Of a DNA stretch of 64,000 nt, positions 1 to 64,000 are shown piece by piece. The number at the start of each line of letters is the position of its first letter. The first letter of the stretch is position 1. The stretch is from positions 124,001 to 188,000 of the forward strand of contig CACMZR010000001.1 in assembly GCA_902618245.1 (NCBI GenBank), written 5' to 3'. The notes under the pieces are model-generated. The model had not been told where the DNA came from. It did no database searches and was given only the letters and a program-made list of their open reading frames with translations. A program made the position numbers and the translations under genes. The DNA comes from an uncultured Bacteroidota bacterium (GTDB lineage: Bacteria > Bacteroidota > Bacteroidia > Flavobacteriales > Flavobacteriaceae).

Positions 1-106
1 GTTTTATGATTTCTTTTGAATGCTTGACACGTTCCATTGGTGAATATTTTTTAAAATATTCTGAATGCTTGCGTTTTGTAGATTTATATTCTTCTACTAA
101 TTTCAT
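1..106 (-). CDS. partial hypothetical protein (runs off the window)
   Basis: A minus-strand frame opens with ATG at 104-106 (MKLVEEYKSTK...) and stays open for 35 codons to the window edge. An in-frame stop lies a few codons upstream of this ATG. The visible part is very rich in Lys, Glu and Ser and looks helical. It is divergent from the gene starting at 208, with about 100 bp of AT-rich DNA between them. No family is recognised and the fragment is too short to exclude a chance ORF. Confidence 0.35.
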   Translation of the reverse strand, partial: MKLVEEYKSTKRKHSEYFKKYSPMERVKHSKEIIK

Positions 107-207
107 AAATGGGTTATATTAGATTAAATATAACTAAATATGAGAATTGTATAATTTACTCCATATAAATTGTTAGTCAGATAAACAAAAAAAACTATGT
201 TTTAGCA

Positions 208-645
208 ATGTGTGATTTAGATGGTCCTTTTAAATTTTGTAGTTGTTCAGGGAAAATTAACAAGAAAAAACCCTATTGGGTGCTAAATAAATCTGTGAGG
301 AAGGAAGAATTATTGATTATAGACGATAACGATATAGATGAAATTCCGAGAATGGAGGTCATAGGAACTTTTAGGTTTGACGAAAATGATGATAAAAAAT
401 GGTCAATTAGAGAACAGCTTTTAATGAAGCTTAATACAAAAGATGTTTTTGACTTTAATTATAAACCTTGTGAAAACGATATAATCAAGATATTTGATGG
501 AAAATTCAAACATCACTTTATTTATTCTATTAATGATGGTTTAAGTAATTGGGAAATTCTTGATGATGGTCCTTTTAGTAATGAAAAAGGTGATTTTAAA
601 TTAACCCCAAAAAAGAAAGGTTTTATCAAGACTATTGGATTATAG
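208..645 (+). CDS. hypothetical protein with N-terminal CxC motif
   Basis: This is a 145-residue soluble protein with no signal peptide or membrane segment. It starts MCDLDGPFKFCSCSG, with Cys at residues 2, 11 and 13, and one further Cys near residue 88. The rest is acidic and aromatic-rich, ending in a Lys-rich tail. I do not recognise a characterised family. It lies 14 bp upstream of the 68-residue ORF at 660 on the same strand, so the two may be co-transcribed. Both sit inside the element bounded by the integrase at 2477-3535, so they are probably accessory cargo. Confidence 0.7.
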   Translation: MCDLDGPFKFCSCSGKINKKKPYWVLNKSVRKEELLIIDDNDIDEIPRMEVIGTFRFDENDDKKWSIREQLLMKLNTKDVFDFNYKPCENDIIKIFDGKFKHHFIYSINDGLSNWEILDDGPFSNEKGDFKLTPKKKGFIKTIGL

Positions 646-659
646 TCTCAATTCAGAAA

Positions 660-866
660 ATGAAATCTATAGAATTATTTGACGAATACTGTAAGCTAAA
701 CCCAGGTTTTTGTAATGATTACGGAACGTTGATGTTTACAGTTGGTGAGGAGGAAATGTGTAAGGTGCTTGAGAAATGCATCAATGATAAATTAAGGTTC
801 CAAATTTGTTATCCGCCAGATAGTGATGATGATGGATTTGTTAAGTACATCAAGAATAAGGAATAG
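660..866 (+). CDS. small acidic hypothetical protein
   Basis: A 68-residue acidic protein starting MKSIELFDEYCK, with Cys at residues 11, 18, 34, 40 and 50 and a DSDDD run near the C-terminus. There is no signal peptide. It follows the 145-residue gene by 14 bp on the same strand, and its 3' end overlaps the convergent nuclease gene by 17 bp. No family is recognised. The pair with the upstream gene could be a small two-gene accessory unit, but nothing in the sequence identifies its job. Confidence 0.6.
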   Translation: MKSIELFDEYCKLNPGFCNDYGTLMFTVGEEEMCKVLEKCINDKLRFQICYPPDSDDDGFVKYIKNKE

Positions 867-1581
867 TTTTTAATTGATATTTACAATAATCACAATTTTC
901 AGTGTGTTTAGGAACACTTTCTTGTTTTAATAAATCAATCAAATCCGATAAGGTTTTTTCTATCCAAGAATCATCGCCTGTATAATCCAGCAAGCTAATT
1001 TCAAAGTCTAGTTTTTCATCAAATCTTTCTTTATTTTTCATTCCATTACAGTAAACGAAATATCCAATATTTGATACTTTAAAACCATTATTTCTCAATA
1101 AATATTGATAAAATTCCATCTGCCTTTTATATCCTATTTGCCAATCTGCATCAAGATTAATTTCACTATTTTTTGATGTCGATTTATAATCAACAACAAT
1201 AAGTTCATTGGAATCAAGATTAATCCAAATATCATCAACAGCTCCAAAAAGATGAAGTTTTAATTTTTCATGTTGGTAAACTACACCGCTAAAATTATTT
1301 CTCCATTTGTCTAAATTTTCGTGTTGAAATGGTATTGCATTTAAACCTAGTCTTTTAATGTATGGATGAGGCTCTTTAATATTTCTGTAATAATCAAATT
1401 CATTTTTTAAAAGATTATCTACAGCTGAATTAAGATTAAAAGGAAAGCCAGGTGGTTGTCCAACTCCAAGTCTCCTGTCAAGGTAAAAGCATCTTGGACA
1501 ATTGAGAAAATAATCAACTTTTGAACGACTTAATTGATAAAAGTCACTTTTATCTGGTATGTATTTTCCTCTATATGACAT
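850..1581 (-). CDS. Cas4/RecB-like PD-(D/E)XK nuclease with four-Cys cluster
   Basis: A 243-residue predicted nuclease of the PD-(D/E)XK superfamily. The core is visible as GAVDD (residues 113-117), the hydrophobic strand LIVVDYKST with D131 and K133, and the downstream Q154-x-x-x-Y158 typical of the RecB/Cas4 branch. Two cysteine pairs, C28/C31 at the N-terminus and C230/C233 at the C-terminus, flank the core in the arrangement that binds a 4Fe-4S cluster in Cas4 and AddB. No CRISPR array or cas gene is nearby, so a CRISPR role is not supported. It sits in the integrated element with unknown small genes and could act in element maintenance, defence or repair. Confidence 0.75.
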   Translation of the reverse strand: MSYRGKYIPDKSDFYQLSRSKVDYFLNCPRCFYLDRRLGVGQPPGFPFNLNSAVDNLLKNEFDYYRNIKEPHPYIKRLGLNAIPFQHENLDKWRNNFSGVVYQHEKLKLHLFGAVDDIWINLDSNELIVVDYKSTSKNSEINLDADWQIGYKRQMEFYQYLLRNNGFKVSNIGYFVYCNGMKNKERFDEKLDFEISLLDYTGDDSWIEKTLSDLIDLLKQESVPKHTENCDYCKYQLKTIPYS

Positions 1582-1617
1582 TAATCATAAATATAGTAAG
1601 AAGCATCAAATTCCTAT

Positions 1618-1709
1618 TTAAATGTCTAGGTAAATCCTCGGCATATCCTCTTCATTAAGTTCAGGGAGTAATTTGTATATTGGCTATTATTAACCATTAA
1701 TCAATTAAA
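1618..1709 (+). promoter_or_regulatory. integrase-tail/promoter module, copy A
   Basis: On the minus strand, 1668 down to 1618 reads as a displaced integrase C-terminus, LPELNEEDMPRIYLDI then stop. Twenty bases starting at 1640 are identical to the 3' end of the integrase gene at 2477. Immediately to the right on the plus strand come TTTGTATATTG (1672-1682) and a leader ending in ATTAATCAATTAAA just before the start codon of the next gene. This is the best preserved tail outside the integrase itself. Confidence 0.7.
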
Positions 1710-1922
1710 GTGAAACTATTCTTTTTGATTTTAGCCATAATATTTTATTGTATAGGTGTGTTTATAAAGTGGTACATAACCGTATCAAATATGCAACCAG
1801 AAAAGACTTCATATTTTGAGTCTAAAAATCCTTTTTTTTCTTCTTTGCTTCCTTGGAATATTCCATTTGGTATTTGGTTTTTAATTGCGGCTTGTTTAGG
1901 TCTTTCAAAATATTTTGACTGA
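1710..1922 (+). CDS. small two-pass membrane protein
   Basis: A 70-residue protein with two hydrophobic segments (about residues 2-25 and 48-65) joined by a short polar loop. It begins with GTG at 1710, exactly where sister genes in the array have ATG after the same leader, which supports this start. It is followed after 2 bp by the 185-residue gene, so the two are probably co-transcribed from the module upstream. No family is recognised. Confidence 0.6.
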   Translation: MKLFFLILAIIFYCIGVFIKWYITVSNMQPEKTSYFESKNPFFSSLLPWNIPFGIWFLIAACLGLSKYFD

Positions 1923-1924
1923 TT

Positions 1925-2482
1925 ATGCAAAAAGAGATGTTAGTTTATTCAAACAAAGAAGTAAGAGAAGAATTAAGCAAATCAAACTTGAAGGAAGTTA
2001 ATTTTTTTTCAATTGATATATTGTATGAAAAGTGGACGTTCTTTGAAGAAGTTAATTATATGGGAAACTTTAAGGGGTATGATTTTATTCTTAAGGGGGG
2101 AAATGCAATAAAATGGACCAAACATAAAGGCTGTTATAAAAATGATAGAAAAGGGTTTTTGAATGATATTAAAAATGATGAAATAAGTGAGTTAAATTTT
2201 CTTGGTCTCAACTATGATTGTGATGATTCGGATGAAGATTATGATTATACTTTTTATGATAAAATTGTTTGGAATGAAAATACTCCTGGAGAAATTATAA
2301 ATGAAGTTGAAAAAAATTATTCTAGTAAAGAATACGAAAAACTAAGAGATGAAATTGAATTAGAGGAGGATTACTTAGACATAGAATTACTACAAAAAAA
2401 AGGATTAGTAAATCAAATTGAAATTAATATTTCATACGAGAATCAAATAAGTATTCTAAAGTGGATAAAAAAGACTTTATAG
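1925..2482 (+). CDS. acidic hypothetical protein
   Basis: A 185-residue soluble, strongly acidic protein. It contains a CDDSDEDYDY run near the middle and several Trp residues, but no signal peptide. It starts 2 bp after the small membrane protein gene and its last codons overlap the 3' end of the convergent integrase gene by 6 bp. Size, acidity and aromatic spacing resemble immunity or SMI1-type proteins in general terms, but I see no diagnostic motif, so no function is assigned. Confidence 0.65.
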   Translation: MQKEMLVYSNKEVREELSKSNLKEVNFFSIDILYEKWTFFEEVNYMGNFKGYDFILKGGNAIKWTKHKGCYKNDRKGFLNDIKNDEISELNFLGLNYDCDDSDEDYDYTFYDKIVWNENTPGEIINEVEKNYSSKEYEKLRDEIELEEDYLDIELLQKKGLVNQIEINISYENQISILKWIKKTL

Positions 2483-3535
2483 AATAGGCATATCCTCTTC
2501 ATTAAGCTGAGGAACTTCTAATCCTCTTAAATAAGTCAAACTAACATTTAAAGACGAGTGTCCCATTGCCTTTTGTAGCTTGGTTATACTACCTGTTCTT
2601 TTAAAGATTTCTATAGCTCCTGAGTGCCGAAAGGAGTAAAGTGTTTGCATCTCTTCCACGACATCAGTATTGGCTTTAAACCTTTTCCACAGGGTAGAAA
2701 AGTATGAGGGATTAAGTTGCTTTATAGTACCTGTAAATATGTTATTATAAGCTTCTGCTGGACAAAGTATAGTTCTTATATATTCAGGCACTGGAACGAT
2801 TCTATTCCTACCAGATTTATTTCTATTTCCTGATAGTTTTATGTATCTCAAATCACTTGTAAAATCCCCCCAGGATAGCTCTCTTATTTCTCGATGAGGT
2901 CTTAGTAAGCATCCATAAGTTAGAAGGCAGCAGAGGTAAAGATTACTATTGTAATCCCTTATCTCATCTAGCAAAAGTTTAACATCACTAATTGGTTTGT
3001 GAAGACTTGCTTTAGCCTTTTTACTTTTAATATTCTCTGAAGGATGATGACTCATCCCAAGACGAATAGCCTCATTGATTAAGACATTGAGATGCCTTCT
3101 AATGGTATTGTGCGATACGCCGCTTCTGTATTTTAAAAGTATGTCTGATATATGTGATGAGGTTAGATTATCACCCCTCATTTCGTCAATAGCCAACCGA
3201 TAAACATGGTTTAGCATCTCATTGTATTTCTTGGAGTAATTACCACTTAGCTTATTATTTAAAGCACGAGTCAAGTAATCTCTATCAGTCTGTTTGCCAA
3301 TAATTACAGCATCTGATTGGTATTTCTTTAATACACCACCTTCAGTTAGATATTTATAAACCTCAGCGGCTAGCAGATTACCAATACTAAATCTTTGGTC
3401 TAGTGGATGGCTATTTGGACTTGTGGTACTCCCAATTCTTTTCCCATTGTATAGTCTGTAACGTTTTTGATTAATGTAAAATGAGACAAATACCTTGTCA
3501 TGGTCAAGGTGAACCTTTGGATAATTTAATTTCAT
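2477..3535 (-). CDS. tyrosine recombinase / site-specific integrase
   Basis: A 352-residue integrase that would catalyse site-specific DNA cleavage and rejoining of the element. The N-terminal part (about 1-80) resembles an arm-binding domain, about 85-175 a core-binding SAM-like domain, and the rest the catalytic domain. Catalytic candidates are R212 (in LRPHRE), R303 with Tyr300 where many relatives have His (SFRHSG), H326 (MGHSS) and the nucleophile Y335 (SLTYLRG). It starts about 50 bp from a tRNA-Asn fragment, the usual position for an integrase beside its att site. Its C-terminal codons (VPQLNEEDMPIL) match the decayed tails found at the boundaries of the array further right. Confidence 0.92.
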   Translation of the reverse strand: MKLNYPKVHLDHDKVFVSFYINQKRYRLYNGKRIGSTTSPNSHPLDQRFSIGNLLAAEVYKYLTEGGVLKKYQSDAVIIGKQTDRDYLTRALNNKLSGNYSKKYNEMLNHVYRLAIDEMRGDNLTSSHISDILLKYRSGVSHNTIRRHLNVLINEAIRLGMSHHPSENIKSKKAKASLHKPISDVKLLLDEIRDYNSNLYLCCLLTYGCLLRPHREIRELSWGDFTSDLRYIKLSGNRNKSGRNRIVPVPEYIRTILCPAEAYNNIFTGTIKQLNPSYFSTLWKRFKANTDVVEEMQTLYSFRHSGAIEIFKRTGSITKLQKAMGHSSLNVSLTYLRGLEVPQLNEEDMPIL

Positions 3536-3575
3536 TAGACAGTTTTTAGACAGTTAAAAATTTATTTCTGTCTAA
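3535..3575. repeat. three TTAGACAG repeats around the integrase start
   Basis: TTAGACAG occurs directly at 3535-3542 and 3546-3553, and inverted as CTGTCTAA at 3568-3575. The first overlaps the integrase start. Short repeats between an integrase gene and its att site commonly bind the integrase arm domain or an excisionase, or serve as an operator. Which applies cannot be told from sequence. Confidence 0.45.
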
Positions 3576-3590
3576 ACACTTGGTAATCAA

Positions 3591-3657
3591 TAGCTCAGTT
3601 GGTTAGAGCATCTGACTGTTAATCAGAGGGTCCTTGGTTCGAGCCCAAGAGGGGGAG
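3591..3657 (+). pseudogene. tRNA-Asn(GTT) lacking its 5' acceptor strand (candidate att site)
   Basis: The D arm, anticodon arm with loop CTGTTAA (anticodon GTT), variable loop, T arm and 3' acceptor strand AGGGGGA (3650-3656) with discriminator G are all intact. The seven bases before the T-A at 3591 are TAATCAA instead of the TCCCCCT needed to close the acceptor stem. It is therefore not a functional tRNA as it stands. This is what is expected of the displaced 3' portion left at one end of an element that integrated into a tRNA gene. The intact gene should lie beyond the left edge of the window. Confidence 0.8.
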
Positions 3658-3708
3658 CACATTGTTAAGTCCTACTAGTAAAGGGCTAACAGTAAAAAAG
3701 CAAAACTG

Positions 3709-3729
3709 TGTACACCAATTTGTACACCA
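3709..3729 (+). repeat. direct repeat TGTACACCA x2
   Basis: TGTACACCA is present at 3709-3717 and 3721-3729, repeating every 12 bp, just downstream of the tRNA-Asn fragment. It may be an arm-type binding site or a remnant of a second element's attachment region. This is inference from position only. Confidence 0.35.
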
Positions 3730-3737
3730 TATAGACT

Positions 3738-3854
3738 TTAATTTGTGTTGAGGTCTTTAATCTCTATTGAATCTACAATACCTTGTATTAAATTCTCAAG
3801 GTTACTTCTAACTTTAGCTGTAATCTTGTTTGGTGTTCCTGATGTTCTTCCCAT
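3738..3854 (-). pseudogene. short fragment of an MGR-x-x-GTPNKIT mobile-element protein
   Basis: A 38-codon minus-strand ORF starts MGRTSGTPNKITAKVR and ends in a stop at 3738. The MGR-x-x-GTPNKIT opening is typical of small proteins in flavobacterial prophages and integrated elements that are normally considerably longer. This copy stops soon after the conserved N-terminus, so it is probably truncated. It lies between the tRNA-Asn att remnant and the first lipoprotein gene and overlaps no annotated start codon. Confidence 0.5.
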
Positions 3855-3874
3855 ACTTTTTATATTTTAGCTTT

Positions 3875-4312
3875 ATGAAAAAATTCTATCTTTTATCTTA
3901 TTGTACTTTTTTATTTTTTTCTTGTGACGACGGTAATGAAGAACTTGGAAATACTATAGCAAACACTAAACCCTTTTTAGAAATTCATCATAATACAGTT
4001 TGGAAATTGTCTGAAATTGAGGAATTTGATGAATATATATTCTTTTATAATTCAGAAACAGAATTTTTAAAAACTGTTATACAAAGTCGAGACGCTTCTT
4101 ATGTTGAATGCAATTCAGTAAAAGGTGAAATTGTAAGAAATTTTGGGCCTGCACTTATGGTCGATATACCTATAACTAATCCTCCATATGGTCAGAATCG
4201 GGTTTCTTTCTCTTATTTTGAAGATGAAGATTATATAGGTAGGACGGAGGGTAATTATCAAGACAGGTATGATAGGGTAGGAGGTATTTCCTATTCAGAG
4301 ATTTGTGATTAA
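3875..4312 (+). CDS. hypothetical lipoprotein
   Basis: A 145-residue protein with a classical lipoprotein signal: MKKFYLLSYCTFLFFSC, with the lipobox Cys about residue 17, followed by acidic residues. The ATG at 3875 is preferred over an in-frame upstream start at 3830, because it gives a normal signal peptide. The mature part is acidic and aromatic with no recognised domain. It is probably anchored to the inner or outer membrane facing the periplasm or surface. Confidence 0.65.
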   Translation: MKKFYLLSYCTFLFFSCDDGNEELGNTIANTKPFLEIHHNTVWKLSEIEEFDEYIFFYNSETEFLKTVIQSRDASYVECNSVKGEIVRNFGPALMVDIPITNPPYGQNRVSFSYFEDEDYIGRTEGNYQDRYDRVGGISYSEICD

Positions 4313-4338
4313 TAGTTTTAATAAATAGATCTTGTACT

Positions 4339-4827
4339 TTATTTTTTTGGTCTTTGATTTTCATAAACAATGATTCTACTAACTAAACCATCTTCAAGTT
4401 GTATATCTCCCATATGTAATACTACATTTTCTTCTCCATCCACATTAGATGTTAATGCAAAACCTGCAATTACCCATGTTTCTTTAGCTACAACCGAGTT
4501 GTATGGTAACATCCAATATGGTTTCCAAGTCACATTATTTGCAAAAAATGATTCAAGAACTTTAGAATGTTCATCTTGACCATTAATTACTGTTCCATCC
4601 GGAAGCTCTATTTTAATATCAGCTTTTTCCATGGATAAAATTGATTCCATATCCCTTTTATTATGAGCATCAGCCCATTTTCTTATAAAATCAGTGGTTT
4701 CATCTGAACCAATCATATAAGATTCATCTTCACCTCTAATAGAGTAACCTGCAGTTTTTGGTTCTTGTTTTTGTTCTGCACAAGATGCAAATAGGATTGT
4801 AACTAACAAAAAATATTTTTTCATCAT
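4339..4827 (-). CDS. SnoaL/NTF2-like lipoprotein
   Basis: A 162-residue protein with a lipoprotein signal ending LFASC. The mature part has the NTF2/SnoaL pattern: helix DFIRKWADAHNKRDMESILSM, a strand with DG-x-V near position 75, then alternating strands with Trp residues. Such folds serve as small-molecule binding or isomerase domains, but no catalytic residue can be assigned. It is convergent with the lipoprotein gene at 3875 and similar in type to the other NTF2-like proteins of this window. Confidence 0.6.
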   Translation of the reverse strand: MMKKYFLLVTILFASCAEQKQEPKTAGYSIRGEDESYMIGSDETTDFIRKWADAHNKRDMESILSMEKADIKIELPDGTVINGQDEHSKVLESFFANNVTWKPYWMLPYNSVVAKETWVIAGFALTSNVDGEENVVLHMGDIQLEDGLVSRIIVYENQRPKK

Positions 4828-4915
4828 TATTTATTTATAATTAAGAGTCTAATATATGTAAAATTGGTAGAATAGTGATTGTTAGATTTGTGGTTGATGT
4901 GATCTAACATATCAA

Positions 4916-5305
4916 TTATTCAAACTTTTTTAAATACTTTTCAAATGACTTTATTGCACTTTTAGTAAAGTTGTATTTTCTTGGTACGTTTGTAAGTTTT
5001 AATTTTGCTGAACCAAAAGATCCTTTTTCAATAGTGTAAAGATCTGTGCTTATTGGTTCTTTATTTTTCTGCACCATTTTAATGTCATCTACTAACTTTC
5101 TTATACCTGATATACCATACTTTTTTAAATGATCATATTCTATGCCCTGTGTAATAATAGAACCATCAGAATAAAAACTAATAGCACGTGATGGTTCTTT
5201 GATAGTTGAGTATAATATTTCCTCATTATATGATTGCCAAACTAATTCTTGGCATTGTGTATTGGTAGAAATAATTAATGCAAGTATTAAGAGTATATTT
5301 TTCAT
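4916..5305 (-). CDS. secreted hypothetical protein
   Basis: A 129-residue protein with an N-terminal signal peptide (MKNILLILALIISTNTQCQE). The mature part is about 110 residues of mixed charge with no recognised domain. It lies between an NTF2-like lipoprotein gene and a DUF2911 gene on the same strand, each with its own intergenic region, so it is probably expressed alone. Confidence 0.55.
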   Translation of the reverse strand: MKNILLILALIISTNTQCQELVWQSYNEEILYSTIKEPSRAISFYSDGSIITQGIEYDHLKKYGISGIRKLVDDIKMVQKNKEPISTDLYTIEKGSFGSAKLKLTNVPRKYNFTKSAIKSFEKYLKKFE

Positions 5306-5476
5306 TTATTCTTCCCTAAACACTTTAAATTAATACTCATTTACTGCTGCAGTTTGTTGATAATACTGTGTTTTATGTTACTTTAAAATACAACTAAAAA
5401 TAAACAAAAATTACTGATAACTATCAACTTGTAAATACATAGTATAGATTGTTTTTTAGATCATGTAAAATCAGAT

Positions 5477-6061
5477 TTATTTGGACAGCATGAAAGGAAA
5501 ACTAACAGATACTTTTTCCCAGCTTAATGAAATAATACCTTCTTTGTCATTGAGTTTTTCAACTTGATAAATCAGTTGCTCAGTTATTTCTTCAGAGATT
5601 TCAGGAGTTACATCGATTCTTAACACATCATCATTTTCGTTATAATCATCTTTACCGTGTTGGTTCCAATTCTTATTAAAAATTATAGTCCACTTATCTT
5701 TATTTGGTATAGTAAAAAACCCATATTTTCCCGCTTTTAAAAGATTTTCATTTATAATGATATCCTTGTTAGTTTCTATCCAAGTAGCATTATGTGCCCC
5801 AGATTGCCAAATCTCACCATAAGCCAATAATCCTCCATAAATAATTCTTCCTTTCACAGAAGGCGCCGAATAATCAATATGGATATGAGCATCAGCTATC
5901 ATTGCCATAGCATATTTATGTGGACTTTGCGTTTTTTTAGAATTTGAAGTAGTTTCTTCCATTTTATGGTTTTGATGCTGATCACCAGATTGATTTTGTT
6001 TATTGTTCTTACAAGCAAAAAATAGTAGACTTAAAAAAGCCAGGTAGAATATATTATTCAT
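5477..6061 (-). CDS. DUF2911 family lipoprotein
   Basis: A 194-residue lipoprotein with lipobox FFAC near residue 17, then a Gln/His/Ser-rich linker. The DUF2911 domain follows from about residue 45, with the family signature VKGRIIYGGL, YGEIWQSGAHNATW, LKAGKYGFFTIP and WTIIFNKNWNQHG. DUF2911 proteins are common envelope proteins in Bacteroidota with no established biochemical role. The spacing of Trp and Gly motifs matches the family well. Confidence 0.8.
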   Translation of the reverse strand: MNNIFYLAFLSLLFFACKNNKQNQSGDQHQNHKMEETTSNSKKTQSPHKYAMAMIADAHIHIDYSAPSVKGRIIYGGLLAYGEIWQSGAHNATWIETNKDIIINENLLKAGKYGFFTIPNKDKWTIIFNKNWNQHGKDDYNENDDVLRIDVTPEISEEITEQLIYQVEKLNDKEGIISLSWEKVSVSFPFMLSK

Positions 6062-6280
6062 TTTATATTTTTTTCAAACCTAAAATTTAATTTATTAAAG
6101 TAGCTAAAGTCATTATTATATTTAGTTGTGCTGAAACTTTGAATAATAGTAGGAGCAAGTTTAGCACCTACACTTCACTGACAAATATAAGCACTAACAA
6201 AAAATGAAGCCTTTTTCTCACAATTAAGTTTAAGAATTTATGTTTATTAATTGGTTCAATTTATGCATAAATCGCTGGTA

Positions 6281-6344
6281 TATCCTTTCATTTAGTTCAG
6301 GAGTAATTTGTATATTAACTTTATTTAATAATAAATTAACCATT
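6281..6344 (+). promoter_or_regulatory. integrase-tail/promoter module, copy B
   Basis: The minus strand at 6301 to 6281 reads PELNERI, a shortened version of the integrase tail. The plus strand continues with AATTTGTATATTA (TTTG at 6307-6310) and a leader ending just before the ATG at 6345. The DUF4242 gene starts after it. Confidence 0.6.
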
Positions 6345-6629
6345 ATGAACAAGTATCTAATCAAAAGAGAAATTGAAGGAGCTTCGCAAATACCAAGTGA
6401 AAAACTTGATGAAATAGGACAAGGATCTGAATCGGTATTAATCGCTATGAGAAATGAAGGAAAACAAATAGAACAAGACCATAGCTATATCGCTGGTAAT
6501 AATGTTTTTTGTGTTTATCACTCAGAATCTGAGGATTTGATAAAAGAACATTCTGAACGTGCTGGTGTTCCTGCCAATGAAATTACCTTAATATCAGGTA
6601 TACTAGAGCATAATACCAATGGTGATTAA
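6345..6629 (+). CDS. DUF4242 family protein
   Basis: A 94-residue cytosolic protein beginning MNKYLIKREIEGASQIPSE. It matches the DUF4242 (SCO4226-like) pattern of a small ferredoxin-like alpha/beta fold, with HSYIAGNNVFCVYHS in the middle and EHSERAGVPANEI toward the end. Members of the family bind metal or a small ligand, with SCO4226 described as nickel-binding. The ATG at 6345 is preferred over an in-frame start at 6240, because the leader module ends there and the family N-terminus starts there. It begins the cassette-like array. Confidence 0.8.
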   Translation: MNKYLIKREIEGASQIPSEKLDEIGQGSESVLIAMRNEGKQIEQDHSYIAGNNVFCVYHSESEDLIKEHSERAGVPANEITLISGILEHNTNGD

Positions 6630-6631
6630 GT

Positions 6632-6699
6632 CATTGGTATATCCTCTTCATAAACTTAAAGGACATCCTCAAACTGCATTATTATTGTAAATCTAGGTA
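6632..6699 (+). promoter_or_regulatory. integrase-tail/promoter module, copy C (degenerate)
   Basis: It starts 2 bp after the DUF4242 stop codon. The minus strand at 6649 to 6632 reads EEDIPM in the frame of the integrase tail, with a stop upstream. The TTTGTATATTG block is altered here, so promoter strength is uncertain. Confidence 0.5.
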
Positions 6700-7338
6700 G
6701 TGCAAGTTATTAGTCTTAAAGATTTCAAAAACGAGGAGTTTTGGAATGTTTTAACACATTTTTTAGGCTTTGTTTTATCTGTCATTGGGATACCTTTTTT
6801 ATTCTATTTTGATAATGAAATTACACCCTTAAGTTCGCTTTCACTTATTTTATTCTCTATTGGTTTATTGCTTGTATATTCATCATCATCTATTTACCAT
6901 TTTATTCTAAACCCTAAGCTTAAAAAGAGATTTCAGGTATTTGACCATATAAGTATATATTATCTCATTTTGGGTTCATATGCGCCTGTATGCTTAGTAA
7001 CTCTTTATAAACACTCGGGTACAAATATTTTTATCGCTGTATTAATTTTAACATTGGTGGGAACCTTAAAAAAACTGTTCTTGACAGGGAAATATCAATT
7101 TATGTCTCTCTTGTTATATTTAGTTATGGGATGGCTTATAATTTTTGACATAAATTCTCTTTTTAAATTGATTGATTTTAATGCTAAATTATTACTAATC
7201 TTAGGTGGAATTTCTTACACCTGCGGGGTTATATTTTATGTTTTAGGGAAGTTTAAATATTTCCATTCAATATGGCATCTATTTGTGTTAATTGGTTCTG
7301 GTTTTCATTACTTTATGATATTATTTTATGTAATCTAA
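6700..7338 (+). CDS. hemolysin III / PAQR-family membrane protein
   Basis: A 212-residue protein with about seven transmembrane helices. The hemolysin III/PAQR hallmarks are visible: S-S-S-I-Y-H in the second helix region, a conserved Asp in FDHISIYYLILGSY, and H-S-I-W-H in the last helix. In this superfamily these residues form a metal-dependent hydrolase-like site. The name hemolysin III is historical, and a toxin role is not implied. It starts with GTG at 6700 after module copy C and ends directly before copy D. Confidence 0.85.
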   Translation: MQVISLKDFKNEEFWNVLTHFLGFVLSVIGIPFLFYFDNEITPLSSLSLILFSIGLLLVYSSSSIYHFILNPKLKKRFQVFDHISIYYLILGSYAPVCLVTLYKHSGTNIFIAVLILTLVGTLKKLFLTGKYQFMSLLLYLVMGWLIIFDINSLFKLIDFNAKLLLILGGISYTCGVIFYVLGKFKYFHSIWHLFVLIGSGFHYFMILFYVI

Positions 7339-7341
7339 ATT

Positions 7342-7414
7342 ATTGATATATCTTCATCACTAAGATTAGGGACTAATTTGTATATTGATTATTATTAACT
7401 ATAAATCAATTAAA
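7342..7414 (+). promoter_or_regulatory. integrase-tail/promoter module, copy D
   Basis: The minus strand reads PNLSDEDIS in the integrase-tail register at about 7369 to 7342. The plus strand then has GACTAATTTGTATATTG (TTTG at 7377) and the leader TTAACTATAAATCAATTAAA right up to the ATG at 7415. The leader is identical in copies D and G and almost identical in H. Confidence 0.7.
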
Positions 7415-7894
7415 ATGAAAAATCTATTTACATTACTATTACTATTAACACTAACTTTTTCATTCTCTCAAGGCATTACCGGTAAAACAACAACTGATGA
7501 CAAATACTCAAAAGCGATCAAAGCTTACATGAATGAATATTTACAAAATAAATTTGATACATATGAAGAAATACACGCTGAAGATGCTGTTTTCGATTTA
7601 AATGGAATTGAAGCAAATAAGTCAACTGTTAAAAAAGGATGGAGTTCTCATCATAAAATCTACAGTAATATCAAATTAGAATGGATGTTTGTTGAAACTA
7701 CAGTGTATGATGAAAACAATAATAATATGGTGTGGTCTCACATATGGGGTGGTTGGTCTGCTAAAGGCAATAAGACAAAAAAAAATTGGAGTAATCCATT
7801 TAACGCATCATTTAAGTGGGTTGATGGAAAAATTGTAATGGAGAATTGGATTTTTGACCCTACATCAGATATTACAGAAGCTGCTGCTAAATAA
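7415..7894 (+). CDS. secreted SnoaL/NTF2-like protein (paralogue of 13337-13822)
   Basis: A 159-residue exported protein with signal peptide MKNLFTLLLLLTLTFSFSQ. The mature NTF2-like domain carries a YMNEYLQNKFDTYEEIHAED helix, then FVETTVYDENNNN and VWSHIWGGW, and ends DGKIVMENWIFDPT. These blocks recur almost unchanged in the protein at 13337, so the two are close paralogues. The ATG at 7415 is preferred over 7385, because it gives a standard signal peptide and follows the conserved leader. A perfect ACCCTCC/GGAGGGT terminator follows. The ligand and function are unknown. Confidence 0.75.
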   Translation: MKNLFTLLLLLTLTFSFSQGITGKTTTDDKYSKAIKAYMNEYLQNKFDTYEEIHAEDAVFDLNGIEANKSTVKKGWSSHHKIYSNIKLEWMFVETTVYDENNNNMVWSHIWGGWSAKGNKTKKNWSNPFNASFKWVDGKIVMENWIFDPTSDITEAAAK

Positions 7895-7916
7895 CGATTT
7901 ACTATTAAGATATAAT

Positions 7917-7940
7917 ACCCTCCCTAGTGGAGGGTTTTTT
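7917..7940 (+). terminator. rho-independent terminator (shared ACCCTCC type)
   Basis: CCCTCC (7918-7923), a 5-base loop and GGAGGG (7929-7934) are followed by six T residues. The same stem is reused after the genes ending at 11255 and 17521, and with small changes after 13822 and 16636. Confidence 0.85.
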
Positions 7941-7946
7941 CATTGT

Positions 7947-8009
7947 CATATCTTCTTGATTAAGTTTAATGACTAATTTGCGATTTCTTATTTATTAATA
8001 ATCAATCAA
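7947..8009 (+). promoter_or_regulatory. integrase-tail/promoter module, copy E
   Basis: The minus strand reads IKLNQEDM at about 7970 to 7947. The plus strand has GACTAATTTGCGATTTC, a variant of the usual TTTGTATATTG, then TAATAATCAATCAA directly before the ATG at 8010. Confidence 0.6.
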
Positions 8010-8930
8010 ATGAAAAATATTTTAGAAACGGTCGGTAATACACCAATTGTAAAACTTGAGAAAATTATTCCATCAGGTTGTGGCGAAGTTTATGTAAAAC
8101 TAGAGGCAAATAATCCAACAGGATCAAAAAAAGATAGAATGGCCCTTTCTATGATTGAAGGAGCAGAAAAAAGAGGTGATTTAAAAGAAGGAATGTCTGT
8201 TGTTGAGTACTCTGGAGGTAGTACTGGAGCTGGATTAGCTTTTGTTTGTGCGATTAAAGGATACCGTTTCAGGTTAATTACTGCAGATGTTTTTGGCAAA
8301 GAAAAAATTGGCTTAATGAGAGCGTTGGGAGCTGATCTTGAAGTTATTAAAAGTGAAGATGGAAAAATCACTAAAGAACTTATTGGAAAGATGATTGAGA
8401 GAGCTGAAGAAATTTCTGTTGAACCGGATACATTTTTTACTGATCAACTTAATAATATGGACGTTATTGAAGGTTTTGTTCCTCTTGGAAATGAGATACT
8501 CCAACAACTTGACGGAAAAGTAGATGCTGTTTGTGACACCATTGGAACAGCGGGAACATTAATGGGAATAGCAAAATCATTCAAAGATAATGGGGCTCAT
8601 TCTAAAATCATTGCCCTTGAACCTGCTAGTTCTCCAATATTATCAAAAGGAATTAAAGGTGCACATAATGTTGAAGGGGTTGGCCTTGGCTTTATTCCGG
8701 CTATTTATAATTCTGAATATGTTGATGATGTTATTTCAATTGAAGAATCCTTAGCAAGACAAACTTGTAAGGAACTGGCTTCGAAGGAAGGAATATTTTG
8801 TGGTACTTCAAGTGGTATGAATGTAGCAGGTGCAATAAAATTATCTAAGAGCTTAGGACCAAAATCAAAAGTGGTCGCTGTAGCTTGTGATACAGGGCTT
8901 AAATATCTTTCTGAAGGACTTTTTTATTAA
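8010..8930 (+). CDS. cysteine-synthase-like PLP-dependent enzyme
   Basis: A 306-residue fold-type II PLP enzyme of the cysteine synthase / cystathionine beta-synthase group. The PLP lysine is K41 in NPTGSKKDRMA. The phosphate-binding Gly/Thr loop is seen as GTAGTLMG and the C-terminal PLP-ring contact as GTSSGMN. The substrate-binding loop, normally T-S-G-N-T-G in O-acetylserine sulfhydrylases, reads YSGGSTG (residues 67-73), so the substrate may not be O-acetylserine. It is a single gene in the array, downstream of module E and not next to other sulfur genes. A beta-replacement role on an unusual amino acid is possible. Confidence 0.85.
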   Translation: MKNILETVGNTPIVKLEKIIPSGCGEVYVKLEANNPTGSKKDRMALSMIEGAEKRGDLKEGMSVVEYSGGSTGAGLAFVCAIKGYRFRLITADVFGKEKIGLMRALGADLEVIKSEDGKITKELIGKMIERAEEISVEPDTFFTDQLNNMDVIEGFVPLGNEILQQLDGKVDAVCDTIGTAGTLMGIAKSFKDNGAHSKIIALEPASSPILSKGIKGAHNVEGVGLGFIPAIYNSEYVDDVISIEESLARQTCKELASKEGIFCGTSSGMNVAGAIKLSKSLGPKSKVVAVACDTGLKYLSEGLFY

Positions 8931-9037
8931 TTTAAAAACAGTGTTTTTTATATATCACCCTAGGATTTGAATTTTACAGATATTATGAATTCCAACTGAC
9001 TTAAATATCACTTTCCAAATTGTATTTTATAAATCAT

Positions 9038-9108
9038 CAGTATTACCTCTTCATAAAGTTCAGATTCAAATTTGTATATTTAAAACTGTTAATCATAAAT
9101 CGATTAAA
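9038..9108 (+). promoter_or_regulatory. integrase-tail/promoter module, copy F
   Basis: The minus strand reads SELYEEVIL at about 9064 to 9038. The plus strand has AAATTTGTATATT (TTTG at 9071-9074) and the leader CATAAATCGATTAAA directly before the ATG at 9109. Confidence 0.6.
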
Positions 9109-9642
9109 ATGAATAAAACAATAATACTCTTATCCTTAATTTTAGCATTTAGTTGCAAAAACCCTACGAATAATGATGTAAAGGCGAGCACCTCTTTACA
9201 GCTAGAAAAAGACCTCGAAATGTATCAAAATGTTTGGAATTCATTTTTGGCAGGTGACACTAGTGTAGTAAATAATAAAAACTTTACAGAAGATGTAGTA
9301 ATTGTAACATCTGATGGAGATCTTGTTGGAATAGATGCCTGTAAAGAATTCTATACAAATTATTTAACAGGATTTACTGATATACAATGGACGATTGTTG
9401 ATGCATTTGGGCAAGGGAACAAGCTTGTAAAACATTGGAATTTTAAGGGTAAACATACTGGAGATTTCTTCGGGATACCCGCTACAGGTAATTCATTAAA
9501 TCTATCTGGTACAACAATAGTTACGATGCGTGACGGAAGAATCGCTAAAGAGCACGATTTTTTTGATATGAAGTCAATGCTGGATCAGCTATTAAATTCA
9601 GAAGGAGATCTTACGTTAGACGAATATCAACCTATCAATTAA
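9109..9642 (+). CDS. SnoaL-like lipoprotein (ester-cyclase type)
   Basis: A 177-residue lipoprotein with lipobox LAFSC at about residue 16. The mature part shows the SnoaL ester-cyclase pattern: a YQNVWNSFLAGD helix, GIDACKEFYTNYL, then the strands KLVKHWNFKGKHTGDFFGIPATG and MRDGRIAKEHDFFDM. These correspond to the W-x-x-x-G-x-H-x-G-x-F-x-G-I-x-P-T-G motif of SnoaL-like proteins. No catalytic role is proven. Its stop overlaps the end of the convergent gene at 9635 by 8 bp, without a separate terminator. Confidence 0.75.
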   Translation: MNKTIILLSLILAFSCKNPTNNDVKASTSLQLEKDLEMYQNVWNSFLAGDTSVVNNKNFTEDVVIVTSDGDLVGIDACKEFYTNYLTGFTDIQWTIVDAFGQGNKLVKHWNFKGKHTGDFFGIPATGNSLNLSGTTIVTMRDGRIAKEHDFFDMKSMLDQLLNSEGDLTLDEYQPIN

Positions 9643-10345
9643 TTTGAAGGATGTCACTTAGCTCATATTGAAGCTCTTCTAGAGTTAATATATAAAACTT
9701 TAAGGAAGAAATTCTAGTTTTAAAATACTTAAGCTGGACAATAAGATTTGATTTAAGCTTTTCATTTTCTTGTATAAACTCATGCAAAGATTTCAAATAA
9801 TTTTCAAAACTTATTTTTGAATTGTTCCCTTTTAGAAAAAGTTTTGGGTTCTCCTGAGTTATCAAATCAATTATAAGTTCTATTATTTTTTTTTCATAAT
9901 CTACTGTGGAAACAACTTTACTAAAATTTAAATTATGTAAACGTGTAAGCGCTTCTTTAATATTTTCTGATTGTACATATTTTAAATCACCTGTATTAAC
10001 CAAGGATCTATATCTATTCATTGGAGGATCAAAATCTCTGTAATAAATTAAGTTATACTCAATCCTATTTTTACTAATAGCTATATTTTTTAATATTTCA
10101 ATATTCAGTTTTTCGTTTAATAAAAGGTTATATATCTCTATGTCTTGGTTCCATATTTTTATTCTTTCGTCACAATAATTTTTTATATCATTAGATTCAA
10201 TCAAAATACTTTTTAAGACTCTTTCTCTTTGGATTGATTTATCTCTTTCAACGGATATTTCACTAATCCAAAAGGAGGCTGAGATACCAATAATAATTGC
10301 TATAATCTCAAGACCAAGTTTTAAAAAAAATTTTCTTTTGAACAT
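9635..10345 (-). CDS. membrane-anchored coiled-coil protein (DUF6090-like)
   Basis: A 236-residue protein with one N-terminal hydrophobic segment (LGLEIIAIIIGISASFWISE, about residues 9-28), followed by a long helical, coiled-coil-prone region. The layout (short basic start, one helix, FW-x-S/NE, then EK-rich helices) is that of DUF6090-type proteins. Similar genes lie at 13953 and 24308. The ATG at 10345 is chosen over 10408, because it places the basic residues directly before the membrane segment. It is one of very few minus-strand genes in the array and lies opposite module G. Confidence 0.6.
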   Translation of the reverse strand: MFKRKFFLKLGLEIIAIIIGISASFWISEISVERDKSIQRERVLKSILIESNDIKNYCDERIKIWNQDIEIYNLLLNEKLNIEILKNIAISKNRIEYNLIYYRDFDPPMNRYRSLVNTGDLKYVQSENIKEALTRLHNLNFSKVVSTVDYEKKIIELIIDLITQENPKLFLKGNNSKISFENYLKSLHEFIQENEKLKSNLIVQLKYFKTRISSLKFYILTLEELQYELSDILQIN

Positions 10346-10404
10346 TTTTGTTCTTTTTAAGGCAATATAACTATTTAATATTAGGATGTTTAAACATAAT
10401 AAAC

Positions 10405-10463
10405 TCATATTAAATTCAGCGCATCTTTGTATATTGTTAATTATTAACTATAAATCAATTAAA
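10405..10463 (+). promoter_or_regulatory. promoter/leader module, copy G (tail lost)
   Basis: CTTTGTATATTG (TTTG at 10426-10429) and the leader TTAACTATAAATCAATTAAA run straight into the ATG at 10464. The leader is identical to copy D. The integrase-tail part is not recognisable here. Confidence 0.6.
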
Positions 10464-11255
10464 ATGAATAAAACAGCGTATACAATTTTTTTAATTTTAA
10501 GTTCTTTAGTAATAAGTGCTCAGGATTGGTCTTCTGTCTACAGACAAGTTGATGAGATAACATTAAATGACGGTCTTGAAAAAGACTACGAAGAATTTGA
10601 ATCCTTTTGGAAAACATTAAAGCAAAAGCACCTTGAGGAAGGTAAAATTTTAGGATGGTTTGTTTGGAAAGCAGATCAAACAAGCAATAACAATAATCCT
10701 TGGACTGATTATATTATTCTTAATGTTTATGAAAATGAGCAAAAGATGAAAGAAATGAATTCTAAAACACAAGAATGGTGGATAAATGAATTAAAAACTG
10801 CACATAAAGGAAAGACAAAAAGATCTGTTATTAAAAAATATATTTCAGAAACAGTCAATAATAAATATAAAAAGAAAGTAGTCTCATATACTAATAAGGG
10901 AATTGAAGCTTATTTATCAGAGAAAGCTGCTCCACAAACTGGAATTGTAGCTAATTATATTGGCGTAGAAGAACTAAACGAAGATTATGTAGATTTTGAA
11001 ACAAAATTATTCCTTCCGTATCATAAATCTGGAAATACGAGACTTTACTGGGAATTAAATGAAATAGTAGATAGAACAGAAAATGCATACAAACCCGTAA
11101 GCCATATAATTTTTGAAATTAGAAATCCTGAAAATAATAATGTTGAATCAAATTTATCGTTTGCAGAGGAAATGGCAATTAAATATGGAATTGCCAGTAG
11201 AAAGTTTCATGGTAATCTTGAAGCACAACTTGTTCATTTTGCTTTTGGTAATTAA
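10464..11255 (+). CDS. secreted alpha+beta (dimeric-barrel-like) protein
   Basis: A 263-residue exported protein with signal peptide MNKTAYTIFLILSSLVISAQ. The mature part appears to contain two related halves of about 115 residues. The first has GLEKDYEEFESFWKTLKQKH, GKILGWFVWKAD and WTDYIILNVYEN, a pattern seen also in the proteins at 15863 and 16751. It resembles the ferredoxin-like alpha+beta barrel (NIPSNAP/ABM/DUF1330) layout, but I cannot name the family. The ATG at 10464 is preferred over 10386, because it follows the conserved leader and starts the signal peptide. An ACCCTCC terminator follows. Confidence 0.65.
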   Translation: MNKTAYTIFLILSSLVISAQDWSSVYRQVDEITLNDGLEKDYEEFESFWKTLKQKHLEEGKILGWFVWKADQTSNNNNPWTDYIILNVYENEQKMKEMNSKTQEWWINELKTAHKGKTKRSVIKKYISETVNNKYKKKVVSYTNKGIEAYLSEKAAPQTGIVANYIGVEELNEDYVDFETKLFLPYHKSGNTRLYWELNEIVDRTENAYKPVSHIIFEIRNPENNNVESNLSFAEEMAIKYGIASRKFHGNLEAQLVHFAFGN

Positions 11256-11261
11256 ATTCTA

Positions 11262-11289
11262 AACCCTCCCAAGTGGAGGGTTTTTATTT
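11262..11289 (+). terminator. rho-independent terminator (shared ACCCTCC type)
   Basis: AACCCTCC and GGAGGGTT pair around a short loop and are followed by a T run. The stem is the same as at 7917-7940. Confidence 0.85.
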
Positions 11290-11295
11290 GACCGC

Positions 11296-11363
11296 TATAT
11301 CCTCTTCATTAATTTTAGGGACTAATTTGTATATTGCTTCTTATTAACTATAAATCAATTTAA
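11296..11363 (+). promoter_or_regulatory. integrase-tail/promoter module, copy H
   Basis: The minus strand at 11319 to 11296 reads PKINEEDI, clearly the integrase tail. The plus strand has GACTAATTTGTATATTG (TTTG at 11326) and the leader ATAAATCAATTTAA directly before the ATG at 11364. Confidence 0.7.
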
Positions 11364-12053
11364 ATGAAAAACGTTTTTATATTATTTAGTATTCTAATTA
11401 GTTCATTAACATTTTCACAAAATGTTTTCTGGTACGACGTTATGTTAGAAGTAGATGGGAAAAATGCTTCAACAGTAGCTAGTCTTGTTGATGATTTCTA
11501 TTCAAATCACAAAAAGTCTTCTGATGTAACAGTTGAATTTTCTTCTATTCCTTTAAAAGGGCCTAGTGAAAAAGCTACGCACATTATAAGTATTGCAAGT
11601 AATTCCTCTCAGTCTCTTGCTGATTTTAGAAATTCACTCAAAGGAGAAAATTGGGACTTATACATCTCTAAAATGAGTAATTATGTAAAAAGCAGTAGAG
11701 CCTCTGCGGGGAAAAGTCTAATTACAAATGGTTCGGAAACTAATTATCCTATTGGACAAGCTTGGGTTTTTAAGGCAACTAACCCAAAATTACCATCAAT
11801 GGTTGAGGCTTTTGGCAAACTAATAAAATCATATAATTTTGATGGATTTGTTGGTATGGGCCAAATAGTTCATGGTACAGAAAACGGTGAGAGTGTTTAT
11901 ATTTATGGAACTTACTCCAACTTAAATGATGCATTTAATTTTGGGCCACAAAGCAAAAAAGAAAGTGTGGCCTTTGCAGAATTTGCAGAAGTATTTGACG
12001 CTGCAGCACAATATTCAAAATCATTTACTCGAGTTCTTATAAAAAGCTACTAG
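11364..12053 (+). CDS. secreted hypothetical protein of the array
   Basis: A 229-residue exported protein with signal peptide MKNVFILFSILISSLTFSQ. The mature part looks like two alpha+beta halves: an early VFWYDVMLEVDGKN strand-helix unit, and a second half with QAWVFKATNP and SVYIYGTYSNLNDAF. This is reminiscent of the tandem alpha+beta barrels encoded at 10464 and 16751, but more diverged and rich in Ser. No family is recognised. A long 12-bp-stem terminator follows. Confidence 0.6.
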   Translation: MKNVFILFSILISSLTFSQNVFWYDVMLEVDGKNASTVASLVDDFYSNHKKSSDVTVEFSSIPLKGPSEKATHIISIASNSSQSLADFRNSLKGENWDLYISKMSNYVKSSRASAGKSLITNGSETNYPIGQAWVFKATNPKLPSMVEAFGKLIKSYNFDGFVGMGQIVHGTENGESVYIYGTYSNLNDAFNFGPQSKKESVAFAEFAEVFDAAAQYSKSFTRVLIKSY

Positions 12054-12062
12054 ATTTTATTC

Positions 12063-12092
12063 AAAATCCCCTAGCACCCTCTAGGGGATTTT
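12063..12092. terminator. terminator hairpin with 12-bp perfect stem
   Basis: AAAATCCCCTAG (12063-12074) pairs perfectly with CTAGGGGATTTT (12081-12092) around a 6-base loop, with T-rich sequence after it. It differs from the ACCCTCC stem used elsewhere in the array. Confidence 0.8.
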
Positions 12093-12233
12093 ATATTCTC
12101 TAAAGTAATCCAAAAGTCAGAAGTTGTAATCACTCTAATTACTTAATAAAGACTTCTTGATTTTTTTCTTCAAAAAAATGGACATTTGTATAATATGTAT
12201 ATTAGTTGTTGATGAGTCTATAAATACTTTTCA

Positions 12234-13256
12234 ATGAAACGAAGAAAATTTATACAGGGATCAACAACTATAGCATCAGGACTTGGGTTTTCAGCTATTT
12301 CACTTCATCAATTAGAATCAACTAAAACTAAACAATCCATAGAGACATATGTAACATTGGATCAGGAAAAAGTTTCTTTTTATAGTGATGTCATTAAAGA
12401 AAAAATAAAAATAATTCATATTGCAGATACACATCTTTATATGGATGACGAAAGAGGAACCCCCTTTTTAAAATTCAGTGGTCGAATGGCTAAAGCTTAT
12501 AATCAAACAAAGCATTTCAAAACAGGAGAAAAAACAAATCCTAAAAAAGCCTTTAAGCAAGCAATAACTTTTGCTAAAGAATCTAATGCAGATGTTATCA
12601 CTTTGGTAGGTGATATATTTAGTTTTCCATCTGAACTTGCAATAGAATGGGTTTTATCTGAAATAGAAGCGATTGGGATTCCATATATTTACATAGCGGG
12701 AAATCATGATTGGCATTACGAAGGAATGGATGGTAGTCTTGATTCACTTCGTGATAAATGGATAGAAAAAAGATTAATTCGTTTATACCAAGGGAATAAC
12801 CCCTTAATGGCAGCATACGATATAAAAGGAATTAGGTTTTTAGCCATTGATAATTCAACATATGAAATAAATGATAAACAATTGAATTTTTTTTCAAAGC
12901 ATGTTGAATCTGGTATGCCTATTGTTTTGTTGATTCATATACCAATGTACGCTCCTGGGAAAAATATTTCGTTTGGATGTGGAAACCCTTTTTGGGGAGC
13001 TGAAACTGACCGTAATTTTGAATTAGAAAGACGTCCCAAATGGCCAGAAAATGGTCATACTAAAACAACGTTTGAATTTTATAAAAAGGTTTTTGATTCA
13101 TCTAATGTGATTGGAATTTTTGCTGGTCATATACACCGAAACTCTATTGAAATTATTAAAGGAAAACCTCAAATAGTTTCAGATGATAATGCGAGCGGGG
13201 CATATCTAGAAATTGATTTTATTCCAATGGAAGAAAAGTATAAAGTTAAAAGTTAA
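12234..13256 (+). CDS. Tat-exported calcineurin-like metallophosphatase
   Basis: A 340-residue protein with a twin-arginine signal (MKRRKFIQGSTTIASGLGFS), predicted to be exported folded. The metallophosphatase motifs are all present in order: IADTHLY (D-x-H), VGDIFSF (G-D), GNHDWH, LLIHIP (H) and GHIHRNS. They would coordinate two metal ions and hydrolyse phosphoester or phosphonucleotide substrates in the periplasm. The substrate is unknown. It stands alone in the array and its upstream region lacks the usual tail/leader module, so it may have entered separately. Confidence 0.85.
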   Translation: MKRRKFIQGSTTIASGLGFSAISLHQLESTKTKQSIETYVTLDQEKVSFYSDVIKEKIKIIHIADTHLYMDDERGTPFLKFSGRMAKAYNQTKHFKTGEKTNPKKAFKQAITFAKESNADVITLVGDIFSFPSELAIEWVLSEIEAIGIPYIYIAGNHDWHYEGMDGSLDSLRDKWIEKRLIRLYQGNNPLMAAYDIKGIRFLAIDNSTYEINDKQLNFFSKHVESGMPIVLLIHIPMYAPGKNISFGCGNPFWGAETDRNFELERRPKWPENGHTKTTFEFYKKVFDSSNVIGIFAGHIHRNSIEIIKGKPQIVSDDNASGAYLEIDFIPMEEKYKVKS

Positions 13257-13265
13257 AAAACTAGA

Positions 13266-13336
13266 CATTCCTCTTAATTTTAAATTATATGAGACTTATT
13301 CGTATATTACTTATTATTAATCATAAACCAATTAAA
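13266..13336 (+). promoter_or_regulatory. promoter/leader module, copy I (degenerate tail)
   Basis: TTCGTATATTA (13299-13309) and the leader AATCATAAACCAATTAAA lead directly into the ATG at 13337. CTCTTAATTTTAA upstream is probably the decayed integrase tail. Confidence 0.5.
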
Positions 13337-13822
13337 ATGAAAAATTTATTTATAATCTTATTTATTGCTAGTTCTTTTTACTCTTTAGCTCAAGAAATAA
13401 CTGGAACAGTAAGAACATCTGATAAGTATTCTAATGCAATTAAAAAAATGAATAGTGAATATTTTAAAAATGATTTTACAACATTTAAAAAGATTTTTAG
13501 TGATGATGCAACCTTTAGTGTTAATGGAGAAGAATTTTCAAAAAGTCAAATAATTGAAGGTTTTTCAATGCACCATAAATTTTATTCAAATATTAAGATG
13601 CAGTATAGTTTTGTTGAAACAACTTTTTATGATGAAAATAATAATAATCAAGTATGGAGTCACAATTGGGGACTTTGGGATGGGGTTTCAAAAAGAACTA
13701 AAAAAAATGTACCCAACCCTGTGAATGTTTCATTTAAATGGGTTGATGGGAAAATTGTCAATGCTTCCTGGATATATGATCCAACACAATTGAATGAAGA
13801 AATAATGGCATCTAAAAAATAA
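13337..13822 (+). CDS. secreted SnoaL/NTF2-like protein (paralogue of 7415-7894)
   Basis: A 161-residue exported protein with signal peptide MKNLFIILFIASSFYSLAQ. It shares with the protein at 7415 the order of all blocks: DKYS-x-AIK, MHHKFYSNIK, FVETTFYDENNNN, VWSHNWG, FKWVDGKIV and W-I-x-DPT. This indicates duplication within the array. A signal peptide, NTF2-like core and Asn/Trp-rich strands are visible, but no catalytic motif. The ATG at 13337 follows the shared leader and is preferred over 13289. Confidence 0.75.
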   Translation: MKNLFIILFIASSFYSLAQEITGTVRTSDKYSNAIKKMNSEYFKNDFTTFKKIFSDDATFSVNGEEFSKSQIIEGFSMHHKFYSNIKMQYSFVETTFYDENNNNQVWSHNWGLWDGVSKRTKKNVPNPVNVSFKWVDGKIVNASWIYDPTQLNEEIMASKK

Positions 13823-13851
13823 AATATAATTTAATATTTAATACATTAAAG

Positions 13852-13877
13852 GACCCTTCAAATATGGAGGGTCTTTT
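13852..13877 (+). terminator. rho-independent terminator (variant of the shared type)
   Basis: GACCCTTC pairs with GGAGGGTC around an AAATAT loop, followed by TTTTATTT. It has one mismatch compared with the stem at 7917 and 11262. Confidence 0.7.
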
Positions 13878-13890
13878 ATTTACCTGTAAA

Positions 13891-13952
13891 TGCTTTATTT
13901 TAAATTTAGGGACTGATTCGTATATTCACTCAGCTAAATAATAATTGATTAA
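13891..13952 (+). promoter_or_regulatory. promoter/leader module, copy J (degenerate tail)
   Basis: TTTAGGGACTGATTCGTATATT is a clear relative of the promoter block (TTCG at 13917-13920). The leader is AATAATTGATTA before the ATG at 13953. The integrase-tail part has lost its reading frame. Confidence 0.5.
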
Positions 13953-14678
13953 ATGAAAAAAATAGTTAATAGATTTTGGGAGTTTTTAATGTTATTTATT
14001 GCTATTTCACTTGGTTTTTTTGTTGAGAATTATAGGGAAGTATTAGTTGATAGACAAAAAGAAAAAGAAATAATAGCATCATTTATTAATGACCTTGAAA
14101 CCGATATTAAAGAGTTAGACATTGTAATTCAACGAAGAGAAACAAGAGAAGTAAGGATAGATTCAATTATATATATTTTAAATAATGGTTTGCAAGACAA
14201 TTATGGAAAAGATCTTTACTATTATGCGAGATACTTGCCACGCCCTGCCGTTTTTTGGGCAAACAATACAACAAATGAAGAGTTAAAATATTCTGGAAAT
14301 TTTATTTTAATAAAAAACCAAAAAATAATTGATACTCTCTTACAATATAATGACAATTTTATTTTCATTGATTTCATAAAAGAAAGGGAGGAATATTTAG
14401 TAAGGAGACTATTCGATCAAATAAATGTGATGTTTGATCCCATGGTTTTCGATGAGATGAATGTTTATGATATAGAATTTGTTTATCCCTCTGGAAATCC
14501 AAAAATAAATACCAAAAATAAGGATGTGATTAACCTTTTTTTGAGCAATTTACACTATGTAAAAACAGTAAATGTAGGACAGCTAGGGCTTTTCAAAAGA
14601 CATCAAAAAAAAGCAAAAGAAATTTTAAACTTTATAAAGGAAGAATATCCTGATGTGGCAGCTGAAAAACACAAATAA
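13953..14678 (+). CDS. membrane-anchored coiled-coil protein (DUF6090-like)
   Basis: A 241-residue protein starting MKKIVNRFWEFLMLFIAIS, with a single N-terminal membrane segment followed by GFFVENYRE, and then long charged helices starting DRQKEKEIIASFINDLETDI. This is the second DUF6090-type protein in the window, with the same architecture as those at 9635 and 24308. The helix is likely in the inner membrane with the coiled coil on one side. No enzymatic motif is seen. Confidence 0.65.
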   Translation: MKKIVNRFWEFLMLFIAISLGFFVENYREVLVDRQKEKEIIASFINDLETDIKELDIVIQRRETREVRIDSIIYILNNGLQDNYGKDLYYYARYLPRPAVFWANNTTNEELKYSGNFILIKNQKIIDTLLQYNDNFIFIDFIKEREEYLVRRLFDQINVMFDPMVFDEMNVYDIEFVYPSGNPKINTKNKDVINLFLSNLHYVKTVNVGQLGLFKRHQKKAKEILNFIKEEYPDVAAEKHK

Positions 14679-14682
14679 CTAT

Positions 14683-15003
14683 CTAACTACCCTCGAAAAT
14701 AGAAAGATTTCTTACAACAGTTTCTTCGGGATTATCGCCAAGTTCATTTAAGGCTTCTTGATATTCTTTGCTATTATGACAATTTATAGCGTCTTGTAAA
14801 CTATTAAACTCTACAACTGCTGCAAACATTAAATCTGAACCCTGAATTTTACCTTTAGGCTGACCTGTGAGCACAGGTAAATAGTTTCCAGTTTGTTCAT
14901 TTTTATGTTTTTCTTCAATTTGAAAGTATTTTGTTAAGTAGTTATTCCATCTTTCTTCATTTTTAATTTCAATTACATTTCCTATCCAATATCCTTTTTT
15001 CAT
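14683..15003 (-). CDS. DUF1330 domain protein
   Basis: A 106-residue cytosolic protein from ATG at 15003 (MKKGYWIGNVIEIKNEERW). DUF1330 is visible as the YWIGNV start, the middle AAVVEFNSLQDAINCHNSKEYQEAL helix region and a short C-terminal strand. The fold is a dimeric ferredoxin-like alpha+beta barrel. An alternative ATG at 15027 adds eight polar residues. It converges on the DUF6090-like gene with 4 bp between stops. The family has no agreed function. Confidence 0.75.
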   Translation of the reverse strand: MKKGYWIGNVIEIKNEERWNNYLTKYFQIEEKHKNEQTGNYLPVLTGQPKGKIQGSDLMFAAVVEFNSLQDAINCHNSKEYQEALNELGDNPEETVVRNLSIFEGS

Positions 15004-15183
15004 TTTATTATGATTTGATTTATTCATCTAATATATAGAATGATTTTATTTAAAATAATTTCTTGTATCATCAAATTATATTAATTATTCAGATATAAAT
15101 ATTATAAAGCATTTAAGTTTATTTAAGTGCTCCTGCTATCGTTTCATTAAAAATTAATAATTTTATTTATATAAATATTTGAT

Positions 15184-15273
15184 ATGTGTAATTGTGATTG
15201 TTCCCCTTGTAAAGAATTAGATTGTTCAGCATGTATTTGCGAACCCTGTATTTGTTCTCCTTGTGATTGTTAG
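15184..15273 (+). CDS. 29-residue cysteine-rich mini-protein
   Basis: ATG at 15184 opens a 29-codon frame ending in TAG at 15271-15273. Eleven of 29 residues are Cys (positions 2, 4, 6, 9, 14, 17, 19, 22, 24, 27, 29), arranged as C-x-C and C-x-x-C with the repeated unit (S/E)-P-C and the ends CNCDC and CSPCDC. Asp, Ser and Pro fill the gaps. There is no signal peptide. The pattern suggests a metallothionein-like metal binder or the core of a modified peptide. No modification or metal-transport gene is adjacent. The flanking region has AT-rich promoter-like sequence. It could be a chance ORF, but the regular cysteine spacing argues against that. Confidence 0.55.
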   Translation: MCNCDCSPCKELDCSACICEPCICSPCDC

Positions 15274-15297
15274 TTCAACAATAAAAATTCTTGTATT

Positions 15298-15549
15298 TCA
15301 TTTCTTTTTTAATTTTTTGTGTTCAATTATTTCTGGAACCCCTCCCTCGAGATCATCTATCAGAATATGTGGAGTTTGTTTTCGTATCCATTGATAAATC
15401 ACACCCCTTATAAATTCAGTTTGAGTGGGATATTTACCGAATTTGTCTTTTGCCTCGTTTGAAACGATCGCCTGTCTTATATAGTCCACGAATTGCGTTG
15501 AAGCATTAAACTTAATTTGATTACTATATTGAATTTTGGTTTTTGGCAT
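15298..15549 (-). CDS. small basic hypothetical protein, possibly DNA-binding
   Basis: An 83-residue basic protein from ATG at 15549 (MPKTKIQYSNQIKFNAS). It has a short N-terminal strand-like segment, two amphipathic helices (TQFVDYIRQAIVSNE and QTEFIRGVIYQWIRKQ) and a Lys-rich tail, which loosely resembles ribbon-helix-helix proteins. No family is recognised. It is convergent with the cysteine-rich mini-ORF, with 24 bp between stops. Confidence 0.5.
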   Translation of the reverse strand: MPKTKIQYSNQIKFNASTQFVDYIRQAIVSNEAKDKFGKYPTQTEFIRGVIYQWIRKQTPHILIDDLEGGVPEIIEHKKLKKK

Positions 15550-15790
15550 CAGAATAACTTTTTGTCAATAAAATTTTAATAGGTACCTTTCAAAAGTACT
15601 AATATTATTGAAAAAAAAATATATAAAGTCTTTTTGATGTTTTTTGTACCCAAAAACTCCTCTAGTTTATTATTTAAAAAGTAAAATTGTTATTTTTTCC
15701 ATATTTATTAATAAAAAATCCAAATTTTTAGCTATTTTATGAGATTTTTAGAGGAAAAATGCAATTTTTTACCAATTTTTTAACTTATTT
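15550..15790. other. AT-rich intergenic region, no gene seen
   Basis: About 240 bp of very AT-rich DNA with several poly-A/T runs and no convincing ORF on either strand. It serves as upstream sequence for the small minus-strand gene at 15549 and leads into module K on the plus strand. No RNA gene or clear hairpin is seen. Confidence 0.5.
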
Positions 15791-15862
15791 CATTAATTTC
15801 TGCTTCATTTAGTTTTAAAAAACATATTTGTATCTTAAAGTTTTAATCATAAATCAATTAAT
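15791..15862 (+). promoter_or_regulatory. integrase-tail/promoter module, copy K
   Basis: The minus strand reads KLNEAEIN at about 15815 to 15791, a drifted integrase tail. The plus strand continues with ATATTTGTATCTT and the leader ATCATAAATCAATTAAT directly before the ATG at 15863. Confidence 0.6.
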
Positions 15863-16636
15863 ATGAAAAATTTAATTTTTGTAGTTATACTCTTAACATC
15901 AATATTTATTCATGCTCAAACAACAGTAATGATTGCTGTTGTGCTTGAAGACGGTAAAGAAAATGAATATCTCCAGTATGAAAAAAACTGGAATAAAGTT
16001 GCTGACCAAATGGTAAAAGATAATTTGATTGCTCAATGGTCAGTATGGAAAAGAACTCCTAGAGATGGAGACGAAAATTGGGCACAATATTATGTTTTTA
16101 GAAGAACAACAAAGGAGCAGGACGAGAATCTTGATACAAATGCTTGGAAAAAGTCAACTAAATCTGCATTTAAGGGTAAAAGTCAAAAGACAATAGATAA
16201 ATTACTGTCCTCAAGCGGAATAGTCAAAGAAAACAGAAGCAGAACCTACAAATGGGTATCTGGTACTGGATGGAGAGGATTAGAATGGGAAATAGGTGAT
16301 AAGGGCTATTTTCATTTTATGAAACAAAATAATGATGATTTTGAAGATTATGAAAGATCAGTTTGGAAACCTATAGCTCAGCAACAAATTCTTGACGGTT
16401 ACAGAAAATTTTGGGGTCTTGCCAAAATCATATCAAAAAATGATAACACAAAAAAATTAGAGTCAGGTTTCACCCACATTGCATTTAATTTTATGACAAA
16501 AAAGGAAATGCCACAGGGCACAGAGTACAATATAATAGAGGACGAATTTTTAAGGAAAAAGGCTTTTGAGGGACTTCAAGCATCAAGAGAAATGCTACCT
16601 TCTGAAGAACTCACTTTAGTATATTCAACTTTTTAA
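15863..16636 (+). CDS. secreted alpha+beta (dimeric-barrel-like) protein
   Basis: A 257-residue exported protein with signal peptide MKNLIFVVILLTSIFIHAQ. It has two halves. The first shows strand TTVMIAVVLEDGKENEYLQYE, IAQWSVWKRTPRDGDENW and AQYYVFRR, and resembles the first half of the protein at 10464. The second half contains GYFHFMKQNNDDFEDYERS and GFTHIAFNFMT. The pattern is that of tandem ferredoxin-like barrels. Ligand and role are unknown. It is followed by a terminator and then a third related gene. Confidence 0.65.
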   Translation: MKNLIFVVILLTSIFIHAQTTVMIAVVLEDGKENEYLQYEKNWNKVADQMVKDNLIAQWSVWKRTPRDGDENWAQYYVFRRTTKEQDENLDTNAWKKSTKSAFKGKSQKTIDKLLSSSGIVKENRSRTYKWVSGTGWRGLEWEIGDKGYFHFMKQNNDDFEDYERSVWKPIAQQQILDGYRKFWGLAKIISKNDNTKKLESGFTHIAFNFMTKKEMPQGTEYNIIEDEFLRKKAFEGLQASREMLPSEELTLVYSTF

Positions 16637-16648
16637 TGACAAAAATTG

Positions 16649-16673
16649 ACCTTCCAAAACTGGAGGGTTTTTA
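16649..16673 (+). terminator. rho-independent terminator (variant of the shared type)
   Basis: ACCTTCC and GGAGGGT pair (one G-T) around AAAACT, followed by a T run. It is closely related to the stems at 7917, 11262 and 17546. Confidence 0.75.
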
Positions 16674-16690
16674 AATATTAGGAAATCTTT

Positions 16691-16750
16691 ATTTATCAAT
16701 TTCATGCACTTCTTTGTATATTGCTGTTTATTAACCATAAATTAATTTAA
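16691..16750 (+). promoter_or_regulatory. promoter/leader module, copy L (tail lost)
   Basis: TCTTTGTATATTG (TTTG at 16713-16716) and the leader TTAACCATAAATTAATTTAA lead directly into the ATG at 16751. Confidence 0.55.
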
Positions 16751-17521
16751 ATGAAAATATTTAATAAACTTATATTAACTTTTCTGTTAATGCTTGCTGT
16801 AAATATTTCAGCACAAGGGGTGTTTTATCTTCATGGAGTTAGTGTTCCTTACAAATTTCAAGAAAATTTTGAAAGCAATGAAAAAGAATATTTTTCTAAA
16901 CTGGCTCAAGATTATGTCAATTCTGGTAAAATGCAAGGCTGGGCTTTACTAAAAAGAGTTCCAGGCATTGGTCATGCACAAGATTATAATTATAACTATT
17001 TCTGGGTTCATGGATTTGAAAGTATTGATCAAATGGTTTCAGCACAAGCGGATCCATTTTGGAATAAATTTGAAAGTAAATTTAAAAACAAGCCAAGCGA
17101 ATTATTAAAAGAATCACAATCTAAAAAAAGTGGCATCTATTATTTTAAAACGTACGATCAGTTTAGTACAGGCCAAGGTAAATATGTAATACTAAATGAT
17201 GGAAAGGTAAAGGATATACAAATGGCTTTAGATATGGGAAAACAAACTGGTAAAATTTTTAAAAAGAATTCGAAAAAATCTGGAATGAAAGGATGGGGAG
17301 TTGCAACAATCATTGCACCTCAGGATAAACATAACACAAGTAATGTATTTTATTGGGATATATATGACACATTAGCAAATGCAATGAAACATATGGCAGG
17401 TGAAGCCGCTGTATTAGACATACCTGATGAAATGGCAGCTAAATTTTATAAAAATCTTCCAGATGGTTTCTCACACAGGAATATAACAGAAATTATTATC
17501 GGCACTACTCCTAAAGAGTAA
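16751..17521 (+). CDS. secreted alpha+beta (dimeric-barrel-like) protein
   Basis: A 256-residue exported protein with signal peptide MKIFNKLILTFLLMLAVNISAQ. The mature part has a first unit with GVFYLHGVSVPYKFQENFES, KMQGWALLKRV and NYFWVHGFES, and a second with GKYVILNDGKVKD, GWGVATIIAPQD and VFYWDIYDTL. Both halves carry the strand-helix-W-strand layout seen at 10464 and 15863. This makes three to four paralogues in the array. A clean ACCCTCC terminator follows. The family is not recognised. Confidence 0.65.
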   Translation: MKIFNKLILTFLLMLAVNISAQGVFYLHGVSVPYKFQENFESNEKEYFSKLAQDYVNSGKMQGWALLKRVPGIGHAQDYNYNYFWVHGFESIDQMVSAQADPFWNKFESKFKNKPSELLKESQSKKSGIYYFKTYDQFSTGQGKYVILNDGKVKDIQMALDMGKQTGKIFKKNSKKSGMKGWGVATIIAPQDKHNTSNVFYWDIYDTLANAMKHMAGEAAVLDIPDEMAAKFYKNLPDGFSHRNITEIIIGTTPKE

Positions 17522-17545
17522 TTTTAGATAAAATTTTGTAAAAAG

Positions 17546-17569
17546 ACCCTCCGAAATGGAGGGTTTTTT
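17546..17569 (+). terminator. rho-independent terminator (shared ACCCTCC type)
   Basis: ACCCTCC and GGAGGGT pair around a 5-base loop, followed by TTTTT. It is the same stem as at 7917 and 11262. Confidence 0.85.
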
Positions 17570-17581
17570 ATATGATATACT

Positions 17582-17641
17582 TCTTTACATTTATAGCATC
17601 AAATACTTATTTGTATATTGTAAAAATGTAATCTAATCATT
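17582..17641 (+). promoter_or_regulatory. promoter/leader module, copy M (degenerate tail)
   Basis: TTATTTGTATATTG (TTTG at 17610-17613) and a short leader ending in ATCATT lead directly into the ATG at 17642. The integrase-tail part is only faintly visible. This is the last copy before the arrangement changes. Confidence 0.5.
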
Positions 17642-18730
17642 ATGAAAAAAGCCACGCTATTCGCGATTTCCGTCCTGTTTATCTTTTGTTCAAACCCAAA
17701 AAAACAAACAAATCCAAAAATTGAAGTTTATGATCAAGTAATAACTTCTATAATTGATAATACTTCTGAGATAGAAATTTTAGGTGACTCTATTAGTTTA
17801 CCTGAAGGACCCGTTTGGGATGAAAAATCAAACTCACTTTTATTTGTAGATATAATTGCGAACAAAGTTCTTAAATGGAATCAAGATGAAGGTGTAACAG
17901 ATTATATCTTTCCAAGTGGTAATACCGGATATGCACCCAACACAAATGGTGCACTTTTGGGAGCTAATGGTCTATCGTTCAATAGTGAAAGTAAATTGAT
18001 ATTATGCCAACACGGTGACAGAAGAATAGCTATTGCAGAAAACACTCAGTCAGACAAGCCCTCATTCACAACACTTGTTGACAACTATGAAGGAAAAAAA
18101 TTAAATAGTCCTAATGATTTGACAATTGCATCAGACGGATCCATATATTTTACTGATCCACCCTTTGGATTCTTTGATCTTGGGACAGGTTCTTTTGTAG
18201 ATTCAGAATTAAAAGAACTAGAATTTTCAGGAGTTTTTAAATATGATATTCAAAAGGAAAGTTTATCTCTAATTAGCGATAAGTATTTACCCAACGGAAT
18301 TGCATTATCAAATGATGAGAAATTTCTTTATGTAAATAAAATGGGAATTTTAGATGAAGATCCCAAAATTTTAAAAATTAATTTGGATGATTTAAATGTC
18401 GAAGTATTATTTGAGGGGAAACAATTATCTGAAAAATATGGTAGCCTTTATGGTATAGGATTAGAAAATAACATCGGGAATTTTGATGGGATGAAAGTCC
18501 ATTCGTCAGGAAATATATTCACCACAGGGCCAGGAGGAATATTGGTTATTTCACCTGAAGGAAAATTATTATCAAGAATAAACTTCGGCCATGTAACAAA
18601 CTGTGCTTTTGACACTAATGAAAATTATCTTTATGTAACTGGATTTGCGGACAATCCTAAATTATATAGACTTAAGCTTAAAGAAGCCCACAATCAAATT
18701 GATGACTATCCCGATCAAGACAATGATTAA
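17642..18730 (+). CDS. SMP-30/gluconolactonase-like lipoprotein
   Basis: A 362-residue lipoprotein with lipobox FIFC near residue 16. The mature part is a six-bladed propeller of the SMP-30/gluconolactonase/LRE type: LPEGPVWDEKSNSLLFVDI opens it, SPNDLTIASDGSIYFTDPPFG marks the metal site region, LPNGIALSNDEKFLYV follows, and GNFDGMKVHSSGNIFTTG ends it. The conserved Glu, Asn and Asp residues of the metal centre are present. It would hydrolyse a sugar lactone or related ester in the periplasm, fitting the sugar-related genes that follow on the opposite strand. Confidence 0.85.
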   Translation: MKKATLFAISVLFIFCSNPKKQTNPKIEVYDQVITSIIDNTSEIEILGDSISLPEGPVWDEKSNSLLFVDIIANKVLKWNQDEGVTDYIFPSGNTGYAPNTNGALLGANGLSFNSESKLILCQHGDRRIAIAENTQSDKPSFTTLVDNYEGKKLNSPNDLTIASDGSIYFTDPPFGFFDLGTGSFVDSELKELEFSGVFKYDIQKESLSLISDKYLPNGIALSNDEKFLYVNKMGILDEDPKILKINLDDLNVEVLFEGKQLSEKYGSLYGIGLENNIGNFDGMKVHSSGNIFTTGPGGILVISPEGKLLSRINFGHVTNCAFDTNENYLYVTGFADNPKLYRLKLKEAHNQIDDYPDQDND

Positions 18731-18802
18731 TTTTATTGAAAATTATGCAGGATTTTTATCATGGTATAATTCAAAAATAAAACTAAAAGTTTTTTTAATA
18801 AT

Positions 18803-19738
18803 TTAAATATCAAATTTTGAAAGTGAGGCCCTTACCCTTTTAAGTTTGGCTCCCACCTCCATTTTGTTTAGTTTTTTATTGAAAGGTTCAACACTAACGG
18901 CCCCATTGTAACCTTTTTTTCTAATGAAATTCAAGAAGTTTTTCAAGTCAATTATCCCAGTATCTCCTGGCAACTCTCTTTCTAGGTCCATCTGAGTAGC
19001 AACAGTTCTACCTAATACTCCATCGTTTAATTGTACTGATATAATATCTTCAGCCTTTAAAAAATCAAGATCTTCATTTTTATCTTCAGCACAATAAGTG
19101 TGATAGCTATCAAGCAGATAACCTACATTATTTTTACCAGTAGCTTCAATAAGCTCTCTTAATCCTCTTGCACTATGTAAAAAGGGGTATTTGTCTCTTG
19201 CCATAAGTGTCTTTGGTCCCACATATTCTAATCCTAATTTTAGTCCAGCATCCTCTAGAACATTTGCAATTTTAGTTAATCGAGTTCTGTGATGTTCGAA
19301 ATTTTTCATGTACGGCAAAGTGTTGTGGGTAGGCATGATCCATGTCACAAAACTGGAAATATTTAAAGAAACAATTGAATCTATGTTTTTTAATAAAAAA
19401 TCATATCCCTCTTTAAACTTTGAATCTGTTGTTCCAAATTGGTCTGGTAAGCCCCCTGAGTCAAAAATGATTTCGTTTTTTTTCATTTTTTCTAAATAAG
19501 CCTTTTTATCAGTTTCTTTAAACTGAATCAGCTCTGCTATTGGTGGACTTATGGCTGAAAACTTATACTTAATTGCATAATCTAGTAATTCATTAGCTGT
19601 ACATTTAAGACCAATAGCTCCTGGACTTAGTGACGCTTTTAGGGTTTTTCGTGTACCAATTAATTCAGAAGAACTAATTAAAAATGGGCTTGTTATAGCA
19701 GCCGAAAAAGATTGAATAAACTCTCTTCTGTTTGACAT
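18803..19738 (-). CDS. Tat-exported sugar isomerase/epimerase-like TIM-barrel protein
   Basis: A 311-residue protein with a twin-arginine signal (MSNRREFIQSFSAAIT). The xylose-isomerase-like TIM barrel carries metal-site candidates in LGLEYVGPKTLMARD (Glu), GYLLDSYHTYC (Asp, His), DIISVQLNDGVLG and GAVSVEPFN (Glu). The family includes sugar isomerases, epimerases and AP endonuclease IV. Export points to a periplasmic sugar or polyol substrate. It may act with the SMP-30-like and PQQ proteins nearby, but this link is inference from position. Confidence 0.8.
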   Translation of the reverse strand: MSNRREFIQSFSAAITSPFLISSSELIGTRKTLKASLSPGAIGLKCTANELLDYAIKYKFSAISPPIAELIQFKETDKKAYLEKMKKNEIIFDSGGLPDQFGTTDSKFKEGYDFLLKNIDSIVSLNISSFVTWIMPTHNTLPYMKNFEHHRTRLTKIANVLEDAGLKLGLEYVGPKTLMARDKYPFLHSARGLRELIEATGKNNVGYLLDSYHTYCAEDKNEDLDFLKAEDIISVQLNDGVLGRTVATQMDLERELPGDTGIIDLKNFLNFIRKKGYNGAVSVEPFNKKLNKMEVGAKLKRVRASLSKFDI

Positions 19739-19777
19739 CTAATTAAATTGTATTATATATAATCTATTTTTTTAAAA

Positions 19778-20782
19778 TTAATCTGCTTTTACAAATGTGT
19801 AGGTTTCATTTCTAGTTCCATCTTCATCTTCAACATTTATAAAGGTAAATGAGATTTGTGTATCTGTGATACTATCAACTGTAGCTGAATTTACAATAGC
19901 GTTTCCTGGACCCCCAGTAACAGTAAACTCTGTTTGTTCTGCATTTCCCCAGTCCCAGTCCCCAATTGCCACAAAAACAATGTTTTCATCAGCTGCCAAT
20001 TCCATATAAATGTATGTACCGAAAGTAGAAATAACTAGTTTAGCTGATGTAGCTGGACTACAGTCTGGATCTAAAACTCCATCTTCATAGCATTCATCGT
20101 CATCAAAATAACTACTAAAGCTTCCACCTTCTGAGTCAGAATAATTGGATAAATTCCATGTACCTACAATCTTATAGTGGTTAGTACTTGTATCTGCAGT
20201 TAAAGTTTCCTCCATGGCAGGTTCTTTATCAGCAGAAAAATCGCCTTCCATTTCCTCATTATTACATGGGATACCTATACTTTCTATATCTATTATAAAA
20301 CCGTAACTAAAGCTTATATCCAGTTGACCATCCGTTTCAACAACCTCTATATCGGTAATTTCAGCAATATCTATTTCAGTGCCATCATAAAATGTTTTTA
20401 AAATAACTTTTGTTACTTTTTCGTCAACTTCAATTAATTCGTAGTTGCCATAAATCACAACAATTCCCCCTGTTTCAATACTTCCGGGAGCACTTATATT
20501 TAACAGATAGTCATTTTCTGTAAACTCTATAAAATTGTATGAACAACCATCAATTTTTTTTCCTGTCTTCGAGCTATTAATAGATGAATTTAAATTCCAT
20601 TTTCCAAAAATTGTTTTTTTAGCTTGTTCAGCATTTTGTTCAGAAACTTTTCCTGTAGCGTTGACCTCTGTGATTGCAGAGACTACCTCAGCTGTTTCTG
20701 ATTGATCGGACATTTGATCATCGGAATCTTTATTGCAGCATAAAAAGAGGAATATTATTGAGACAAAAAAAATTTTTTTCAT
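19778..20782 (-). CDS. lipoprotein with two lipocalin-like domains
   Basis: A 334-residue lipoprotein with lipobox LFLCC near residue 16 and an acidic, Glu-rich linker. Two repeats start with GKWNLNSS (about 61) and GTWNLSNYSD (about 205), each followed by beta-strands and Cys-containing turns, which matches the lipocalin-like domain found in many Bacteroidota lipoproteins. The ligand is unknown. It precedes the isomerase gene on the same strand, with about 40 bp between. Confidence 0.7.
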   Translation of the reverse strand: MKKIFFVSIIFLFLCCNKDSDDQMSDQSETAEVVSAITEVNATGKVSEQNAEQAKKTIFGKWNLNSSINSSKTGKKIDGCSYNFIEFTENDYLLNISAPGSIETGGIVVIYGNYELIEVDEKVTKVILKTFYDGTEIDIAEITDIEVVETDGQLDISFSYGFIIDIESIGIPCNNEEMEGDFSADKEPAMEETLTADTSTNHYKIVGTWNLSNYSDSEGGSFSSYFDDDECYEDGVLDPDCSPATSAKLVISTFGTYIYMELAADENIVFVAIGDWDWGNAEQTEFTVTGGPGNAIVNSATVDSITDTQISFTFINVEDEDGTRNETYTFVKAD

Positions 20783-20870
20783 TTGATAGTTAATTGAATG
20801 TTATACAACAAGATACCAAAAATTATACAGGATATCTAAATTTCAAAATATCGTTAGTAATCAAATTCAA

Positions 20871-23048
20871 CTAATTTAGGGAATAAGCCACATAAGAATC
20901 CCCTGACTTTGTTCCCATTTTTCCGCCACCACAAGCAATAACAATATATTGTTTTCCGTCTAATTCGTAAGTCATTGGTGTTGCATATCCACCAGCAGGT
21001 AATTTACTTTTCCACAACTCTTCTCCTGTGGTTTTATCAAAAGCCCTAAAATATTCGTCATTTGTTGCACCTATGAAAATTAGTCCACCTGCAGTAAGTA
21101 TTGGACCACCATAATTTTCGGTACCTGTTTTTGGAAAACCAAGCTTTGTTAACTCATCGTATTCACCAAGTGGAACTTGCCAGACAATCTCACCAATATT
21201 TAAATCAATAGCATTTAGTGTTCCCCAAGGAGGCTTAATTGCAGGATATCCATTCTCATCCATAAAACGCCCAAAATAATTAACTGAATAAGGAGAAAAA
21301 TTAGGATCAATTTCTTGTAAAGAAACCACTTCAACATTTATACTGTTGTCTTCTAAAAGGTATGCAGTTAGAAGATCAATTTGAGTTTTTGAAATTTGAG
21401 GCATGGGCATCATGCTTCCTTTCCCTTTTGAAATTATAGATGCTAAATTCAGGGCATTATATCGATTCTTTAGATTTTTTAAACTAGGAATATTAGACAT
21501 TCCATTTAAATCAGCACCATGACATCTTGAGCACTGCTGATTATAAATAACCTTCCCATAATCCTTTATTTTATCCCCATTTTCTGAAGATGATAAATCT
21601 ACTTTTTTTGCAATTGAAACCCATGGCATTTCATTAGAGTTTACATAAAGCCAGTTAGTTATGGGGTCATATGCTGCACCGCCCCATTCTGCACCACCAT
21701 CTAAACCGGGAAATGTTACTGATCTAATTTTTTCGCTATGTGGAATAAATTGGCCTTCTGAATTTAATGTTTCCCATACCTGTTTAACTGTTTTATCAAG
21801 TATTTTGTCTTTTTGGGTAGGAGTCCAAGCAAGCATAGCTTTTGCATCTGGGAACATGTCATTAATCAGGTCTTTGGAAAATTCTTGTCTTGCAAAAGGG
21901 GGTATATGAGTTGGTAAAGGTTGGGTTGGCCAAGACTTTTCTCCATCAAGTTTTGCAGATTTAACAGGAATTTCTTCTATTGGATATATCGGTTCACCTG
22001 TTAATCTATCAAAAACAAATAAGTGTCCTGATTTTGTCACTTGTGTTACAGCTTTTATCTTACTTCCATTTCGATTTATTTCAACCAAATTCGGTGGGGC
22101 TGGCAGATCCCTGTCCCACAGATCGTGATGAATGAATTGAAAATGCCAAACTCGTTCTCCATTTTTTGCATTTAACGCGATTAAAGAATTTGCAAATAAA
22201 TTTTCTCCTGATCTATTACCTCCCCAGAAATCATAAGATGCTGATCCTGTAGGAATGTAAGCAATACCAGTAGACTCATCAAGAGTCATTCCAGCCCACG
22301 AATTTGCACCTCCCATATATTTCCAAGCATCTTTTGGCCATGTTTCATAACCGTATTCTCCGGGGTGTGGAATTGTATTAAATCTCCATACCATTTCACC
22401 AGTATTTAGGTCATAAGCACGAATATGTCCTGGAGACGCTCCCGGACCCTCATGGACCCTAGAACCTTGAATTAAAATATTGTCATAAACAACTCCTGGC
22501 GTGTTGGCTATTACAATCATTTCATTGTAAGGGCGGCCTAAGTTTTTTCTAAGATCTACTTTGCCATTTTCTCCAAAAGTTTTTTCAGATTTTCCTGTCA
22601 AAGCGTCTACTGCATATATATAGCTTCCCGAGGTGTAAACTATCCTTCCGTCTTGCCCATCATCCCAATAAATTAATCCTCTATTTACACCCCACCAGCC
22701 TGGACCAGCATCCTTCCCATGATCAAATTCCCATATTTTTTTTCCAGTTTTTGCATGGATTGCAAAAAGTCTAGTTAAAGGATTTGTACCATATAGTATC
22801 GTATCAATAACAATGGGACTGCATTGTATTTGAGTTGTATTTTTAGAATTTAGAATCCCTCCAGATTTATATTCCCAAATTTTCTTTAAGCTTTTTACAT
22901 TGTTAGTATTAACCAGATTTAAACTTGAATAATGACTTCTTGATTTGTCACCTAAATATTCATTCCAGCTTTTGAAATTGTTTTTAACTTCATTGGAGTT
23001 GCAGTTTATTAATACTAGCAGAATAGATAAAAAAGTTAATTTTCTCAT
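20871..23048 (-). CDS. PQQ-dependent dehydrogenase with cytochrome c domain
   Basis: A 725-residue periplasmic lipoprotein (lipobox Cys16). The bulk is an eight-bladed quinoprotein propeller with repeated A-x-D-x-x-T-G-x-x-x-W elements (AIHAKTGKKIWEF, AYDLNTGEMVWRF, ALNAKNGERVWHF, AFDKTTGEELWKS). A cytochrome c domain is inserted at about residues 490-570, with heme motif C506-x-x-C509-H510. It would oxidise a sugar or alcohol and pass electrons to the heme. The propeller is closest in layout to membrane glucose dehydrogenases, but the substrate cannot be told. No PQQ biosynthesis genes are in the window. Confidence 0.9.
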   Translation of the reverse strand: MRKLTFLSILLVLINCNSNEVKNNFKSWNEYLGDKSRSHYSSLNLVNTNNVKSLKKIWEYKSGGILNSKNTTQIQCSPIVIDTILYGTNPLTRLFAIHAKTGKKIWEFDHGKDAGPGWWGVNRGLIYWDDGQDGRIVYTSGSYIYAVDALTGKSEKTFGENGKVDLRKNLGRPYNEMIVIANTPGVVYDNILIQGSRVHEGPGASPGHIRAYDLNTGEMVWRFNTIPHPGEYGYETWPKDAWKYMGGANSWAGMTLDESTGIAYIPTGSASYDFWGGNRSGENLFANSLIALNAKNGERVWHFQFIHHDLWDRDLPAPPNLVEINRNGSKIKAVTQVTKSGHLFVFDRLTGEPIYPIEEIPVKSAKLDGEKSWPTQPLPTHIPPFARQEFSKDLINDMFPDAKAMLAWTPTQKDKILDKTVKQVWETLNSEGQFIPHSEKIRSVTFPGLDGGAEWGGAAYDPITNWLYVNSNEMPWVSIAKKVDLSSSENGDKIKDYGKVIYNQQCSRCHGADLNGMSNIPSLKNLKNRYNALNLASIISKGKGSMMPMPQISKTQIDLLTAYLLEDNSINVEVVSLQEIDPNFSPYSVNYFGRFMDENGYPAIKPPWGTLNAIDLNIGEIVWQVPLGEYDELTKLGFPKTGTENYGGPILTAGGLIFIGATNDEYFRAFDKTTGEELWKSKLPAGGYATPMTYELDGKQYIVIACGGGKMGTKSGDSYVAYSLN

Positions 23049-23107
23049 AACTTCAAATTAATTAATTGTAAAATAAAATCATAATATCGAAGCTAATTTA
23101 TCTGAAA

Positions 23108-24001
23108 TTATCTTTCACCATTTATGTCATATCGAGATAAAAAATTCCATACCAATTCTGATGTGTTTTGCTCTTGGAAAGTTGACGTAAACCATATATG
23201 ATATCCACCAATATATTTGTAGTGTTCAACTGAAACCGAGTTATTCCCTTTATCATAAACATAATGCTCGATGGTGATATCTCCACTATTATCAAAATTT
23301 ACAATGGGCTCTTTATTTGTGTTATTAAAATTTATCCAGTAGTCTAAAGTGTTTTGAACGGAGTTATAATAATTATTTCCATTGTAAGGTAAATCTAAAT
23401 CATCTGTTCCATGTAAATGAATTACAGGCATTGGATGTAAGGTAGGTCCAGTGCAGTCTAACATTGCACCTGATACTGAAGCTACTGCAGCAATTAATTC
23501 ACTTTTATGATTGGCAAGACCATAAGCCATCATTCCTCCATTAGAATAACCTACAGCATAAATTCTTTCTAAATCAATATTGTAATTAGAGGATATTTCT
23601 TCGATAAGTGTTTCAATAAATCCAAAATCATCAACGTCACTTTTGTTATCTCCTCCATTAGGACATGCGTTCCAATGTGGCTCACCATCAAGATAAAGAC
23701 CTTGCGGATAGATTAAAATAAAATTCTCAGATTCTGATAAAATACGCATGTCTGCCTCATTCATATATTGATATGCATCACCACTAAATCCATGAAAATT
23801 TAAAACAACAGGAACGGAAAAAGAACCATCATATGAATCAGGGACATATAAAACATATTCTCTGTTTACATCCTCATGAATTATTGTTTGAAAGTTCGAA
23901 GTAGAATCGTCTGATTTTGAATAATTTTTAGTTTCACTATTAACACAACTACCAATTAAAAAAACCAAAACAATTAAAAAAAATGTTTCTTTTTTTATCA
24001 T
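23108..24001 (-). CDS. lipoprotein feruloyl-esterase/PHB-depolymerase-like hydrolase
   Basis: A 297-residue lipoprotein (lipobox GSC near residue 19) with an alpha/beta-hydrolase fold. The oxyanion region is VLNFHGFSGDAYQY, the nucleophile elbow GYSNGG, the acid lies in HLHGTDDLDLP and the His in GGYHIWF. The layout is that of LpqC/PhaC-type esterases and feruloyl esterases. It sits directly upstream of the PQQ dehydrogenase gene on the same strand, about 60 bp away, so the two may be co-expressed. The substrate is unknown. Confidence 0.85.
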   Translation of the reverse strand: MIKKETFFLIVLVFLIGSCVNSETKNYSKSDDSTSNFQTIIHEDVNREYVLYVPDSYDGSFSVPVVLNFHGFSGDAYQYMNEADMRILSESENFILIYPQGLYLDGEPHWNACPNGGDNKSDVDDFGFIETLIEEISSNYNIDLERIYAVGYSNGGMMAYGLANHKSELIAAVASVSGAMLDCTGPTLHPMPVIHLHGTDDLDLPYNGNNYYNSVQNTLDYWINFNNTNKEPIVNFDNSGDITIEHYVYDKGNNSVSVEHYKYIGGYHIWFTSTFQEQNTSELVWNFLSRYDINGER

Positions 24002-24146
24002 TTTAAAAAGTTTTTAGACCCTACATGTAATCAATTTATCAATGTGTGTCTTAATAGAAATTTAAAAATAATTATATTTGAGATTATTAAAGCAGCCTGC
24101 TAAAAATATTTATCGATGTAGCCGCTACGCTACCATTCTAACTAAA

Positions 24147-24173
24147 GCCCCTTTCGAAAAAAGGGGTTTGTTC
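24147..24173. terminator. hairpin upstream of tRNA-Arg
   Basis: AGCCCCTTT and AAAGGGGTTT pair around CGAAA, followed by T-rich sequence. It probably terminates transcription entering the tRNA-Arg region. Confidence 0.5.
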
Positions 24174-24177
24174 TTTT

Positions 24178-24249
24178 GCCCTCCTAGTTCAACGGATAGA
24201 ACAAGAGTTTCCTAAACTTTAGATCCAAGTTCGATTCTTGGGGAGGGTA
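24178..24249 (+). tRNA. tRNA-Arg (CCT)
   Basis: A complete 72-nt cloverleaf. The acceptor GCCCTCC (24178-24184) pairs with GGAGGGT (24242-24248), with discriminator A. The D arm is GTTC...GAAC, the anticodon loop TTCCTAA gives anticodon CCT (codon AGG), and the T arm is CCAAG-TTCGATT-CTTGG. CCA is not encoded. All stems pair well. Confidence 0.95.
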
Positions 24250-24307
24250 CAAAACCTTCAGGTTTTGTCTTAGGTATTCTTTTTATATTTGATTAAAACA
24301 AAAGAAT

Positions 24308-25042
24308 ATGCGAAAACTTTTAATAGAGGGTGTTGTAATTTTCACAAGTATAATAGCTTCATTTTGGGTAGATAGTTATAGAGAAAAAAATGAAGAAAAA
24401 GCAATTCTAACAGATTCTATTATCACTCTTGGAAATGAAATTTCAATGAATATAGAATACACCAAAGAACATATCTATCAAGTAAAAAATCTTAAGTATA
24501 TGACAGATGTTATTCTTGATAATTTCTACGAATTAACACTTGAAAAACTTAAAAGGACTCACGACAATAATCCATTTTTTCACAGTATTGATATCAATGG
24601 AAAAACAACCTATATAAAACAATATGATAATGATGGATCAATTGCCTGGATGTTCCGAGGTTTTTTAGCCTGGGAGCCTGCTGATATATTTTTTAAATCA
24701 ATGCTAAACTCAGGTAAATTGTTAGATATTGAAAATGATAAGTTAAGAGTAGAAATTGAATCTATTTACACAAAACATGAAGAAAGAGTAAATGGGTTAA
24801 CAAATGGGACAAAAGCCTATTCCAATGAAATTGGTAAATGGTTTGAAACTAAAAGAAATAAATACAATAGTGACATAGATCTAGGGATTGTCTTTTTAAA
24901 AGAAAGAGATCAAAATTTAAAAAACTTATTGAAAGATAAAAATGCAATTCTTGAGGGAAGACTAGTCGATCTAGAATTTTATTTGCAGTCTCTTCAGAAT
25001 GTTGTCTCAATTATTAGTAGTGAATATAAATCAGTAAACTAA
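24308..25042 (+). CDS. membrane-anchored coiled-coil protein (DUF6090-like)
   Basis: A 244-residue protein with an N-terminal membrane segment (LLIEGVVIFTSIIASFWVDSY) followed by long charged helices beginning EKNEEKAILTDSIITLGNEI. This is the third protein of this architecture in the window, after those at 9635 and 13953. A canonical TATATTTG (TAnnTTTG) promoter element lies a short distance upstream, between the tRNA-Arg and the start codon. Confidence 0.65.
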   Translation: MRKLLIEGVVIFTSIIASFWVDSYREKNEEKAILTDSIITLGNEISMNIEYTKEHIYQVKNLKYMTDVILDNFYELTLEKLKRTHDNNPFFHSIDINGKTTYIKQYDNDGSIAWMFRGFLAWEPADIFFKSMLNSGKLLDIENDKLRVEIESIYTKHEERVNGLTNGTKAYSNEIGKWFETKRNKYNSDIDLGIVFLKERDQNLKNLLKDKNAILEGRLVDLEFYLQSLQNVVSIISSEYKSVN

Positions 25043-25053
25043 TTTTTAATAAA

Positions 25054-25899
25054 ATGAAAACACGTTATTTAGCTTTTCTTTTCATTCCCTTTTTCTCATT
25101 TACTCAAAAAACTATTTCTGTAAATCATAAAAAGGGGAATCTGAGATCATATCCTGAGTCTAAAATAAATATTGGTGGCTCCGAGGGATATTATTATGAT
25201 AATGTATCTGAGCCACAAATGGATTTATATCTGGCAAAGGGAAAGGCTGTAACTGATAAAGCCATGATAATTTGTCCGGGCGGAGGACTCTATTTCTTGT
25301 CCTATGTAAAAGAGGGTATTGAGGTAGCTAAAAAGTTAGCTTCAAACGGAATAACAGCAATTGTATTAAAATATAGAACTTACCCAAGAGAGGGCTCTGT
25401 TTTTAAGTGGCATAGATCCTTTTGTTGTGATTCAAAAATGGCAATAGACAGTGCTAAAACAATATTACCTTACTCATCAAAAGATGCCTTAAGTGCAATT
25501 GAAATGATAAGAAATAAGGCTAAAAAATATAACATTGACCCAAACAAAATTGGACTTATGGGATTCTCAGCAGGTGGGGCAGTGACAATGGAAGCGACAT
25601 ATAAATCAACTCCCAAAAATCAGCCTAACTTTATTGCCCCAATTTATCCATGGATGCACATTGTGGAAAAACAAAAAGTGCCACAAAATAAACCTGCCGC
25701 TTTTATTTCTTGCGCAAATGATGACCCATTAAGGCTAGCTGCACCCAGCGTTCAAATCTATAATGATTGGATCTCAGCTAATGCTAAGGCGGAGCTTCAC
25801 ATGTTTAGTCAGGGGGGTCACGGATATGGCATGAATGATTTATCTATACCTGTAGGTAAATGGTCAGACTTACTAGTTGATTGGATATTAAGTTTGTAA
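25054..25899 (+). CDS. secreted alpha/beta hydrolase (carbohydrate-esterase-like)
   Basis: A 281-residue exported protein with signal peptide MKTRYLAFLFIPFFSFTQ. The fold is of the acetyl-xylan-esterase/BD-FAE type: GGGLYFLSYVKEG marks the oxyanion region, GFSAGG the Ser nucleophile, the acid lies near CANDDPLRL, and the His in GGHGYGMND. It likely removes acyl groups from a carbohydrate or related ester. It starts 11 bp after the coiled-coil gene, so the two may be one transcript. Confidence 0.85.
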   Translation: MKTRYLAFLFIPFFSFTQKTISVNHKKGNLRSYPESKINIGGSEGYYYDNVSEPQMDLYLAKGKAVTDKAMIICPGGGLYFLSYVKEGIEVAKKLASNGITAIVLKYRTYPREGSVFKWHRSFCCDSKMAIDSAKTILPYSSKDALSAIEMIRNKAKKYNIDPNKIGLMGFSAGGAVTMEATYKSTPKNQPNFIAPIYPWMHIVEKQKVPQNKPAAFISCANDDPLRLAAPSVQIYNDWISANAKAELHMFSQGGHGYGMNDLSIPVGKWSDLLVDWILSL

Positions 25900-25965
25900 A
25901 ACAATTACCAATCACTAATAAATTTTTCAATATGTGTTCATTTTTTTAAAATAAAAACAACCGAA

Positions 25966-26919
25966 GTGAGAACCCCAATACTATTCTATCTATTTACCAT
26001 TATATTTTTTGGATGTGAGTTTTCTGATAAAAAACCAAAGGATTTTATTTATAATTCGAAATTTTCAAAAACACCATTTACCTTTCCAATAGCAGATAAA
26101 AAAAATGAAGATTTTTCATTTGCAATTATAGCCGATTTAACTGGAGGGGAAAGAGAAGGTGTTTTTGAGAAAGCTGTTGGGCATATAAACAATTTGGATC
26201 CTCTATTTACTTTATCCGTAGGAGATCTCATTGAGGGCGGAACAAGGAACACTAAAGTTTTAGACAAAGAGTGGGGCTTTTTTAATAGACGTTTAAAAAA
26301 ATTGAATTCTCCATTTTTCTATGTTGGAGGAAACCACGATTTATCAAGTAATAAAATGAGAGAGTATTGGGAAGAGAAGATAGGCCCAACTTATTATCAT
26401 TTCGTTTATAAGGACGTTTTATTTTTAATGCTAAATTCTGAAGATTATGAGCCTGAGCGGATGGAAAAAATCTTTTTAGCAAGAGACCGTTCTTTAAAAA
26501 TAGAATCAGGTGAAATTGAGGGTAATTTTGAGGATACAGAATACTATAAAATGCCTGAGCGTACTTATGGGGATATAGGCGAACAGCAGCTAGAATATTT
26601 TAAAAAAGTAATAAATGAAAATAAAAATGTTCGATGGACATTTTTATTTATGCACAAACCGATTTGGAAAAATAAGAATAATAAAAAATTTAATGCACTA
26701 GAAGAAGAATTACAAAACAGAAATTATTCAGTCTTTAACGGTCACGAGCATTCATTTTCAATTCAAGATATTAATAACCAAACCTACACTGTACTTAGCA
26801 CAACTGGAGGAAGTCATAATAGTTCCGATGACAGTGTTTTTGACCAAATTACTTGGGTTTCAATGAGAGAAAAACCATTTGTAACTCACATCCGTCTCGA
26901 CGGTATTGTGAAAGAGTAA
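25966..26919 (+). CDS. lipoprotein metallophosphatase
   Basis: A 317-residue lipoprotein (lipobox FFGC near residue 17). It starts with GTG at 25966, which gives a normal signal peptide. The calcineurin-like metallophosphatase motifs are AIIADLTGG (D), SVGDLIEGG (G-D), GGNHDLS, FMHKPIW and NGHEHSFS. The first block lacks the usual His after Asp. It is predicted to act in the periplasm on a phosphoester of unknown identity, and is the second such enzyme in the window. Confidence 0.85.
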   Translation: MRTPILFYLFTIIFFGCEFSDKKPKDFIYNSKFSKTPFTFPIADKKNEDFSFAIIADLTGGEREGVFEKAVGHINNLDPLFTLSVGDLIEGGTRNTKVLDKEWGFFNRRLKKLNSPFFYVGGNHDLSSNKMREYWEEKIGPTYYHFVYKDVLFLMLNSEDYEPERMEKIFLARDRSLKIESGEIEGNFEDTEYYKMPERTYGDIGEQQLEYFKKVINENKNVRWTFLFMHKPIWKNKNNKKFNALEEELQNRNYSVFNGHEHSFSIQDINNQTYTVLSTTGGSHNSSDDSVFDQITWVSMREKPFVTHIRLDGIVKE

Positions 26920-27021
26920 AAAAAGCAACAACTAGCATAAGATTAATAAATAAGTAGTTTTTTTAGTTTAATTATTCATTTTTCTAATCATTTGTATATT
27001 TAATGACTAAATTTTGTAGCC

Positions 27022-30000
27022 ATCAAACAAGCACTTAGCCTTTTAGTATTTTTACTTTTTCAGATTTCTTTTTCCCAAGGGATTGTTTTAAACGGCAATA
27101 CTATAGAGTGTGATGGTGCTGCTGTCGGTGATAGTGCTTTAATAGGAGGCAAAACATACTATGTAGTAGATAGAGACGCACTTATCTCAATTGTAGAAAA
27201 TGGTGATTTCACTTATGATCCGCCTGGACCTGCAACTTCAGCCACAGTTACTCCAACCGATTTAAGTTGTGTTTGTACTTCTAATGTAACTGATACTAGT
27301 AATTTATTTAACAGAGATGGAGTTTATGGGAAATCAAACTTTAATACAGACATTAACAACTGGGATGTGAGTAATGTGGAGAATATGAATAGTATGTTTG
27401 CAAACTGTAAATTTTTTAATAAACCACTTAATTATTGGAATGTAAGCAATGTTGAAGATATGTCATTGATGTTTTATAGAGCGGAGTTTTTTAATACGTC
27501 AATAAATGATTGGGATGTTAGTAAGGTCGAAAAAATGTATGGAATGTTCTGGGTTGCAAAAAGGTTTGATAAACCCTTAAATCTCTGGAATGTAGGCAAT
27601 GTCGATGACATGGAAAGAATGTTTAATGGAGCCACTAATTTTCGTAACTCAATCGATAATTGGGATGTTAGTAAGGTTACAACAATAAAATTTATGTTTG
27701 CTGGAGCACGCCAATTCAATCAACCATTAAATGGATGGGGAGCTAAAACAAGCAACATAGAAACAATGGAAGGAACATTTTGGGGTGCTCGCAATTTTGA
27801 TCAACCGTTAAATGATTGGGATGTTAGTAAGGTCAAAAATATGATTAAAACCTTTAGAGATGCTCGGGCATTTAATCGAGATTTAGACAAATGGAATACA
27901 TTAAATGTTGAGCGCATGGATGAAATGTTCATGCAAACACGGAACTTCAACGGAAATATCGATGGATGGAAAACAGAGAACGTTATTCAAACCGCAGGAA
28001 TGTTTGATCAAGCACGAGCTTTTAATCGAAACATAAATAGTTGGGATGTAGGAGAGGTTCGTAATATGAATAGAATGTTTAGAGGTACATGGATTTTTGA
28101 TCAACCCTTAGACAATTGGAATACTGAAAAAGTTACTCAAATGGTAAATATTTTCGATGGAGCATTGTTATTTAATCGGAATCTTAATGACTGGAACACT
28201 AGTAAGGTTATTACTATGAGAGAAGCATTTAGAGATACTCCAAAATTTAACAATGGTGAAATTGGTTTGGTTTCTAACACATTAAGCTGGGATATGTCTA
28301 AGGTCCGAAACACTCAAAGCATGTTTGAGGATGCAGCCGTATTTAACTCATATCTTTCCGGTTGGGATTTAGGAGAAGTTAGTGAGATGGCGTCAATGTT
28401 TCGTAATTCAAGTTGGAATAATGGGGCGAGTGCTGGTGTCTCCACAACATTGTCTTGGGATGTTGAAAAGGTTAGACAGATGAGTAATATGTTCCTTGAT
28501 AATAGTGCGTTTAATGCTAATATTTCTGCTTGGAACCCAATAGCTCTAGAAGTTATGATATCAACATTTAAAAATGCCTCGGCATTTAATAATGGATTCC
28601 CTGCTGGGTCTGCTGGGACAGCAACAATCTCCAATACATTAGATTGGAACACGCCTAATTTAATTTTCTTGACCGAAAGCTTTGCTTCTGCTATTGCATT
28701 TAATTCATATATAAATAATTGGAACGTTTCCGCTGTTACAAATATAAGCGGCATGACTCATAATGCTACTTCATTTAATCAGCCTTTAGATAATTGGAAT
28801 GTTGGGAATGTACAGTATATGGAAAATGTGTTTAGGGGTGCCACATCCTTTAATCAGCCCATAGGTAATTGGGATGTTACTTCCGTACAAAAATTTAACA
28901 GTATGTTTGACGGAGCATCAATATTTGACCAAGATATATCATGTTGGTGTGTTCCTAATAACCCTGAAAGAAACAACTTTAGCAACGCCTCACCTATAGA
29001 TGCTAAACCAAATTATATACCTCGATGGGATCTGCCTTGTTCTCCCATTTTAACTATGACCGATTCTCTTTCCCTTGCCGGAGATGATACTTTGATTGGC
29101 CCAGGCGAGAGCATAACATTCACTGCTAGTTTTGACAGGGACATCGCAAGTACGGTATCATACAGCTTAAATGGAAGTTCAATTTCTTCAATGACTGCTG
29201 TAAACTCAACAACCTTCTCAGTCTCCATAGCCGCAAATGATTTAGCTGATAATACCTATTTATTTACAATACAGACAACCGATTATTGTGGAGCTAGTTA
29301 TAATCCTGCTGATGCTACTTTAAATGGAAGTGAAACAGCCACTGATACCATTGAATTTACTGTGGATAAAACACCTCCAAATGTTACTCTATCGCACAAT
29401 CATCCAGACAACATCCTTTCAGGTAGTGATACTGTGGAAATTACCGCAATATTTTCTGAAGGAGTTGTATCTCCAACTCTAAGTCTTGACGGGTTGTTTA
29501 CAAATGCTGCAATGACAGGTTCCACATCTTCTGTTTGGACTTACAATATTGATATTACTACATTAACAGTTTCTCCTTCGGGTGACGACTACTTTGTAAC
29601 AATAAATGCCAGTGATCCAGCGGGTAACAATTATACTTCATCTACAGGAATTCAAGATGGTAATGAAACCTCTGTAGATAGTATCACTTTTACCATTGAT
29701 AATACACCACCGACAGTAGTTTTAGCAGACAGTGATCTTGATGATATTGTTTATCCAGCAGACTCAATAACAGTTACAGCGACATTTTCTGAAGCTATGA
29801 CAAGCACACCACAAATTAGTTTTTCAGGTGGCCCACAAGATATAAACATGTCCGCTACAAGCTCACCATCAGTTTGGACTTTTGTTTTTGACTTTCCATC
29901 ATACTCTCTTCCAACTGGAATTTATTCCCTCACAGTAAGTGGTACTGATATTTCAGGGAACCCATATTCAGGGAGTGAAGATGTTGAACTAGATTACCAG

Positions 30001-32994
30001 TTAACCACACCAACTTTAACTTTAACAGACCAAACACTTGTTTATGTTTTGGATCAGACTTTTACTCTTACAGCTACTTCAAGTAGTTCGGGAGCTTTAT
30101 CTTTTAGTATTGCCAGCCCAACGGTCGCAACAGTTAGTGGTTCTACGGGAACTATTAAAGCAGCAGGCTCAACAATTATAACAGTAAACCAAGCAGCATC
30201 TGGTAATTATGCTGCGGCAACAGCAACAGCAACCCTATTAATTAATAAAGCTGTTCCCTCTATAACCAGTTCAAATGTTCTAACAAAAATATATGGAGAT
30301 CCTGTATTTCCTTTAACAGCCACATCAAGTAGTACCGGAAGTTTCACATATCAAGTCTCAGATACTAATATTGCCAATATTGTGGGTTCTAATGTGGTAT
30401 CAATCACAGGTGTTGGAACAACAACAATTATAATTACCCAGGCTGAAGATTCAAATTTCTCAACCACAAGTAAAACAATTACTCTTTTTGTTGATACAGC
30501 AGTACCTGAAATACAGAATCTCTCTATCATAACTAAGATTTTTGAAGACATCTTTCCCGTGTCAGAAATTTCAGCAACCTCGAGCAGCTCAGGACTTTTC
30601 TCTTATACTGTTTCGGACTCATTAATAGCAAGTGTTTCAAGTAATACAATTGTTACTACAGGTGCAGGAACGACAACAATATTTATAACCCAATTAGCCG
30701 ATGGTTTCTATAAGTCTGCTACATCATCCATAACTTTAATTGTAAATAAGGCAATTCCTACAATAATTTTTAATGATGAGACAGTTACCTACGACAATAG
30801 TAGAGTTTTTGGCATTACTGCAACCTCAAGTAGTACAGGGAGTTTTACCTATTCAGTAGCAGATGTAAGTGTTGCAAGAGAATCTACACAATCACAAACT
30901 GGACCGAACTCTCTTACGCCGAAATCTACAGTTAGAAGCAATATAACTAGCCAAACATTTTCGTTTAAAACACGCAAATCTGGTCAAACTCAAATTACAG
31001 CCTTTCAAGATGAAGACAGTAATTATCTAGCAGCATCTGCTACTATGTCTCTTACCGTTCTTAAAAAAGATTTGTCTGGTGACTGGTACCCTCCAACCTC
31101 AATATTTACTAGAGTTTATGGCATTCCACCTTTTGAAGTAATCCGACCAACTGTTGAATCAGATTACTCAGGGACATTTAATTATAGATCTGCAGATCCA
31201 GGTATTGCGAGTTTTTCTACATCAACAATTACTATTAGCAGTACGGGAACAGTTACCCTTTTTGCTGACATCTCTGGGGACGATAAATATAACGCCAAAA
31301 CTGTAACAGCCACTCTTATCGTTGAAAAATCAAATCAATCAATAATTGTTGAACCACTACCAAATGAAAAGCCGTTAAAAGATTTCACTTCCCTTACAGT
31401 ATCTGCAACATCGACATCTGGTACTCCTGTAACAATTTCACTTGTAAGTGGATCTGCAGCAAGTCTTTCAGGTTCTATAGGTAATTATTCATTAAATAAC
31501 ATTAATCAGACAGGATTAGTAACAATTACCTTTACAGTTCCTGAAAGTCGAAATTATTACTCTGCAACAGTGACTGCAGTAATTGATGTTGTAAAAACTA
31601 ATCAATCAATTACTGTAAGTCCAGTAGCACCTACTTTTATTTACTACCAGGAGAATTTAGTTTACACAATAAATGCCTTTTCTGACTCTTCATTGGCAGT
31701 AACATACGGATTAGTATCAGGAACTAATGCTACACTTTCTGGAAATGTATTAAATATTTCAGATATAGGTGAACTAGTTGTTGAGATAAATCAACCAGGA
31801 AATAATATCTACAACCCTGCAATTACAAAAAGAGAAGTTATAAAAGTTGTTCAAGGAGTAACCAACTTAAGTAATTTTAATATACCGGATAAAAATGTTG
31901 ATGATCCTGATTTTACAATTCCACCACCAACTTCAAATAGACCCCCCCTTACTTTTATTTACACCTCCTCTGATCCAAGTGTAGCTGAAATTTCTGGAGA
32001 TCAAATAATTATTAGACGCCCCGGTTCAACAGTAATTACCGCAAGACAAGATTCTAACCGTAGATTTAATACGGGATCCATTAGTACAATATTTAATGTC
32101 ATTGACAATGATTGTGATAGTGACGGGATAGGAGATTTTGATGATCCTGACGATGACAACGATGGTATATCGGATGAGAAAGAGATTGAATATGGCACCG
32201 ATATATGTGGTTTTGATGCAGATACCGATGGTGATGGTGTCCCGGATTCAGTTGATGATGACGACGATAATGACGGCTGTCCCGATGAAGAAGATTTTTA
32301 TCGACTTGATTCTACTAAGTGTGATGACGACTCCGATAAAGATGGCATATTAGACTCTCAAGATAATTGTATTTTAACATCCAACCCTGACCAAGAGGAT
32401 ACCGATGGTGATGGAGTAGGTGATGCGTGTGATAACTGCCCTTTAGAAGCCAATCCTGACCAGGAAGATACAGATGAGGATGGAGTAGGTGATGCTTGTG
32501 ACAATTGCCTATCAGAAGCTAACCCAGACCAAGAGGATACAGATGGTGATGGAGTTGGAGATGCATGTGACAACTGCTTGTCGGAAGCCAATCCTAACCA
32601 AGAGGATTCTGATGGGGACGATGTAGGTGACGCCTGTGATAATTGTGTAGGAACTAGTAATCCATTACAAGAAGATTCAGACGATGATGGTATTGGAGAT
32701 AAATGTGATAGTGATCCTTTTAATTTAGAAATTAAAATTTCTGAGTTTGTTTCACCTAATGGTGATGGTATAAATGACTTTTTTGAGATCCAAAACATTG
32801 AAAATCACCCAAATAATGAGCTTCTAATATATACCCGATCAGGAGTAGTAATTTTCTCTACAAGAAACTACAGAAACAACTGGAGTGGCACTACAGACAA
32901 CGGATTAGTCCCAGAAGGGAGTTATTATTTTACCCTAGATTTAGAAGGCGACGGCACTTTAGACAGGCAGGGCTGGATATATATATCAAGATAG
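27022..32994 (+). CDS. giant BspA-repeat / Ig-like / thrombospondin-3 surface protein with T9SS sorting domain; start codon defective
   Basis: A long secreted protein of about 1,990 residues. Domains in order are: a signal peptide ([19 protein letters not shown], from 27025), about 20 BspA/DUF285 repeats (W-D-V-S-x-V-x-x-M-x-x-M-F, 27361-29010), then two or three Ig-like domains with DKTPPNVTL and [10 protein letters not shown] long run of Ig-like ATSSS-x-GS domains follows (30000-32100), then thrombospondin-type-3 [12 protein letters not shown] repeats (32110-32720) and a T9SS type B sorting domain ([11 protein letters not shown] to RQGWIYISR). No ATG, GTG or TTG is in frame before 27367 (GTG), which would remove the signal peptide. 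ATC at 27022 sits where the ATG is expected. Confidence 0.85.
32390..32680 (+). repeat. 69-bp tandem repeats encoding thrombospondin-3 units
   Basis: Near-identical 23-codon units beginning [19 protein letters not shown] repeat about four times with few changes. The Asp-rich loops bind calcium in thrombospondin-3 domains. The low divergence between units suggests recent duplication within the gene. Confidence 0.8.
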
Positions 32995-33198
32995 TTTTTC
33001 TAAGATTTTAGCAAAAAAGAAAAGATTCAACAAAACCGTTATTTTCCCATTCTTTTGGTTTTTCTACTTTTTATTTTCATAACTTTAATATTGGAAGTAT
33101 ACATGAAGATGAGAAGTAGACGAAGAAGATACCTGCAAGTAACACCTTATATTAACATGTTGGGCTGCATTTGGTTCACTGAAAACATGTTTTAGACG

Positions 33199-33513
33199 GT
33201 GTCTATTTACATACCTGTAATCATTGTTACGGTTATGTATTATATTATTTCCATTTCCATTAATAAAGACAACGCCAAGTATCTTTTATCTCCTTACAAC
33301 AGAATGTCGGAAGCTGAAAGAAAAAAATTTGATCTAGATAAATTTCTAATTTTTTTTAAAAATTTTTTTAGACAACAGTCTGCTTATACGTTTTTAATTT
33401 TTGTAATTTTTAAGTGGTTATATAATGACAAGGTTGCAATTTCAATTTATTCATTACTTATTACTTTGAGTTTAATTTATCTTGTTATTAAGTCAAATAA
33501 GTTTTACAAATAA
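33199..33513 (+). CDS. DUF3784 family membrane protein
   Basis: A 104-residue membrane protein starting with GTG at 33199. The DUF3784 signature is seen as NAKYLLSPYNRMSEAERKKFDLDKFLIFFKNFF, with a hydrophobic helix before it and two after. The family consists of small membrane proteins of unknown function, common in Firmicutes and Bacteroidota. It stands alone between the giant surface protein and the amine oxidase gene. Confidence 0.7.
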   Translation: MSIYIPVIIVTVMYYIISISINKDNAKYLLSPYNRMSEAERKKFDLDKFLIFFKNFFRQQSAYTFLIFVIFKWLYNDKVAISIYSLLITLSLIYLVIKSNKFYK

Positions 33514-33571
33514 ATTTTATACAATTAAATTAATTAAAAACTACCCCTCAAATATTCTATTTCGATAAGTG

Positions 33572-34741
33572 ATGAGTCAATTAGAAACAAATTATGACGC
33601 TATTGTTTTAGGTATAGGTAGTATGGGATCTTCCTCATGTTACCATCTTTCTAAAAGAGGTTTTAAAATATTAGGGATCGAACAATTTGATATACCTCAC
33701 AACTATGGTTCTCATAATGGACATAGCCGAATTATAAGAAAGGCTTATTTTGAACATCCAAGTTATGTGCCTTTACTTGAAGGAGCATATAAAAATTGGG
33801 AGATACTTCAAAAAGAATATGGGGAGCAGATATATTTTAAAACAGGACTTCTTTACTTTGGTCCAGAAGATCATTTGTTAATTAAAGGATCTATAAGATC
33901 TGCTAAGCAATATGGCATTGAAATTAACCAATTCAAAGCTGAAGAGCAGAAAGAAAAATACCCGCAATTTAAAATCCCTGAAACTTTTGTAAATATGCTT
34001 GAAAAAGATGCTGGTTTTATAACTCCAGAAAGGGCAATTATAGCATTTACAAAACTTGCTCAAAATAATGGAGCAAAAATTAACACTAACGAAAAAGCAG
34101 TCAAGTGGTATAAAAAAGAAGATTCAATCATTGTTCAAACCAACAGAAGCGTATACCGTTGCAAAAAATTGGTTATTTCAGTTGGAGCTTGGATGTCAGA
34201 ACTTTCTAACGTTTCAGATTTTAAGGTCACAAAACAAATTCTTGCATGGGCAAAACCTAAAAATTGGGAGGATTTTACTCTAAAAACTTTTCCGTGCTGG
34301 ACTTATGCTGATAATTCTACGAAAGGTATGTTCTATGGTTTTCCAATTCTACCTAGTTCTATTTCGCATGACGGTTATCAAGGACTAAAATTTGCTCATC
34401 ATTTTAAAGGTGAAGAAACCGATCCAAACAATGTTGATAGAAAGGTATCAAAAAATCAAGAAGGTGAACTTTTAGAGGCGATACAAAAATTTATTCCAAA
34501 GGGTATTGAATCTGTCCATACTTCTAAAACATGCCTCTACACTTACAGTAAAGATGATGATTTTATAATTGATCATCACCCTACTAATGAAGATGTAATT
34601 ATCACTGCTGGTTTTAGTGGGCACGGTTTTAAGTTTACAAGTGTTGTAGGTGAGATAGTAACTGATCTTGTTGAAAAAGACAACTCTGATTATCCTATTG
34701 AATTTCTCAAGCTAAAAAGATTTAGCAAAAATTCTATTTAG
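33572..34741 (+). CDS. FAD-dependent N-methyl-amino-acid oxidase (SolA/sarcosine oxidase-like)
   Basis: A 389-residue flavoenzyme. The FAD Rossmann motif GIGSMGSSSCYHLSKRG is near the N-terminus (residues 14-30), followed by a second conserved block HSRIIRKAYFEHPSYVPL. The C-terminal part ends with FSGHGFKFTSVVGE, typical of monomeric sarcosine oxidase and N-methyltryptophan oxidase. It would oxidatively demethylate an N-methyl amino acid, giving formaldehyde and peroxide. ATG at 33572 or the preceding GTG at 33569 could be the start. The hydroxyproline operon lies about 1.3 kb downstream, beyond one gene, but a joint pathway is not certain. Confidence 0.85.
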   Translation: MSQLETNYDAIVLGIGSMGSSSCYHLSKRGFKILGIEQFDIPHNYGSHNGHSRIIRKAYFEHPSYVPLLEGAYKNWEILQKEYGEQIYFKTGLLYFGPEDHLLIKGSIRSAKQYGIEINQFKAEEQKEKYPQFKIPETFVNMLEKDAGFITPERAIIAFTKLAQNNGAKINTNEKAVKWYKKEDSIIVQTNRSVYRCKKLVISVGAWMSELSNVSDFKVTKQILAWAKPKNWEDFTLKTFPCWTYADNSTKGMFYGFPILPSSISHDGYQGLKFAHHFKGEETDPNNVDRKVSKNQEGELLEAIQKFIPKGIESVHTSKTCLYTYSKDDDFIIDHHPTNEDVIITAGFSGHGFKFTSVVGEIVTDLVEKDNSDYPIEFLKLKRFSKNSI

Positions 34742-34746
34742 CAGTA

Positions 34747-35904
34747 TTATTTTAAAGTAGAGTTTAATTTTAAAGCAGCATCCATGTAACGGTAAATGTC
34801 AGGAGTAAAGTCACTTTTTGAGTCATCTTTAGGACCTTTACTTTTTCCTAGACGAACTAAAATTAAATTTTCATCAGGGAAAGTTATAACGTATTGACCT
34901 AGGTGGCCTCGCTCCATAAAAACGTTATGATTTTTATATTCCTCCAACCACCAACCATATCCATATTCGTCACTTTCAGAAAATCGTGGTCTTAGTGATT
35001 TGGCTATAAAGCTTGAATCTAGAAGCACCTCACCATTCCATCTGCCATGATCTTTGTAAAGTTTTGCTAGACGCGCAAAATTTTTTGCACTAGAAGCAAT
35101 ACAACAAAAAGCTTTTTCAACTCCTTTTTCAGCACTGTCAACTTGCCAATAGCTTTCAAATTCGTTACCCATTGGGTTCCATAGAGTTTCATATAAGTAG
35201 TCTGTTAAGTTTTTCCCAGTTGCGTTTGCAATCACCATTCCTAGCAATTGTGTAGCACCGCTTTTGTAAATAAATTTCTTTCCAGGTTCTATTTCTATGG
35301 GCTGATCTAGCATTAGTTTATTGAGATCTTTAACGAAATAGGAGGCTGCAGTAACTGAAAAAGGGGAATAGTAAGCTTCATCCCAACGAAGACCTGAAGC
35401 CATACTTGACAAATCACCGACGGTAACTTGGTCTGAGAAGGGCCCTTTTAATTCAGGAATAAAATCTTTTGCCTTTTGATCGAGATTATTGATGTATCCT
35501 TGCATGATAGCCTTGCCAAGTAGTGCAGATACATAACTTTTTGACATTGAAAACGAATTACTTTTAGAGCTAGGTTTATAACCGTCATAATATTTTTCAA
35601 AAAATACACTGTCGTTTTTAATTAAAACAAAGGCTACTGTTTTTGTTTCTTTTAAAAAATCTTTGAAATCGTTGTCTAGTGAAATGCTATTAAACTTTTT
35701 GTGCTTAGGCCATGGAGTGGGGTTTTCTGAAGCAGGCAAAGTATGGTTATCATATACCTTATAATCAGATATATAAGCGGTAACGTGACCAGTTAAATAG
35801 ATTTTAGAAACACCACGCAGTATATAATTATATTTTGAAATATAAAGAAGACCTATAAGGATCAGTATAATGAACCCTAAATATGAGAGAATTTTTTTTA
35901 CCAT
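34747..35904 (-). CDS. membrane-anchored serine hydrolase (class C beta-lactamase family)
   Basis: A 385-residue protein with an N-terminal membrane segment (MVKKILSYLGFIILILIGLLYIS). The serine beta-lactamase-like fold is supported by the S-x-x-K nucleophile motif in SMSKSYVSALLG, the Y-x-S in FIYKSGATQLLG and the late HLGQY triad-like element. Such proteins act as peptidases or esterases as often as on beta-lactams. The ATG at 35904 is preferred over a TTG 12 bases upstream. It is convergent with the amine oxidase gene, with 5 bp between stops. Confidence 0.85.
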   Translation of the reverse strand: MVKKILSYLGFIILILIGLLYISKYNYILRGVSKIYLTGHVTAYISDYKVYDNHTLPASENPTPWPKHKKFNSISLDNDFKDFLKETKTVAFVLIKNDSVFFEKYYDGYKPSSKSNSFSMSKSYVSALLGKAIMQGYINNLDQKAKDFIPELKGPFSDQVTVGDLSSMASGLRWDEAYYSPFSVTAASYFVKDLNKLMLDQPIEIEPGKKFIYKSGATQLLGMVIANATGKNLTDYLYETLWNPMGNEFESYWQVDSAEKGVEKAFCCIASSAKNFARLAKLYKDHGRWNGEVLLDSSFIAKSLRPRFSESDEYGYGWWLEEYKNHNVFMERGHLGQYVITFPDENLILVRLGKSKGPKDDSKSDFTPDIYRYMDAALKLNSTLK

Positions 35905-36038
35905 TTGTTTGTGCAAATCTAATATTTTTTAAAACCTAAATTACCTAACTACAGTTACAAATTTTAATTAAACTGAAGTCAACTTATTTTTTTAAAAACT
36001 TATATTAGTTCTGTGGTAATTATTCGAATTTAAAGTAA

Positions 36039-36959
36039 ATGAAACAATTTGACTGGAAAGGCGTAATGCCTGCAATAACAACTCAATTTGATAAAAATGG
36101 GGTATTGGATTTAAAGGCTTTCAGAAATAATTTATCTAATCAAATAAAAGCAGGAGTACATGGGATAATACTTGGTGGTACATTAGGTGAGGCGAGTACA
36201 CTTAAAGATTTAGAGAAAAAAGAACTTCTAGTAACTACTTTGGATGAGGTAAACGGCAAAATTCCTGTTATAATGAATATTGCTGAACAAGCTACCTCAA
36301 AAGCGGTAGAGTTAGCAAAAGAACTTGAGGCTGAGGGGGCAGATGGATTAATGCTGCTACCTCCTATGCGCTACAAAGCAAATGATCAAGAAACAGTAGC
36401 ATATTTTTCATCAGTCGCATCATCAACAAGTCTACCTATAATGATATATAATAATCCTGTTGATTACAAAATTGAAGTAACCTTAGATATGTTTGAAAAA
36501 CTAAAAGAGCACAAAAATATATCCGCTGTAAAAGAGTCTACTAGAGATGTAACAAATATAACTAGGATGATTAACCGCTTCGGCGACCGTTTTAAAATCT
36601 TATGTGGTGTGGATACAATTGCAATGGAAACCTTACTTATGGGAGCAAGTGGTTGGGTTGCTGGACTAGTAGATGCCTTTCCAGAAGAAACTGTTGCAAT
36701 ATATACCTATTGTAAGAAAGGAGAACTAGATAAAGCACGATCAATTTTTAGGTGGTTTTTACCTTTATTAGAACTGGATATCTCTCCTCAGCTAGTTCAA
36801 AATATCAAATTGTGTGAAGTGGCTACTGGAATGGGAACAGGTCATGTAAGACCCCCTAGACTTCCTCTTCAAGGAGAAGAACTTGAAAGAGTGAATAAGA
36901 TTATTAAAACAGGCCTTGCAAAAAGACCTAAAGATTTAGATTACAAAAAGTACTTATGA
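36039..36959 (+). CDS. DapA-family lyase, probable pyrroline-4-hydroxy-2-carboxylate deaminase
   Basis: A 306-residue class I aldolase of the dihydrodipicolinate-synthase family. The Schiff-base lysine is K165 in SAVKESTRD, and Y137 of IYNNP is the conserved partner. GGTLGEASTL is the substrate loop. In the hydroxyproline pathway the family member deaminates delta-1-pyrroline-4-hydroxy-2-carboxylate to alpha-ketoglutarate semialdehyde. That role is inferred from the three genes downstream, which supply the other steps. Its stop overlaps the next start by 4 bp. Confidence 0.8.
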   Translation: MKQFDWKGVMPAITTQFDKNGVLDLKAFRNNLSNQIKAGVHGIILGGTLGEASTLKDLEKKELLVTTLDEVNGKIPVIMNIAEQATSKAVELAKELEAEGADGLMLLPPMRYKANDQETVAYFSSVASSTSLPIMIYNNPVDYKIEVTLDMFEKLKEHKNISAVKESTRDVTNITRMINRFGDRFKILCGVDTIAMETLLMGASGWVAGLVDAFPEETVAIYTYCKKGELDKARSIFRWFLPLLELDISPQLVQNIKLCEVATGMGTGHVRPPRLPLQGEELERVNKIIKTGLAKRPKDLDYKKYL

Positions 36960-38494
36960 TAAAAGTTGGGAACTTGGTTGGAGGTATTTGGCAAACAAAT
37001 CCAAAAGCTAAAACATTTCAAACGTTTAATCCAAAAACAAAAAAGTCTATTTCAAATGAATTCGAAGAGGCCAATAAAGATCAAATCGATCAAGCAGTTA
37101 AGAAAGCCAGTTTAAGTTTTGAATTTTTTTCTGAAACCTCTTTTTCAGAGAGAATAGAGTTTTTAAAAGCAATTCAAAAACAGCTCAACCTTAAAAAAGA
37201 TGAAATTTTAAATATTTATCAGCTGGAATCAGCCCTTCCTAGTGCTCGTGCTGAGGGAGAATTTCAAAGGACTTTGGGACAAATTCAAGAATTTATCGAG
37301 CTTTTAGCTTTAGGATCTTTTATTAATCCAATAATAAATACAAACGGACCAGATTTAAGAAAAATGCTTTTCCCCATTGGACCTATTGCTGTATTTGGGG
37401 CAAGTAATTTCCCACTTGCTTTTTCAACTGCTGGTGGAGATACGATTTCTGCATTTGCAGCTGGATGTCCAGTTATAGTAAAAGCGCATCCTTTCCATGC
37501 AGGGACAAGTGCTCTTGTCGCTGAAGCTATCTTAAATGCAATTGAATATTGCAGCTTACCATTAGAAATATTTTCCCACTTAGGTGGAATGTCTTATAAT
37601 GTTGGTAGCGAACTTGTAAATCATTCAGCATTAAAAGGATTAGGATTTACAGGAAGTTTTATTGGTGGAAAAGCATTATATGATTTGGCCCAAAAAAGGG
37701 AAGAGCCTATACCTGTTTTTGCTGAGATGGGAAGTGTAAATCCAATTTTTGTTACAGAAAAAAGATTAGATAACGACAAAAATCTATCAGATACTTTGGC
37801 ACAATCAATTGTTTTAGGCACAGGTCAGTTTTGTACTAATCCTGGTATAATAATTTTTTGCGATTCTAAAGACAAAAGTGATATTGTTACACAGGTGAAT
37901 CAAAAATTAAAACAAATGGAATTACCTCCTATGGTTCATCTAAATATTGAGAGTAATTATCTAAAAAAAATTGAAGATCTAAATAATATAAAGGGCTTAA
38001 AGATTTATAAACAGTCTGAAAATATTGCTACTTTAGGATTAATTTCAGCTTCAGTGTTGCTAGAAAATAAAGAACTACTAGACGAAGTTTTTGGGCCTTT
38101 TAGTCTATTTGTAAAATGTAACTCTGTTGAGCAAATGAATGAATTGGCTAAAATTATGCCTGGTCAATTGACGGGGACTCTTTTATCAGATAAAAATGAC
38201 CATGTCGGATTAAAAAAAATAGTAAACCAGATTAAAAATAAAGTAGGAAGATTACTTTTTGAAGGTGTTCCTACAGGTGTTGCTGTTACTAAAGCGATGC
38301 AACATGGAGGTCCTTATCCAGCTTCAACAGACGGACGTTTTACTTCAGTAGGCACTGATTCCATATACCGTTGGCTAAGACCAATTGTTTTCCAAGACTG
38401 TCCTAATGTCTTACTCCCACCGGCTTTAAAAGATGAAAACCCTCTAGCTTTAGAAAGGTCAGTTAATGGGCAAATGACTAAAAAGGCAATATGA
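36956..38494 (+). CDS. alpha-ketoglutarate semialdehyde dehydrogenase
   Basis: A 512-residue NAD(P)-dependent aldehyde dehydrogenase. Catalytic C293 is in GTGQFCTNPG and E257 in FAEMGSVNP. The cofactor loop is FTGSFIGGKAL, and the N-terminal FGASNFPLAF is typical of the 2,5-dioxovalerate branch (KGSADH), which has a C-terminal extension like the one here (PIVFQDCPN...). It would oxidise alpha-ketoglutarate semialdehyde to alpha-ketoglutarate, the final step of hydroxyproline or pentose catabolism. It overlaps both neighbours by 4 bp, indicating translational coupling. Confidence 0.9.
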   Translation: MIKVGNLVGGIWQTNPKAKTFQTFNPKTKKSISNEFEEANKDQIDQAVKKASLSFEFFSETSFSERIEFLKAIQKQLNLKKDEILNIYQLESALPSARAEGEFQRTLGQIQEFIELLALGSFINPIINTNGPDLRKMLFPIGPIAVFGASNFPLAFSTAGGDTISAFAAGCPVIVKAHPFHAGTSALVAEAILNAIEYCSLPLEIFSHLGGMSYNVGSELVNHSALKGLGFTGSFIGGKALYDLAQKREEPIPVFAEMGSVNPIFVTEKRLDNDKNLSDTLAQSIVLGTGQFCTNPGIIIFCDSKDKSDIVTQVNQKLKQMELPPMVHLNIESNYLKKIEDLNNIKGLKIYKQSENIATLGLISASVLLENKELLDEVFGPFSLFVKCNSVEQMNELAKIMPGQLTGTLLSDKNDHVGLKKIVNQIKNKVGRLLFEGVPTGVAVTKAMQHGGPYPASTDGRFTSVGTDSIYRWLRPIVFQDCPNVLLPPALKDENPLALERSVNGQMTKKAI

Positions 38495-39501
38495 ATTCCA
38501 AAGAAAGATTAATTTTTGATTGTATAGATGCCCATACGCAAGGCAATCCGGTACGTCTTGTTAAAGGGCCTAAACCAGAGCTAAAGGGCTCATCTATGGG
38601 TGAGAAAAGAATTCATTTTATAAATGAATTCGATTGGATTCGAACTGGATTAATGTTCGAGCCTCACGGCCACGACATGATGAGCGGTTCATTTTTTTAT
38701 GAGCCAGATAATAAAAAAAATGATCTTGCAGTTTTATTCATAGAAACAAGTGGATGTTTACCTATGTGTGGTCACGGACTTATAGGTACATTGACAATTT
38801 TATTGGAAGAAAGTTTGATCACTCCAAATCAAAAAGGAATATTAAATGTAGAGACTCCAGCTGGACTTGTAAGATGTAGTTACAAACAAGAGGGTAAAAA
38901 AATTAGTGAAATAAAATTTAATAATGTACCTGCATTTTTAGCTGCTTCAGATTTGGAAATAACCTGTTCGGATTTAGGAGTTTTAAAAGTTGATGTTTCC
39001 TATGGAGGAAATTTTTATGCTATAATTGATATTCAAGATAATTTTAGAGGTATTTCAAAATATACTGCATCAGATCTAATCAAATGGAGTAGGGAAATAA
39101 GGGAAAAAATAAACAGAGATCACAATTTTATTCATCCACTGGATAAAAAAATAAATGGATGTAGTCATGTTCTTTGGGCTGGAAAGCCTTCAAAAAAATT
39201 CTCAACAGCCAGCAATGCTGTGTTTTATGGAGATAAAGCTATCGATCGTTCACCTTGTGGAACTGGTACATGTGCACGGATGGCACAATGGTATACAAAG
39301 GGAAAATTAAAAAAAGGTGAGAAGTTTATTCATGAAAGTATTATAGGATCCATTTTTGTTGGAAAAATTGAAAATGAGATAAATATTGGGAAATTTCAAG
39401 GTATTATTCCTAGTATACAGGGGAGTGCTCGAATTACGGGATACAATAAACTAATTTTAGATCCAGAAGATCCTTATGTTAAAGGATTTCAAGTAGTCTG
39501 A
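38491..39501 (+). CDS. 4-hydroxyproline epimerase (proline racemase family)
   Basis: A 336-residue enzyme of the proline racemase superfamily. Both catalytic cysteines are present: C93 in PMCGHGLIG and C256 in RSPCGTGTCA. This makes it a racemase or epimerase rather than a dehydratase (which has Thr at the first site). It would interconvert trans-4-hydroxy-L-proline and cis-4-hydroxy-D-proline, the first step of the pathway. Context with the oxidase, deaminase and KGSADH genes supports hydroxyproline as substrate. Confidence 0.88.
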   Translation: MNSKERLIFDCIDAHTQGNPVRLVKGPKPELKGSSMGEKRIHFINEFDWIRTGLMFEPHGHDMMSGSFFYEPDNKKNDLAVLFIETSGCLPMCGHGLIGTLTILLEESLITPNQKGILNVETPAGLVRCSYKQEGKKISEIKFNNVPAFLAASDLEITCSDLGVLKVDVSYGGNFYAIIDIQDNFRGISKYTASDLIKWSREIREKINRDHNFIHPLDKKINGCSHVLWAGKPSKKFSTASNAVFYGDKAIDRSPCGTGTCARMAQWYTKGKLKKGEKFIHESIIGSIFVGKIENEINIGKFQGIIPSIQGSARITGYNKLILDPEDPYVKGFQVV

Positions 39502-39502
39502 T

Positions 39503-40750
39503 ATGGTCAAAAAAAAAGTTATTGTATTAGGAGGTGGCATAGTAGGTTTATCAACTGCTTATTATCTAATCCAGGAAGGACATGAAGTAACAATTATTGA
39601 TAAGGGTAAATTAGACTCTGGAGCTTCACATGTAAACGCAGGTTATTTAACACCTAGCCACATAGTTCCGATGGCTGCACCAGGAATGATTTCAAAAGGA
39701 ATCAAATGGATGTTTAATGCTAAAAGCCCTTTTTACATAAAACCACGTTTTAATTTAGATCTGATTAGATGGGGTTTAAAATTTATGAAATCTTGTACAA
39801 ATGAGCATGTCCAAAGGTCAATGAAATCCATTCTTGACATAAATCTTTTGAGTAAAAAGTTGTACATAGAAATGCTAAAATCAGAATTATTCGACTTTCA
39901 TCTCGAAACTAAAGGTCTTCTGATGGCATATAAAACCTCTCAAGCCGAAAAAGAAGAATCAGAGGTCTCAAAATGGGCAAAAGATTTGGGGATTAAAGTA
40001 GAGCAATTTTCAAAAGAACAAGTTTTAAAAATACAACCGGATACTGCTATGGATATAGCTGGAGCCTTCTGGTATAAGAGTGATGCACACACAACTCCAG
40101 AGCTATTTATTAATAATTTAAAAGATTATTTAATTAAAAAGGGTGTTAGATTTAAATTAGAGAATACGGTAAAATACTTCCAAAAAAACAACAAACAAAT
40201 TCAGAAAGTAATAACAGATAAAGAAATTTTTGAAGCAGATGAATTTGTTTTGTCAACTGGAGCTTGGTCACAACAAATTCTAAAAGACTTGGGCATCAAA
40301 TTATTAATTCAACCAGGAAAAGGCTACAGGATAAATGTTTACAAATCTACGGGGATAACACTACCAGCAATTCTTTTAGAGTCTAAAGTAGCTGTAACAC
40401 CCATGGACGGTTTCACGCGTTTTGGTGGGACAATGGAGATATCAGGAATAAATGATAGAACCAATATTAAACGTGTTCATGCCATTGCAGATTCAGTAAC
40501 AAAATATTATCCAACTTTAGAAATACCAAAAACTTCCATTATTGATGTTCAAAGCGGTCTTCGACCACTTTCACCTGATGGTCTTCCTTTTATTGGCAGG
40601 CATTCAAAAATTAAAAATATGGTTTTAGCTACGGGTCATTCTATGATGGGATGGAGTTTGGGACCAGCAACAGGACGACTGGTTACTGAAGTTATCTCAG
40701 GTAGAAAAACATCAATGGATTTAAAGCCTTTCTTACCTGAGAGGATCTAA
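39503..40750 (+). CDS. D-amino-acid dehydrogenase-like flavoenzyme (D-hydroxyproline oxidation)
   Basis: A 415-residue FAD protein of the DadA/DAO group. The FAD Rossmann motif VLGGGIVGLSTAYYLIQEG is at the N-terminus, and the C-terminal flavin contact reads LRPLSPDGLPFIG and HSMMGWSLGPATGRL. It would oxidise cis-4-hydroxy-D-proline to the pyrroline that the DapA-family enzyme deaminates. It begins 2 bp after the epimerase stop and ends the operon, converging on hemB with 7 bp between stops. Confidence 0.85.
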   Translation: MVKKKVIVLGGGIVGLSTAYYLIQEGHEVTIIDKGKLDSGASHVNAGYLTPSHIVPMAAPGMISKGIKWMFNAKSPFYIKPRFNLDLIRWGLKFMKSCTNEHVQRSMKSILDINLLSKKLYIEMLKSELFDFHLETKGLLMAYKTSQAEKEESEVSKWAKDLGIKVEQFSKEQVLKIQPDTAMDIAGAFWYKSDAHTTPELFINNLKDYLIKKGVRFKLENTVKYFQKNNKQIQKVITDKEIFEADEFVLSTGAWSQQILKDLGIKLLIQPGKGYRINVYKSTGITLPAILLESKVAVTPMDGFTRFGGTMEISGINDRTNIKRVHAIADSVTKYYPTLEIPKTSIIDVQSGLRPLSPDGLPFIGRHSKIKNMVLATGHSMMGWSLGPATGRLVTEVISGRKTSMDLKPFLPERI

Positions 40751-40757
40751 TGAATTT

Positions 40758-41729
40758 TTAAATTAATTTTACAGCTTCTTCAGCAAAATATGAAGCGATC
40801 ATTGAAGCTCCAGCACGTTTAAAACTTAAAAGTTGTTCCATCATTATTTGATCATGGTCTAACCAACCCCTTTCAGCCGCGGCTTTGAGCATTGCATATT
40901 CCCCACTCACTTGGTATGCTGCAAGGGGAGCAGAGATATTTTCCTTTAGATCTCTAATGATATCTAGATATGCTATACCTGGTTTTATCATAATAATATC
41001 AGCTCCTTCATCAATATCCCTTTGAGCCTCAACGATTGCCTCTTTTCTGTTTCCAAAGTCCATTTGATAAGTTTTCTTATCACCAAATCCTGGTGCAGAA
41101 TCTAAGGCATCCCTAAATGGACCGTAAAAACTGGAAGAATATTTAGCACTATAGCTCATAATTACTGTATCCTGATAGTTTTCTGATTCCAAGAGTTGCC
41201 TTATTTTTAAAATTCTCCCATCCATCATATCGCTTGGGGCAACAACATCGGCACCTGCTTCTGCATGTGATAATGCCATTTTTGATAAAACAGCAATAGT
41301 TTTATCATTAATAATTTTTCCCTTCTCGACAATTCCATCATGACCATATGAGGAATATGGATCGAGTGCAACATCAGTCATTACGACCATATCTGGAACA
41401 GCATCTTTCACCTTTTTTATTGCGCTGTGCATCAAACCTCCAGAATTTAATGCTTCTAAACCTTTGTTGTCTTTTAATTTCTCAGAAATTTTAACAAAAA
41501 TCAAAACTGATTTTAATCCCAGATTCCATAGATTTTTAATATGTTCTGGGATTAAATCGAGTGTTATTCTATAGTAACCAGGCATTGAAGGTATTTTTTC
41601 CCTTTTTTGTTTTCCTTCGATAATAAATAATGGAACAATAAAATCATCAGCACTTAATTTGTGTTCTTGCACTAGTGCTCTAAGACTAGGACTACTTCTT
41701 AATCTTCTATTTCTTTGAATTGGATACAT
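40758..41729 (-). CDS. hemB: porphobilinogen synthase (delta-aminolevulinate dehydratase)
   Basis: A 323-residue enzyme that condenses two 5-aminolevulinate molecules to porphobilinogen. The Schiff-base lysines are K196 (in SYSAKYSSSFYGPFR) and K249 (in MIKPG). The three Zn-binding cysteines of the zinc-dependent class are replaced by Ala121, Asp123 and Asp131 (DVALDPYSSYGHD), so this is the zinc-free, magnesium-type form. It is the last gene of the heme operon, after the antiporter gene, with a 5-bp gap. Confidence 0.95.
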   Translation of the reverse strand: MYPIQRNRRLRSSPSLRALVQEHKLSADDFIVPLFIIEGKQKREKIPSMPGYYRITLDLIPEHIKNLWNLGLKSVLIFVKISEKLKDNKGLEALNSGGLMHSAIKKVKDAVPDMVVMTDVALDPYSSYGHDGIVEKGKIINDKTIAVLSKMALSHAEAGADVVAPSDMMDGRILKIRQLLESENYQDTVIMSYSAKYSSSFYGPFRDALDSAPGFGDKKTYQMDFGNRKEAIVEAQRDIDEGADIIMIKPGIAYLDIIRDLKENISAPLAAYQVSGEYAMLKAAAERGWLDHDQIMMEQLLSFKRAGASMIASYFAEEAVKLI

Positions 41730-41734
41730 ATTTT

Positions 41735-43030
41735 TTATTGGTTTTCATTATCGTCTTGTTTTGAATAGTTTGGGTCCAGATCCATTTCTATTGAAACGGA
41801 TTCGTCTTCACTGAATATAGTTTCTTCGATAGGTTGAGTTTTTTTAATTGTTCCTAAAAGCATAACTATCATTGAAGTTAGAATAACTACAAGCAATACA
41901 CGCTCATCAATAATACTCTGATCTAAATTGATGAAATTTATATCCTTTAACTGAATAAATAGTAGAATACTAATTAGACCTCTTGGTGACATATAGGCAA
42001 GTGGACTCGGTTTTAGTTTTAAACTTGTTGTAGCAAAATATAAATAGCGAATAAAAATCATTACCATAATTATTAAAAGACCATAAAATAGTGGGGTAAC
42101 ACTTAAAAAGTCAATTATTTTGATAGAAAATCCAAAAAACAAAAAGAAAAATGTGCGGACTATAAAAGTTGATTCAGCCGTAAGGGTATGAAATTCATTT
42201 AGATCTCTTTCGGAGGCGTCTAGATCAAGATTTCTTTTTAAGAATTTAGGCAGTAAACTCTTAACATTACTTAAAAATATACCAAAAATAAATATAGTTA
42301 CAAGTGCCGGAAGATGAAATAATTTACCAAAAGCATAAACTAAGATGAGTAGTGCTAGAATTAAAAAGAATTTTACTTTACTATTTATTTGGCGCATTAA
42401 TTGAAATAATATGTATGTTATAACAATAGAAATTAATATAACACCAACAATCTGAAGACCAAGTGCAATCAAAGATTCAGCTCCTATTAGTGCTTGATCT
42501 GATTCGAGCTGGCGAAGAGCATAATTAAAAATCATAATTCCTAAAATATCTGAAAAAGTAGATTCGTATACTACAAATTCACGTTCTACTTGCAGTAGAC
42601 TAGATGCAGTAGGTATGGCAACGGCACTGCTTATAATTGCAAAGGGTATAGAAAATAAAATAGCACTTGCTGGTTCCATTTGAAGCACTAATTCGAATAT
42701 TAGATTTAAGGCAAATATATTTGCTATCAGAATAATAAAGGCTGCAAAAAAACCCTTAAGAATTAGTGGTAATTTCTCAACAGTTATTTCTAATTCAATA
42801 GCTCCTTCCAGAACTATCAATATTAATCCTAGAGTACCTAAGACTGGAATCAGATTTTCTAAAAAAGAAAAATTTTCATAATCTGTGAATGATACAAGAA
42901 TTCTTATGATAATACCAGTTGCCATAAGTAAAATGACAGATGGAAATTTAGTTTTCTTAGCAAATGCATCAAATAAATAGGAGAATATTATTAGTAGTGG
43001 TAGAACAAATAAAATTGTAAGTGTGCTCAT
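41735..43030 (-). CDS. cation:proton antiporter (CPA1/CPA2-like)
   Basis: A protein of about 431 residues with roughly twelve transmembrane helices (from MSTLTILFVLPLLIIFSYLF). The Na+/H+ exchanger pattern is present, with a conserved region FAIISSAVAIPTASSLL and the acidic ESTFSDILG motif. A C-terminal acidic tail (about 40 residues) is cytosolic. The ATG at 43030 is preferred over 43060. It is inserted between hemF and hemB in the heme operon, suggesting co-expression, not heme chemistry. Confidence 0.8.
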   Translation of the reverse strand: MSTLTILFVLPLLIIFSYLFDAFAKKTKFPSVILLMATGIIIRILVSFTDYENFSFLENLIPVLGTLGLILIVLEGAIELEITVEKLPLILKGFFAAFIILIANIFALNLIFELVLQMEPASAILFSIPFAIISSAVAIPTASSLLQVEREFVVYESTFSDILGIMIFNYALRQLESDQALIGAESLIALGLQIVGVILISIVITYILFQLMRQINSKVKFFLILALLILVYAFGKLFHLPALVTIFIFGIFLSNVKSLLPKFLKRNLDLDASERDLNEFHTLTAESTFIVRTFFFLFFGFSIKIIDFLSVTPLFYGLLIIMVMIFIRYLYFATTSLKLKPSPLAYMSPRGLISILLFIQLKDINFINLDQSIIDERVLLVVILTSMIVMLLGTIKKTQPIEETIFSEDESVSIEMDLDPNYSKQDDNENQ

Positions 43031-43090
43031 TGAAAACTTAGATAATAAATTAAAATACAAAAAATGTATTTATTGTTTTTTTGTGATTTC

Positions 43091-43993
43091 TCAAACCCAG
43101 TTTTTTGGTTTTTTAAGTACATCTAAAAGTTTTTTTTCTTCACTTCCTTCTTTAGGTTTATGGTTGTATAGCCATTGTACTTTTGGAGGTAGACTCATTA
43201 AAATACTTTCAATACGACCATTTGTTTTTAAACCAAAAAGTGTTCCTTTATCGTGTATAAGATTAAATTCAACATAGCGACCTCTTCTTATCTCCTGCCA
43301 ATTTTTTTGAGCTTGGGTAAAACGATGTTTCATTCTTTTTTTTAAAATTGGCATGTAAGCATCTAAAAAAGATTTTCCAACTGCTGTTACAAAATCAAAA
43401 CGATCTTCTAAACTAAAGTCTTTATCTTTTTTTAGATAGTCAAAAAAAAGACCTCCAACACCACGAGCTTCATAACGATGATGATTAAAAAAATAATTAT
43501 CACACATTTTTTTAAATTCTGAATAATATTCAGGATGAAAATGATCACAAACATTTTTGCAGCTTTGGTGAAAATGTTTCACATCTTCTTCAAAAATGTA
43601 ATAGGGTGTTAAGTCTTGCCCTCCACCAAACCACTGATCGATTATATTTCCCTTTTTATCATACATTTCAAAATACCTCCAATTACCATGAACAGTAGGT
43701 ATCATAGGGTTAAAAGGATGTATCACTAAACTTAATCCACAAGCAAAAAAATCAACTTTATTAACATTAAAATACTTTTGCATACTCTCAGGGAGAGGAC
43801 CGTCAACTGCTGAAATGTTAACTCCTCCCTTTTCAATTACATTTCCATTTTCGATTATTCTACTCCTACCACCTCCACCTTCGGATCTTTCCCATAGATC
43901 CTCATTGAACTTTGCTTTACCATCAATAGACTCTAGCTCTTTTGTGATTTTATCTTGTAAGCCCCTAATAAAATTGTAAAACTGATCTTTCAT
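43091..43993 (-). CDS. hemF: oxygen-dependent coproporphyrinogen III oxidase
   Basis: A 300-residue enzyme that oxidatively decarboxylates coproporphyrinogen III to protoporphyrinogen IX using oxygen. The family blocks GGGGRSRI, PMIPTVHGNWRYFEM, WFGGGQDLTPYY, HHRYEARGVGGLFFDYL and GRYVEFNLIHDKGT are all present. It is downstream of hemE with a 6-bp gap and confirms an aerobic route. No anaerobic hemN is seen in the window. Confidence 0.95.
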   Translation of the reverse strand: MKDQFYNFIRGLQDKITKELESIDGKAKFNEDLWERSEGGGGRSRIIENGNVIEKGGVNISAVDGPLPESMQKYFNVNKVDFFACGLSLVIHPFNPMIPTVHGNWRYFEMYDKKGNIIDQWFGGGQDLTPYYIFEEDVKHFHQSCKNVCDHFHPEYYSEFKKMCDNYFFNHHRYEARGVGGLFFDYLKKDKDFSLEDRFDFVTAVGKSFLDAYMPILKKRMKHRFTQAQKNWQEIRRGRYVEFNLIHDKGTLFGLKTNGRIESILMSLPPKVQWLYNHKPKEGSEEKKLLDVLKKPKNWV

Positions 43994-43999
43994 TCTATT

Positions 44000-45022
44000 T
44001 TAATAATAAGATTTTACAGCATCAACAAAAGCTTTAGCATGATCCACTGGTATGTTTGGAAGTATTCCATGTCCAAGATTAACTATGTAGCGGTCTTTAC
44101 CAAATTCATTTATCATTTTATAAACTGCCTCTGTAATTTCTGGGATAGGAGACAGTAGTCTTGAAGGATCAAAGTTTCCTTGTAAAGTGACTTGTCCACC
44201 CGAAAGATATCGAGCATTCCTTGCCGAACAAGTCCAGTCTACTCCAACTGCAGAAGCACCTGATTTTCCCATATCGTGTAATGCAAACCAACATCCTTTA
44301 CCGAAAATTATGACTGGAATTTTATTTTTAATCTCATCAATTATTTGTTGAATGTAAGGCCATGAAAAAATATTATAATCTTCTGGAGAGAGAATACCTC
44401 CCCACGAATCGAAAATCTGAATTACGTTTACCCCAGAACTTATTTTTTGTTTGAGATATAAAATGGTAGTAGTTGTAATTTTCTGGAGTAAATCATGTGC
44501 AAGTTTAGGCTTACTAAAGCAAAATGCTTTTGCTTTATCAAAGGTTTTTGAACCTTGACCTTGAACGGCATAACATAGTAAGGTCCAAGGTGAACCTGCA
44601 AATCCAATCAACGGTACTCTTTCGTTTAATTCTTTTTGTGTTAGTTTGATTGCATCCATTACATAACCAAGATGCTCCTCGATATCAGGTATTATTAATT
44701 TATCCAAATCTATTTTTGATCTTATTGGATTAGGGATCCACGGTCCTATGTTATCTTTCATTACAACCTCCAATTGCATTGCCTGCAGTACTACTAGTAT
44801 GTCACTAAATAGTATAGCGGCGTCTGGACCAATTTGATCGATTGGCATAAGCGTAATTTTAGTTGCTATTTCAGGTGTCTGGCAGCGGGTAAAAAAGTCA
44901 TACTTATTCTTAAGAGCCATGAAATCTGGAAGATAACGTCCAGCTTGCCGCATCATCCAAACAGGAGGGCGAGTAACTGTTTCACCATTAAGTGCTTTTA
45001 GGAAAAGATTATTTTTTGACAT
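44000..45022 (-). CDS. hemE: uroporphyrinogen decarboxylase
   Basis: A 340-residue enzyme that decarboxylates the four acetate side chains of uroporphyrinogen III. Conserved [13 protein letters not shown] and [11 protein letters not shown] at the N-terminus, the [19 protein letters not shown] block and the C-terminal [13 protein letters not shown] are visible. It overlaps the 3' end of hemD by 14 bp, indicating a coupled operon. Confidence 0.95.
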
Positions 45023-45686
45023 AATGCTTAGAGAAATAATTAATTATTGTTTGAAACAATTGATCTTCGTTCGGATGTTTTGCTTCACTAAAATTAGTGG
45101 TATACTTTTTTAAAGTTTCTGCAGTGCTTTTCCCAATACAAAAACCATGAGAATCTTTTGGCCATTTGTTGTTTTCAAAAAAACTTAAAACTGCTGAAGG
45201 ACTGAAAAAAATTATGCCATCAAAATGACTCTTAAATTTTTTATTTATAAATAATGTATCGTAGAGCTCGTGAATTTCGATGGTAATATTGTTTTTCTTA
45301 AATAATGACTCAATTTCATATCTCCTTTTTCTACCACAAAAAAAAGAGAATGAATTTTTATTATATTTTTCAACTAAAAAATGGGCCAAATCATTAGCAT
45401 TTTCTCTCATTTGGATTACTTTGAAACCAAACTTTTCTAAAAGTTTTCTCGTTTTTTGACCAACGCAAAATGATTTTTTACCAATAATTTTATTTTTTAA
45501 AGCATTGTTTTTATTGGCTAGTCTAACAGCATTTTGACTAGTAAAGATAAGCATCGACTGAATTTTGTGATTAGTTAAATGCAATGGATGTATCTCAATA
45601 AGGGGGTGTTCTACTACTGAAGTTCCAATCTTTGTTAAATGATCCTTTATATTAGAACTTAATGTCTTTGTAGAGAGCAGTTTCAT
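45009..45686 (-). CDS. hemD: uroporphyrinogen-III synthase
   Basis: A 225-residue enzyme that closes and inverts ring D of hydroxymethylbilane. HemD sequences are poorly conserved. The supporting features are size, the two-domain pattern with [12 protein letters not shown] near 50-60 and [11 protein letters not shown] near 155-165, and position between hemC and hemE. It overlaps hemC by 4 bp and hemE by 14 bp. Confidence 0.88.
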
Positions 45687-46594
45687 ATCATTTGACTTTT
45701 AATTTTTTCCATCAATTTTGAGCCTCCTTTTTTCAAGATTTGAAAGGCCGATTTTTCTCCAAGGCCCTTAGCTCTATCCAAAGGAATTTCAACTTCATGA
45801 AAGATAGCTTCTTCACCCTCAGTAGAGAAAATAGCAGTTTTAAAATGTATTTTTTTGTCTTTAATATACGCATAAGCCCCGACTGGAGCCGAACAACCTG
45901 CCTGAATGGTTCTCAGAAAATTTCTTTCAATCTCAGCACACAGCATTGTCTCTTTACAATTTAGCTTTTTAATGATACCAGCAATTTTTTCATTTTTTTT
46001 TATACTCGCTATCCCAATAATCCCTTGTCCTGGGGCTGGAATCATCCACTCTAAAACTGAGTAATTATTTTCATTTAATAGGTCTAAACGTTCTAGTCCA
46101 ACCTTTGCAAAAATAGCCCCACCCCATTTAGATTTATTTAATTTATTTAACCTTGTTTGGATATTTCCTCTCAAATTCTCCGTTTTGTGTTTTGGAAACT
46201 TTCTCATCCATTGAGCTCTTCTTCTTAAACTTCCAGTTCCTATTGTATCGGATACATCCCAATCAATAAAATTTGGATTATATACAACTACATCATATGG
46301 ATTATCTCTTTTCAAATAAGCAGAAATTTCAATCTCTTTTGGAAGTATTGTGGGTACGTCTTTTAAGCTATGAATAGCAATATCTATTTTGTTGTTTATA
46401 AGAGCGATATCTAAGGATTTTGTAAAAACACCTTTGATACCCATAGAATAGATAGGTTGCACTAAATTCTTATCACCTAAACTTTCAATAGCAACTAATT
46501 TTGAAGCATAACCGATTTTTTTTAAATGATCTTTAACTTGATTTGCCTGCCACAGAGCCAGTTCACTTTTGCGGGTTCCAATTTGGATCATCAA
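45683..46594 (-). CDS. hemC: hydroxymethylbilane synthase (porphobilinogen deaminase)
   Basis: A 303-residue enzyme that polymerises four porphobilinogen molecules. The dipyrromethane cofactor cysteine is C234 in QAGCSAPVGA. The conserved IGTRKSELALWQA, HSLKDVPT, GTGSLRRRAQ and LRGNIQTRLNKL blocks are present. It overlaps both hemA and hemD by 4 bp. Confidence 0.96.
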   Translation of the reverse strand: MMIQIGTRKSELALWQANQVKDHLKKIGYASKLVAIESLGDKNLVQPIYSMGIKGVFTKSLDIALINNKIDIAIHSLKDVPTILPKEIEISAYLKRDNPYDVVVYNPNFIDWDVSDTIGTGSLRRRAQWMRKFPKHKTENLRGNIQTRLNKLNKSKWGGAIFAKVGLERLDLLNENNYSVLEWMIPAPGQGIIGIASIKKNEKIAGIIKKLNCKETMLCAEIERNFLRTIQAGCSAPVGAYAYIKDKKIHFKTAIFSTEGEEAIFHEVEIPLDRAKGLGEKSAFQILKKGGSKLMEKIKSQMI

Positions 46595-47820
46595 CCAATT
46601 TTTTCTGAATTGAGTTCAAAAACATCAGTTATTAAATCTATAGTCTGCTCAGCTTGGTTTGGGTTTTCCCTAATGTAAGCGGCAATTTGTCCTGTAATTT
46701 TTTGTGCAATTCTCTGCTTTCTTTGAAAACCAAAACAGTTATTCAGGTAAACTTTTAGTTCGCTTTCTTTTTTTTCTGAAGTAATTATTTTCTCTTTAAA
46801 TGCATTAAGCGCAGGGATATATTTCCTGTGTTTAATCCAGCTTAGAAATTCATTCTTAATCTCGTTTAAAATTAACTCAGCTTTTGGAATATATTTTTTT
46901 CTTATTTCAAAAGTAGCATCAGTAATTTGCGAAAGCTCATCTAAATGAATCACTTTAACATTTTCAATTTCATTAATTTTTGTATCTACATTTCTAGGGA
47001 TTGAGAGATCAAGTATAAGTAATGGTTTGTTATTGTGAATTAATTCTTTAGAAATTGTTGGGTTCTGAGCTCCTGTTGCAACTATAAGGACATCTGCTTC
47101 ATGAATGCAAGAGGTTAACTCGGAAAAAGGTTTAACAATTACAGGAAATTTGTTAGCAATTTTATCTGCCCGAGATTGGGTTCTATTAATTAAAGTGATT
47201 TGGCCACTTTGAGTGTGTTTTATAAGATTTTTGCATGTGTTAGCCCCTATTTTTCCTGTACCAAAAAGGAGAATATTTTTTTTTGATATGTTCTGGATAT
47301 TTTTAAGAATATATTGGACTGAAGCAAATGCTACAGAAGTTGCACCACTTGAAATTTTTGTTTCAGTTTTTATTCGTTTACTAGCATTAATAACAGCATT
47401 TATGAAATGCTCCAAATATCCTTCAGCTAAGCCCATTTTTTTTGAGCGAAAAAAACTTTGCTTTATTTGACTAATAATTTCAAAATCACCGAGTATTTGG
47501 CTTTCTAATCCAGTACCTACTCGGAAGACATGATTTATACCTTCTTCATCCTTAAGTGTATACCCAACTTGTTCAAAAAACTTTTTATCTCCATCACTAT
47601 GATCACAAAGTAGGTTTATTAGAATTTTGGAATCTGTCACCCAAGCATATAGTTCAGTACGATTACATGTATTAACTACAATTAGATCTTTTATTTTTTG
47701 TTTTTGGGCCTCTAAAAATAACGCGTGATGTTGAGTATCATTTAAACTAAATTTACCTCTAAGATCAATATTTGCAGTTTTGTAACTTACCCCTACCACA
47801 AAAAAGTGATGTGTATCCAT
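46591..47820 (-). CDS. hemA: glutamyl-tRNA reductase
   Basis: A 409-residue enzyme of the C5 route that reduces glutamyl-tRNA to glutamate-1-semialdehyde. The catalytic cysteine is C52 in VVNTCNRTELYAW. The GTGLESQILGD and FGTGKIGANTCKNL (NADPH) blocks are present, followed by a C-terminal dimerisation helix region. It is the first gene of the heme operon and is transcribed divergently from the AraC regulator across about 180 bp, which is likely the operon promoter. No hemL is in the window. Confidence 0.95.
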   Translation of the reverse strand: MDTHHFFVVGVSYKTANIDLRGKFSLNDTQHHALFLEAQKQKIKDLIVVNTCNRTELYAWVTDSKILINLLCDHSDGDKKFFEQVGYTLKDEEGINHVFRVGTGLESQILGDFEIISQIKQSFFRSKKMGLAEGYLEHFINAVINASKRIKTETKISSGATSVAFASVQYILKNIQNISKKNILLFGTGKIGANTCKNLIKHTQSGQITLINRTQSRADKIANKFPVIVKPFSELTSCIHEADVLIVATGAQNPTISKELIHNNKPLLILDLSIPRNVDTKINEIENVKVIHLDELSQITDATFEIRKKYIPKAELILNEIKNEFLSWIKHRKYIPALNAFKEKIITSEKKESELKVYLNNCFGFQRKQRIAQKITGQIAAYIRENPNQAEQTIDLITDVFELNSEKIG

Positions 47821-48000
47821 TATTCAATTCTATCAAAATCCATTACAAACATAAGACACATTAATTAAAAAAAATAACGCTAAAAAGTTTTTAAATAGCT
47901 GATAAAGTTTTAAAACAAAAAAACTTAAAAATCAAATTAATGCAATAGCTTTGCATGGAATTGTTCGATTAATTTATTAAAGCCCAATTGATTTATAGAT

Positions 48001-48879
48001 ATGAAAAATAACGGTATAAGTTCTTCCTATAACACTGAGATTGAATCCGGTTTTTATGTTTTGAGATTCAAGAATGATACTGAAAGAATTATTAGAAAGA
48101 AACATCCTGTAAATCAAGATGTTATTCAATTTCATTTTTGCTTGAAGGGACAAACTAATTTTAGTTTTAATGATGGAAACTACTCATTTCAGGTTCGAGA
48201 AGAATACTCAATGCTACTATACAATCCACAAAAACCATTACCTATTGATGTTGAATTGTCTCCAGACACATGGATGGTGAGTGTTTTAATTTCAATTTCG
48301 AAATTTCACTCTTTATTTTCCTCTGATGCAGACCATATATCCTTTTTGAGTTTTGAAAATAGAACAAAAAAATATTATGATAATCAATTATTTACCTCTT
48401 CCATAGCTGTTGTTTTAAGTCAAATATTACAATTAAAAATTCATGACAGTATCAGATCACTCTATATCAAAGGAAAAGTATATGAACTTCTAAGTCTTTA
48501 CTTCAATAAAAGTGAAGACCCTTCAACAGAAAAATGTCCTTTTTTAATTGACGAGGAGAACGTTCAAAAAATTAGAGCAGCAAAAGATATCATTTTAAAA
48601 CGTATGACTGATCCACCATCACTTGATGAATTAGCATCTGAAATTGGACTTTCACTTAAAAAATTAAAAGACGGATTTAAACAAATCTATGGAGATACTG
48701 TCTTTGCATATTTGTTAGATCATAAAATGGATGAGGCAAGAAAAATGCTTGAATCACAAAAATATAATGTTAACGAGGTGGGCTTAAAATTAGGTTATAG
48801 TACTTCAAGTCACTTCATTAACGCTTTTAAAAAGAAGTACGGAACAACACCAAAGAAATATTTGGGTTCTGTATCTTAG
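48001..48879 (+). CDS. AraC-family transcriptional regulator
   Basis: A 292-residue protein with an N-terminal cupin-like sensor domain (about 1-170) and a C-terminal pair of helix-turn-helix motifs (about 190-292), ending KLGYSTSSHFINAFKKKYGTTPKKY. It is divergent from hemA and directly upstream of hemH, so it is a good candidate regulator of heme synthesis. The ligand cannot be told from the sequence. Confidence 0.88.
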   Translation: MKNNGISSSYNTEIESGFYVLRFKNDTERIIRKKHPVNQDVIQFHFCLKGQTNFSFNDGNYSFQVREEYSMLLYNPQKPLPIDVELSPDTWMVSVLISISKFHSLFSSDADHISFLSFENRTKKYYDNQLFTSSIAVVLSQILQLKIHDSIRSLYIKGKVYELLSLYFNKSEDPSTEKCPFLIDEENVQKIRAAKDIILKRMTDPPSLDELASEIGLSLKKLKDGFKQIYGDTVFAYLLDHKMDEARKMLESQKYNVNEVGLKLGYSTSSHFINAFKKKYGTTPKKYLGSVS

Positions 48880-48892
48880 TAAAAAATTGAAA

Positions 48893-49924
48893 ATGAAAGG
48901 AGTTCTACTTGTCAATCTGGGTTCACCTGATAGCACAGAGAGAAATGATGTCAGGGATTATTTAGACGAGTTTTTGATGGATGAAAGGGTAATAGATTTA
49001 CCCAAGTGGTTTAGAAGTTTTTTAGTAAAAGGGATAATATTAAAAACCCGTCCAAAGAAATCAGCTGAAGCATACAAGAAAATTTGGTGGAAAGAGGGAT
49101 CTCCTTTGATTGTACTTTCTAAGAGATTAATGGATAAAGTTCAAAGTAGAGTGTCAGTACCTGTAACTCTTGCGATGCGATATGGAAATCCTACAATCAA
49201 AAAGGGCATGGAGATCCTGGTAAATAAGGGTGTTAAACACATTCTAATTATCCCACTCTATCCACAGTTTGCAATGGCAACTACCGAAACAATATTAGTT
49301 TTAGCGGAACAAATACAAAATGAATTTTTCCCTGATCTAGAACTCACCTCACTGCCCCCTTTTTATAATCATCCAGACTATATAAAGGTTTTAGGGAACT
49401 CAATTCAAGAGGCACTCCAAGGAAAGAATTGGGATCATTTATTATTTTCCTACCATGGTGTACCAAATAGGCACATAAGAAAATCTGACATTACAGGAAC
49501 ACATTGTAAAATGAACGGTAAATGTTGTTTTGAGGAATCACCAGCACATAAATACTGTTATAAGCATCAATGTGAGATGACTTCTATAAAAGTTGCTGAA
49601 TTTTTAAATTTAAAAAAGGGGAGTTATTCGACTAGTTTTCAATCTCGTGTTTCGATTTTAGGCACATGGTTAAAACCCTACACTGATAAGACTATCGAAA
49701 AATTTGCAAAATCTGGAGTTAAAGAACTAGCGATTGCAACTCCTGCCTTTGTTTCAGATTGCTTAGAAACTTTAGAAGAAATTGGAATGGAAGCAGCTGA
49801 AGATTTTGAAGATAATGGAGGTAAAAATTTACATGTAATACCATGTATTAATGATAGAGAAGAATGGGTAAATGTGCTTAGCCGTTGGATAGATGAATGG
49901 GCACATTTGAAGGTTGAAAAATGA
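48893..49924 (+). CDS. hemH: ferrochelatase
   Basis: A 343-residue enzyme that inserts ferrous iron into a porphyrin. The signature LLVNLGSPDS begins the protein, the active-site histidine is in SYHGVPNRHI, and the conserved Glu lies in DCLETLEEIG. Cysteines in CKMNGKCCFEE and CYKHQCEM could hold an Fe-S cluster, as in some relatives, but this is inference. The ATG at 48893 is preferred over the TTG at 48887. It lies 13 bp after the AraC gene and overlaps the MATE gene by 4 bp. Confidence 0.95.
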   Translation: MKGVLLVNLGSPDSTERNDVRDYLDEFLMDERVIDLPKWFRSFLVKGIILKTRPKKSAEAYKKIWWKEGSPLIVLSKRLMDKVQSRVSVPVTLAMRYGNPTIKKGMEILVNKGVKHILIIPLYPQFAMATTETILVLAEQIQNEFFPDLELTSLPPFYNHPDYIKVLGNSIQEALQGKNWDHLLFSYHGVPNRHIRKSDITGTHCKMNGKCCFEESPAHKYCYKHQCEMTSIKVAEFLNLKKGSYSTSFQSRVSILGTWLKPYTDKTIEKFAKSGVKELAIATPAFVSDCLETLEEIGMEAAEDFEDNGGKNLHVIPCINDREEWVNVLSRWIDEWAHLKVEK

Positions 49925-51261
49925 GCGGAGTCAATAAAGAACCATTAGGATCTCTTCCAATATCTAAACTTTTGATTCAGCAGTCAATTCCAGCTTCTAT
50001 TGGAATCTTGGTTATGTCTTTAAATATTCTAATTGACACAGTTTTTGTGGGTCAATGGATTGGTTCAGATGCAATAGCCGCTATAAATGTTGTTTTACCA
50101 GTTTCTTTTTTTATTGCAGCACTAGGTATGTCAATTGGGGTTGGAGGCGGATCAATTATTTCTAGAAGTTTGGGAGAAAAAAACATCCTAAAAGCTGAAC
50201 AAACTTTTGGAAACCAAATTACTTTAACATTAATTCTTACAGTTTTACTTGTGATTTTTGGTTTGCTATATGCAAATCAAATTATTCCTCTTTTTGGAGG
50301 AAAAGGTACATTATTTACTCTTGCTAAAACTTATTATGTAATTGTTATGTATGGAGTTCCTGTTTTGGCTTTTTGCATGATGGCCAACAATACAATTAGA
50401 GCTGAAGGCAAACCAAAAAATGCAATGTATGCGATGCTTTTACCTTCAATATCTAATTTAACTCTTGATTATATTTTTATCAAGGTTTTTGATTGGGGTA
50501 TGATGGGAGCAGCGTGGGCTACAACAATATCTTATGGTGTTTGTGCTTTATACATCTTATATTTTTTTGTTTCGAAAAAGTCTATTTTAAAATTAAAACT
50601 TAATTGTTTTAACTTTAAGTTAAGTCTAGTTAGAGAAATTTCTTCCTTAGGTTCGGTTACTTTAATCAGGCAGGCAATGGTTAGTGTCACTGTTTTATTG
50701 GTAAATAACATGCTTTTTTTGATAGGAGGAGAATCTGCCATTACAGTATATGCAATCATAAGTAGAATGTTGATGTTTGCCTCCTTCCCAATTTTTGGAA
50801 TTACACAAGGATTTTTACCAATAGCAGGCTATAACTATGGTGCTAAAAATTGGAAACGTGTTTATACCACTATTAAAACCTCGATTTTATATGCTAGTAT
50901 TCTAGCTACATTTGTTTTAGTAGCAATTATATTTTTTTCTGAATTAATACCTCAAGTTTTTTCGAAAAACATACAGGTGATCCAACAAGCTCCAATAGCA
51001 TTACGATACGTTTTTATGGCGTTGCCAATTGTGGGAATCCAACTTATTGGGTCAGCTTATTTTCAAGCTATTGGGAAAGCAAAACCTGCCCTTTTACTTA
51101 CATTGACCCGCCAAGCATTTTTCTTTATACCCCTACTTTTTTCTCTACCTTTATTTTTTGGTACATTGGGTGTTTGGCTTGCTTTTCCATTAGCAGACTT
51201 ACTTGCAACTATAGTTACAGTCTACTTTCTTAATAAGGCAATTCGAAAAGAATTAATATAG
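49921..51261 (+). CDS. MATE-family efflux transporter
   Basis: A 446-residue polytopic protein with twelve predicted helices in two similar halves, of the multidrug and toxin extrusion type. GVGGGSIISRSLGEKN in the first half and GITQGFLPIAGYNYGAKNW in the second are family motifs. Its start overlaps hemH by 4 bp, suggesting co-translation. The substrate is unknown, but porphyrin or iron-chelate export is a possibility from context. Confidence 0.88.
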   Translation: MSGVNKEPLGSLPISKLLIQQSIPASIGILVMSLNILIDTVFVGQWIGSDAIAAINVVLPVSFFIAALGMSIGVGGGSIISRSLGEKNILKAEQTFGNQITLTLILTVLLVIFGLLYANQIIPLFGGKGTLFTLAKTYYVIVMYGVPVLAFCMMANNTIRAEGKPKNAMYAMLLPSISNLTLDYIFIKVFDWGMMGAAWATTISYGVCALYILYFFVSKKSILKLKLNCFNFKLSLVREISSLGSVTLIRQAMVSVTVLLVNNMLFLIGGESAITVYAIISRMLMFASFPIFGITQGFLPIAGYNYGAKNWKRVYTTIKTSILYASILATFVLVAIIFFSELIPQVFSKNIQVIQQAPIALRYVFMALPIVGIQLIGSAYFQAIGKAKPALLLTLTRQAFFFIPLLFSLPLFFGTLGVWLAFPLADLLATIVTVYFLNKAIRKELI

Positions 51262-51335
51262 TGCTATAAACTAAATTAACATCTAAATAGAATATAATTT
51301 TATAATTTTATTGATAGTGAAAACATTAAAAGAAT

Positions 51336-54300
51336 ATGAAGCCTAAGTTTTGTAATTATTTATTTGCCTATTTGTTTCTATTTTTCCTTTCTAATAATTT
51401 AACAAACGGTCAATCGAAAAGAGTATCTAAGAAAGACATAATCAAAATTTCTGAAAGAAACTATGAATCATTAAAATATCGTTCCATAGGCCCACATAGA
51501 GGTGGTCGTTCGTCAGCTGTAACGGGAGTGCCTGGAAAACCTAACTTATTTTATTTTGGTTCTGCAGGAGGCGGTATTTGGAAAACCGTTGATGGAGGAG
51601 ATACCTACGAAAATATCTCAGATGGTTTTTTTGGAGGTAGTATAGGTTCTGTATCCGTTTCAAAGAGTGATCCTAATGTTATTTATGTCGGTGGGGGCGA
51701 GGTGACACTCAGGGGAAACGTTTCATCTGGATATGGTGTTTGGAAAAGTGTTAATGCAGGTAGGACTTGGTCTTTTTCGGGATTACCTAAATCTAGACAT
51801 ATACCTAGAATTGTTATTGATCCTAAAAACCATGACATTGTTTATGCTGCTGTGTTGGGTAATATATATAAACCAACAGAAGATAGGGGTGTGTATAAAA
51901 GTGTAGACGGTGGACAATCTTGGAATAGAGTTCTTTTTTCAAATAAACACTCTGGTGCAGTTGAATTAGTAATTGATCCCTCAAATCCTAGAATACTATA
52001 CGCTTCGACATGGAGAGTTAACAGAACTCCATATAGTTTTAATAGTGGTGGTGAGGGTTCTGCATTATGGAAAAGCGCTGATCAAGGTAAAACTTGGAAA
52101 AAGATAAGCACTAATAAGGGTTTTGCTGTTGGTGTTTTAGGTATTATTGGAGTTACCGTTTCCCCAGTAAATCCTCAAAAAATTTGGGCAATTGTTGAAA
52201 ATGAAACTAGTGGTGGAGTTTACCGCTCCGATGACGGTGGGTTATCGTGGTCTCATATTAACTCTAGTAGGTCACTAAGGCAACGTGCATGGTATTATTC
52301 AAAAATTTATGCAGATACACAAGATGAGGATATTGTATATGTTATGAATGTATCTTACCATAAATCAAAAGATGGAGGAAAAACTTTTGAAAGTCATGAC
52401 GCGCCACATGGTGATCATCATGATTTGTGGATAGCACCAGAGAACAATCAGAGAATGATTATTGGAGATGATGGAGGAGCTCAAATTACATATGATGGTG
52501 GAGAAACATGGAGTACCTATTATAATCAGCCAACAGCTCAATTTTATAGGGTAACAACTGATAATTCTTTTCCTTACAGAATATACTCAGCTCAGCAGGA
52601 TAATACAACATTAAGAATAAGACATCGATCTTCTGGAAATGGAATATCAGAAGATGATTGGGAACCAACTGCTGGTGGTGAATCAGCACATATTGCAGTT
52701 GATCCATTAGACAATGATATTGTATATGGGGGGAGTTATGGAGGCTATTTAACTAGGCTAAACCATAAAAATAATTCTGAAAGAGGAATTAATGTTTGGC
52801 CCGATAACCCAATGGGTTACGGTGCTGAAGGTATGAAATATAGATTCCAATGGAACTTTCCAATTCATTTCAGTAAACACAATCCAAAAAAATTATATAC
52901 ATTTTCTAATCATGTTCATTTATCAGAAGACGAGGGACAAAGCTGGAAAGTTATTAGTCCAGATTTGACAACCAATACTCCTGAAAAATTAAAATCTTCG
53001 GGTGGCCCAATAACTCAAGATAATACTGGTGTTGAATACTATTGTACAATTTTTGCTGCTAATGAGTCTCCAATTAAAGAGGGATTAATATGGGTTGGAA
53101 GTGACGACGGATTAATACATTTAACTAGAAATGGAGGTGAGAATTGGGAAAATGTAACCCCAAAAGATTTACCAGAATGGTTAATGGTTAACAGCATTGA
53201 GCCATCTGCTTTTGATCCAGCCGTTTGTTATGTAGCAGGAACTTTGTATAAAACAGGTAACTTTAAGCCTTATCTATACAAAACAGTTGATTATGGGAAA
53301 AATTGGAGTTTAATCACAAATGGAATTGATTCAGAACATTTCACACGAGTTTTAAGGGCAGATCCTCTAAAAAAAGGTTTACTATTTGCAGGTACCGAAA
53401 CGGGAATGTATATTTCACACGATGATGGAATTTCGTGGAATCCCTTTCAGTTAAATTTACCAATTGTTCCAATTACTGATTTAACTATTAAAAATGGTAG
53501 CCTTATTGTTTCAACCCAAGGGCGTGGCATTTGGATATTAGATGACTTAACAGTTATTCATCAAATTAATCCAAACACTATCAATCAAGAAATTAAACTA
53601 TTTAAACCAAAAAAAAGTTATCGTATTCTTGACTCAGGTGGTTTAGAGGAGGTTTTAGGAAAATCAGATAATTTATTTCTTACTCAAGGTACTAATCTAG
53701 CAAATGGTGTGATTATTCATTTTAACATTAAAAGATATGATTCTGTTATGGATAAAGTAGCAATTAGCATAAAAGAAAAAGATGGTACTCTGATAAAAAA
53801 ATTCAGCAACAGAGATAAAAATAATAAGCTTAAAGTAAAAAAAGGCGGGAATACTTTTGTTTGGAACACACTTTATAATGGCCCTGAGACCCCTAAAGAT
53901 ATGATTTTTTGGAGTGCTTCTTTTGATGGAGCAAAAGCGGTTCCAGGGGAATATAAAGTTGTATTAGAGAAAAATCAATTATCTGAAGAACAAGATTTTA
54001 CGATCTTGCCTGACCCTCGTTCAGAAGTCTCAATTTCTCAGATGAAAAAACAATTTGATTTTATAAATAATATAAATAAAACTGTAGATAGAGCACACAG
54101 GGCGATTAAAAATATTCGAATTATTTGCAAAAAGCTGAAAGATTTTGTCGATAATTACTCTGACGTCCAGAAATATAGCGATTTAATGAATAAAGCGAAA
54201 AGCTTATCAAAGTCCCTAAATGATGTTGAAAAGACACTTTACCAAACACAAAATAAAAGTGCCCAAGACCCATTAAATTTCCCTATTCGTTTAACAAATA

Positions 54301-54494
54301 AATTAGGGTATTTAAATAGTTTGGTAACTAATAGTGATTTTCCACCAACTAATCAAGATGAGTTGGTCCGAATAGAGTTGACAAATAAGGTGAATTTTTG
54401 TTTATCAACTTATGATAAGTTAATATCTGAAGATTTAGAAAATTTTAATAAAGCATTCGCAGAATTAAACCTAGATTATTTAACGATAAAGTAA
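51336..54494 (+). CDS. large exported sortilin/VPS10-like BNR-repeat protein
   Basis: A 1052-residue exported protein with signal peptide (MKPKFCNYLFAYLFLFFLSN). It is built of repeated BNR/Asp-box blades S-x-D-x-G-x-T/S-W (VDGGDTYEN, VNAGRTWSF, VDGGQSWNR, ADQGKTWKK, DDGGLSWSH), giving one or two propellers in the first 700 residues. A C-terminal Ig-like/helical region follows. The family is common in Bacteroidota as a cell-surface protein, often annotated as glycosyl hydrolase or sortilin. No catalytic residues are evident. Confidence 0.85.
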   Translation: MKPKFCNYLFAYLFLFFLSNNLTNGQSKRVSKKDIIKISERNYESLKYRSIGPHRGGRSSAVTGVPGKPNLFYFGSAGGGIWKTVDGGDTYENISDGFFGGSIGSVSVSKSDPNVIYVGGGEVTLRGNVSSGYGVWKSVNAGRTWSFSGLPKSRHIPRIVIDPKNHDIVYAAVLGNIYKPTEDRGVYKSVDGGQSWNRVLFSNKHSGAVELVIDPSNPRILYASTWRVNRTPYSFNSGGEGSALWKSADQGKTWKKISTNKGFAVGVLGIIGVTVSPVNPQKIWAIVENETSGGVYRSDDGGLSWSHINSSRSLRQRAWYYSKIYADTQDEDIVYVMNVSYHKSKDGGKTFESHDAPHGDHHDLWIAPENNQRMIIGDDGGAQITYDGGETWSTYYNQPTAQFYRVTTDNSFPYRIYSAQQDNTTLRIRHRSSGNGISEDDWEPTAGGESAHIAVDPLDNDIVYGGSYGGYLTRLNHKNNSERGINVWPDNPMGYGAEGMKYRFQWNFPIHFSKHNPKKLYTFSNHVHLSEDEGQSWKVISPDLTTNTPEKLKSSGGPITQDNTGVEYYCTIFAANESPIKEGLIWVGSDDGLIHLTRNGGENWENVTPKDLPEWLMVNSIEPSAFDPAVCYVAGTLYKTGNFKPYLYKTVDYGKNWSLITNGIDSEHFTRVLRADPLKKGLLFAGTETGMYISHDDGISWNPFQLNLPIVPITDLTIKNGSLIVSTQGRGIWILDDLTVIHQINPNTINQEIKLFKPKKSYRILDSGGLEEVLGKSDNLFLTQGTNLANGVIIHFNIKRYDSVMDKVAISIKEKDGTLIKKFSNRDKNNKLKVKKGGNTFVWNTLYNGPETPKDMIFWSASFDGAKAVPGEYKVVLEKNQLSEEQDFTILPDPRSEVSISQMKKQFDFINNINKTVDRAHRAIKNIRIICKKLKDFVDNYSDVQKYSDLMNKAKSLSKSLNDVEKTLYQTQNKSAQDPLNFPIRLTNKLGYLNSLVTNSDFPPTNQDELVRIELTNKVNFCLSTYDKLISEDLENFNKAFAELNLDYLTIK

Positions 54495-54500
54495 ACGATA

Positions 54501-55034
54501 TTGTATTATAATTATATAAAAGCGTTACACTTAATTTTTGTAATTACCTGGTTTGCTGGTTTGTTTTACATTCCGAGATTATTTATTTATCATATTGAGG
54601 CATTAAAGAAGTCAAAACGAGATTCAGAAATCCTAATCCCTCAATTTAAAATTATGACAAAAAGACTTTGGTATATTATAACATGGCCATCAGCTATATT
54701 AGCAATGATATTTGGAATTTGGCTCATATTATTAGTTCCTTCATTTATTTTACAAAGTTGGATGCATTTAAAAATTACTTTTGTTTCTTTTCTAATTGCT
54801 TATCATATAAAAACTCATCAAATGTTTTTAAAACAACAAAATGATAAATTGAATTACAGCAGTATGTTTATGCGAATATGGAATGAGGGAGCAACTATTT
54901 TACTTTTCGCAATTGTTTTTTTAGTCATTCTGAAGGATAGTTTGCATTGGCTCAGTGGGCTTATTGCTTTTTTAGGGTTAATAGTTGTCTTGATGTTGGG
55001 TATTCGTCTCTACAAAAAAACTAGAGAAAAATAA
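54501..55034 (+). CDS. hemJ: protoporphyrinogen IX oxidase, HemJ type
   Basis: A 177-residue membrane protein with four or five helices. HemJ features are the N-terminal YIKALHLIFVITWFAGLFYIPRL with conserved H10, and WMHLKITFV with a conserved Lys. It would oxidise protoporphyrinogen IX to protoporphyrin IX, filling the step between hemF and hemH in this window. The only start giving the family N-terminus is TTG at 54501. It starts 6 bp after the sortilin-like gene and overlaps the kinase gene by 1 bp. Confidence 0.88.
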   Translation: MYYNYIKALHLIFVITWFAGLFYIPRLFIYHIEALKKSKRDSEILIPQFKIMTKRLWYIITWPSAILAMIFGIWLILLVPSFILQSWMHLKITFVSFLIAYHIKTHQMFLKQQNDKLNYSSMFMRIWNEGATILLFAIVFLVILKDSLHWLSGLIAFLGLIVVLMLGIRLYKKTREK

Positions 55035-56506
55035 TGATTAATAAATTTAAATTCCCAAAACGGATTTCATTTAGAACGCGACTTTTCATTGTGATGATTG
55101 GGATGTTGATTATAGCTGGATTAATGATACTAGGAACTACTACAATTCAATATGAATCGCAGAGAGAGAATTACCATTTGGGTAGGCTAACAAGAAAAGA
55201 AATCCAGATAAAAAGGCATATTGATTATTTATCTAGTAAACATAATTTGAGTGAAAAACCAATTGATTTATGGAAAGAATACAGCTCAGATTTTGAAAAA
55301 ATTAATACTATCCATAATGTACAATATTCGCTTTTCACTGTTGATGGGGATCCTATTTTTATTTATCATACTCCACTTGAAGTTGTAGCTAATAATTATA
55401 GGTTAGGAGACGTTTTACTAGATAAAATAAAAGCTTCTGGAAATGGCAGTTATATTGAACATTATAAATCGGAGATCGATAATTTTCATGCTTCATACAA
55501 TGTATTAAAAGATGAATTAAATAATCCTTATGCTATATTATTCTTTCCTTACTTTGAGGATGTTTCATTTTCCGAAAATGAACTCAATACATTTATAGAA
55601 AACCTATATCAGATTTATATCCTACTGCTAATTGGTGTAATTTTAATAGCATACTTTCTATCAAGATTTGTTACCCGTTCACTGGAGACAATAAGAATAA
55701 GAATGGGACAAATGCGATTGGAAAAAAAGAATGAGAAAATTTACTTAAAAAATGCAACTAGAGAAATCAATAGTTTAATTATATCCTATAATAAGATGGT
55801 TGATGACCTCGCTGATAGCGCAGAAAAACTTGCTAAGACAGAACGCCAACAAGCATGGCAGGAGATGGCTCGTCAAGTAGCTCATGAAATAAAAAATCCA
55901 TTGACCCCGATGCGACTAACAATTCAAAGTTTTCAAAAACAATATGATCCAAACGATCCTGAAAACAATCAAAAATTAAAAGACTTTTCAAGTTTATTAA
56001 TTCAACAAATCGATACAATGAGCGAGGTTGCAGAAGCATTTTCTGATTTTGCCTCTTTACCCAAACCTAAGATGAAAAAAGCAGATTTGGTAGAAGTAAC
56101 AAAAATGGCAGTAAGTATTTTTGACAAAAAGCATATTATTTTCTCTTCTAATAAATCTCAAATTTTTCATAAACTAGACAAAACACAGTGGATTAGAATA
56201 ATAACTAACATTGTTCAAAATGCACTTCAATCTGTTCCTAAAGAAAGAAATCCAATTATTGGAGTTCAATTATCCTCTGAAACTGATAAAACAATTTTAT
56301 CTATTACAGATAACGGAGATGGAATACCCCATGAAATTAAAGACAAAATTTTTGAACCTAAGTTCACTACAAAAACTTCTGGGATGGGTTTAGGCTTAGG
56401 TATTGTAAAAAAAATTATTGAGTCACATAAAGGCTCAATAGAATATATATCGAAAAACAGAAAAGGAACAACTTTTACAATTACTCTTCCAAATTTTGGA
56501 GATTAG
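55034..56506 (+). CDS. membrane sensor histidine kinase (NtrY-like)
   Basis: A 490-residue kinase with two membrane segments (about 15-37 and 193-212), an extracytoplasmic sensor loop between them, and a HAMP-like region. The kinase core has the H-box VAHEIKNPLTPMRLT, the N-box IVQNALQSVP, DNGDGIP (G1) and GMGLGLGIVKKI (G2). The phosphoaccepting His is the one in the H-box. No response regulator is adjacent. It overlaps hemJ by one base, so the two are probably co-expressed. Confidence 0.88.
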   Translation: MINKFKFPKRISFRTRLFIVMIGMLIIAGLMILGTTTIQYESQRENYHLGRLTRKEIQIKRHIDYLSSKHNLSEKPIDLWKEYSSDFEKINTIHNVQYSLFTVDGDPIFIYHTPLEVVANNYRLGDVLLDKIKASGNGSYIEHYKSEIDNFHASYNVLKDELNNPYAILFFPYFEDVSFSENELNTFIENLYQIYILLLIGVILIAYFLSRFVTRSLETIRIRMGQMRLEKKNEKIYLKNATREINSLIISYNKMVDDLADSAEKLAKTERQQAWQEMARQVAHEIKNPLTPMRLTIQSFQKQYDPNDPENNQKLKDFSSLLIQQIDTMSEVAEAFSDFASLPKPKMKKADLVEVTKMAVSIFDKKHIIFSSNKSQIFHKLDKTQWIRIITNIVQNALQSVPKERNPIIGVQLSSETDKTILSITDNGDGIPHEIKDKIFEPKFTTKTSGMGLGLGIVKKIIESHKGSIEYISKNRKGTTFTITLPNFGD

Positions 56507-57240
56507 CTCATGACTTGTTTATGGATTGTAGCTTCTACTTTATCAATTAAAGATTCAAAATTCTTCAGATTATTTGATAAAGAATTATGAAATCTTATTA
56601 TAATTTTTACGCCTAAAGGCATTGGAAAATAATTTTGGCTTGAAAATTTCCATGAATTTTTAATACTTATGGGAACAATTATAGCATCAGGTATATTTTT
56701 GATTAAAGTTTTTAGACCTGATCGATGAAACTTTTTAACTTTTCCATTTTTCGATCTTGTCCCTTCTGGAAAAATTAGTACTGAAAAGTTTTTTTTAGTA
56801 AGAAATTTCCCAAATTTTTTTATTGAATTAATAGCCTCCTTTGGCTTCTCCCTATCAATTAATATTGAACCCCCATTTCTCAAGTTATATGAAATACTTG
56901 GAATTCCCCTGCCTAGTTCTTTTTTACTCACAAATTTCATGTGGTAATTACGTAATTTCCATATCAATGGTGGTATGTCATAGGTGCTTTGATGGTTGGC
57001 TATAAAAATTACATTTTTACCTGGTGGCGGTAGATTTGATTCAGCCTCAAAAAAAATCCGTGTTTTTATAATGGAAAGAGAAAGTAGAATCAGGTAATTT
57101 AAAATGTCGACACTTTTTTTATGAGCATAATATCCGAACATATTTAAACAAAACCATTGTATTATTTGAAATGAGAAAAGCAATATCCCAAAACATAGGT
57201 AATAAAGTATACTAAGTGAATAACTTAAAATAGTTTTCAT
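56503..57240 (-). CDS. plsC: 1-acyl-sn-glycerol-3-phosphate acyltransferase
   Basis: A 245-residue membrane-bound acyltransferase that makes phosphatidic acid. Motif I is NHQSTYDIP (H-x4-D), motif II GSILIDREKPKEA and motif III FPEGTRSKNG. A hydrophobic N-terminal segment anchors it. Its stop overlaps the convergent kinase gene by 4 bp. Confidence 0.9.
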   Translation of the reverse strand: MKTILSYSLSILYYLCFGILLFSFQIIQWFCLNMFGYYAHKKSVDILNYLILLSLSIIKTRIFFEAESNLPPPGKNVIFIANHQSTYDIPPLIWKLRNYHMKFVSKKELGRGIPSISYNLRNGGSILIDREKPKEAINSIKKFGKFLTKKNFSVLIFPEGTRSKNGKVKKFHRSGLKTLIKNIPDAIIVPISIKNSWKFSSQNYFPMPLGVKIIIRFHNSLSNNLKNFESLIDKVEATIHKQVMS

Positions 57241-57269
57241 TCTTAGTTATTCTTACACAAATTTAAAAG

Positions 57270-57680
57270 TTAGCAGTGTTGATTATAAGCTTCTTTAAGA
57301 TTTTCTGCGATGAGTTCTGCTGGTCTACCTTCAATATGGTGTCTTTCAATCATGTGAACTAAAGTACCATTTTTAAACAAAGCAATGCTTGGAGAGGAAG
57401 GTGGAAAAGGAATCATCATTTCTCTTGCACTATTTGTAGCTTCAGTATCAACACCAGCAAAAACTGTAACTAAATTGTCTGGCTTTTTATTATTTTGAAG
57501 AGATAAATTAACTCCAGGTCTTGCATTAGCTGCTGCACAACCACAAATAGAATTTACAACAATAAGAGTGGTCCCAGCTTTTTCTAGAGCAATGTTCACG
57601 TCATCTCTTGTTAAGAGCTCATTGAAACCAATGCTAGTCAATTCCTCTTTCATCGGTTTTACTATTTCTTCTGGATACAT
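57270..57680 (-). CDS. bacilliredoxin BrxA/BrxB-like protein (YphP/YqiW family)
   Basis: A 136-residue thioredoxin-like protein with the C-G-C active site in VNSICGCAAANARPG. This is the hallmark of the BrxA/BrxB (YphP/YqiW) family, which removes bacillithiol from protein cysteines. GRPAELIAENLKEAYNQHC closes the protein with a C-terminal Cys. In Bacteroidota the partner low-molecular-weight thiol is bacillithiol-like, which makes the role plausible. It lies 30 bp upstream of plsC on the same strand. Confidence 0.85.
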   Translation of the reverse strand: MYPEEIVKPMKEELTSIGFNELLTRDDVNIALEKAGTTLIVVNSICGCAAANARPGVNLSLQNNKKPDNLVTVFAGVDTEATNSAREMMIPFPPSSPSIALFKNGTLVHMIERHHIEGRPAELIAENLKEAYNQHC

Positions 57681-57773
57681 ATTTTTTTTTCAAATATATG
57701 AATTAATGAAATTGTAGTGTTTTGCAAGCACAATTTAATTTATCAAATTTGTAAAATAAATGATTACAGATTT

Positions 57774-58499
57774 ATGGTTAAATGGTTTGTTGCTTTCTTA
57801 GGATATTACTTTTTTAGATTTCCTGGAGCACTTTTTGGCTTTTTTATTGGGAGTTTAATTGATCAATTCAATAAAAATTCAAGTTCTCCCTTTCAATCAT
57901 GGGTTTCAACTAGTTCGAAATCTAAAACATTTCAACTTAATTTACTTGCCCTTTCAGCAACTGTTATTAAAGCCGATGGCAAAATAAAAACAGAAGAGCT
58001 TCAATTTGTGAGAAACTTTTTTATTTCAAATTATGGAACTCAACAGGCTTCAATAATATTTGAAACCTTCAATGAGCAAATCAAAAATGAAGTACAAAAT
58101 ATTCAAAAATTAGCAAAAATATTTGTTGAAAGTTCTCCTTATGAGACACGTTTACAAGTATTATATTTTCTCTTTGGAGTTGCTAAAGCTGATGGTAGTG
58201 TTTCTCAGAGTGAATTAAGTAAAATAGATCAGATTGCTTCTGCGCTTGGTATCCGGATTTCAGATTTTGAAAGTATAAAGGCAATGTTTTTTGAAGACTC
58301 TGATAGTGCATATAAGATTTTAGAAATTTCACCCAATGTTTCAGATTCTGAAGTAAAAAAAGCTTATAGAGAAATGGCCAAAAAATATCACCCTGATAAA
58401 TTACGATCAAAGGATCCTGCCCTTATAAAGGGAGCTCAAGAAAAATTTCAAGAGGTACAAAAAGCATATGAAACAATTCAAAATGAGAGAGGTTTATGA
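57774..58499 (+). CDS. DjlA-like protein: TerB and DnaJ domains
   Basis: A 241-residue protein from ATG at 57774. An N-terminal membrane segment (WFVAFLGYYFFRFPGALFGFFIGSLID) is followed by a TerB-like helical domain (about 50-165, LSATVIKADGKIKTEELQFVRNF, GVAKADGSVS). A C-terminal J domain (about 175-241) has the HPD motif in KKYHPDKLRSKD. It would recruit Hsp70 to the membrane. Its stop overlaps the start of the next gene by 4 bp. Confidence 0.88.
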   Translation: MVKWFVAFLGYYFFRFPGALFGFFIGSLIDQFNKNSSSPFQSWVSTSSKSKTFQLNLLALSATVIKADGKIKTEELQFVRNFFISNYGTQQASIIFETFNEQIKNEVQNIQKLAKIFVESSPYETRLQVLYFLFGVAKADGSVSQSELSKIDQIASALGIRISDFESIKAMFFEDSDSAYKILEISPNVSDSEVKKAYREMAKKYHPDKLRSKDPALIKGAQEKFQEVQKAYETIQNERGL

Positions 58500-59071
58500 T
58501 TGAATTTTTGTGGTTTTATACCAAGCTTGGTTTTTGGCATGTTGTTGATTGGGAAGGTCTCGACCATTTTTATTTTATAATTACAATGGCAATTCCTTTC
58601 ACATTTGTGCAGTGGCGAAAGTTACTGTTGTGGGTAACTATTTTTACCATTGGACATACCCTATCACTAATAGGGAACTTTTATTTAAAAATTCCCTTTT
58701 CATCGTATTGGATAGAATTACTAATACCAATCACGATAGCTATAAATTCCATCTTCCTTTTTTATCCAAGCCAAAACAATTTTTCAAAAAGAAAATTTCT
58801 TTACCCACTTTTAACAGGTGTTTTTGGTATAATTCATGGATTGGGTTTTGGAAGGTATTTTAAAATGTTAATTCCTGAAAAAGATGTCAGTATATCACTT
58901 TTTTCTTTTGCTTTAGGTGTTGAACTTGCACAGGTCTTAATTGTTATTTTAGTTTTAATACTTTCTTTTATTGTTTTAAAAATACTAAAGCAATCAAAAA
59001 ATAAATGGGAATTTTTGGTAGGTGCTATGATTTTATCTCAAGCTTTATTTATGATTTTAAACCGAATTTAA
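58496..59071 (+). CDS. HupE/UreJ-like membrane protein
   Basis: A 191-residue membrane protein with six predicted helices of the HupE/UreJ_2 type. Conserved HVVDWEGLDHFYF near the N-terminus and GIIHGLGFGRYF with its His match the family, which is linked to metal (nickel/cobalt) uptake in some members, but that is unproven here. It overlaps the DnaJ-like gene by 4 bp. Confidence 0.8.
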   Translation: MIEFLWFYTKLGFWHVVDWEGLDHFYFIITMAIPFTFVQWRKLLLWVTIFTIGHTLSLIGNFYLKIPFSSYWIELLIPITIAINSIFLFYPSQNNFSKRKFLYPLLTGVFGIIHGLGFGRYFKMLIPEKDVSISLFSFALGVELAQVLIVILVLILSFIVLKILKQSKNKWEFLVGAMILSQALFMILNRI

Positions 59072-59105
59072 ATTAGATTTCAGACTAAGTACTATATTAG
59101 TAGCG

Positions 59106-59525
59106 ATGGTACAAAAGAAACAAGAAAAGTACGACAGAGCTTATTTAGAGATGGCTAAAATTTGGGGGCAACTTTCATATTGCAAAAGGAAAAAAGTTGG
59201 AGCATTAATTGTAAAAGATAGAATGATTATCTCTGATGGATATAATGGAACCCCGTCTGGATTTGAAAATATTTGTGAAGATGAAGAAAATTATACAAAG
59301 TGGTATGTTCTTCACGCAGAAGCAAATGCAATTTTGAAAGTTGCAGCTTCTACACAATCTTGTAAAGGCGCTACGCTTTACATTACACTTTCTCCTTGTA
59401 AAGAGTGCAGTAAATTAATACATCAAGCTGGAATCGTTAGGGTGGTTTATTCTATTGCTTATAAAGATTCTTCAGGACTAGAGTTTTTAAAAAAAGCTGG
59501 TGTTGTCTTAGACCATCTCCCTTAA
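59106..59525 (+). CDS. dCMP deaminase
   Basis: A 139-residue cytidine/deoxycytidylate deaminase-fold enzyme. The zinc and proton-shuttle residues are HAEANAIL (H and E) and PCKECS (two Cys). The N-terminal region SYCKRKKVGALIVKD and NGTPSGFEN match dCMP deaminases. It would convert dCMP to dUMP for dTTP synthesis. It lies 34 bp after the HupE-like gene and 9 bp before the protease gene. Confidence 0.9.
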   Translation: MVQKKQEKYDRAYLEMAKIWGQLSYCKRKKVGALIVKDRMIISDGYNGTPSGFENICEDEENYTKWYVLHAEANAILKVAASTQSCKGATLYITLSPCKECSKLIHQAGIVRVVYSIAYKDSSGLEFLKKAGVVLDHLP

Positions 59526-59534
59526 ATATAATTT

Positions 59535-61115
59535 ATGAAAAATAACAATCTTTATTTAGGGCTAATAATTATTCTCTCAGTTTCAATAGGGTATCTTTTG
59601 GGATCAAACAATATCATAAATTCTTATTCAACAAATTCAGATAGCTCAAGCGTTAAAAAACTTAATAGGTTAATTAAATATCTAACTCAAGATTATGTGG
59701 ATGAGATTAATTCAGATAGCTTAGTAAATATTGTGATTAAAGAAATAGTTAATAAACTAGATCCTCATTCAGTATTCATACCTGCAGTTCAAAGAGAATC
59801 ACTCTCTGAAAGTATGAAAGGTAATTTTCATGGAATAGGGGTACAGTTTAGAATGTTACAAGACACTGTTGCAGTAAGTAGAGTATTAAAAGGTGGTCCC
59901 AGTGAAAAAGCAGGTTTATTGTCAGGAGACCGAATATTAATGGCTGATGAAGATACTCTTTTTCAAAAAGAATTGAATAGCGATCAAATTATTTCAAGAT
60001 TAAAGGGGAACTCAAAAACACCTGTACGGTTATCAGTTTATAGAAAAAAAGAAGACTCTATTTACAGTTTTGATATTGTTAGAGGTCCAGTACCACTTCC
60101 AAGTGTTAATGCATTGTATATGGTGGACGAAATCACGGGCTACATCAAAATCACTCGCTTTTCACAAACTACTTATCCCGAGTTTAAAAATGCGATTACT
60201 TTTTTGAAGGCTAAAAAAATGAAAAGACTGATAATAGATTTAAGAGGAAACCCAGGGGGATATCTACAACCTGCTAAAAAAATTGCAGATGACTTGTTAG
60301 AAGCAAAAAAGGGTATAGTAATTGTTGAGGCTAATAATGGAAAAAGAGTGCAAACATTTTCTACATCAGGAGGCCTTTTTGAAAAAGGAGAACTTTTAAT
60401 TTTAGTAGATGAAGATTCTGCTTCTGCAAGCGAGGTTGTCGCTGGTGCTGTCCAAGATAACGATAGAGGCTTAATAATAGGAAGAAGAACTTTTGGGAAA
60501 GGTCTTGTTCAGCAACAAATGCCTCTTGGTCAAGGAGACCAAGTTCGACTTACTACAGCGAGATACTATACCCCGACTGGGAGATCTATACAAAGACCTT
60601 ACGACACTTCAAGTCGAACAGACTATTATGCTGAAGTTCGCAAACGACACCAAACAGGAGAAATGAATGATCCATCAAAAATACCGATTAATGATAGTTT
60701 GATTTTTACCACACCCAAAGGGAAAAAGGTTTATGGAGGTGGTGGTATTACTCCTGACATTTATGTTTCCACTCAGGAAACAAAAGATGAGTTGTGGAAC
60801 GATTATATTATAGGTTCTAACCTAATTGATCTTTTTGTTTTTTTAGAGTTAGATAAAAATGTAAAAAATTTCAACTTTGATAACAAACAAAAATTTTTGA
60901 ATGAAGAGTTGCCGAATCCAAATGAGTTTATTGAGTCTTTTGCAGAATTTTGCAAGAAAAATAATCTCCCTATCAAAGTGACAAAAAAGAATAAAGAAAA
61001 TATTTTAAATTCAATAAAAGCCTTTATCGCTCTTCAAGTGTATGACGAGAATACATACTTTAAGATTGCCAACCAAAATGATAAATTTGTGATTAGAGCA
61101 ATGGAGACAGATTGA
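59535..61115 (+). CDS. C-terminal processing peptidase (S41, CtpA-like)
   Basis: A 526-residue periplasmic serine protease with an N-terminal membrane anchor (LYLGLIIILSVSIGYLLG). A PDZ domain is at about 88-175 (GIGVQFRMLQDTVAVSRVLKGG) and the S41 core at 195-410. The catalytic Ser and Lys are in DSASASEVVAGAV and GRRTFGKGLVQ. A C-terminal extension of about 110 residues follows. It would cut proteins near their C-termini. Confidence 0.92.
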   Translation: MKNNNLYLGLIIILSVSIGYLLGSNNIINSYSTNSDSSSVKKLNRLIKYLTQDYVDEINSDSLVNIVIKEIVNKLDPHSVFIPAVQRESLSESMKGNFHGIGVQFRMLQDTVAVSRVLKGGPSEKAGLLSGDRILMADEDTLFQKELNSDQIISRLKGNSKTPVRLSVYRKKEDSIYSFDIVRGPVPLPSVNALYMVDEITGYIKITRFSQTTYPEFKNAITFLKAKKMKRLIIDLRGNPGGYLQPAKKIADDLLEAKKGIVIVEANNGKRVQTFSTSGGLFEKGELLILVDEDSASASEVVAGAVQDNDRGLIIGRRTFGKGLVQQQMPLGQGDQVRLTTARYYTPTGRSIQRPYDTSSRTDYYAEVRKRHQTGEMNDPSKIPINDSLIFTTPKGKKVYGGGGITPDIYVSTQETKDELWNDYIIGSNLIDLFVFLELDKNVKNFNFDNKQKFLNEELPNPNEFIESFAEFCKKNNLPIKVTKKNKENILNSIKAFIALQVYDENTYFKIANQNDKFVIRAMETD

Positions 61116-61126
61116 TAAATGATATA

Positions 61127-61327
61127 CTATTTTTTATTCAGTCTTTCAGCAATCTTTTTTGATAGAATGAGAATTGTCAATAATAAAACTGCACTCGCAG
61201 ATGCTATAGCACATATGACAGCAACTGCACTTTTTCCATTTATTGGATTTGACCAATCCACCTGAAATAGATTAAATATAAAGATGCTTAAAGCAATTAG
61301 AATGAGTATGTAATATAATACTTTCAT
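61127..61327 (-). CDS. small membrane protein
   Basis: A 66-residue protein with two hydrophobic segments (about 4-22 and 33-56) and a Lys-rich C-terminus. It starts 4 bp after the stop of the MarC gene on the same strand, so the two are probably co-transcribed. It converges on the protease gene. No family is recognised. Confidence 0.6.
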   Translation of the reverse strand: MKVLYYILILIALSIFIFNLFQVDWSNPINGKSAVAVICAIASASAVLLLTILILSKKIAERLNKK

Positions 61328-61331
61328 AATT

Positions 61332-61901
61332 CTAAAATAGCTGACTGATGTTTGAAGTGAACAACTTTACGGCAATCGCTAGTAGAATAATTCCAAAAAC
61401 CTTTCGGATTATGTTAATACCTGATTTACCTAAAAAATTCTGAATATATTTTGATGATTTTAAAATTATATAAACAAAAATAATATTTATTATAATGGCA
61501 AAAATGATATTTAAAACTTGATATTCCGCCCGTAATGAAAGTAAAGATGTCATCGTTCCCGCCCCAGCAATCATTGGAAATGCAAGAGGTACAATTGAGG
61601 CTGTTTCTGGAGCATCATTACTAAAAATTGATATTCCGAGTATCATCTCAAGGGCTAGAAAAAAAATAATAAAGGAACCTGCAACTGCAAATGAATTAAT
61701 ATCAATTCCAATTAGGTTTAGTATCTCTTCACCTACAAATAAAAATCCAACCATAATAATTGCTGCAATTATTGAAGCTTTTTCTGATTGAATGTGCCCT
61801 ACTTTTTCTCTTAGCGATATGACCAAAGGAATATTCCCAATTATATCAATTACAGCGAACAAAACTAAACTAGCAGTAAAAATTTCTTTTGCATCAATCA
61901 C
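61332..61901 (-). CDS. MarC-family integral membrane protein
   Basis: A protein of about 190 residues with six helices of the MarC type. The LVLFAVIDIIGNIPLVISL start block and PLAFPMIAGAGTMTSLLSL block are diagnostic. The GTG at 61901 gives the family N-terminus. A TTG at 61943 would add 14 polar residues. Despite the name, MarC is not a proven drug-resistance determinant. It is divergent from the DUF3109 gene at 61981. Confidence 0.85.
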   Translation of the reverse strand: MIDAKEIFTASLVLFAVIDIIGNIPLVISLREKVGHIQSEKASIIAAIIMVGFLFVGEEILNLIGIDINSFAVAGSFIIFFLALEMILGISIFSNDAPETASIVPLAFPMIAGAGTMTSLLSLRAEYQVLNIIFAIIINIIFVYIILKSSKYIQNFLGKSGINIIRKVFGIILLAIAVKLFTSNISQLF

Positions 61902-61980
61902 TTTAATTTTTTTTTGCAAATCTAAATCAGATATTCTAATCAAAAAATCAATTATTATATATTTTTACAAAAAAAATCTA

Positions 61981-62547
61981 ATGATTTTAGTTAAGGATAC
62001 TCTGATTTCAGACGACGTATTATCTGAAGAATTTGCATGTAACATTTCAAAGTGCAAAGGTCAGTGTTGTGTTGCAGGTGAAGCAGGAGCACCACTGGAA
62101 AAAAAAGAGGTTAAATATCTCCAGAAGAATTATTCAAAAATAAAACCCTATTTGAGTAAAAATGGGATAGAGACTATTGAAAAACAAGGAGTTTATGTAA
62201 ATGGAATAGATGGTGATTTCGAAACGCCACTTGTAAAGGGAAAAGAATGTGCCTATGCAGTTTTTTCATCTACCGGCATTGCCTCTTGTGGTATAGAAAA
62301 TGCTTACAGAAATAAATCAATAGATTTTCAAAAGCCAATATCCTGTCACTTATATCCACTTAGAATAAACCAATATAATAAGACAATAGCTGTTAATTAT
62401 CATAAGTGGAGTATTTGTTCAGATGCCTGTTCTTTAGGTGAGGCTATTAAAATTCCAGTCTATCAATTTGTCAAAACAGCTTTGATTAGAAAATTCGGAA
62501 AAGATTGGTTTAATCTATTGCATGCAAGTGCAAAAAAGACATCCTAA
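61981..62547 (+). CDS. DUF3109 family protein
   Basis: A 188-residue cysteine-rich cytosolic protein. ATG at 61981 gives MILVKDTLISDDVL. The DUF3109 pattern is CNISKCKGQCCVAGEAGAPL near residues 21-40, then GKECAYAVFSSTGIASCGIE, ISCHLYPLRI and WSICSDACSLG. At least nine cysteines suggest a metal or Fe-S centre similar to the YkgJ family. The role is unknown. An in-frame upstream start at 61792 lies inside marC and is rejected. Confidence 0.85.
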   Translation: MILVKDTLISDDVLSEEFACNISKCKGQCCVAGEAGAPLEKKEVKYLQKNYSKIKPYLSKNGIETIEKQGVYVNGIDGDFETPLVKGKECAYAVFSSTGIASCGIENAYRNKSIDFQKPISCHLYPLRINQYNKTIAVNYHKWSICSDACSLGEAIKIPVYQFVKTALIRKFGKDWFNLLHASAKKTS

Positions 62548-62770
62548 GAGTTTGTCAGTGTTTTTGGGGGTTGACAGAGACCTCTTTTTTTAATTAACTG
62601 ATACACAAATACTTATAAAAACATTTTTTTTAGAAAAAAATCAAAAAATATAGTTTTTTGTTAAAAACTAAGCTCCATTGTGGAAAAGTTGCCCTTTCAA
62701 TTTTGAATACAATTTAGAATCTTTGTTATTCATAATTCAACTTTCTTTAACCTAATTAATAAAACGACAA

Positions 62771-63748
62771 ATGGCAGCAGTAGAACCTATTCTCCAAGAA
62801 AACGAAAATCGCTTTGTAATCTTCCCTATTCAACATCATGATATTTGGGAATGGTATAAAAAAATGGAGGCAAGTTTTTGGACTGCTGAAGAAATTGATT
62901 TACACCAAGACCTTTCCGATTGGAATTCTAAACTCAATGATGATGAAAAGTATTTTATTAAGCATATCCTCGCTTTTTTTGCTGCTTCTGACGGAATTGT
63001 AAATGAGAATCTAGCAGAAAATTTTGTTAACGAAGTTCAATACTCCGAAGCTAAGTTTTTTTATGGTTTCCAAATTATGATGGAAAATATCCACTCAGAA
63101 ACCTATTCACTACTAATTGATACATATGTAAAGGATGATGTAGAAAAAGATAAACTGTTTAAAGCAATTGAAGTATTTCCAGCTATAAAAAAGAAAGCAG
63201 ATTGGGCACTTAGATGGATTGAATCAGATTCTTTTGCTGAAAGACTTATTGCATTTGCTGCGGTAGAGGGTATATTTTTCTCAGGAGCTTTTTGCTCAAT
63301 ATTTTGGTTAAAGAAACGAGGATTAATGCCAGGACTAACTTTTTCAAATGAACTAATATCTAGAGATGAGGGCGTTCATTGCGACTTTGCTGTCCATCTG
63401 CATAACAATCATTTAGTAAACAAAGTTCCTCCCAAACGAATTAAGGAAATACTGTTAGATGCTCTAAATATTGAAAGAGAGTTCATTACTGAATCCTTAC
63501 CAATAAGTCTAATTGGAATGAATGCAAAACTGATGACTCAGTATCTTGAATTTGTCACAGATCGTCTTTTGGTTGAGCTTGGTATCGAGAAAGAATTTAA
63601 TGTAAGTAATCCATTTGATTTTATGGATATGATTTCTCTACAAGGGAAGACTAATTTCTTTGAAAAACGTGTAGGAGAATACCAAAAAGCAGGAGTATTA
63701 AATAATGAAAAGAAAGACGAGAAAATAAGTTTTGATGCTGATTTCTAG
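62771..63748 (+). CDS. nrdB: class Ia ribonucleotide reductase beta subunit
   Basis: A 325-residue R2 subunit holding the diiron-tyrosyl radical cofactor. The radical tyrosine is Y98 in EAKFFYGFQ, and iron ligands include E78 region ([10 protein letters not shown]), E105 and H108 (MENIHSE) and a later Glu-Glu-x-x-His element ([10 protein letters not shown]). It precedes nrdA by 74 bp. The 220-bp upstream region is AT-rich. No clear NrdR box was found by eye. Confidence 0.96.
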
Positions 63749-63822
63749 TAATTCGTTTTTAAATTTTAAATCAATCTTCTTAATTCTAACCATAAATTAA
63801 AACAAAACTTAAAATGTAAAAT

Positions 63823-64000
63823 ATGTTTGTAGTAAAAAGGGATGGTCGAAAGGAGCCCATCATGTTTGACAAAATCACTGCGAGGATCCGAAAACTGAAT
63901 TATGGTCTAAACCCATTAGTAGATCCTGTAAGAGTTGCTATGCGTGTGATTGAGGGACTTTACGATGGTGTGACTACTTCAGAGCTCGATAATCTTGCAG
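63823..64000 (+). CDS. nrdA: class Ia ribonucleotide reductase alpha subunit (partial)
   Basis: The first 59 codons are visible before the window ends. The ATG at 63823 opens [17 protein letters not shown], followed by [12 protein letters not shown], which is the start of an ATP-cone domain as in R1 subunits. Together with nrdB directly upstream this forms the nrdBA pair. The active site lies outside the window. Confidence 0.9.

Follow-up and report, generated by a model that had tools for sequence, protein, structure and literature searches.

Tandem gene units bordered by copies of an integrase gene 3′ end: probable integron-like cassette arrays in Flavobacteriales

The window, i.e. the whole stretch of 64,000 nucleotides analyzed here, contains a gene for a tyrosine recombinase (integrase) close to its left end and, to the right of it, a row of small gene units, here termed cassettes, all encoded on the plus strand. 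The features of this region are listed below; core scores are identities to a 36-nt core taken from the integrase gene of another genome (G034, family f8).

1630–1665, plus strand: core site (34/36), first cassette beside the integrase
1666–1712, plus strand: promoter-like box with leader, which ends at the gene 1710 start codon
1710–1922, plus strand: cassette gene, 70 aa, no Pfam match
1925–2482, plus strand: second gene of the 1710 cassette (185 aa), with a stop that overlaps the end of the integrase gene
2477–2512, minus strand: 36-nt site, last 11 codons and stop of the integrase gene, 30/36 identical to the G034 core
2477–3535, minus strand: tyrosine recombinase (integrase), 352 aa, Phage_integrase domain (PF00589, E 9.6e-12)
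3536–3590, no strand assigned: CTGTC/GACAG repeats upstream of the integrase start, putative arm-binding sites (by-eye inspection)
3591–3658, plus strand: tRNA-Asn fragment (positions 8–75, 100% over 68 nt), right end of the integrase island
6267–6302, plus strand: core site, 21/36 ungapped (indel)
6345–6629, plus strand: cassette gene, SCO4226-like (PF14026)
6626–6661, plus strand: core site (29/36), gives the preceding gene its stop codon; no promoter box behind it
6700–7338, plus strand: cassette gene, HlyIII-related membrane protein (PF03006)
7335–7370, plus strand: core site (26/36), gives the preceding gene its stop codon
7415–7894, plus strand: cassette gene, 159 aa, paralogue of 13337
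7935–7970, plus strand: core site (26/36), preceded by a terminator-like hairpin
8010–8930, plus strand: cassette gene, PALP enzyme (PF00291)
9029–9064, plus strand: core site (29/36)
9109–9642, plus strand: cassette gene, SnoaL-like (PF07366)
10422–10466, plus strand: promoter-like box and leader; core 16/36, not above chance
10464–11255, plus strand: cassette gene, 263 aa, same protein group as 15863 and 16751
11284–11319, plus strand: core site (28/36), preceded by a terminator-like hairpin
11364–12053, plus strand: cassette gene, 229 aa
13292–13339, plus strand: promoter-like box and leader; core 17/36, not above chance
13337–13822, plus strand: cassette gene, 161 aa, paralogue of 7415
13875–13910, plus strand: core site, borderline (22/36)
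13953–14678, plus strand: cassette gene, 241 aa
15821–15865, plus strand: promoter-like box and leader; core 18/36, not above chance
15863–16636, plus strand: cassette gene, 257 aa, same protein group as 10464 and 16751
16671–16706, plus strand: core site, borderline (22/36)
16751–17521, plus strand: cassette gene, 256 aa, same protein group as 10464 and 15863
17599–17644, plus strand: promoter-like box and leader; core 17/36, not above chance
17642–18730, plus strand: last cassette gene, SMP-30/gluconolactonase-like (PF08450)

The sequence-only reading of this DNA had described at least eleven genes placed behind a similar block, with a leader that ends at the start codon. Both statements were borne out: eleven blocks, all on the plus strand and alignable as far as the start codon of the following gene, lie in or at the edge of positions 6281–17641 (at 6272, 7340, 7940, 9034, 10389, 11289, 13262, 13878, 15788, 16676 and 17567), and a twelfth in the same orientation, at 1637, precedes gene 1710. 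Where it is clear, the left part of the block is a 36-nt copy (26–35/36) of the last 11 codons and stop codon of the integrase family; TTTGTATATTG is the putative promoter sequence of the block.

Pattern counts in the 64-kb window were compared with those in 100 dinucleotide shuffles. An 18-mer of the integrase tail (up to 3 mismatches) gave 5 matches including the integrase itself (expected 0.15) and ATTTGTATATTG (up to 1 mismatch) gave 9, 8 of them in blocks (expected 1.8), numbers that none of the shuffles reached. The leader ATAAATCAATTAAAATG (up to 3 mismatches) was matched 10 times, 8 times in blocks (expected 3.7), and since 2 of the 100 shuffles also reached 10, the leader alone is weak evidence.

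When 37 places of the same genome were scored against the G034 core, 21 reached at least 26/36, the best of 3000 random 120-mers being 22. In or at the edge of the array the core is clear at five places (6626, 7335, 7935, 9029 and 11284; 26–29/36), borderline at three (6267, with an indel, 13875 and 16671; 21–22/36) and at chance level at four (10389, 13262, 15788 and 17567; 16–18/36). The earlier count of integrase tails in six or seven blocks was thus a fair one, with five certain and three borderline copies; 4 of the 12 window blocks have no clear core, and the copy at 6626 is a core without the promoter block. A set of 36 cassette proteins from this genome fell into 20 groups, of which the two largest have 9 and 5 members, so that the proposal of unrelated families is partly right, some of the genes being paralogues. 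The cassette genes here are often unnamed and secreted-looking.

The residues R212, K240, R303, H326 and Y335 of the integrase, the presumed catalytic residues of this family, are invariant among 17 homologues and, together with the domain, identify it as a tyrosine recombinase. Its AlphaFold model (pLDDT 86) has lambda Int as top fold match, and the integron recombinase structure 2a3v ranks tenth, behind lambda and Tn1549 Int chains. The gene stands at one end of a 15.3-kb island, between the tRNA-Asn fragment at 3591–3658 and the matching intact tRNA-Asn (C1:112297–112371), as in integrative elements of tRNA genes. Integrase islands bounded by an intact and a partial tRNA also occur at four loci of relatives (L106, L108, L112 and L116), an exception being L111, in which a complete tRNA-Asn lies on the 5′ side of the integrase. 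Carriage by a phage or plasmid was rejected: the integrase had no match among the phages and plasmids searched, and the viral contigs yielded no confirmed integrase match and no exact core.

A profile of the block (E≤1e-3) found 38 matches in the genome, comprising the 12 used to build it and 26 others on contigs C2 (20), C8 (4), C6 (1) and C12 (1). A genome-wide promoter motif was rejected, because these matches fall in clusters, six in all; 12 further matches, with E between 1e-3 and 1, include some outside the clusters. The core profile gave 23 matches at E≤1e-3, and the 15 not used to build it are all on C2, C8 or C6.

The best row (C2:177774–191757) consists of 18 modules with genes, 15 of them at E≤1e-3, and forms a tandem of mostly one-gene cassettes in one direction, with module spacings (16 of the 18 modules used) of 413–1375 bp and one of 2130 bp across an omitted weak module. 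Four clusters have clear cores; those on C1 and C2 have a tRNA gene alongside, and for those on C6 and C8 there is none on the expected side within about 25 kb. The module proposed from the window is therefore shared by rows elsewhere in the genome, but no core of at least 26/36 accompanies the blocks at C2:158–177 kb, C2:262–270 kb and on C12, which makes a cassette reading slightly weaker and a repeat or regulon slightly stronger.

The tails had been matched to the end of the window integrase. This end is indeed 30/36 identical to the G034 core, but 20 of the 21 clear array cores are nearer to the G034 integrase end. Across 28 array sites the information content climbs where the integrase stop codon lies and is close to zero toward the gene; the sites were picked by the 36 nt, so only the flanks are informative. 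Eight of the 28 give the preceding gene its stop codon.

In relatives, too, small gene units are set apart by integrase tails, in many cases next to a tRNA gene. All 36 lone single integrase segments in 37 such loci correspond to the last 45 aa; this count is biased by ten loci (L154–L162 and L164) obtained through a tail search, and 15 of the 36 tails come from loci brought in by whole-integrase searches. One further place (L124, 9394–9630) has two inner segments alone. Of the partial matches listed when 395 genomes were searched with the whole integrase, N-terminal pieces are located at contig ends, and each of the four internal matches is a tail. The tails are hence better described as a retained short site than, as first supposed, as decayed integrase C-termini, since no other single segment recurs alone.

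The expectation that intact integrase genes end in the same sequence held: the core forms the end of the integrase gene in all three aligned clades, the f7 and f11 integrases among them, and the G034 integrase gene (cut by the contig start) shares 36 consecutive identical nucleotides with the module at C2:182708. Under strict filters, the block profile was found in 2 of 296 genomes, this one and one of another family; in f7 and f11 genomes tails recur without it. The repeated tails of f7 measure about 45 to 125 nt and mostly exceed a minimal crossover site.

In relatives, 11 loci combine a lone tail with a called tRNA, and in all of them the tail points toward the tRNA. The gene direction in the rows of relatives is more mixed than in the C2 row. 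A tRNA beside every row is not a general rule, considering the two of four clear-core clusters in the window genome and nine further loci of relatives with a lone tail and no called tRNA, most of them short contigs. Each tRNA was searched against its own locus and no piece of it was found between units: the long partial copies are those at the integrase end, and two short ones measure 17 nt in L106, outside the island, and 14 nt in L171, beside the blocks at C2:264 kb. This does not agree with an additive tRNA island having tRNA-end repeats between its units. Resemblance of the tail to a tRNA D-arm was not evident by eye among this genome's array copies. Inverted repeats within the core, likewise judged by eye, are weak.

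The content of these loci changes between related genomes, as had been anticipated. At a tRNA-Ala locus (with the same tRNA in G145), G198 and G378 have syntenic flanks on both sides (83–92%) and partly different units; at a tRNA-Met locus of G378, G198 and G298 the tRNA-side flank is syntenic (81–88%) and the units differ. The same unit also occurs at different loci: one adjoins the integrase in G145 and lies in an integrase-less row in G378 (89%), and another is present at two tRNA loci of G378 (86%). The homology of units shared by G145 and G378, and between the G378 loci, stops in the tails or within 20 nt of them.

Sharing extends to another family. G034 and contig C2 have a common unit (90.6% in nucleotides, 91% in protein) that ends at the site, and the 3′ end of the PALP gene (8010–8930) recurs in G034 with a core site behind it, as a 97-nt stretch of 87.6% identity. 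The two are 1.5 kb apart in G034 and belong to two different arrays in the window genome. In ten hand-picked pairs, the joints between leader and gene often lie exactly at the start codon, and leader and gene do not always move together, which site-by-site exchange alone does not predict.

We consider it likely that these rows are mobile cassette arrays that work like integrons, with an integrase and a site unrelated to those of integrons. The recombination site of the tRNA-inserting tyrosine recombinase would be the final 36 nt of the gene that encodes it, and a cassette would usually be a single gene equipped with a promoter-like box and leader of its own, in many cases also with a terminator, and would close with a copy of the site. 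Exchange is probably catalyzed by this integrase; cassettes may travel in circular form and be inserted at the site that follows the integrase gene, and integrase-less rows, such as the window array and that on C2, may have been left after integrase loss. The proposal of a cassette system at an integrase 3′ end is in this sense supported, most tests being favourable, but the window array lies outside the 15.3-kb integrase island.

Counting against the cassette explanation are the core-less blocks, the C6 and C8 clusters without a tRNA on the expected side, the nine loci of relatives that have a lone tail and no called tRNA, the tRNA position in L111, the long f7 tails and the fact that the window integrase is not the best match to the window array cores. 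The leader–gene junctions at start codons are outside what the site alone accounts for, and part of the shuffling could proceed by homologous recombination on the repeats.

Other readings account for parts of these data. The integrase 3′ end might be a target at which other elements pile up in tandem, as SCC elements do, their units being moved by another recombinase; most units do lack an integrase, and duplicated gene 3′ ends are reminiscent of the gene-end accretion of PAISt. Yet the units are mostly single genes, as the C2 spacings illustrate, no recombinase inside the units or second one common to the loci was noticed in passing, and no serine recombinase appeared among the Pfam matches (E≤0.001) of 40 proteins (20 from the window, 18 from C2 and 2 from G034), so we regard this as unlikely. 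Rather improbable is a dispersed promoter-bearing repeat, or a co-regulated promoter of a locally duplicated gene family, shuffled by homologous recombination in the absence of a site-specific system. Paralogous genes, joints at start codons, and some modules and three clusters reduced to the promoter-leader part without a clear core would fit it, but the module is common to 20 protein groups, the core is the integrase 3′ end in the three aligned clades and G034, tails recur in f7 and f11 without the block, and units ending at the site are common to different families.

That the tails are remnants of many integrases, decayed after repeated island insertion at tRNA genes, is very improbable: such islands do insert at these tRNA genes and one place in L124 does have inner segments alone, but for the bulk of the copies the idea is contradicted by the 36 lone segments, all from the integrase end, and by the partial matches listed from 395 genomes. 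An ordinary integron, its IntI being divergent and its sites attC, would share the tyrosine recombinase, the one-gene cassettes in one orientation and the integrase-less rows elsewhere in the genome. We give it almost no credence, considering the 17.1 bits obtained with the integron-integrase model TIGR02249 (cutoff 265), the z values of −1.45 to +1.09 for 12 single-strand folds of six sites, which show no attC-like folding, and the location of the site at the 3′ end of the integrase gene.

The proposed cassette arrays resemble several known systems. Integrons (IntI/attI/attC, including CALIN) share with them (i) a tyrosine recombinase, (ii) tandem one-gene cassettes, (iii) exchange between arrays, (iv) an own promoter in some cassettes and (v) rows without an integrase (CALIN); in contrast, the recombinase described here is not IntI by model and lies in a tRNA island, the site is a copy of the integrase 3′ end instead of a folded attC, and one promoter-like block is common to most cassettes of the genome. 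Additive flexible genomic islands at tRNA genes (Methylophilaceae, Alteromonas) also have a variable cassette number and short direct repeats, but the Methylophilaceae repeat is the last 20 bp of tRNA-Lys, whereas the repeat described here is the end of the integrase gene, and most units consist of a single gene.

SCC elements accrete at the 3′ end of their target gene. SCC and PAISt at bacA likewise have a site at a gene 3′ end and module-wise excision; here, the recombinase gene is itself the target, and none of the units was seen to contain a recombinase. Tycheposons are tyrosine recombinase islands at tRNA genes of aquatic bacteria as well, but they are described as large cargo elements, and the accessible part of their description contains no integrase-tail repeats. 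An earlier description of an integrase-tail cassette system was not found in the open-access literature searched, which includes few subscription papers and no bioRxiv preprints.

Among bacterial gene-capture platforms, the integron is the standard example. With somewhat better than even confidence, we see in these arrays an integron counterpart of independent origin, in which a lambda-type, tRNA-inserting integrase would use its own 3′ end as both receiving and cassette site, each insertion rewriting the last integrase codons; complete expression units would pass between families of small-genome Flavobacteriales, and new open reading frames could be set behind an existing promoter and leader through a second joint, which lies at the start codon. 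If this is true, a second platform with a different recombinase and kind of site would mean that the design arose more than once.

The integrase tail offers a simple marker for locating cassettes in small-genome bacteria, and it opens two questions to testing: how promoters come to be part of cassettes, and how one gene end can serve both coding and recombination. In small-genome relatives of Flavobacteria, single genes appear to be gathered into rows, many of them next to tRNA genes. Each row is held together by copies of a short site that doubles as the end of a recombinase gene, in what looks like a separately evolved counterpart of the integron.

Twelve plus-strand genes in the window were found directly behind a similar block of approx. 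80 bp. One block occupies positions 1637-1712; the other eleven lie within or at the edge of the interval 6281-17641, which confirms the eleven genes behind a shared block noticed there by the sequence-only reading and adds a further one. The block consists of up to three parts: (i) a core which, read on the minus strand, resembles the end of the integrase gene, (ii) a box, TTTGTATATTG, and (iii) a leader running to the start codon. In shuffling controls, the core gave 5 matches in the window versus 0.15 expected and the box 9 versus 1.8; the leader (10 versus 3.7, a count reached by 2 of 100 shuffles) is more weakly supported. The integrase is located as follows:

2477-3535, minus strand: tyrosine recombinase gene, 352 aa (PF00589)
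C1:112297 (on the contig of the window) to window 3658: integrase island of the source genome, 15.3 kb

The array therefore lies just outside the island, which also holds a PD-(D/E)XK nuclease (850-1581, minus strand) with a Cas4-like match.

A profile built from the 12 blocks gave 38 matches (E<=1e-3) in the 1.83-Mb source genome, a draft 85.8% complete. Of these, 26 were outside the building set: 15 in C2:177-191 kb, 4 on C8, 3 in C2:168-176 kb, 2 in C2:264-267 kb and one each on C6 and C12. This confinement to a few stretches rules out that the block is a general promoter of the genome. Of the 23 matches of the core-only profile (E<=1e-3), 15 were outside its own building set, all in C2:177-191 kb, C8 and C6. 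The clearest row, C2:177-191 kb, contains 18 modules (3 of them above E 1e-3), each preceding a gene of the same direction, and many of these genes stop at or near the next module. The spacings range from 413 to 1375 bp, plus one of 2130 bp spanning a weak module excluded from the count. Adjoining the C8 modules are about six tandem proteins of approx. 195 aa, similar by eye (locus L072, 8703-12437, minus strand), with one more of this type between the modules (6051-6629).

The cores were scored against the last 11 codons plus stop (36 nt) of the integrase of G034, a genome from another family of the order; the gene is truncated where its contig begins, and identity at the protein level is 73.7% over 175 aa. 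Module C2:182708 is identical to this integrase gene over 36 consecutive nt. A score of at least 26 was reached by 21 of 37 source-genome places; among 3000 random 120-mers drawn from outside the arrays, the highest score was 22. For 20 of the 21 clear array cores, the closer match was the end of the G034 integrase, not that of the window integrase. In the interval 6281-17641, the proposed integrase-tail part was certain for 5 cores and borderline for 3, and 4 were at chance level. In C2:158-177 kb, C2:262-270 kb and C12, no block had a core of at least 26; these blocks thus represent the putative promoter-leader part only. Minus-strand blocks of this type without a clear core were seen in C2:163135-175550, across a tRNA-Ala gene from the C2 row.

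With the whole-integrase search (E<=1e-20), 395 genomes sampled from the order were covered, and 21, the source genome among them, carry a homologue; they belong to families f1 (the source genome only), f7, f8, f11 and f15. In a Cryomorphaceae MAG (79% identity), the last 15-60 integrase codons repeat between small gene units, and they do so too in G198, G356, G378, G121, G100, G145, G248, G298 and other genomes, mostly drafts. When ten integrases were cut into 45-aa segments and run against 37 loci (528 kb), single segments stood alone in 36 places, and in all 36 this was the last segment (10 of the loci had been retrieved by searching with tails, and the figure should therefore not be read as a prevalence). 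At L124 (9394-9630), only segments 1 and 2 were present. Several tail copies contain stops or frameshifts, and are therefore kept as DNA, not as protein. At 28 array sites of the source genome and G034, conservation sets in with the stop codon of the integrase, and the gene side shows none; the site itself provides the stop codon of the preceding gene at 8 of them, and a terminator-like hairpin precedes several others. These comparisons argue strongly that the core is a site, and the earlier reading of the tails as decayed integrase was abandoned for the bulk of the copies. At L179 of G034 (5426-9492), the array end adjoins genes resembling those of integrative elements, including, by eye, another long protein that looks like a recombinase.

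A tRNA or tRNA piece, of differing tRNAs, lies just upstream of 16 of 17 integrases by eye (only 24 nt precede the 17th, L121); at L111 this tRNA is complete. In the source genome, L106, L108, L112 and L116, the island is flanked by an intact tRNA at one end and a partial copy of it at the other. Eleven lone-tail loci of relatives have a called tRNA, which the tails face in every case; 9 further lone-tail loci have no called tRNA. In the source genome, the C1 array faces tRNA-Asn and the C2:177-191 kb row tRNA-Ala; no tRNA was found on the expected side of C6 and C8 in the stretches fetched.

Gene content at the same locus was indeed seen to vary between related genomes. At the tRNA-Ala locus, both flanks are syntenic between G198 and G378, at 83-92% next to the tRNA and 86% on the far flank; they enclose 6.1 and 5.0 kb, respectively, of partly shared, partly different units. 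The G145 contig, ending just past this tRNA, contains an integrase and one unit (L093, 683-1724), 89% identical to a unit in the integrase-less G378 row. One G378 unit occurs twice (86%), once beside the tRNA-Met integrase and once in the row at tRNA-Ala; at either end, the homology stops inside a tail or no more than 20 nt from it. At tRNA-Met, G378, G198 and G298 have a common tRNA-side flank (81-88%) and different units. Across families, a G034 unit shares 90.6% nt identity with source C2:179607-180794, and 1.5 kb from it lie 97 nt that match the end of the window array's PALP gene (87.6%); in the source genome the two are in separate arrays with neighbours different from those in G034.

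The joint between leader and gene was compared in ten pairs picked by hand. In five, the frame was related and the leader at shuffled level; in one the reverse was observed, and in four both were kept or partly kept.

Matches in compared pairs (downstream, frame; upstream, leader)
L093/L154: downstream 288/300 nt; upstream 36/77
Source C2/G034: downstream 270/300; upstream 41/60
L116:12203/L154:7354: downstream 218/300; upstream 40/76
L116:12203/L118: downstream 159/293 (the first 50 nt are related); upstream 39/77 (shuffled maximum 38)
L092/L154:6858: downstream 208/298; upstream 31/80
L116/L092: frame unrelated; leader common, 76/79
L154/L156: frame 235/300; leader 75/80; both kept
L116:12981/L154:8714: frame 261/300; leader 58/79; intermediate

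Pairs such as L154/L156 indicate that leaders are not simply fast-evolving. Since tail-to-tail exchange would bring the leader along, a second process is needed; our simplest guess is recombination at the short common sequence around ATGAAA, after which in-frame joints would be retained by selection. The cassettes of one genus (L118, L154, L116, L156) repeat a secreted-looking family beginning MKLLTTIAAVLIS, in which the mature part is often less well conserved than signal peptide and leader.

The 36 cassette proteins of the source genome form 20 groups. A signal-peptide-like start (crude hydrophobicity rule) was present in 32 of 36, versus 43 of 121 other proteins. Pfam families include SnoaL-like, PALP, SMP-30, HlyIII, cyclase, DUF3237 and serine hydrolase (PF00144), and many cassette proteins have no Pfam name. 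A 29-aa frame with 11 cysteines inside the array (15184-15273, plus strand; MCNCDCSPCKELDCSACICEPCICSPCDC), below the ORF-list size, is metallothionein-like by eye.

The first elements in the predicted structure of the window integrase (pLDDT 86, pTM 0.52) are three strands and a helix, as in the arm-binding domains of lambda-type integrases. Its best fold matches were lambda Int and Tn1549 Int, with an integron recombinase also among the matches; matches to Xer models were weak (best 47 bits, cutoff 220). It differs from integron integrases in falling far below their model cutoff (17.1 bits against 265), and the tail sites differ from integron sites in that none of 6 folded on both strands gave an attC-like hairpin. 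For these reasons, the system probably functions in the manner of an integron but is not itself one. Searches of an open-access literature library brought up no such system. Cassette arrays made by site-specific recombination, the wider kind to which it would belong, are already known; the recombinase and site described here differ from every kind compared.
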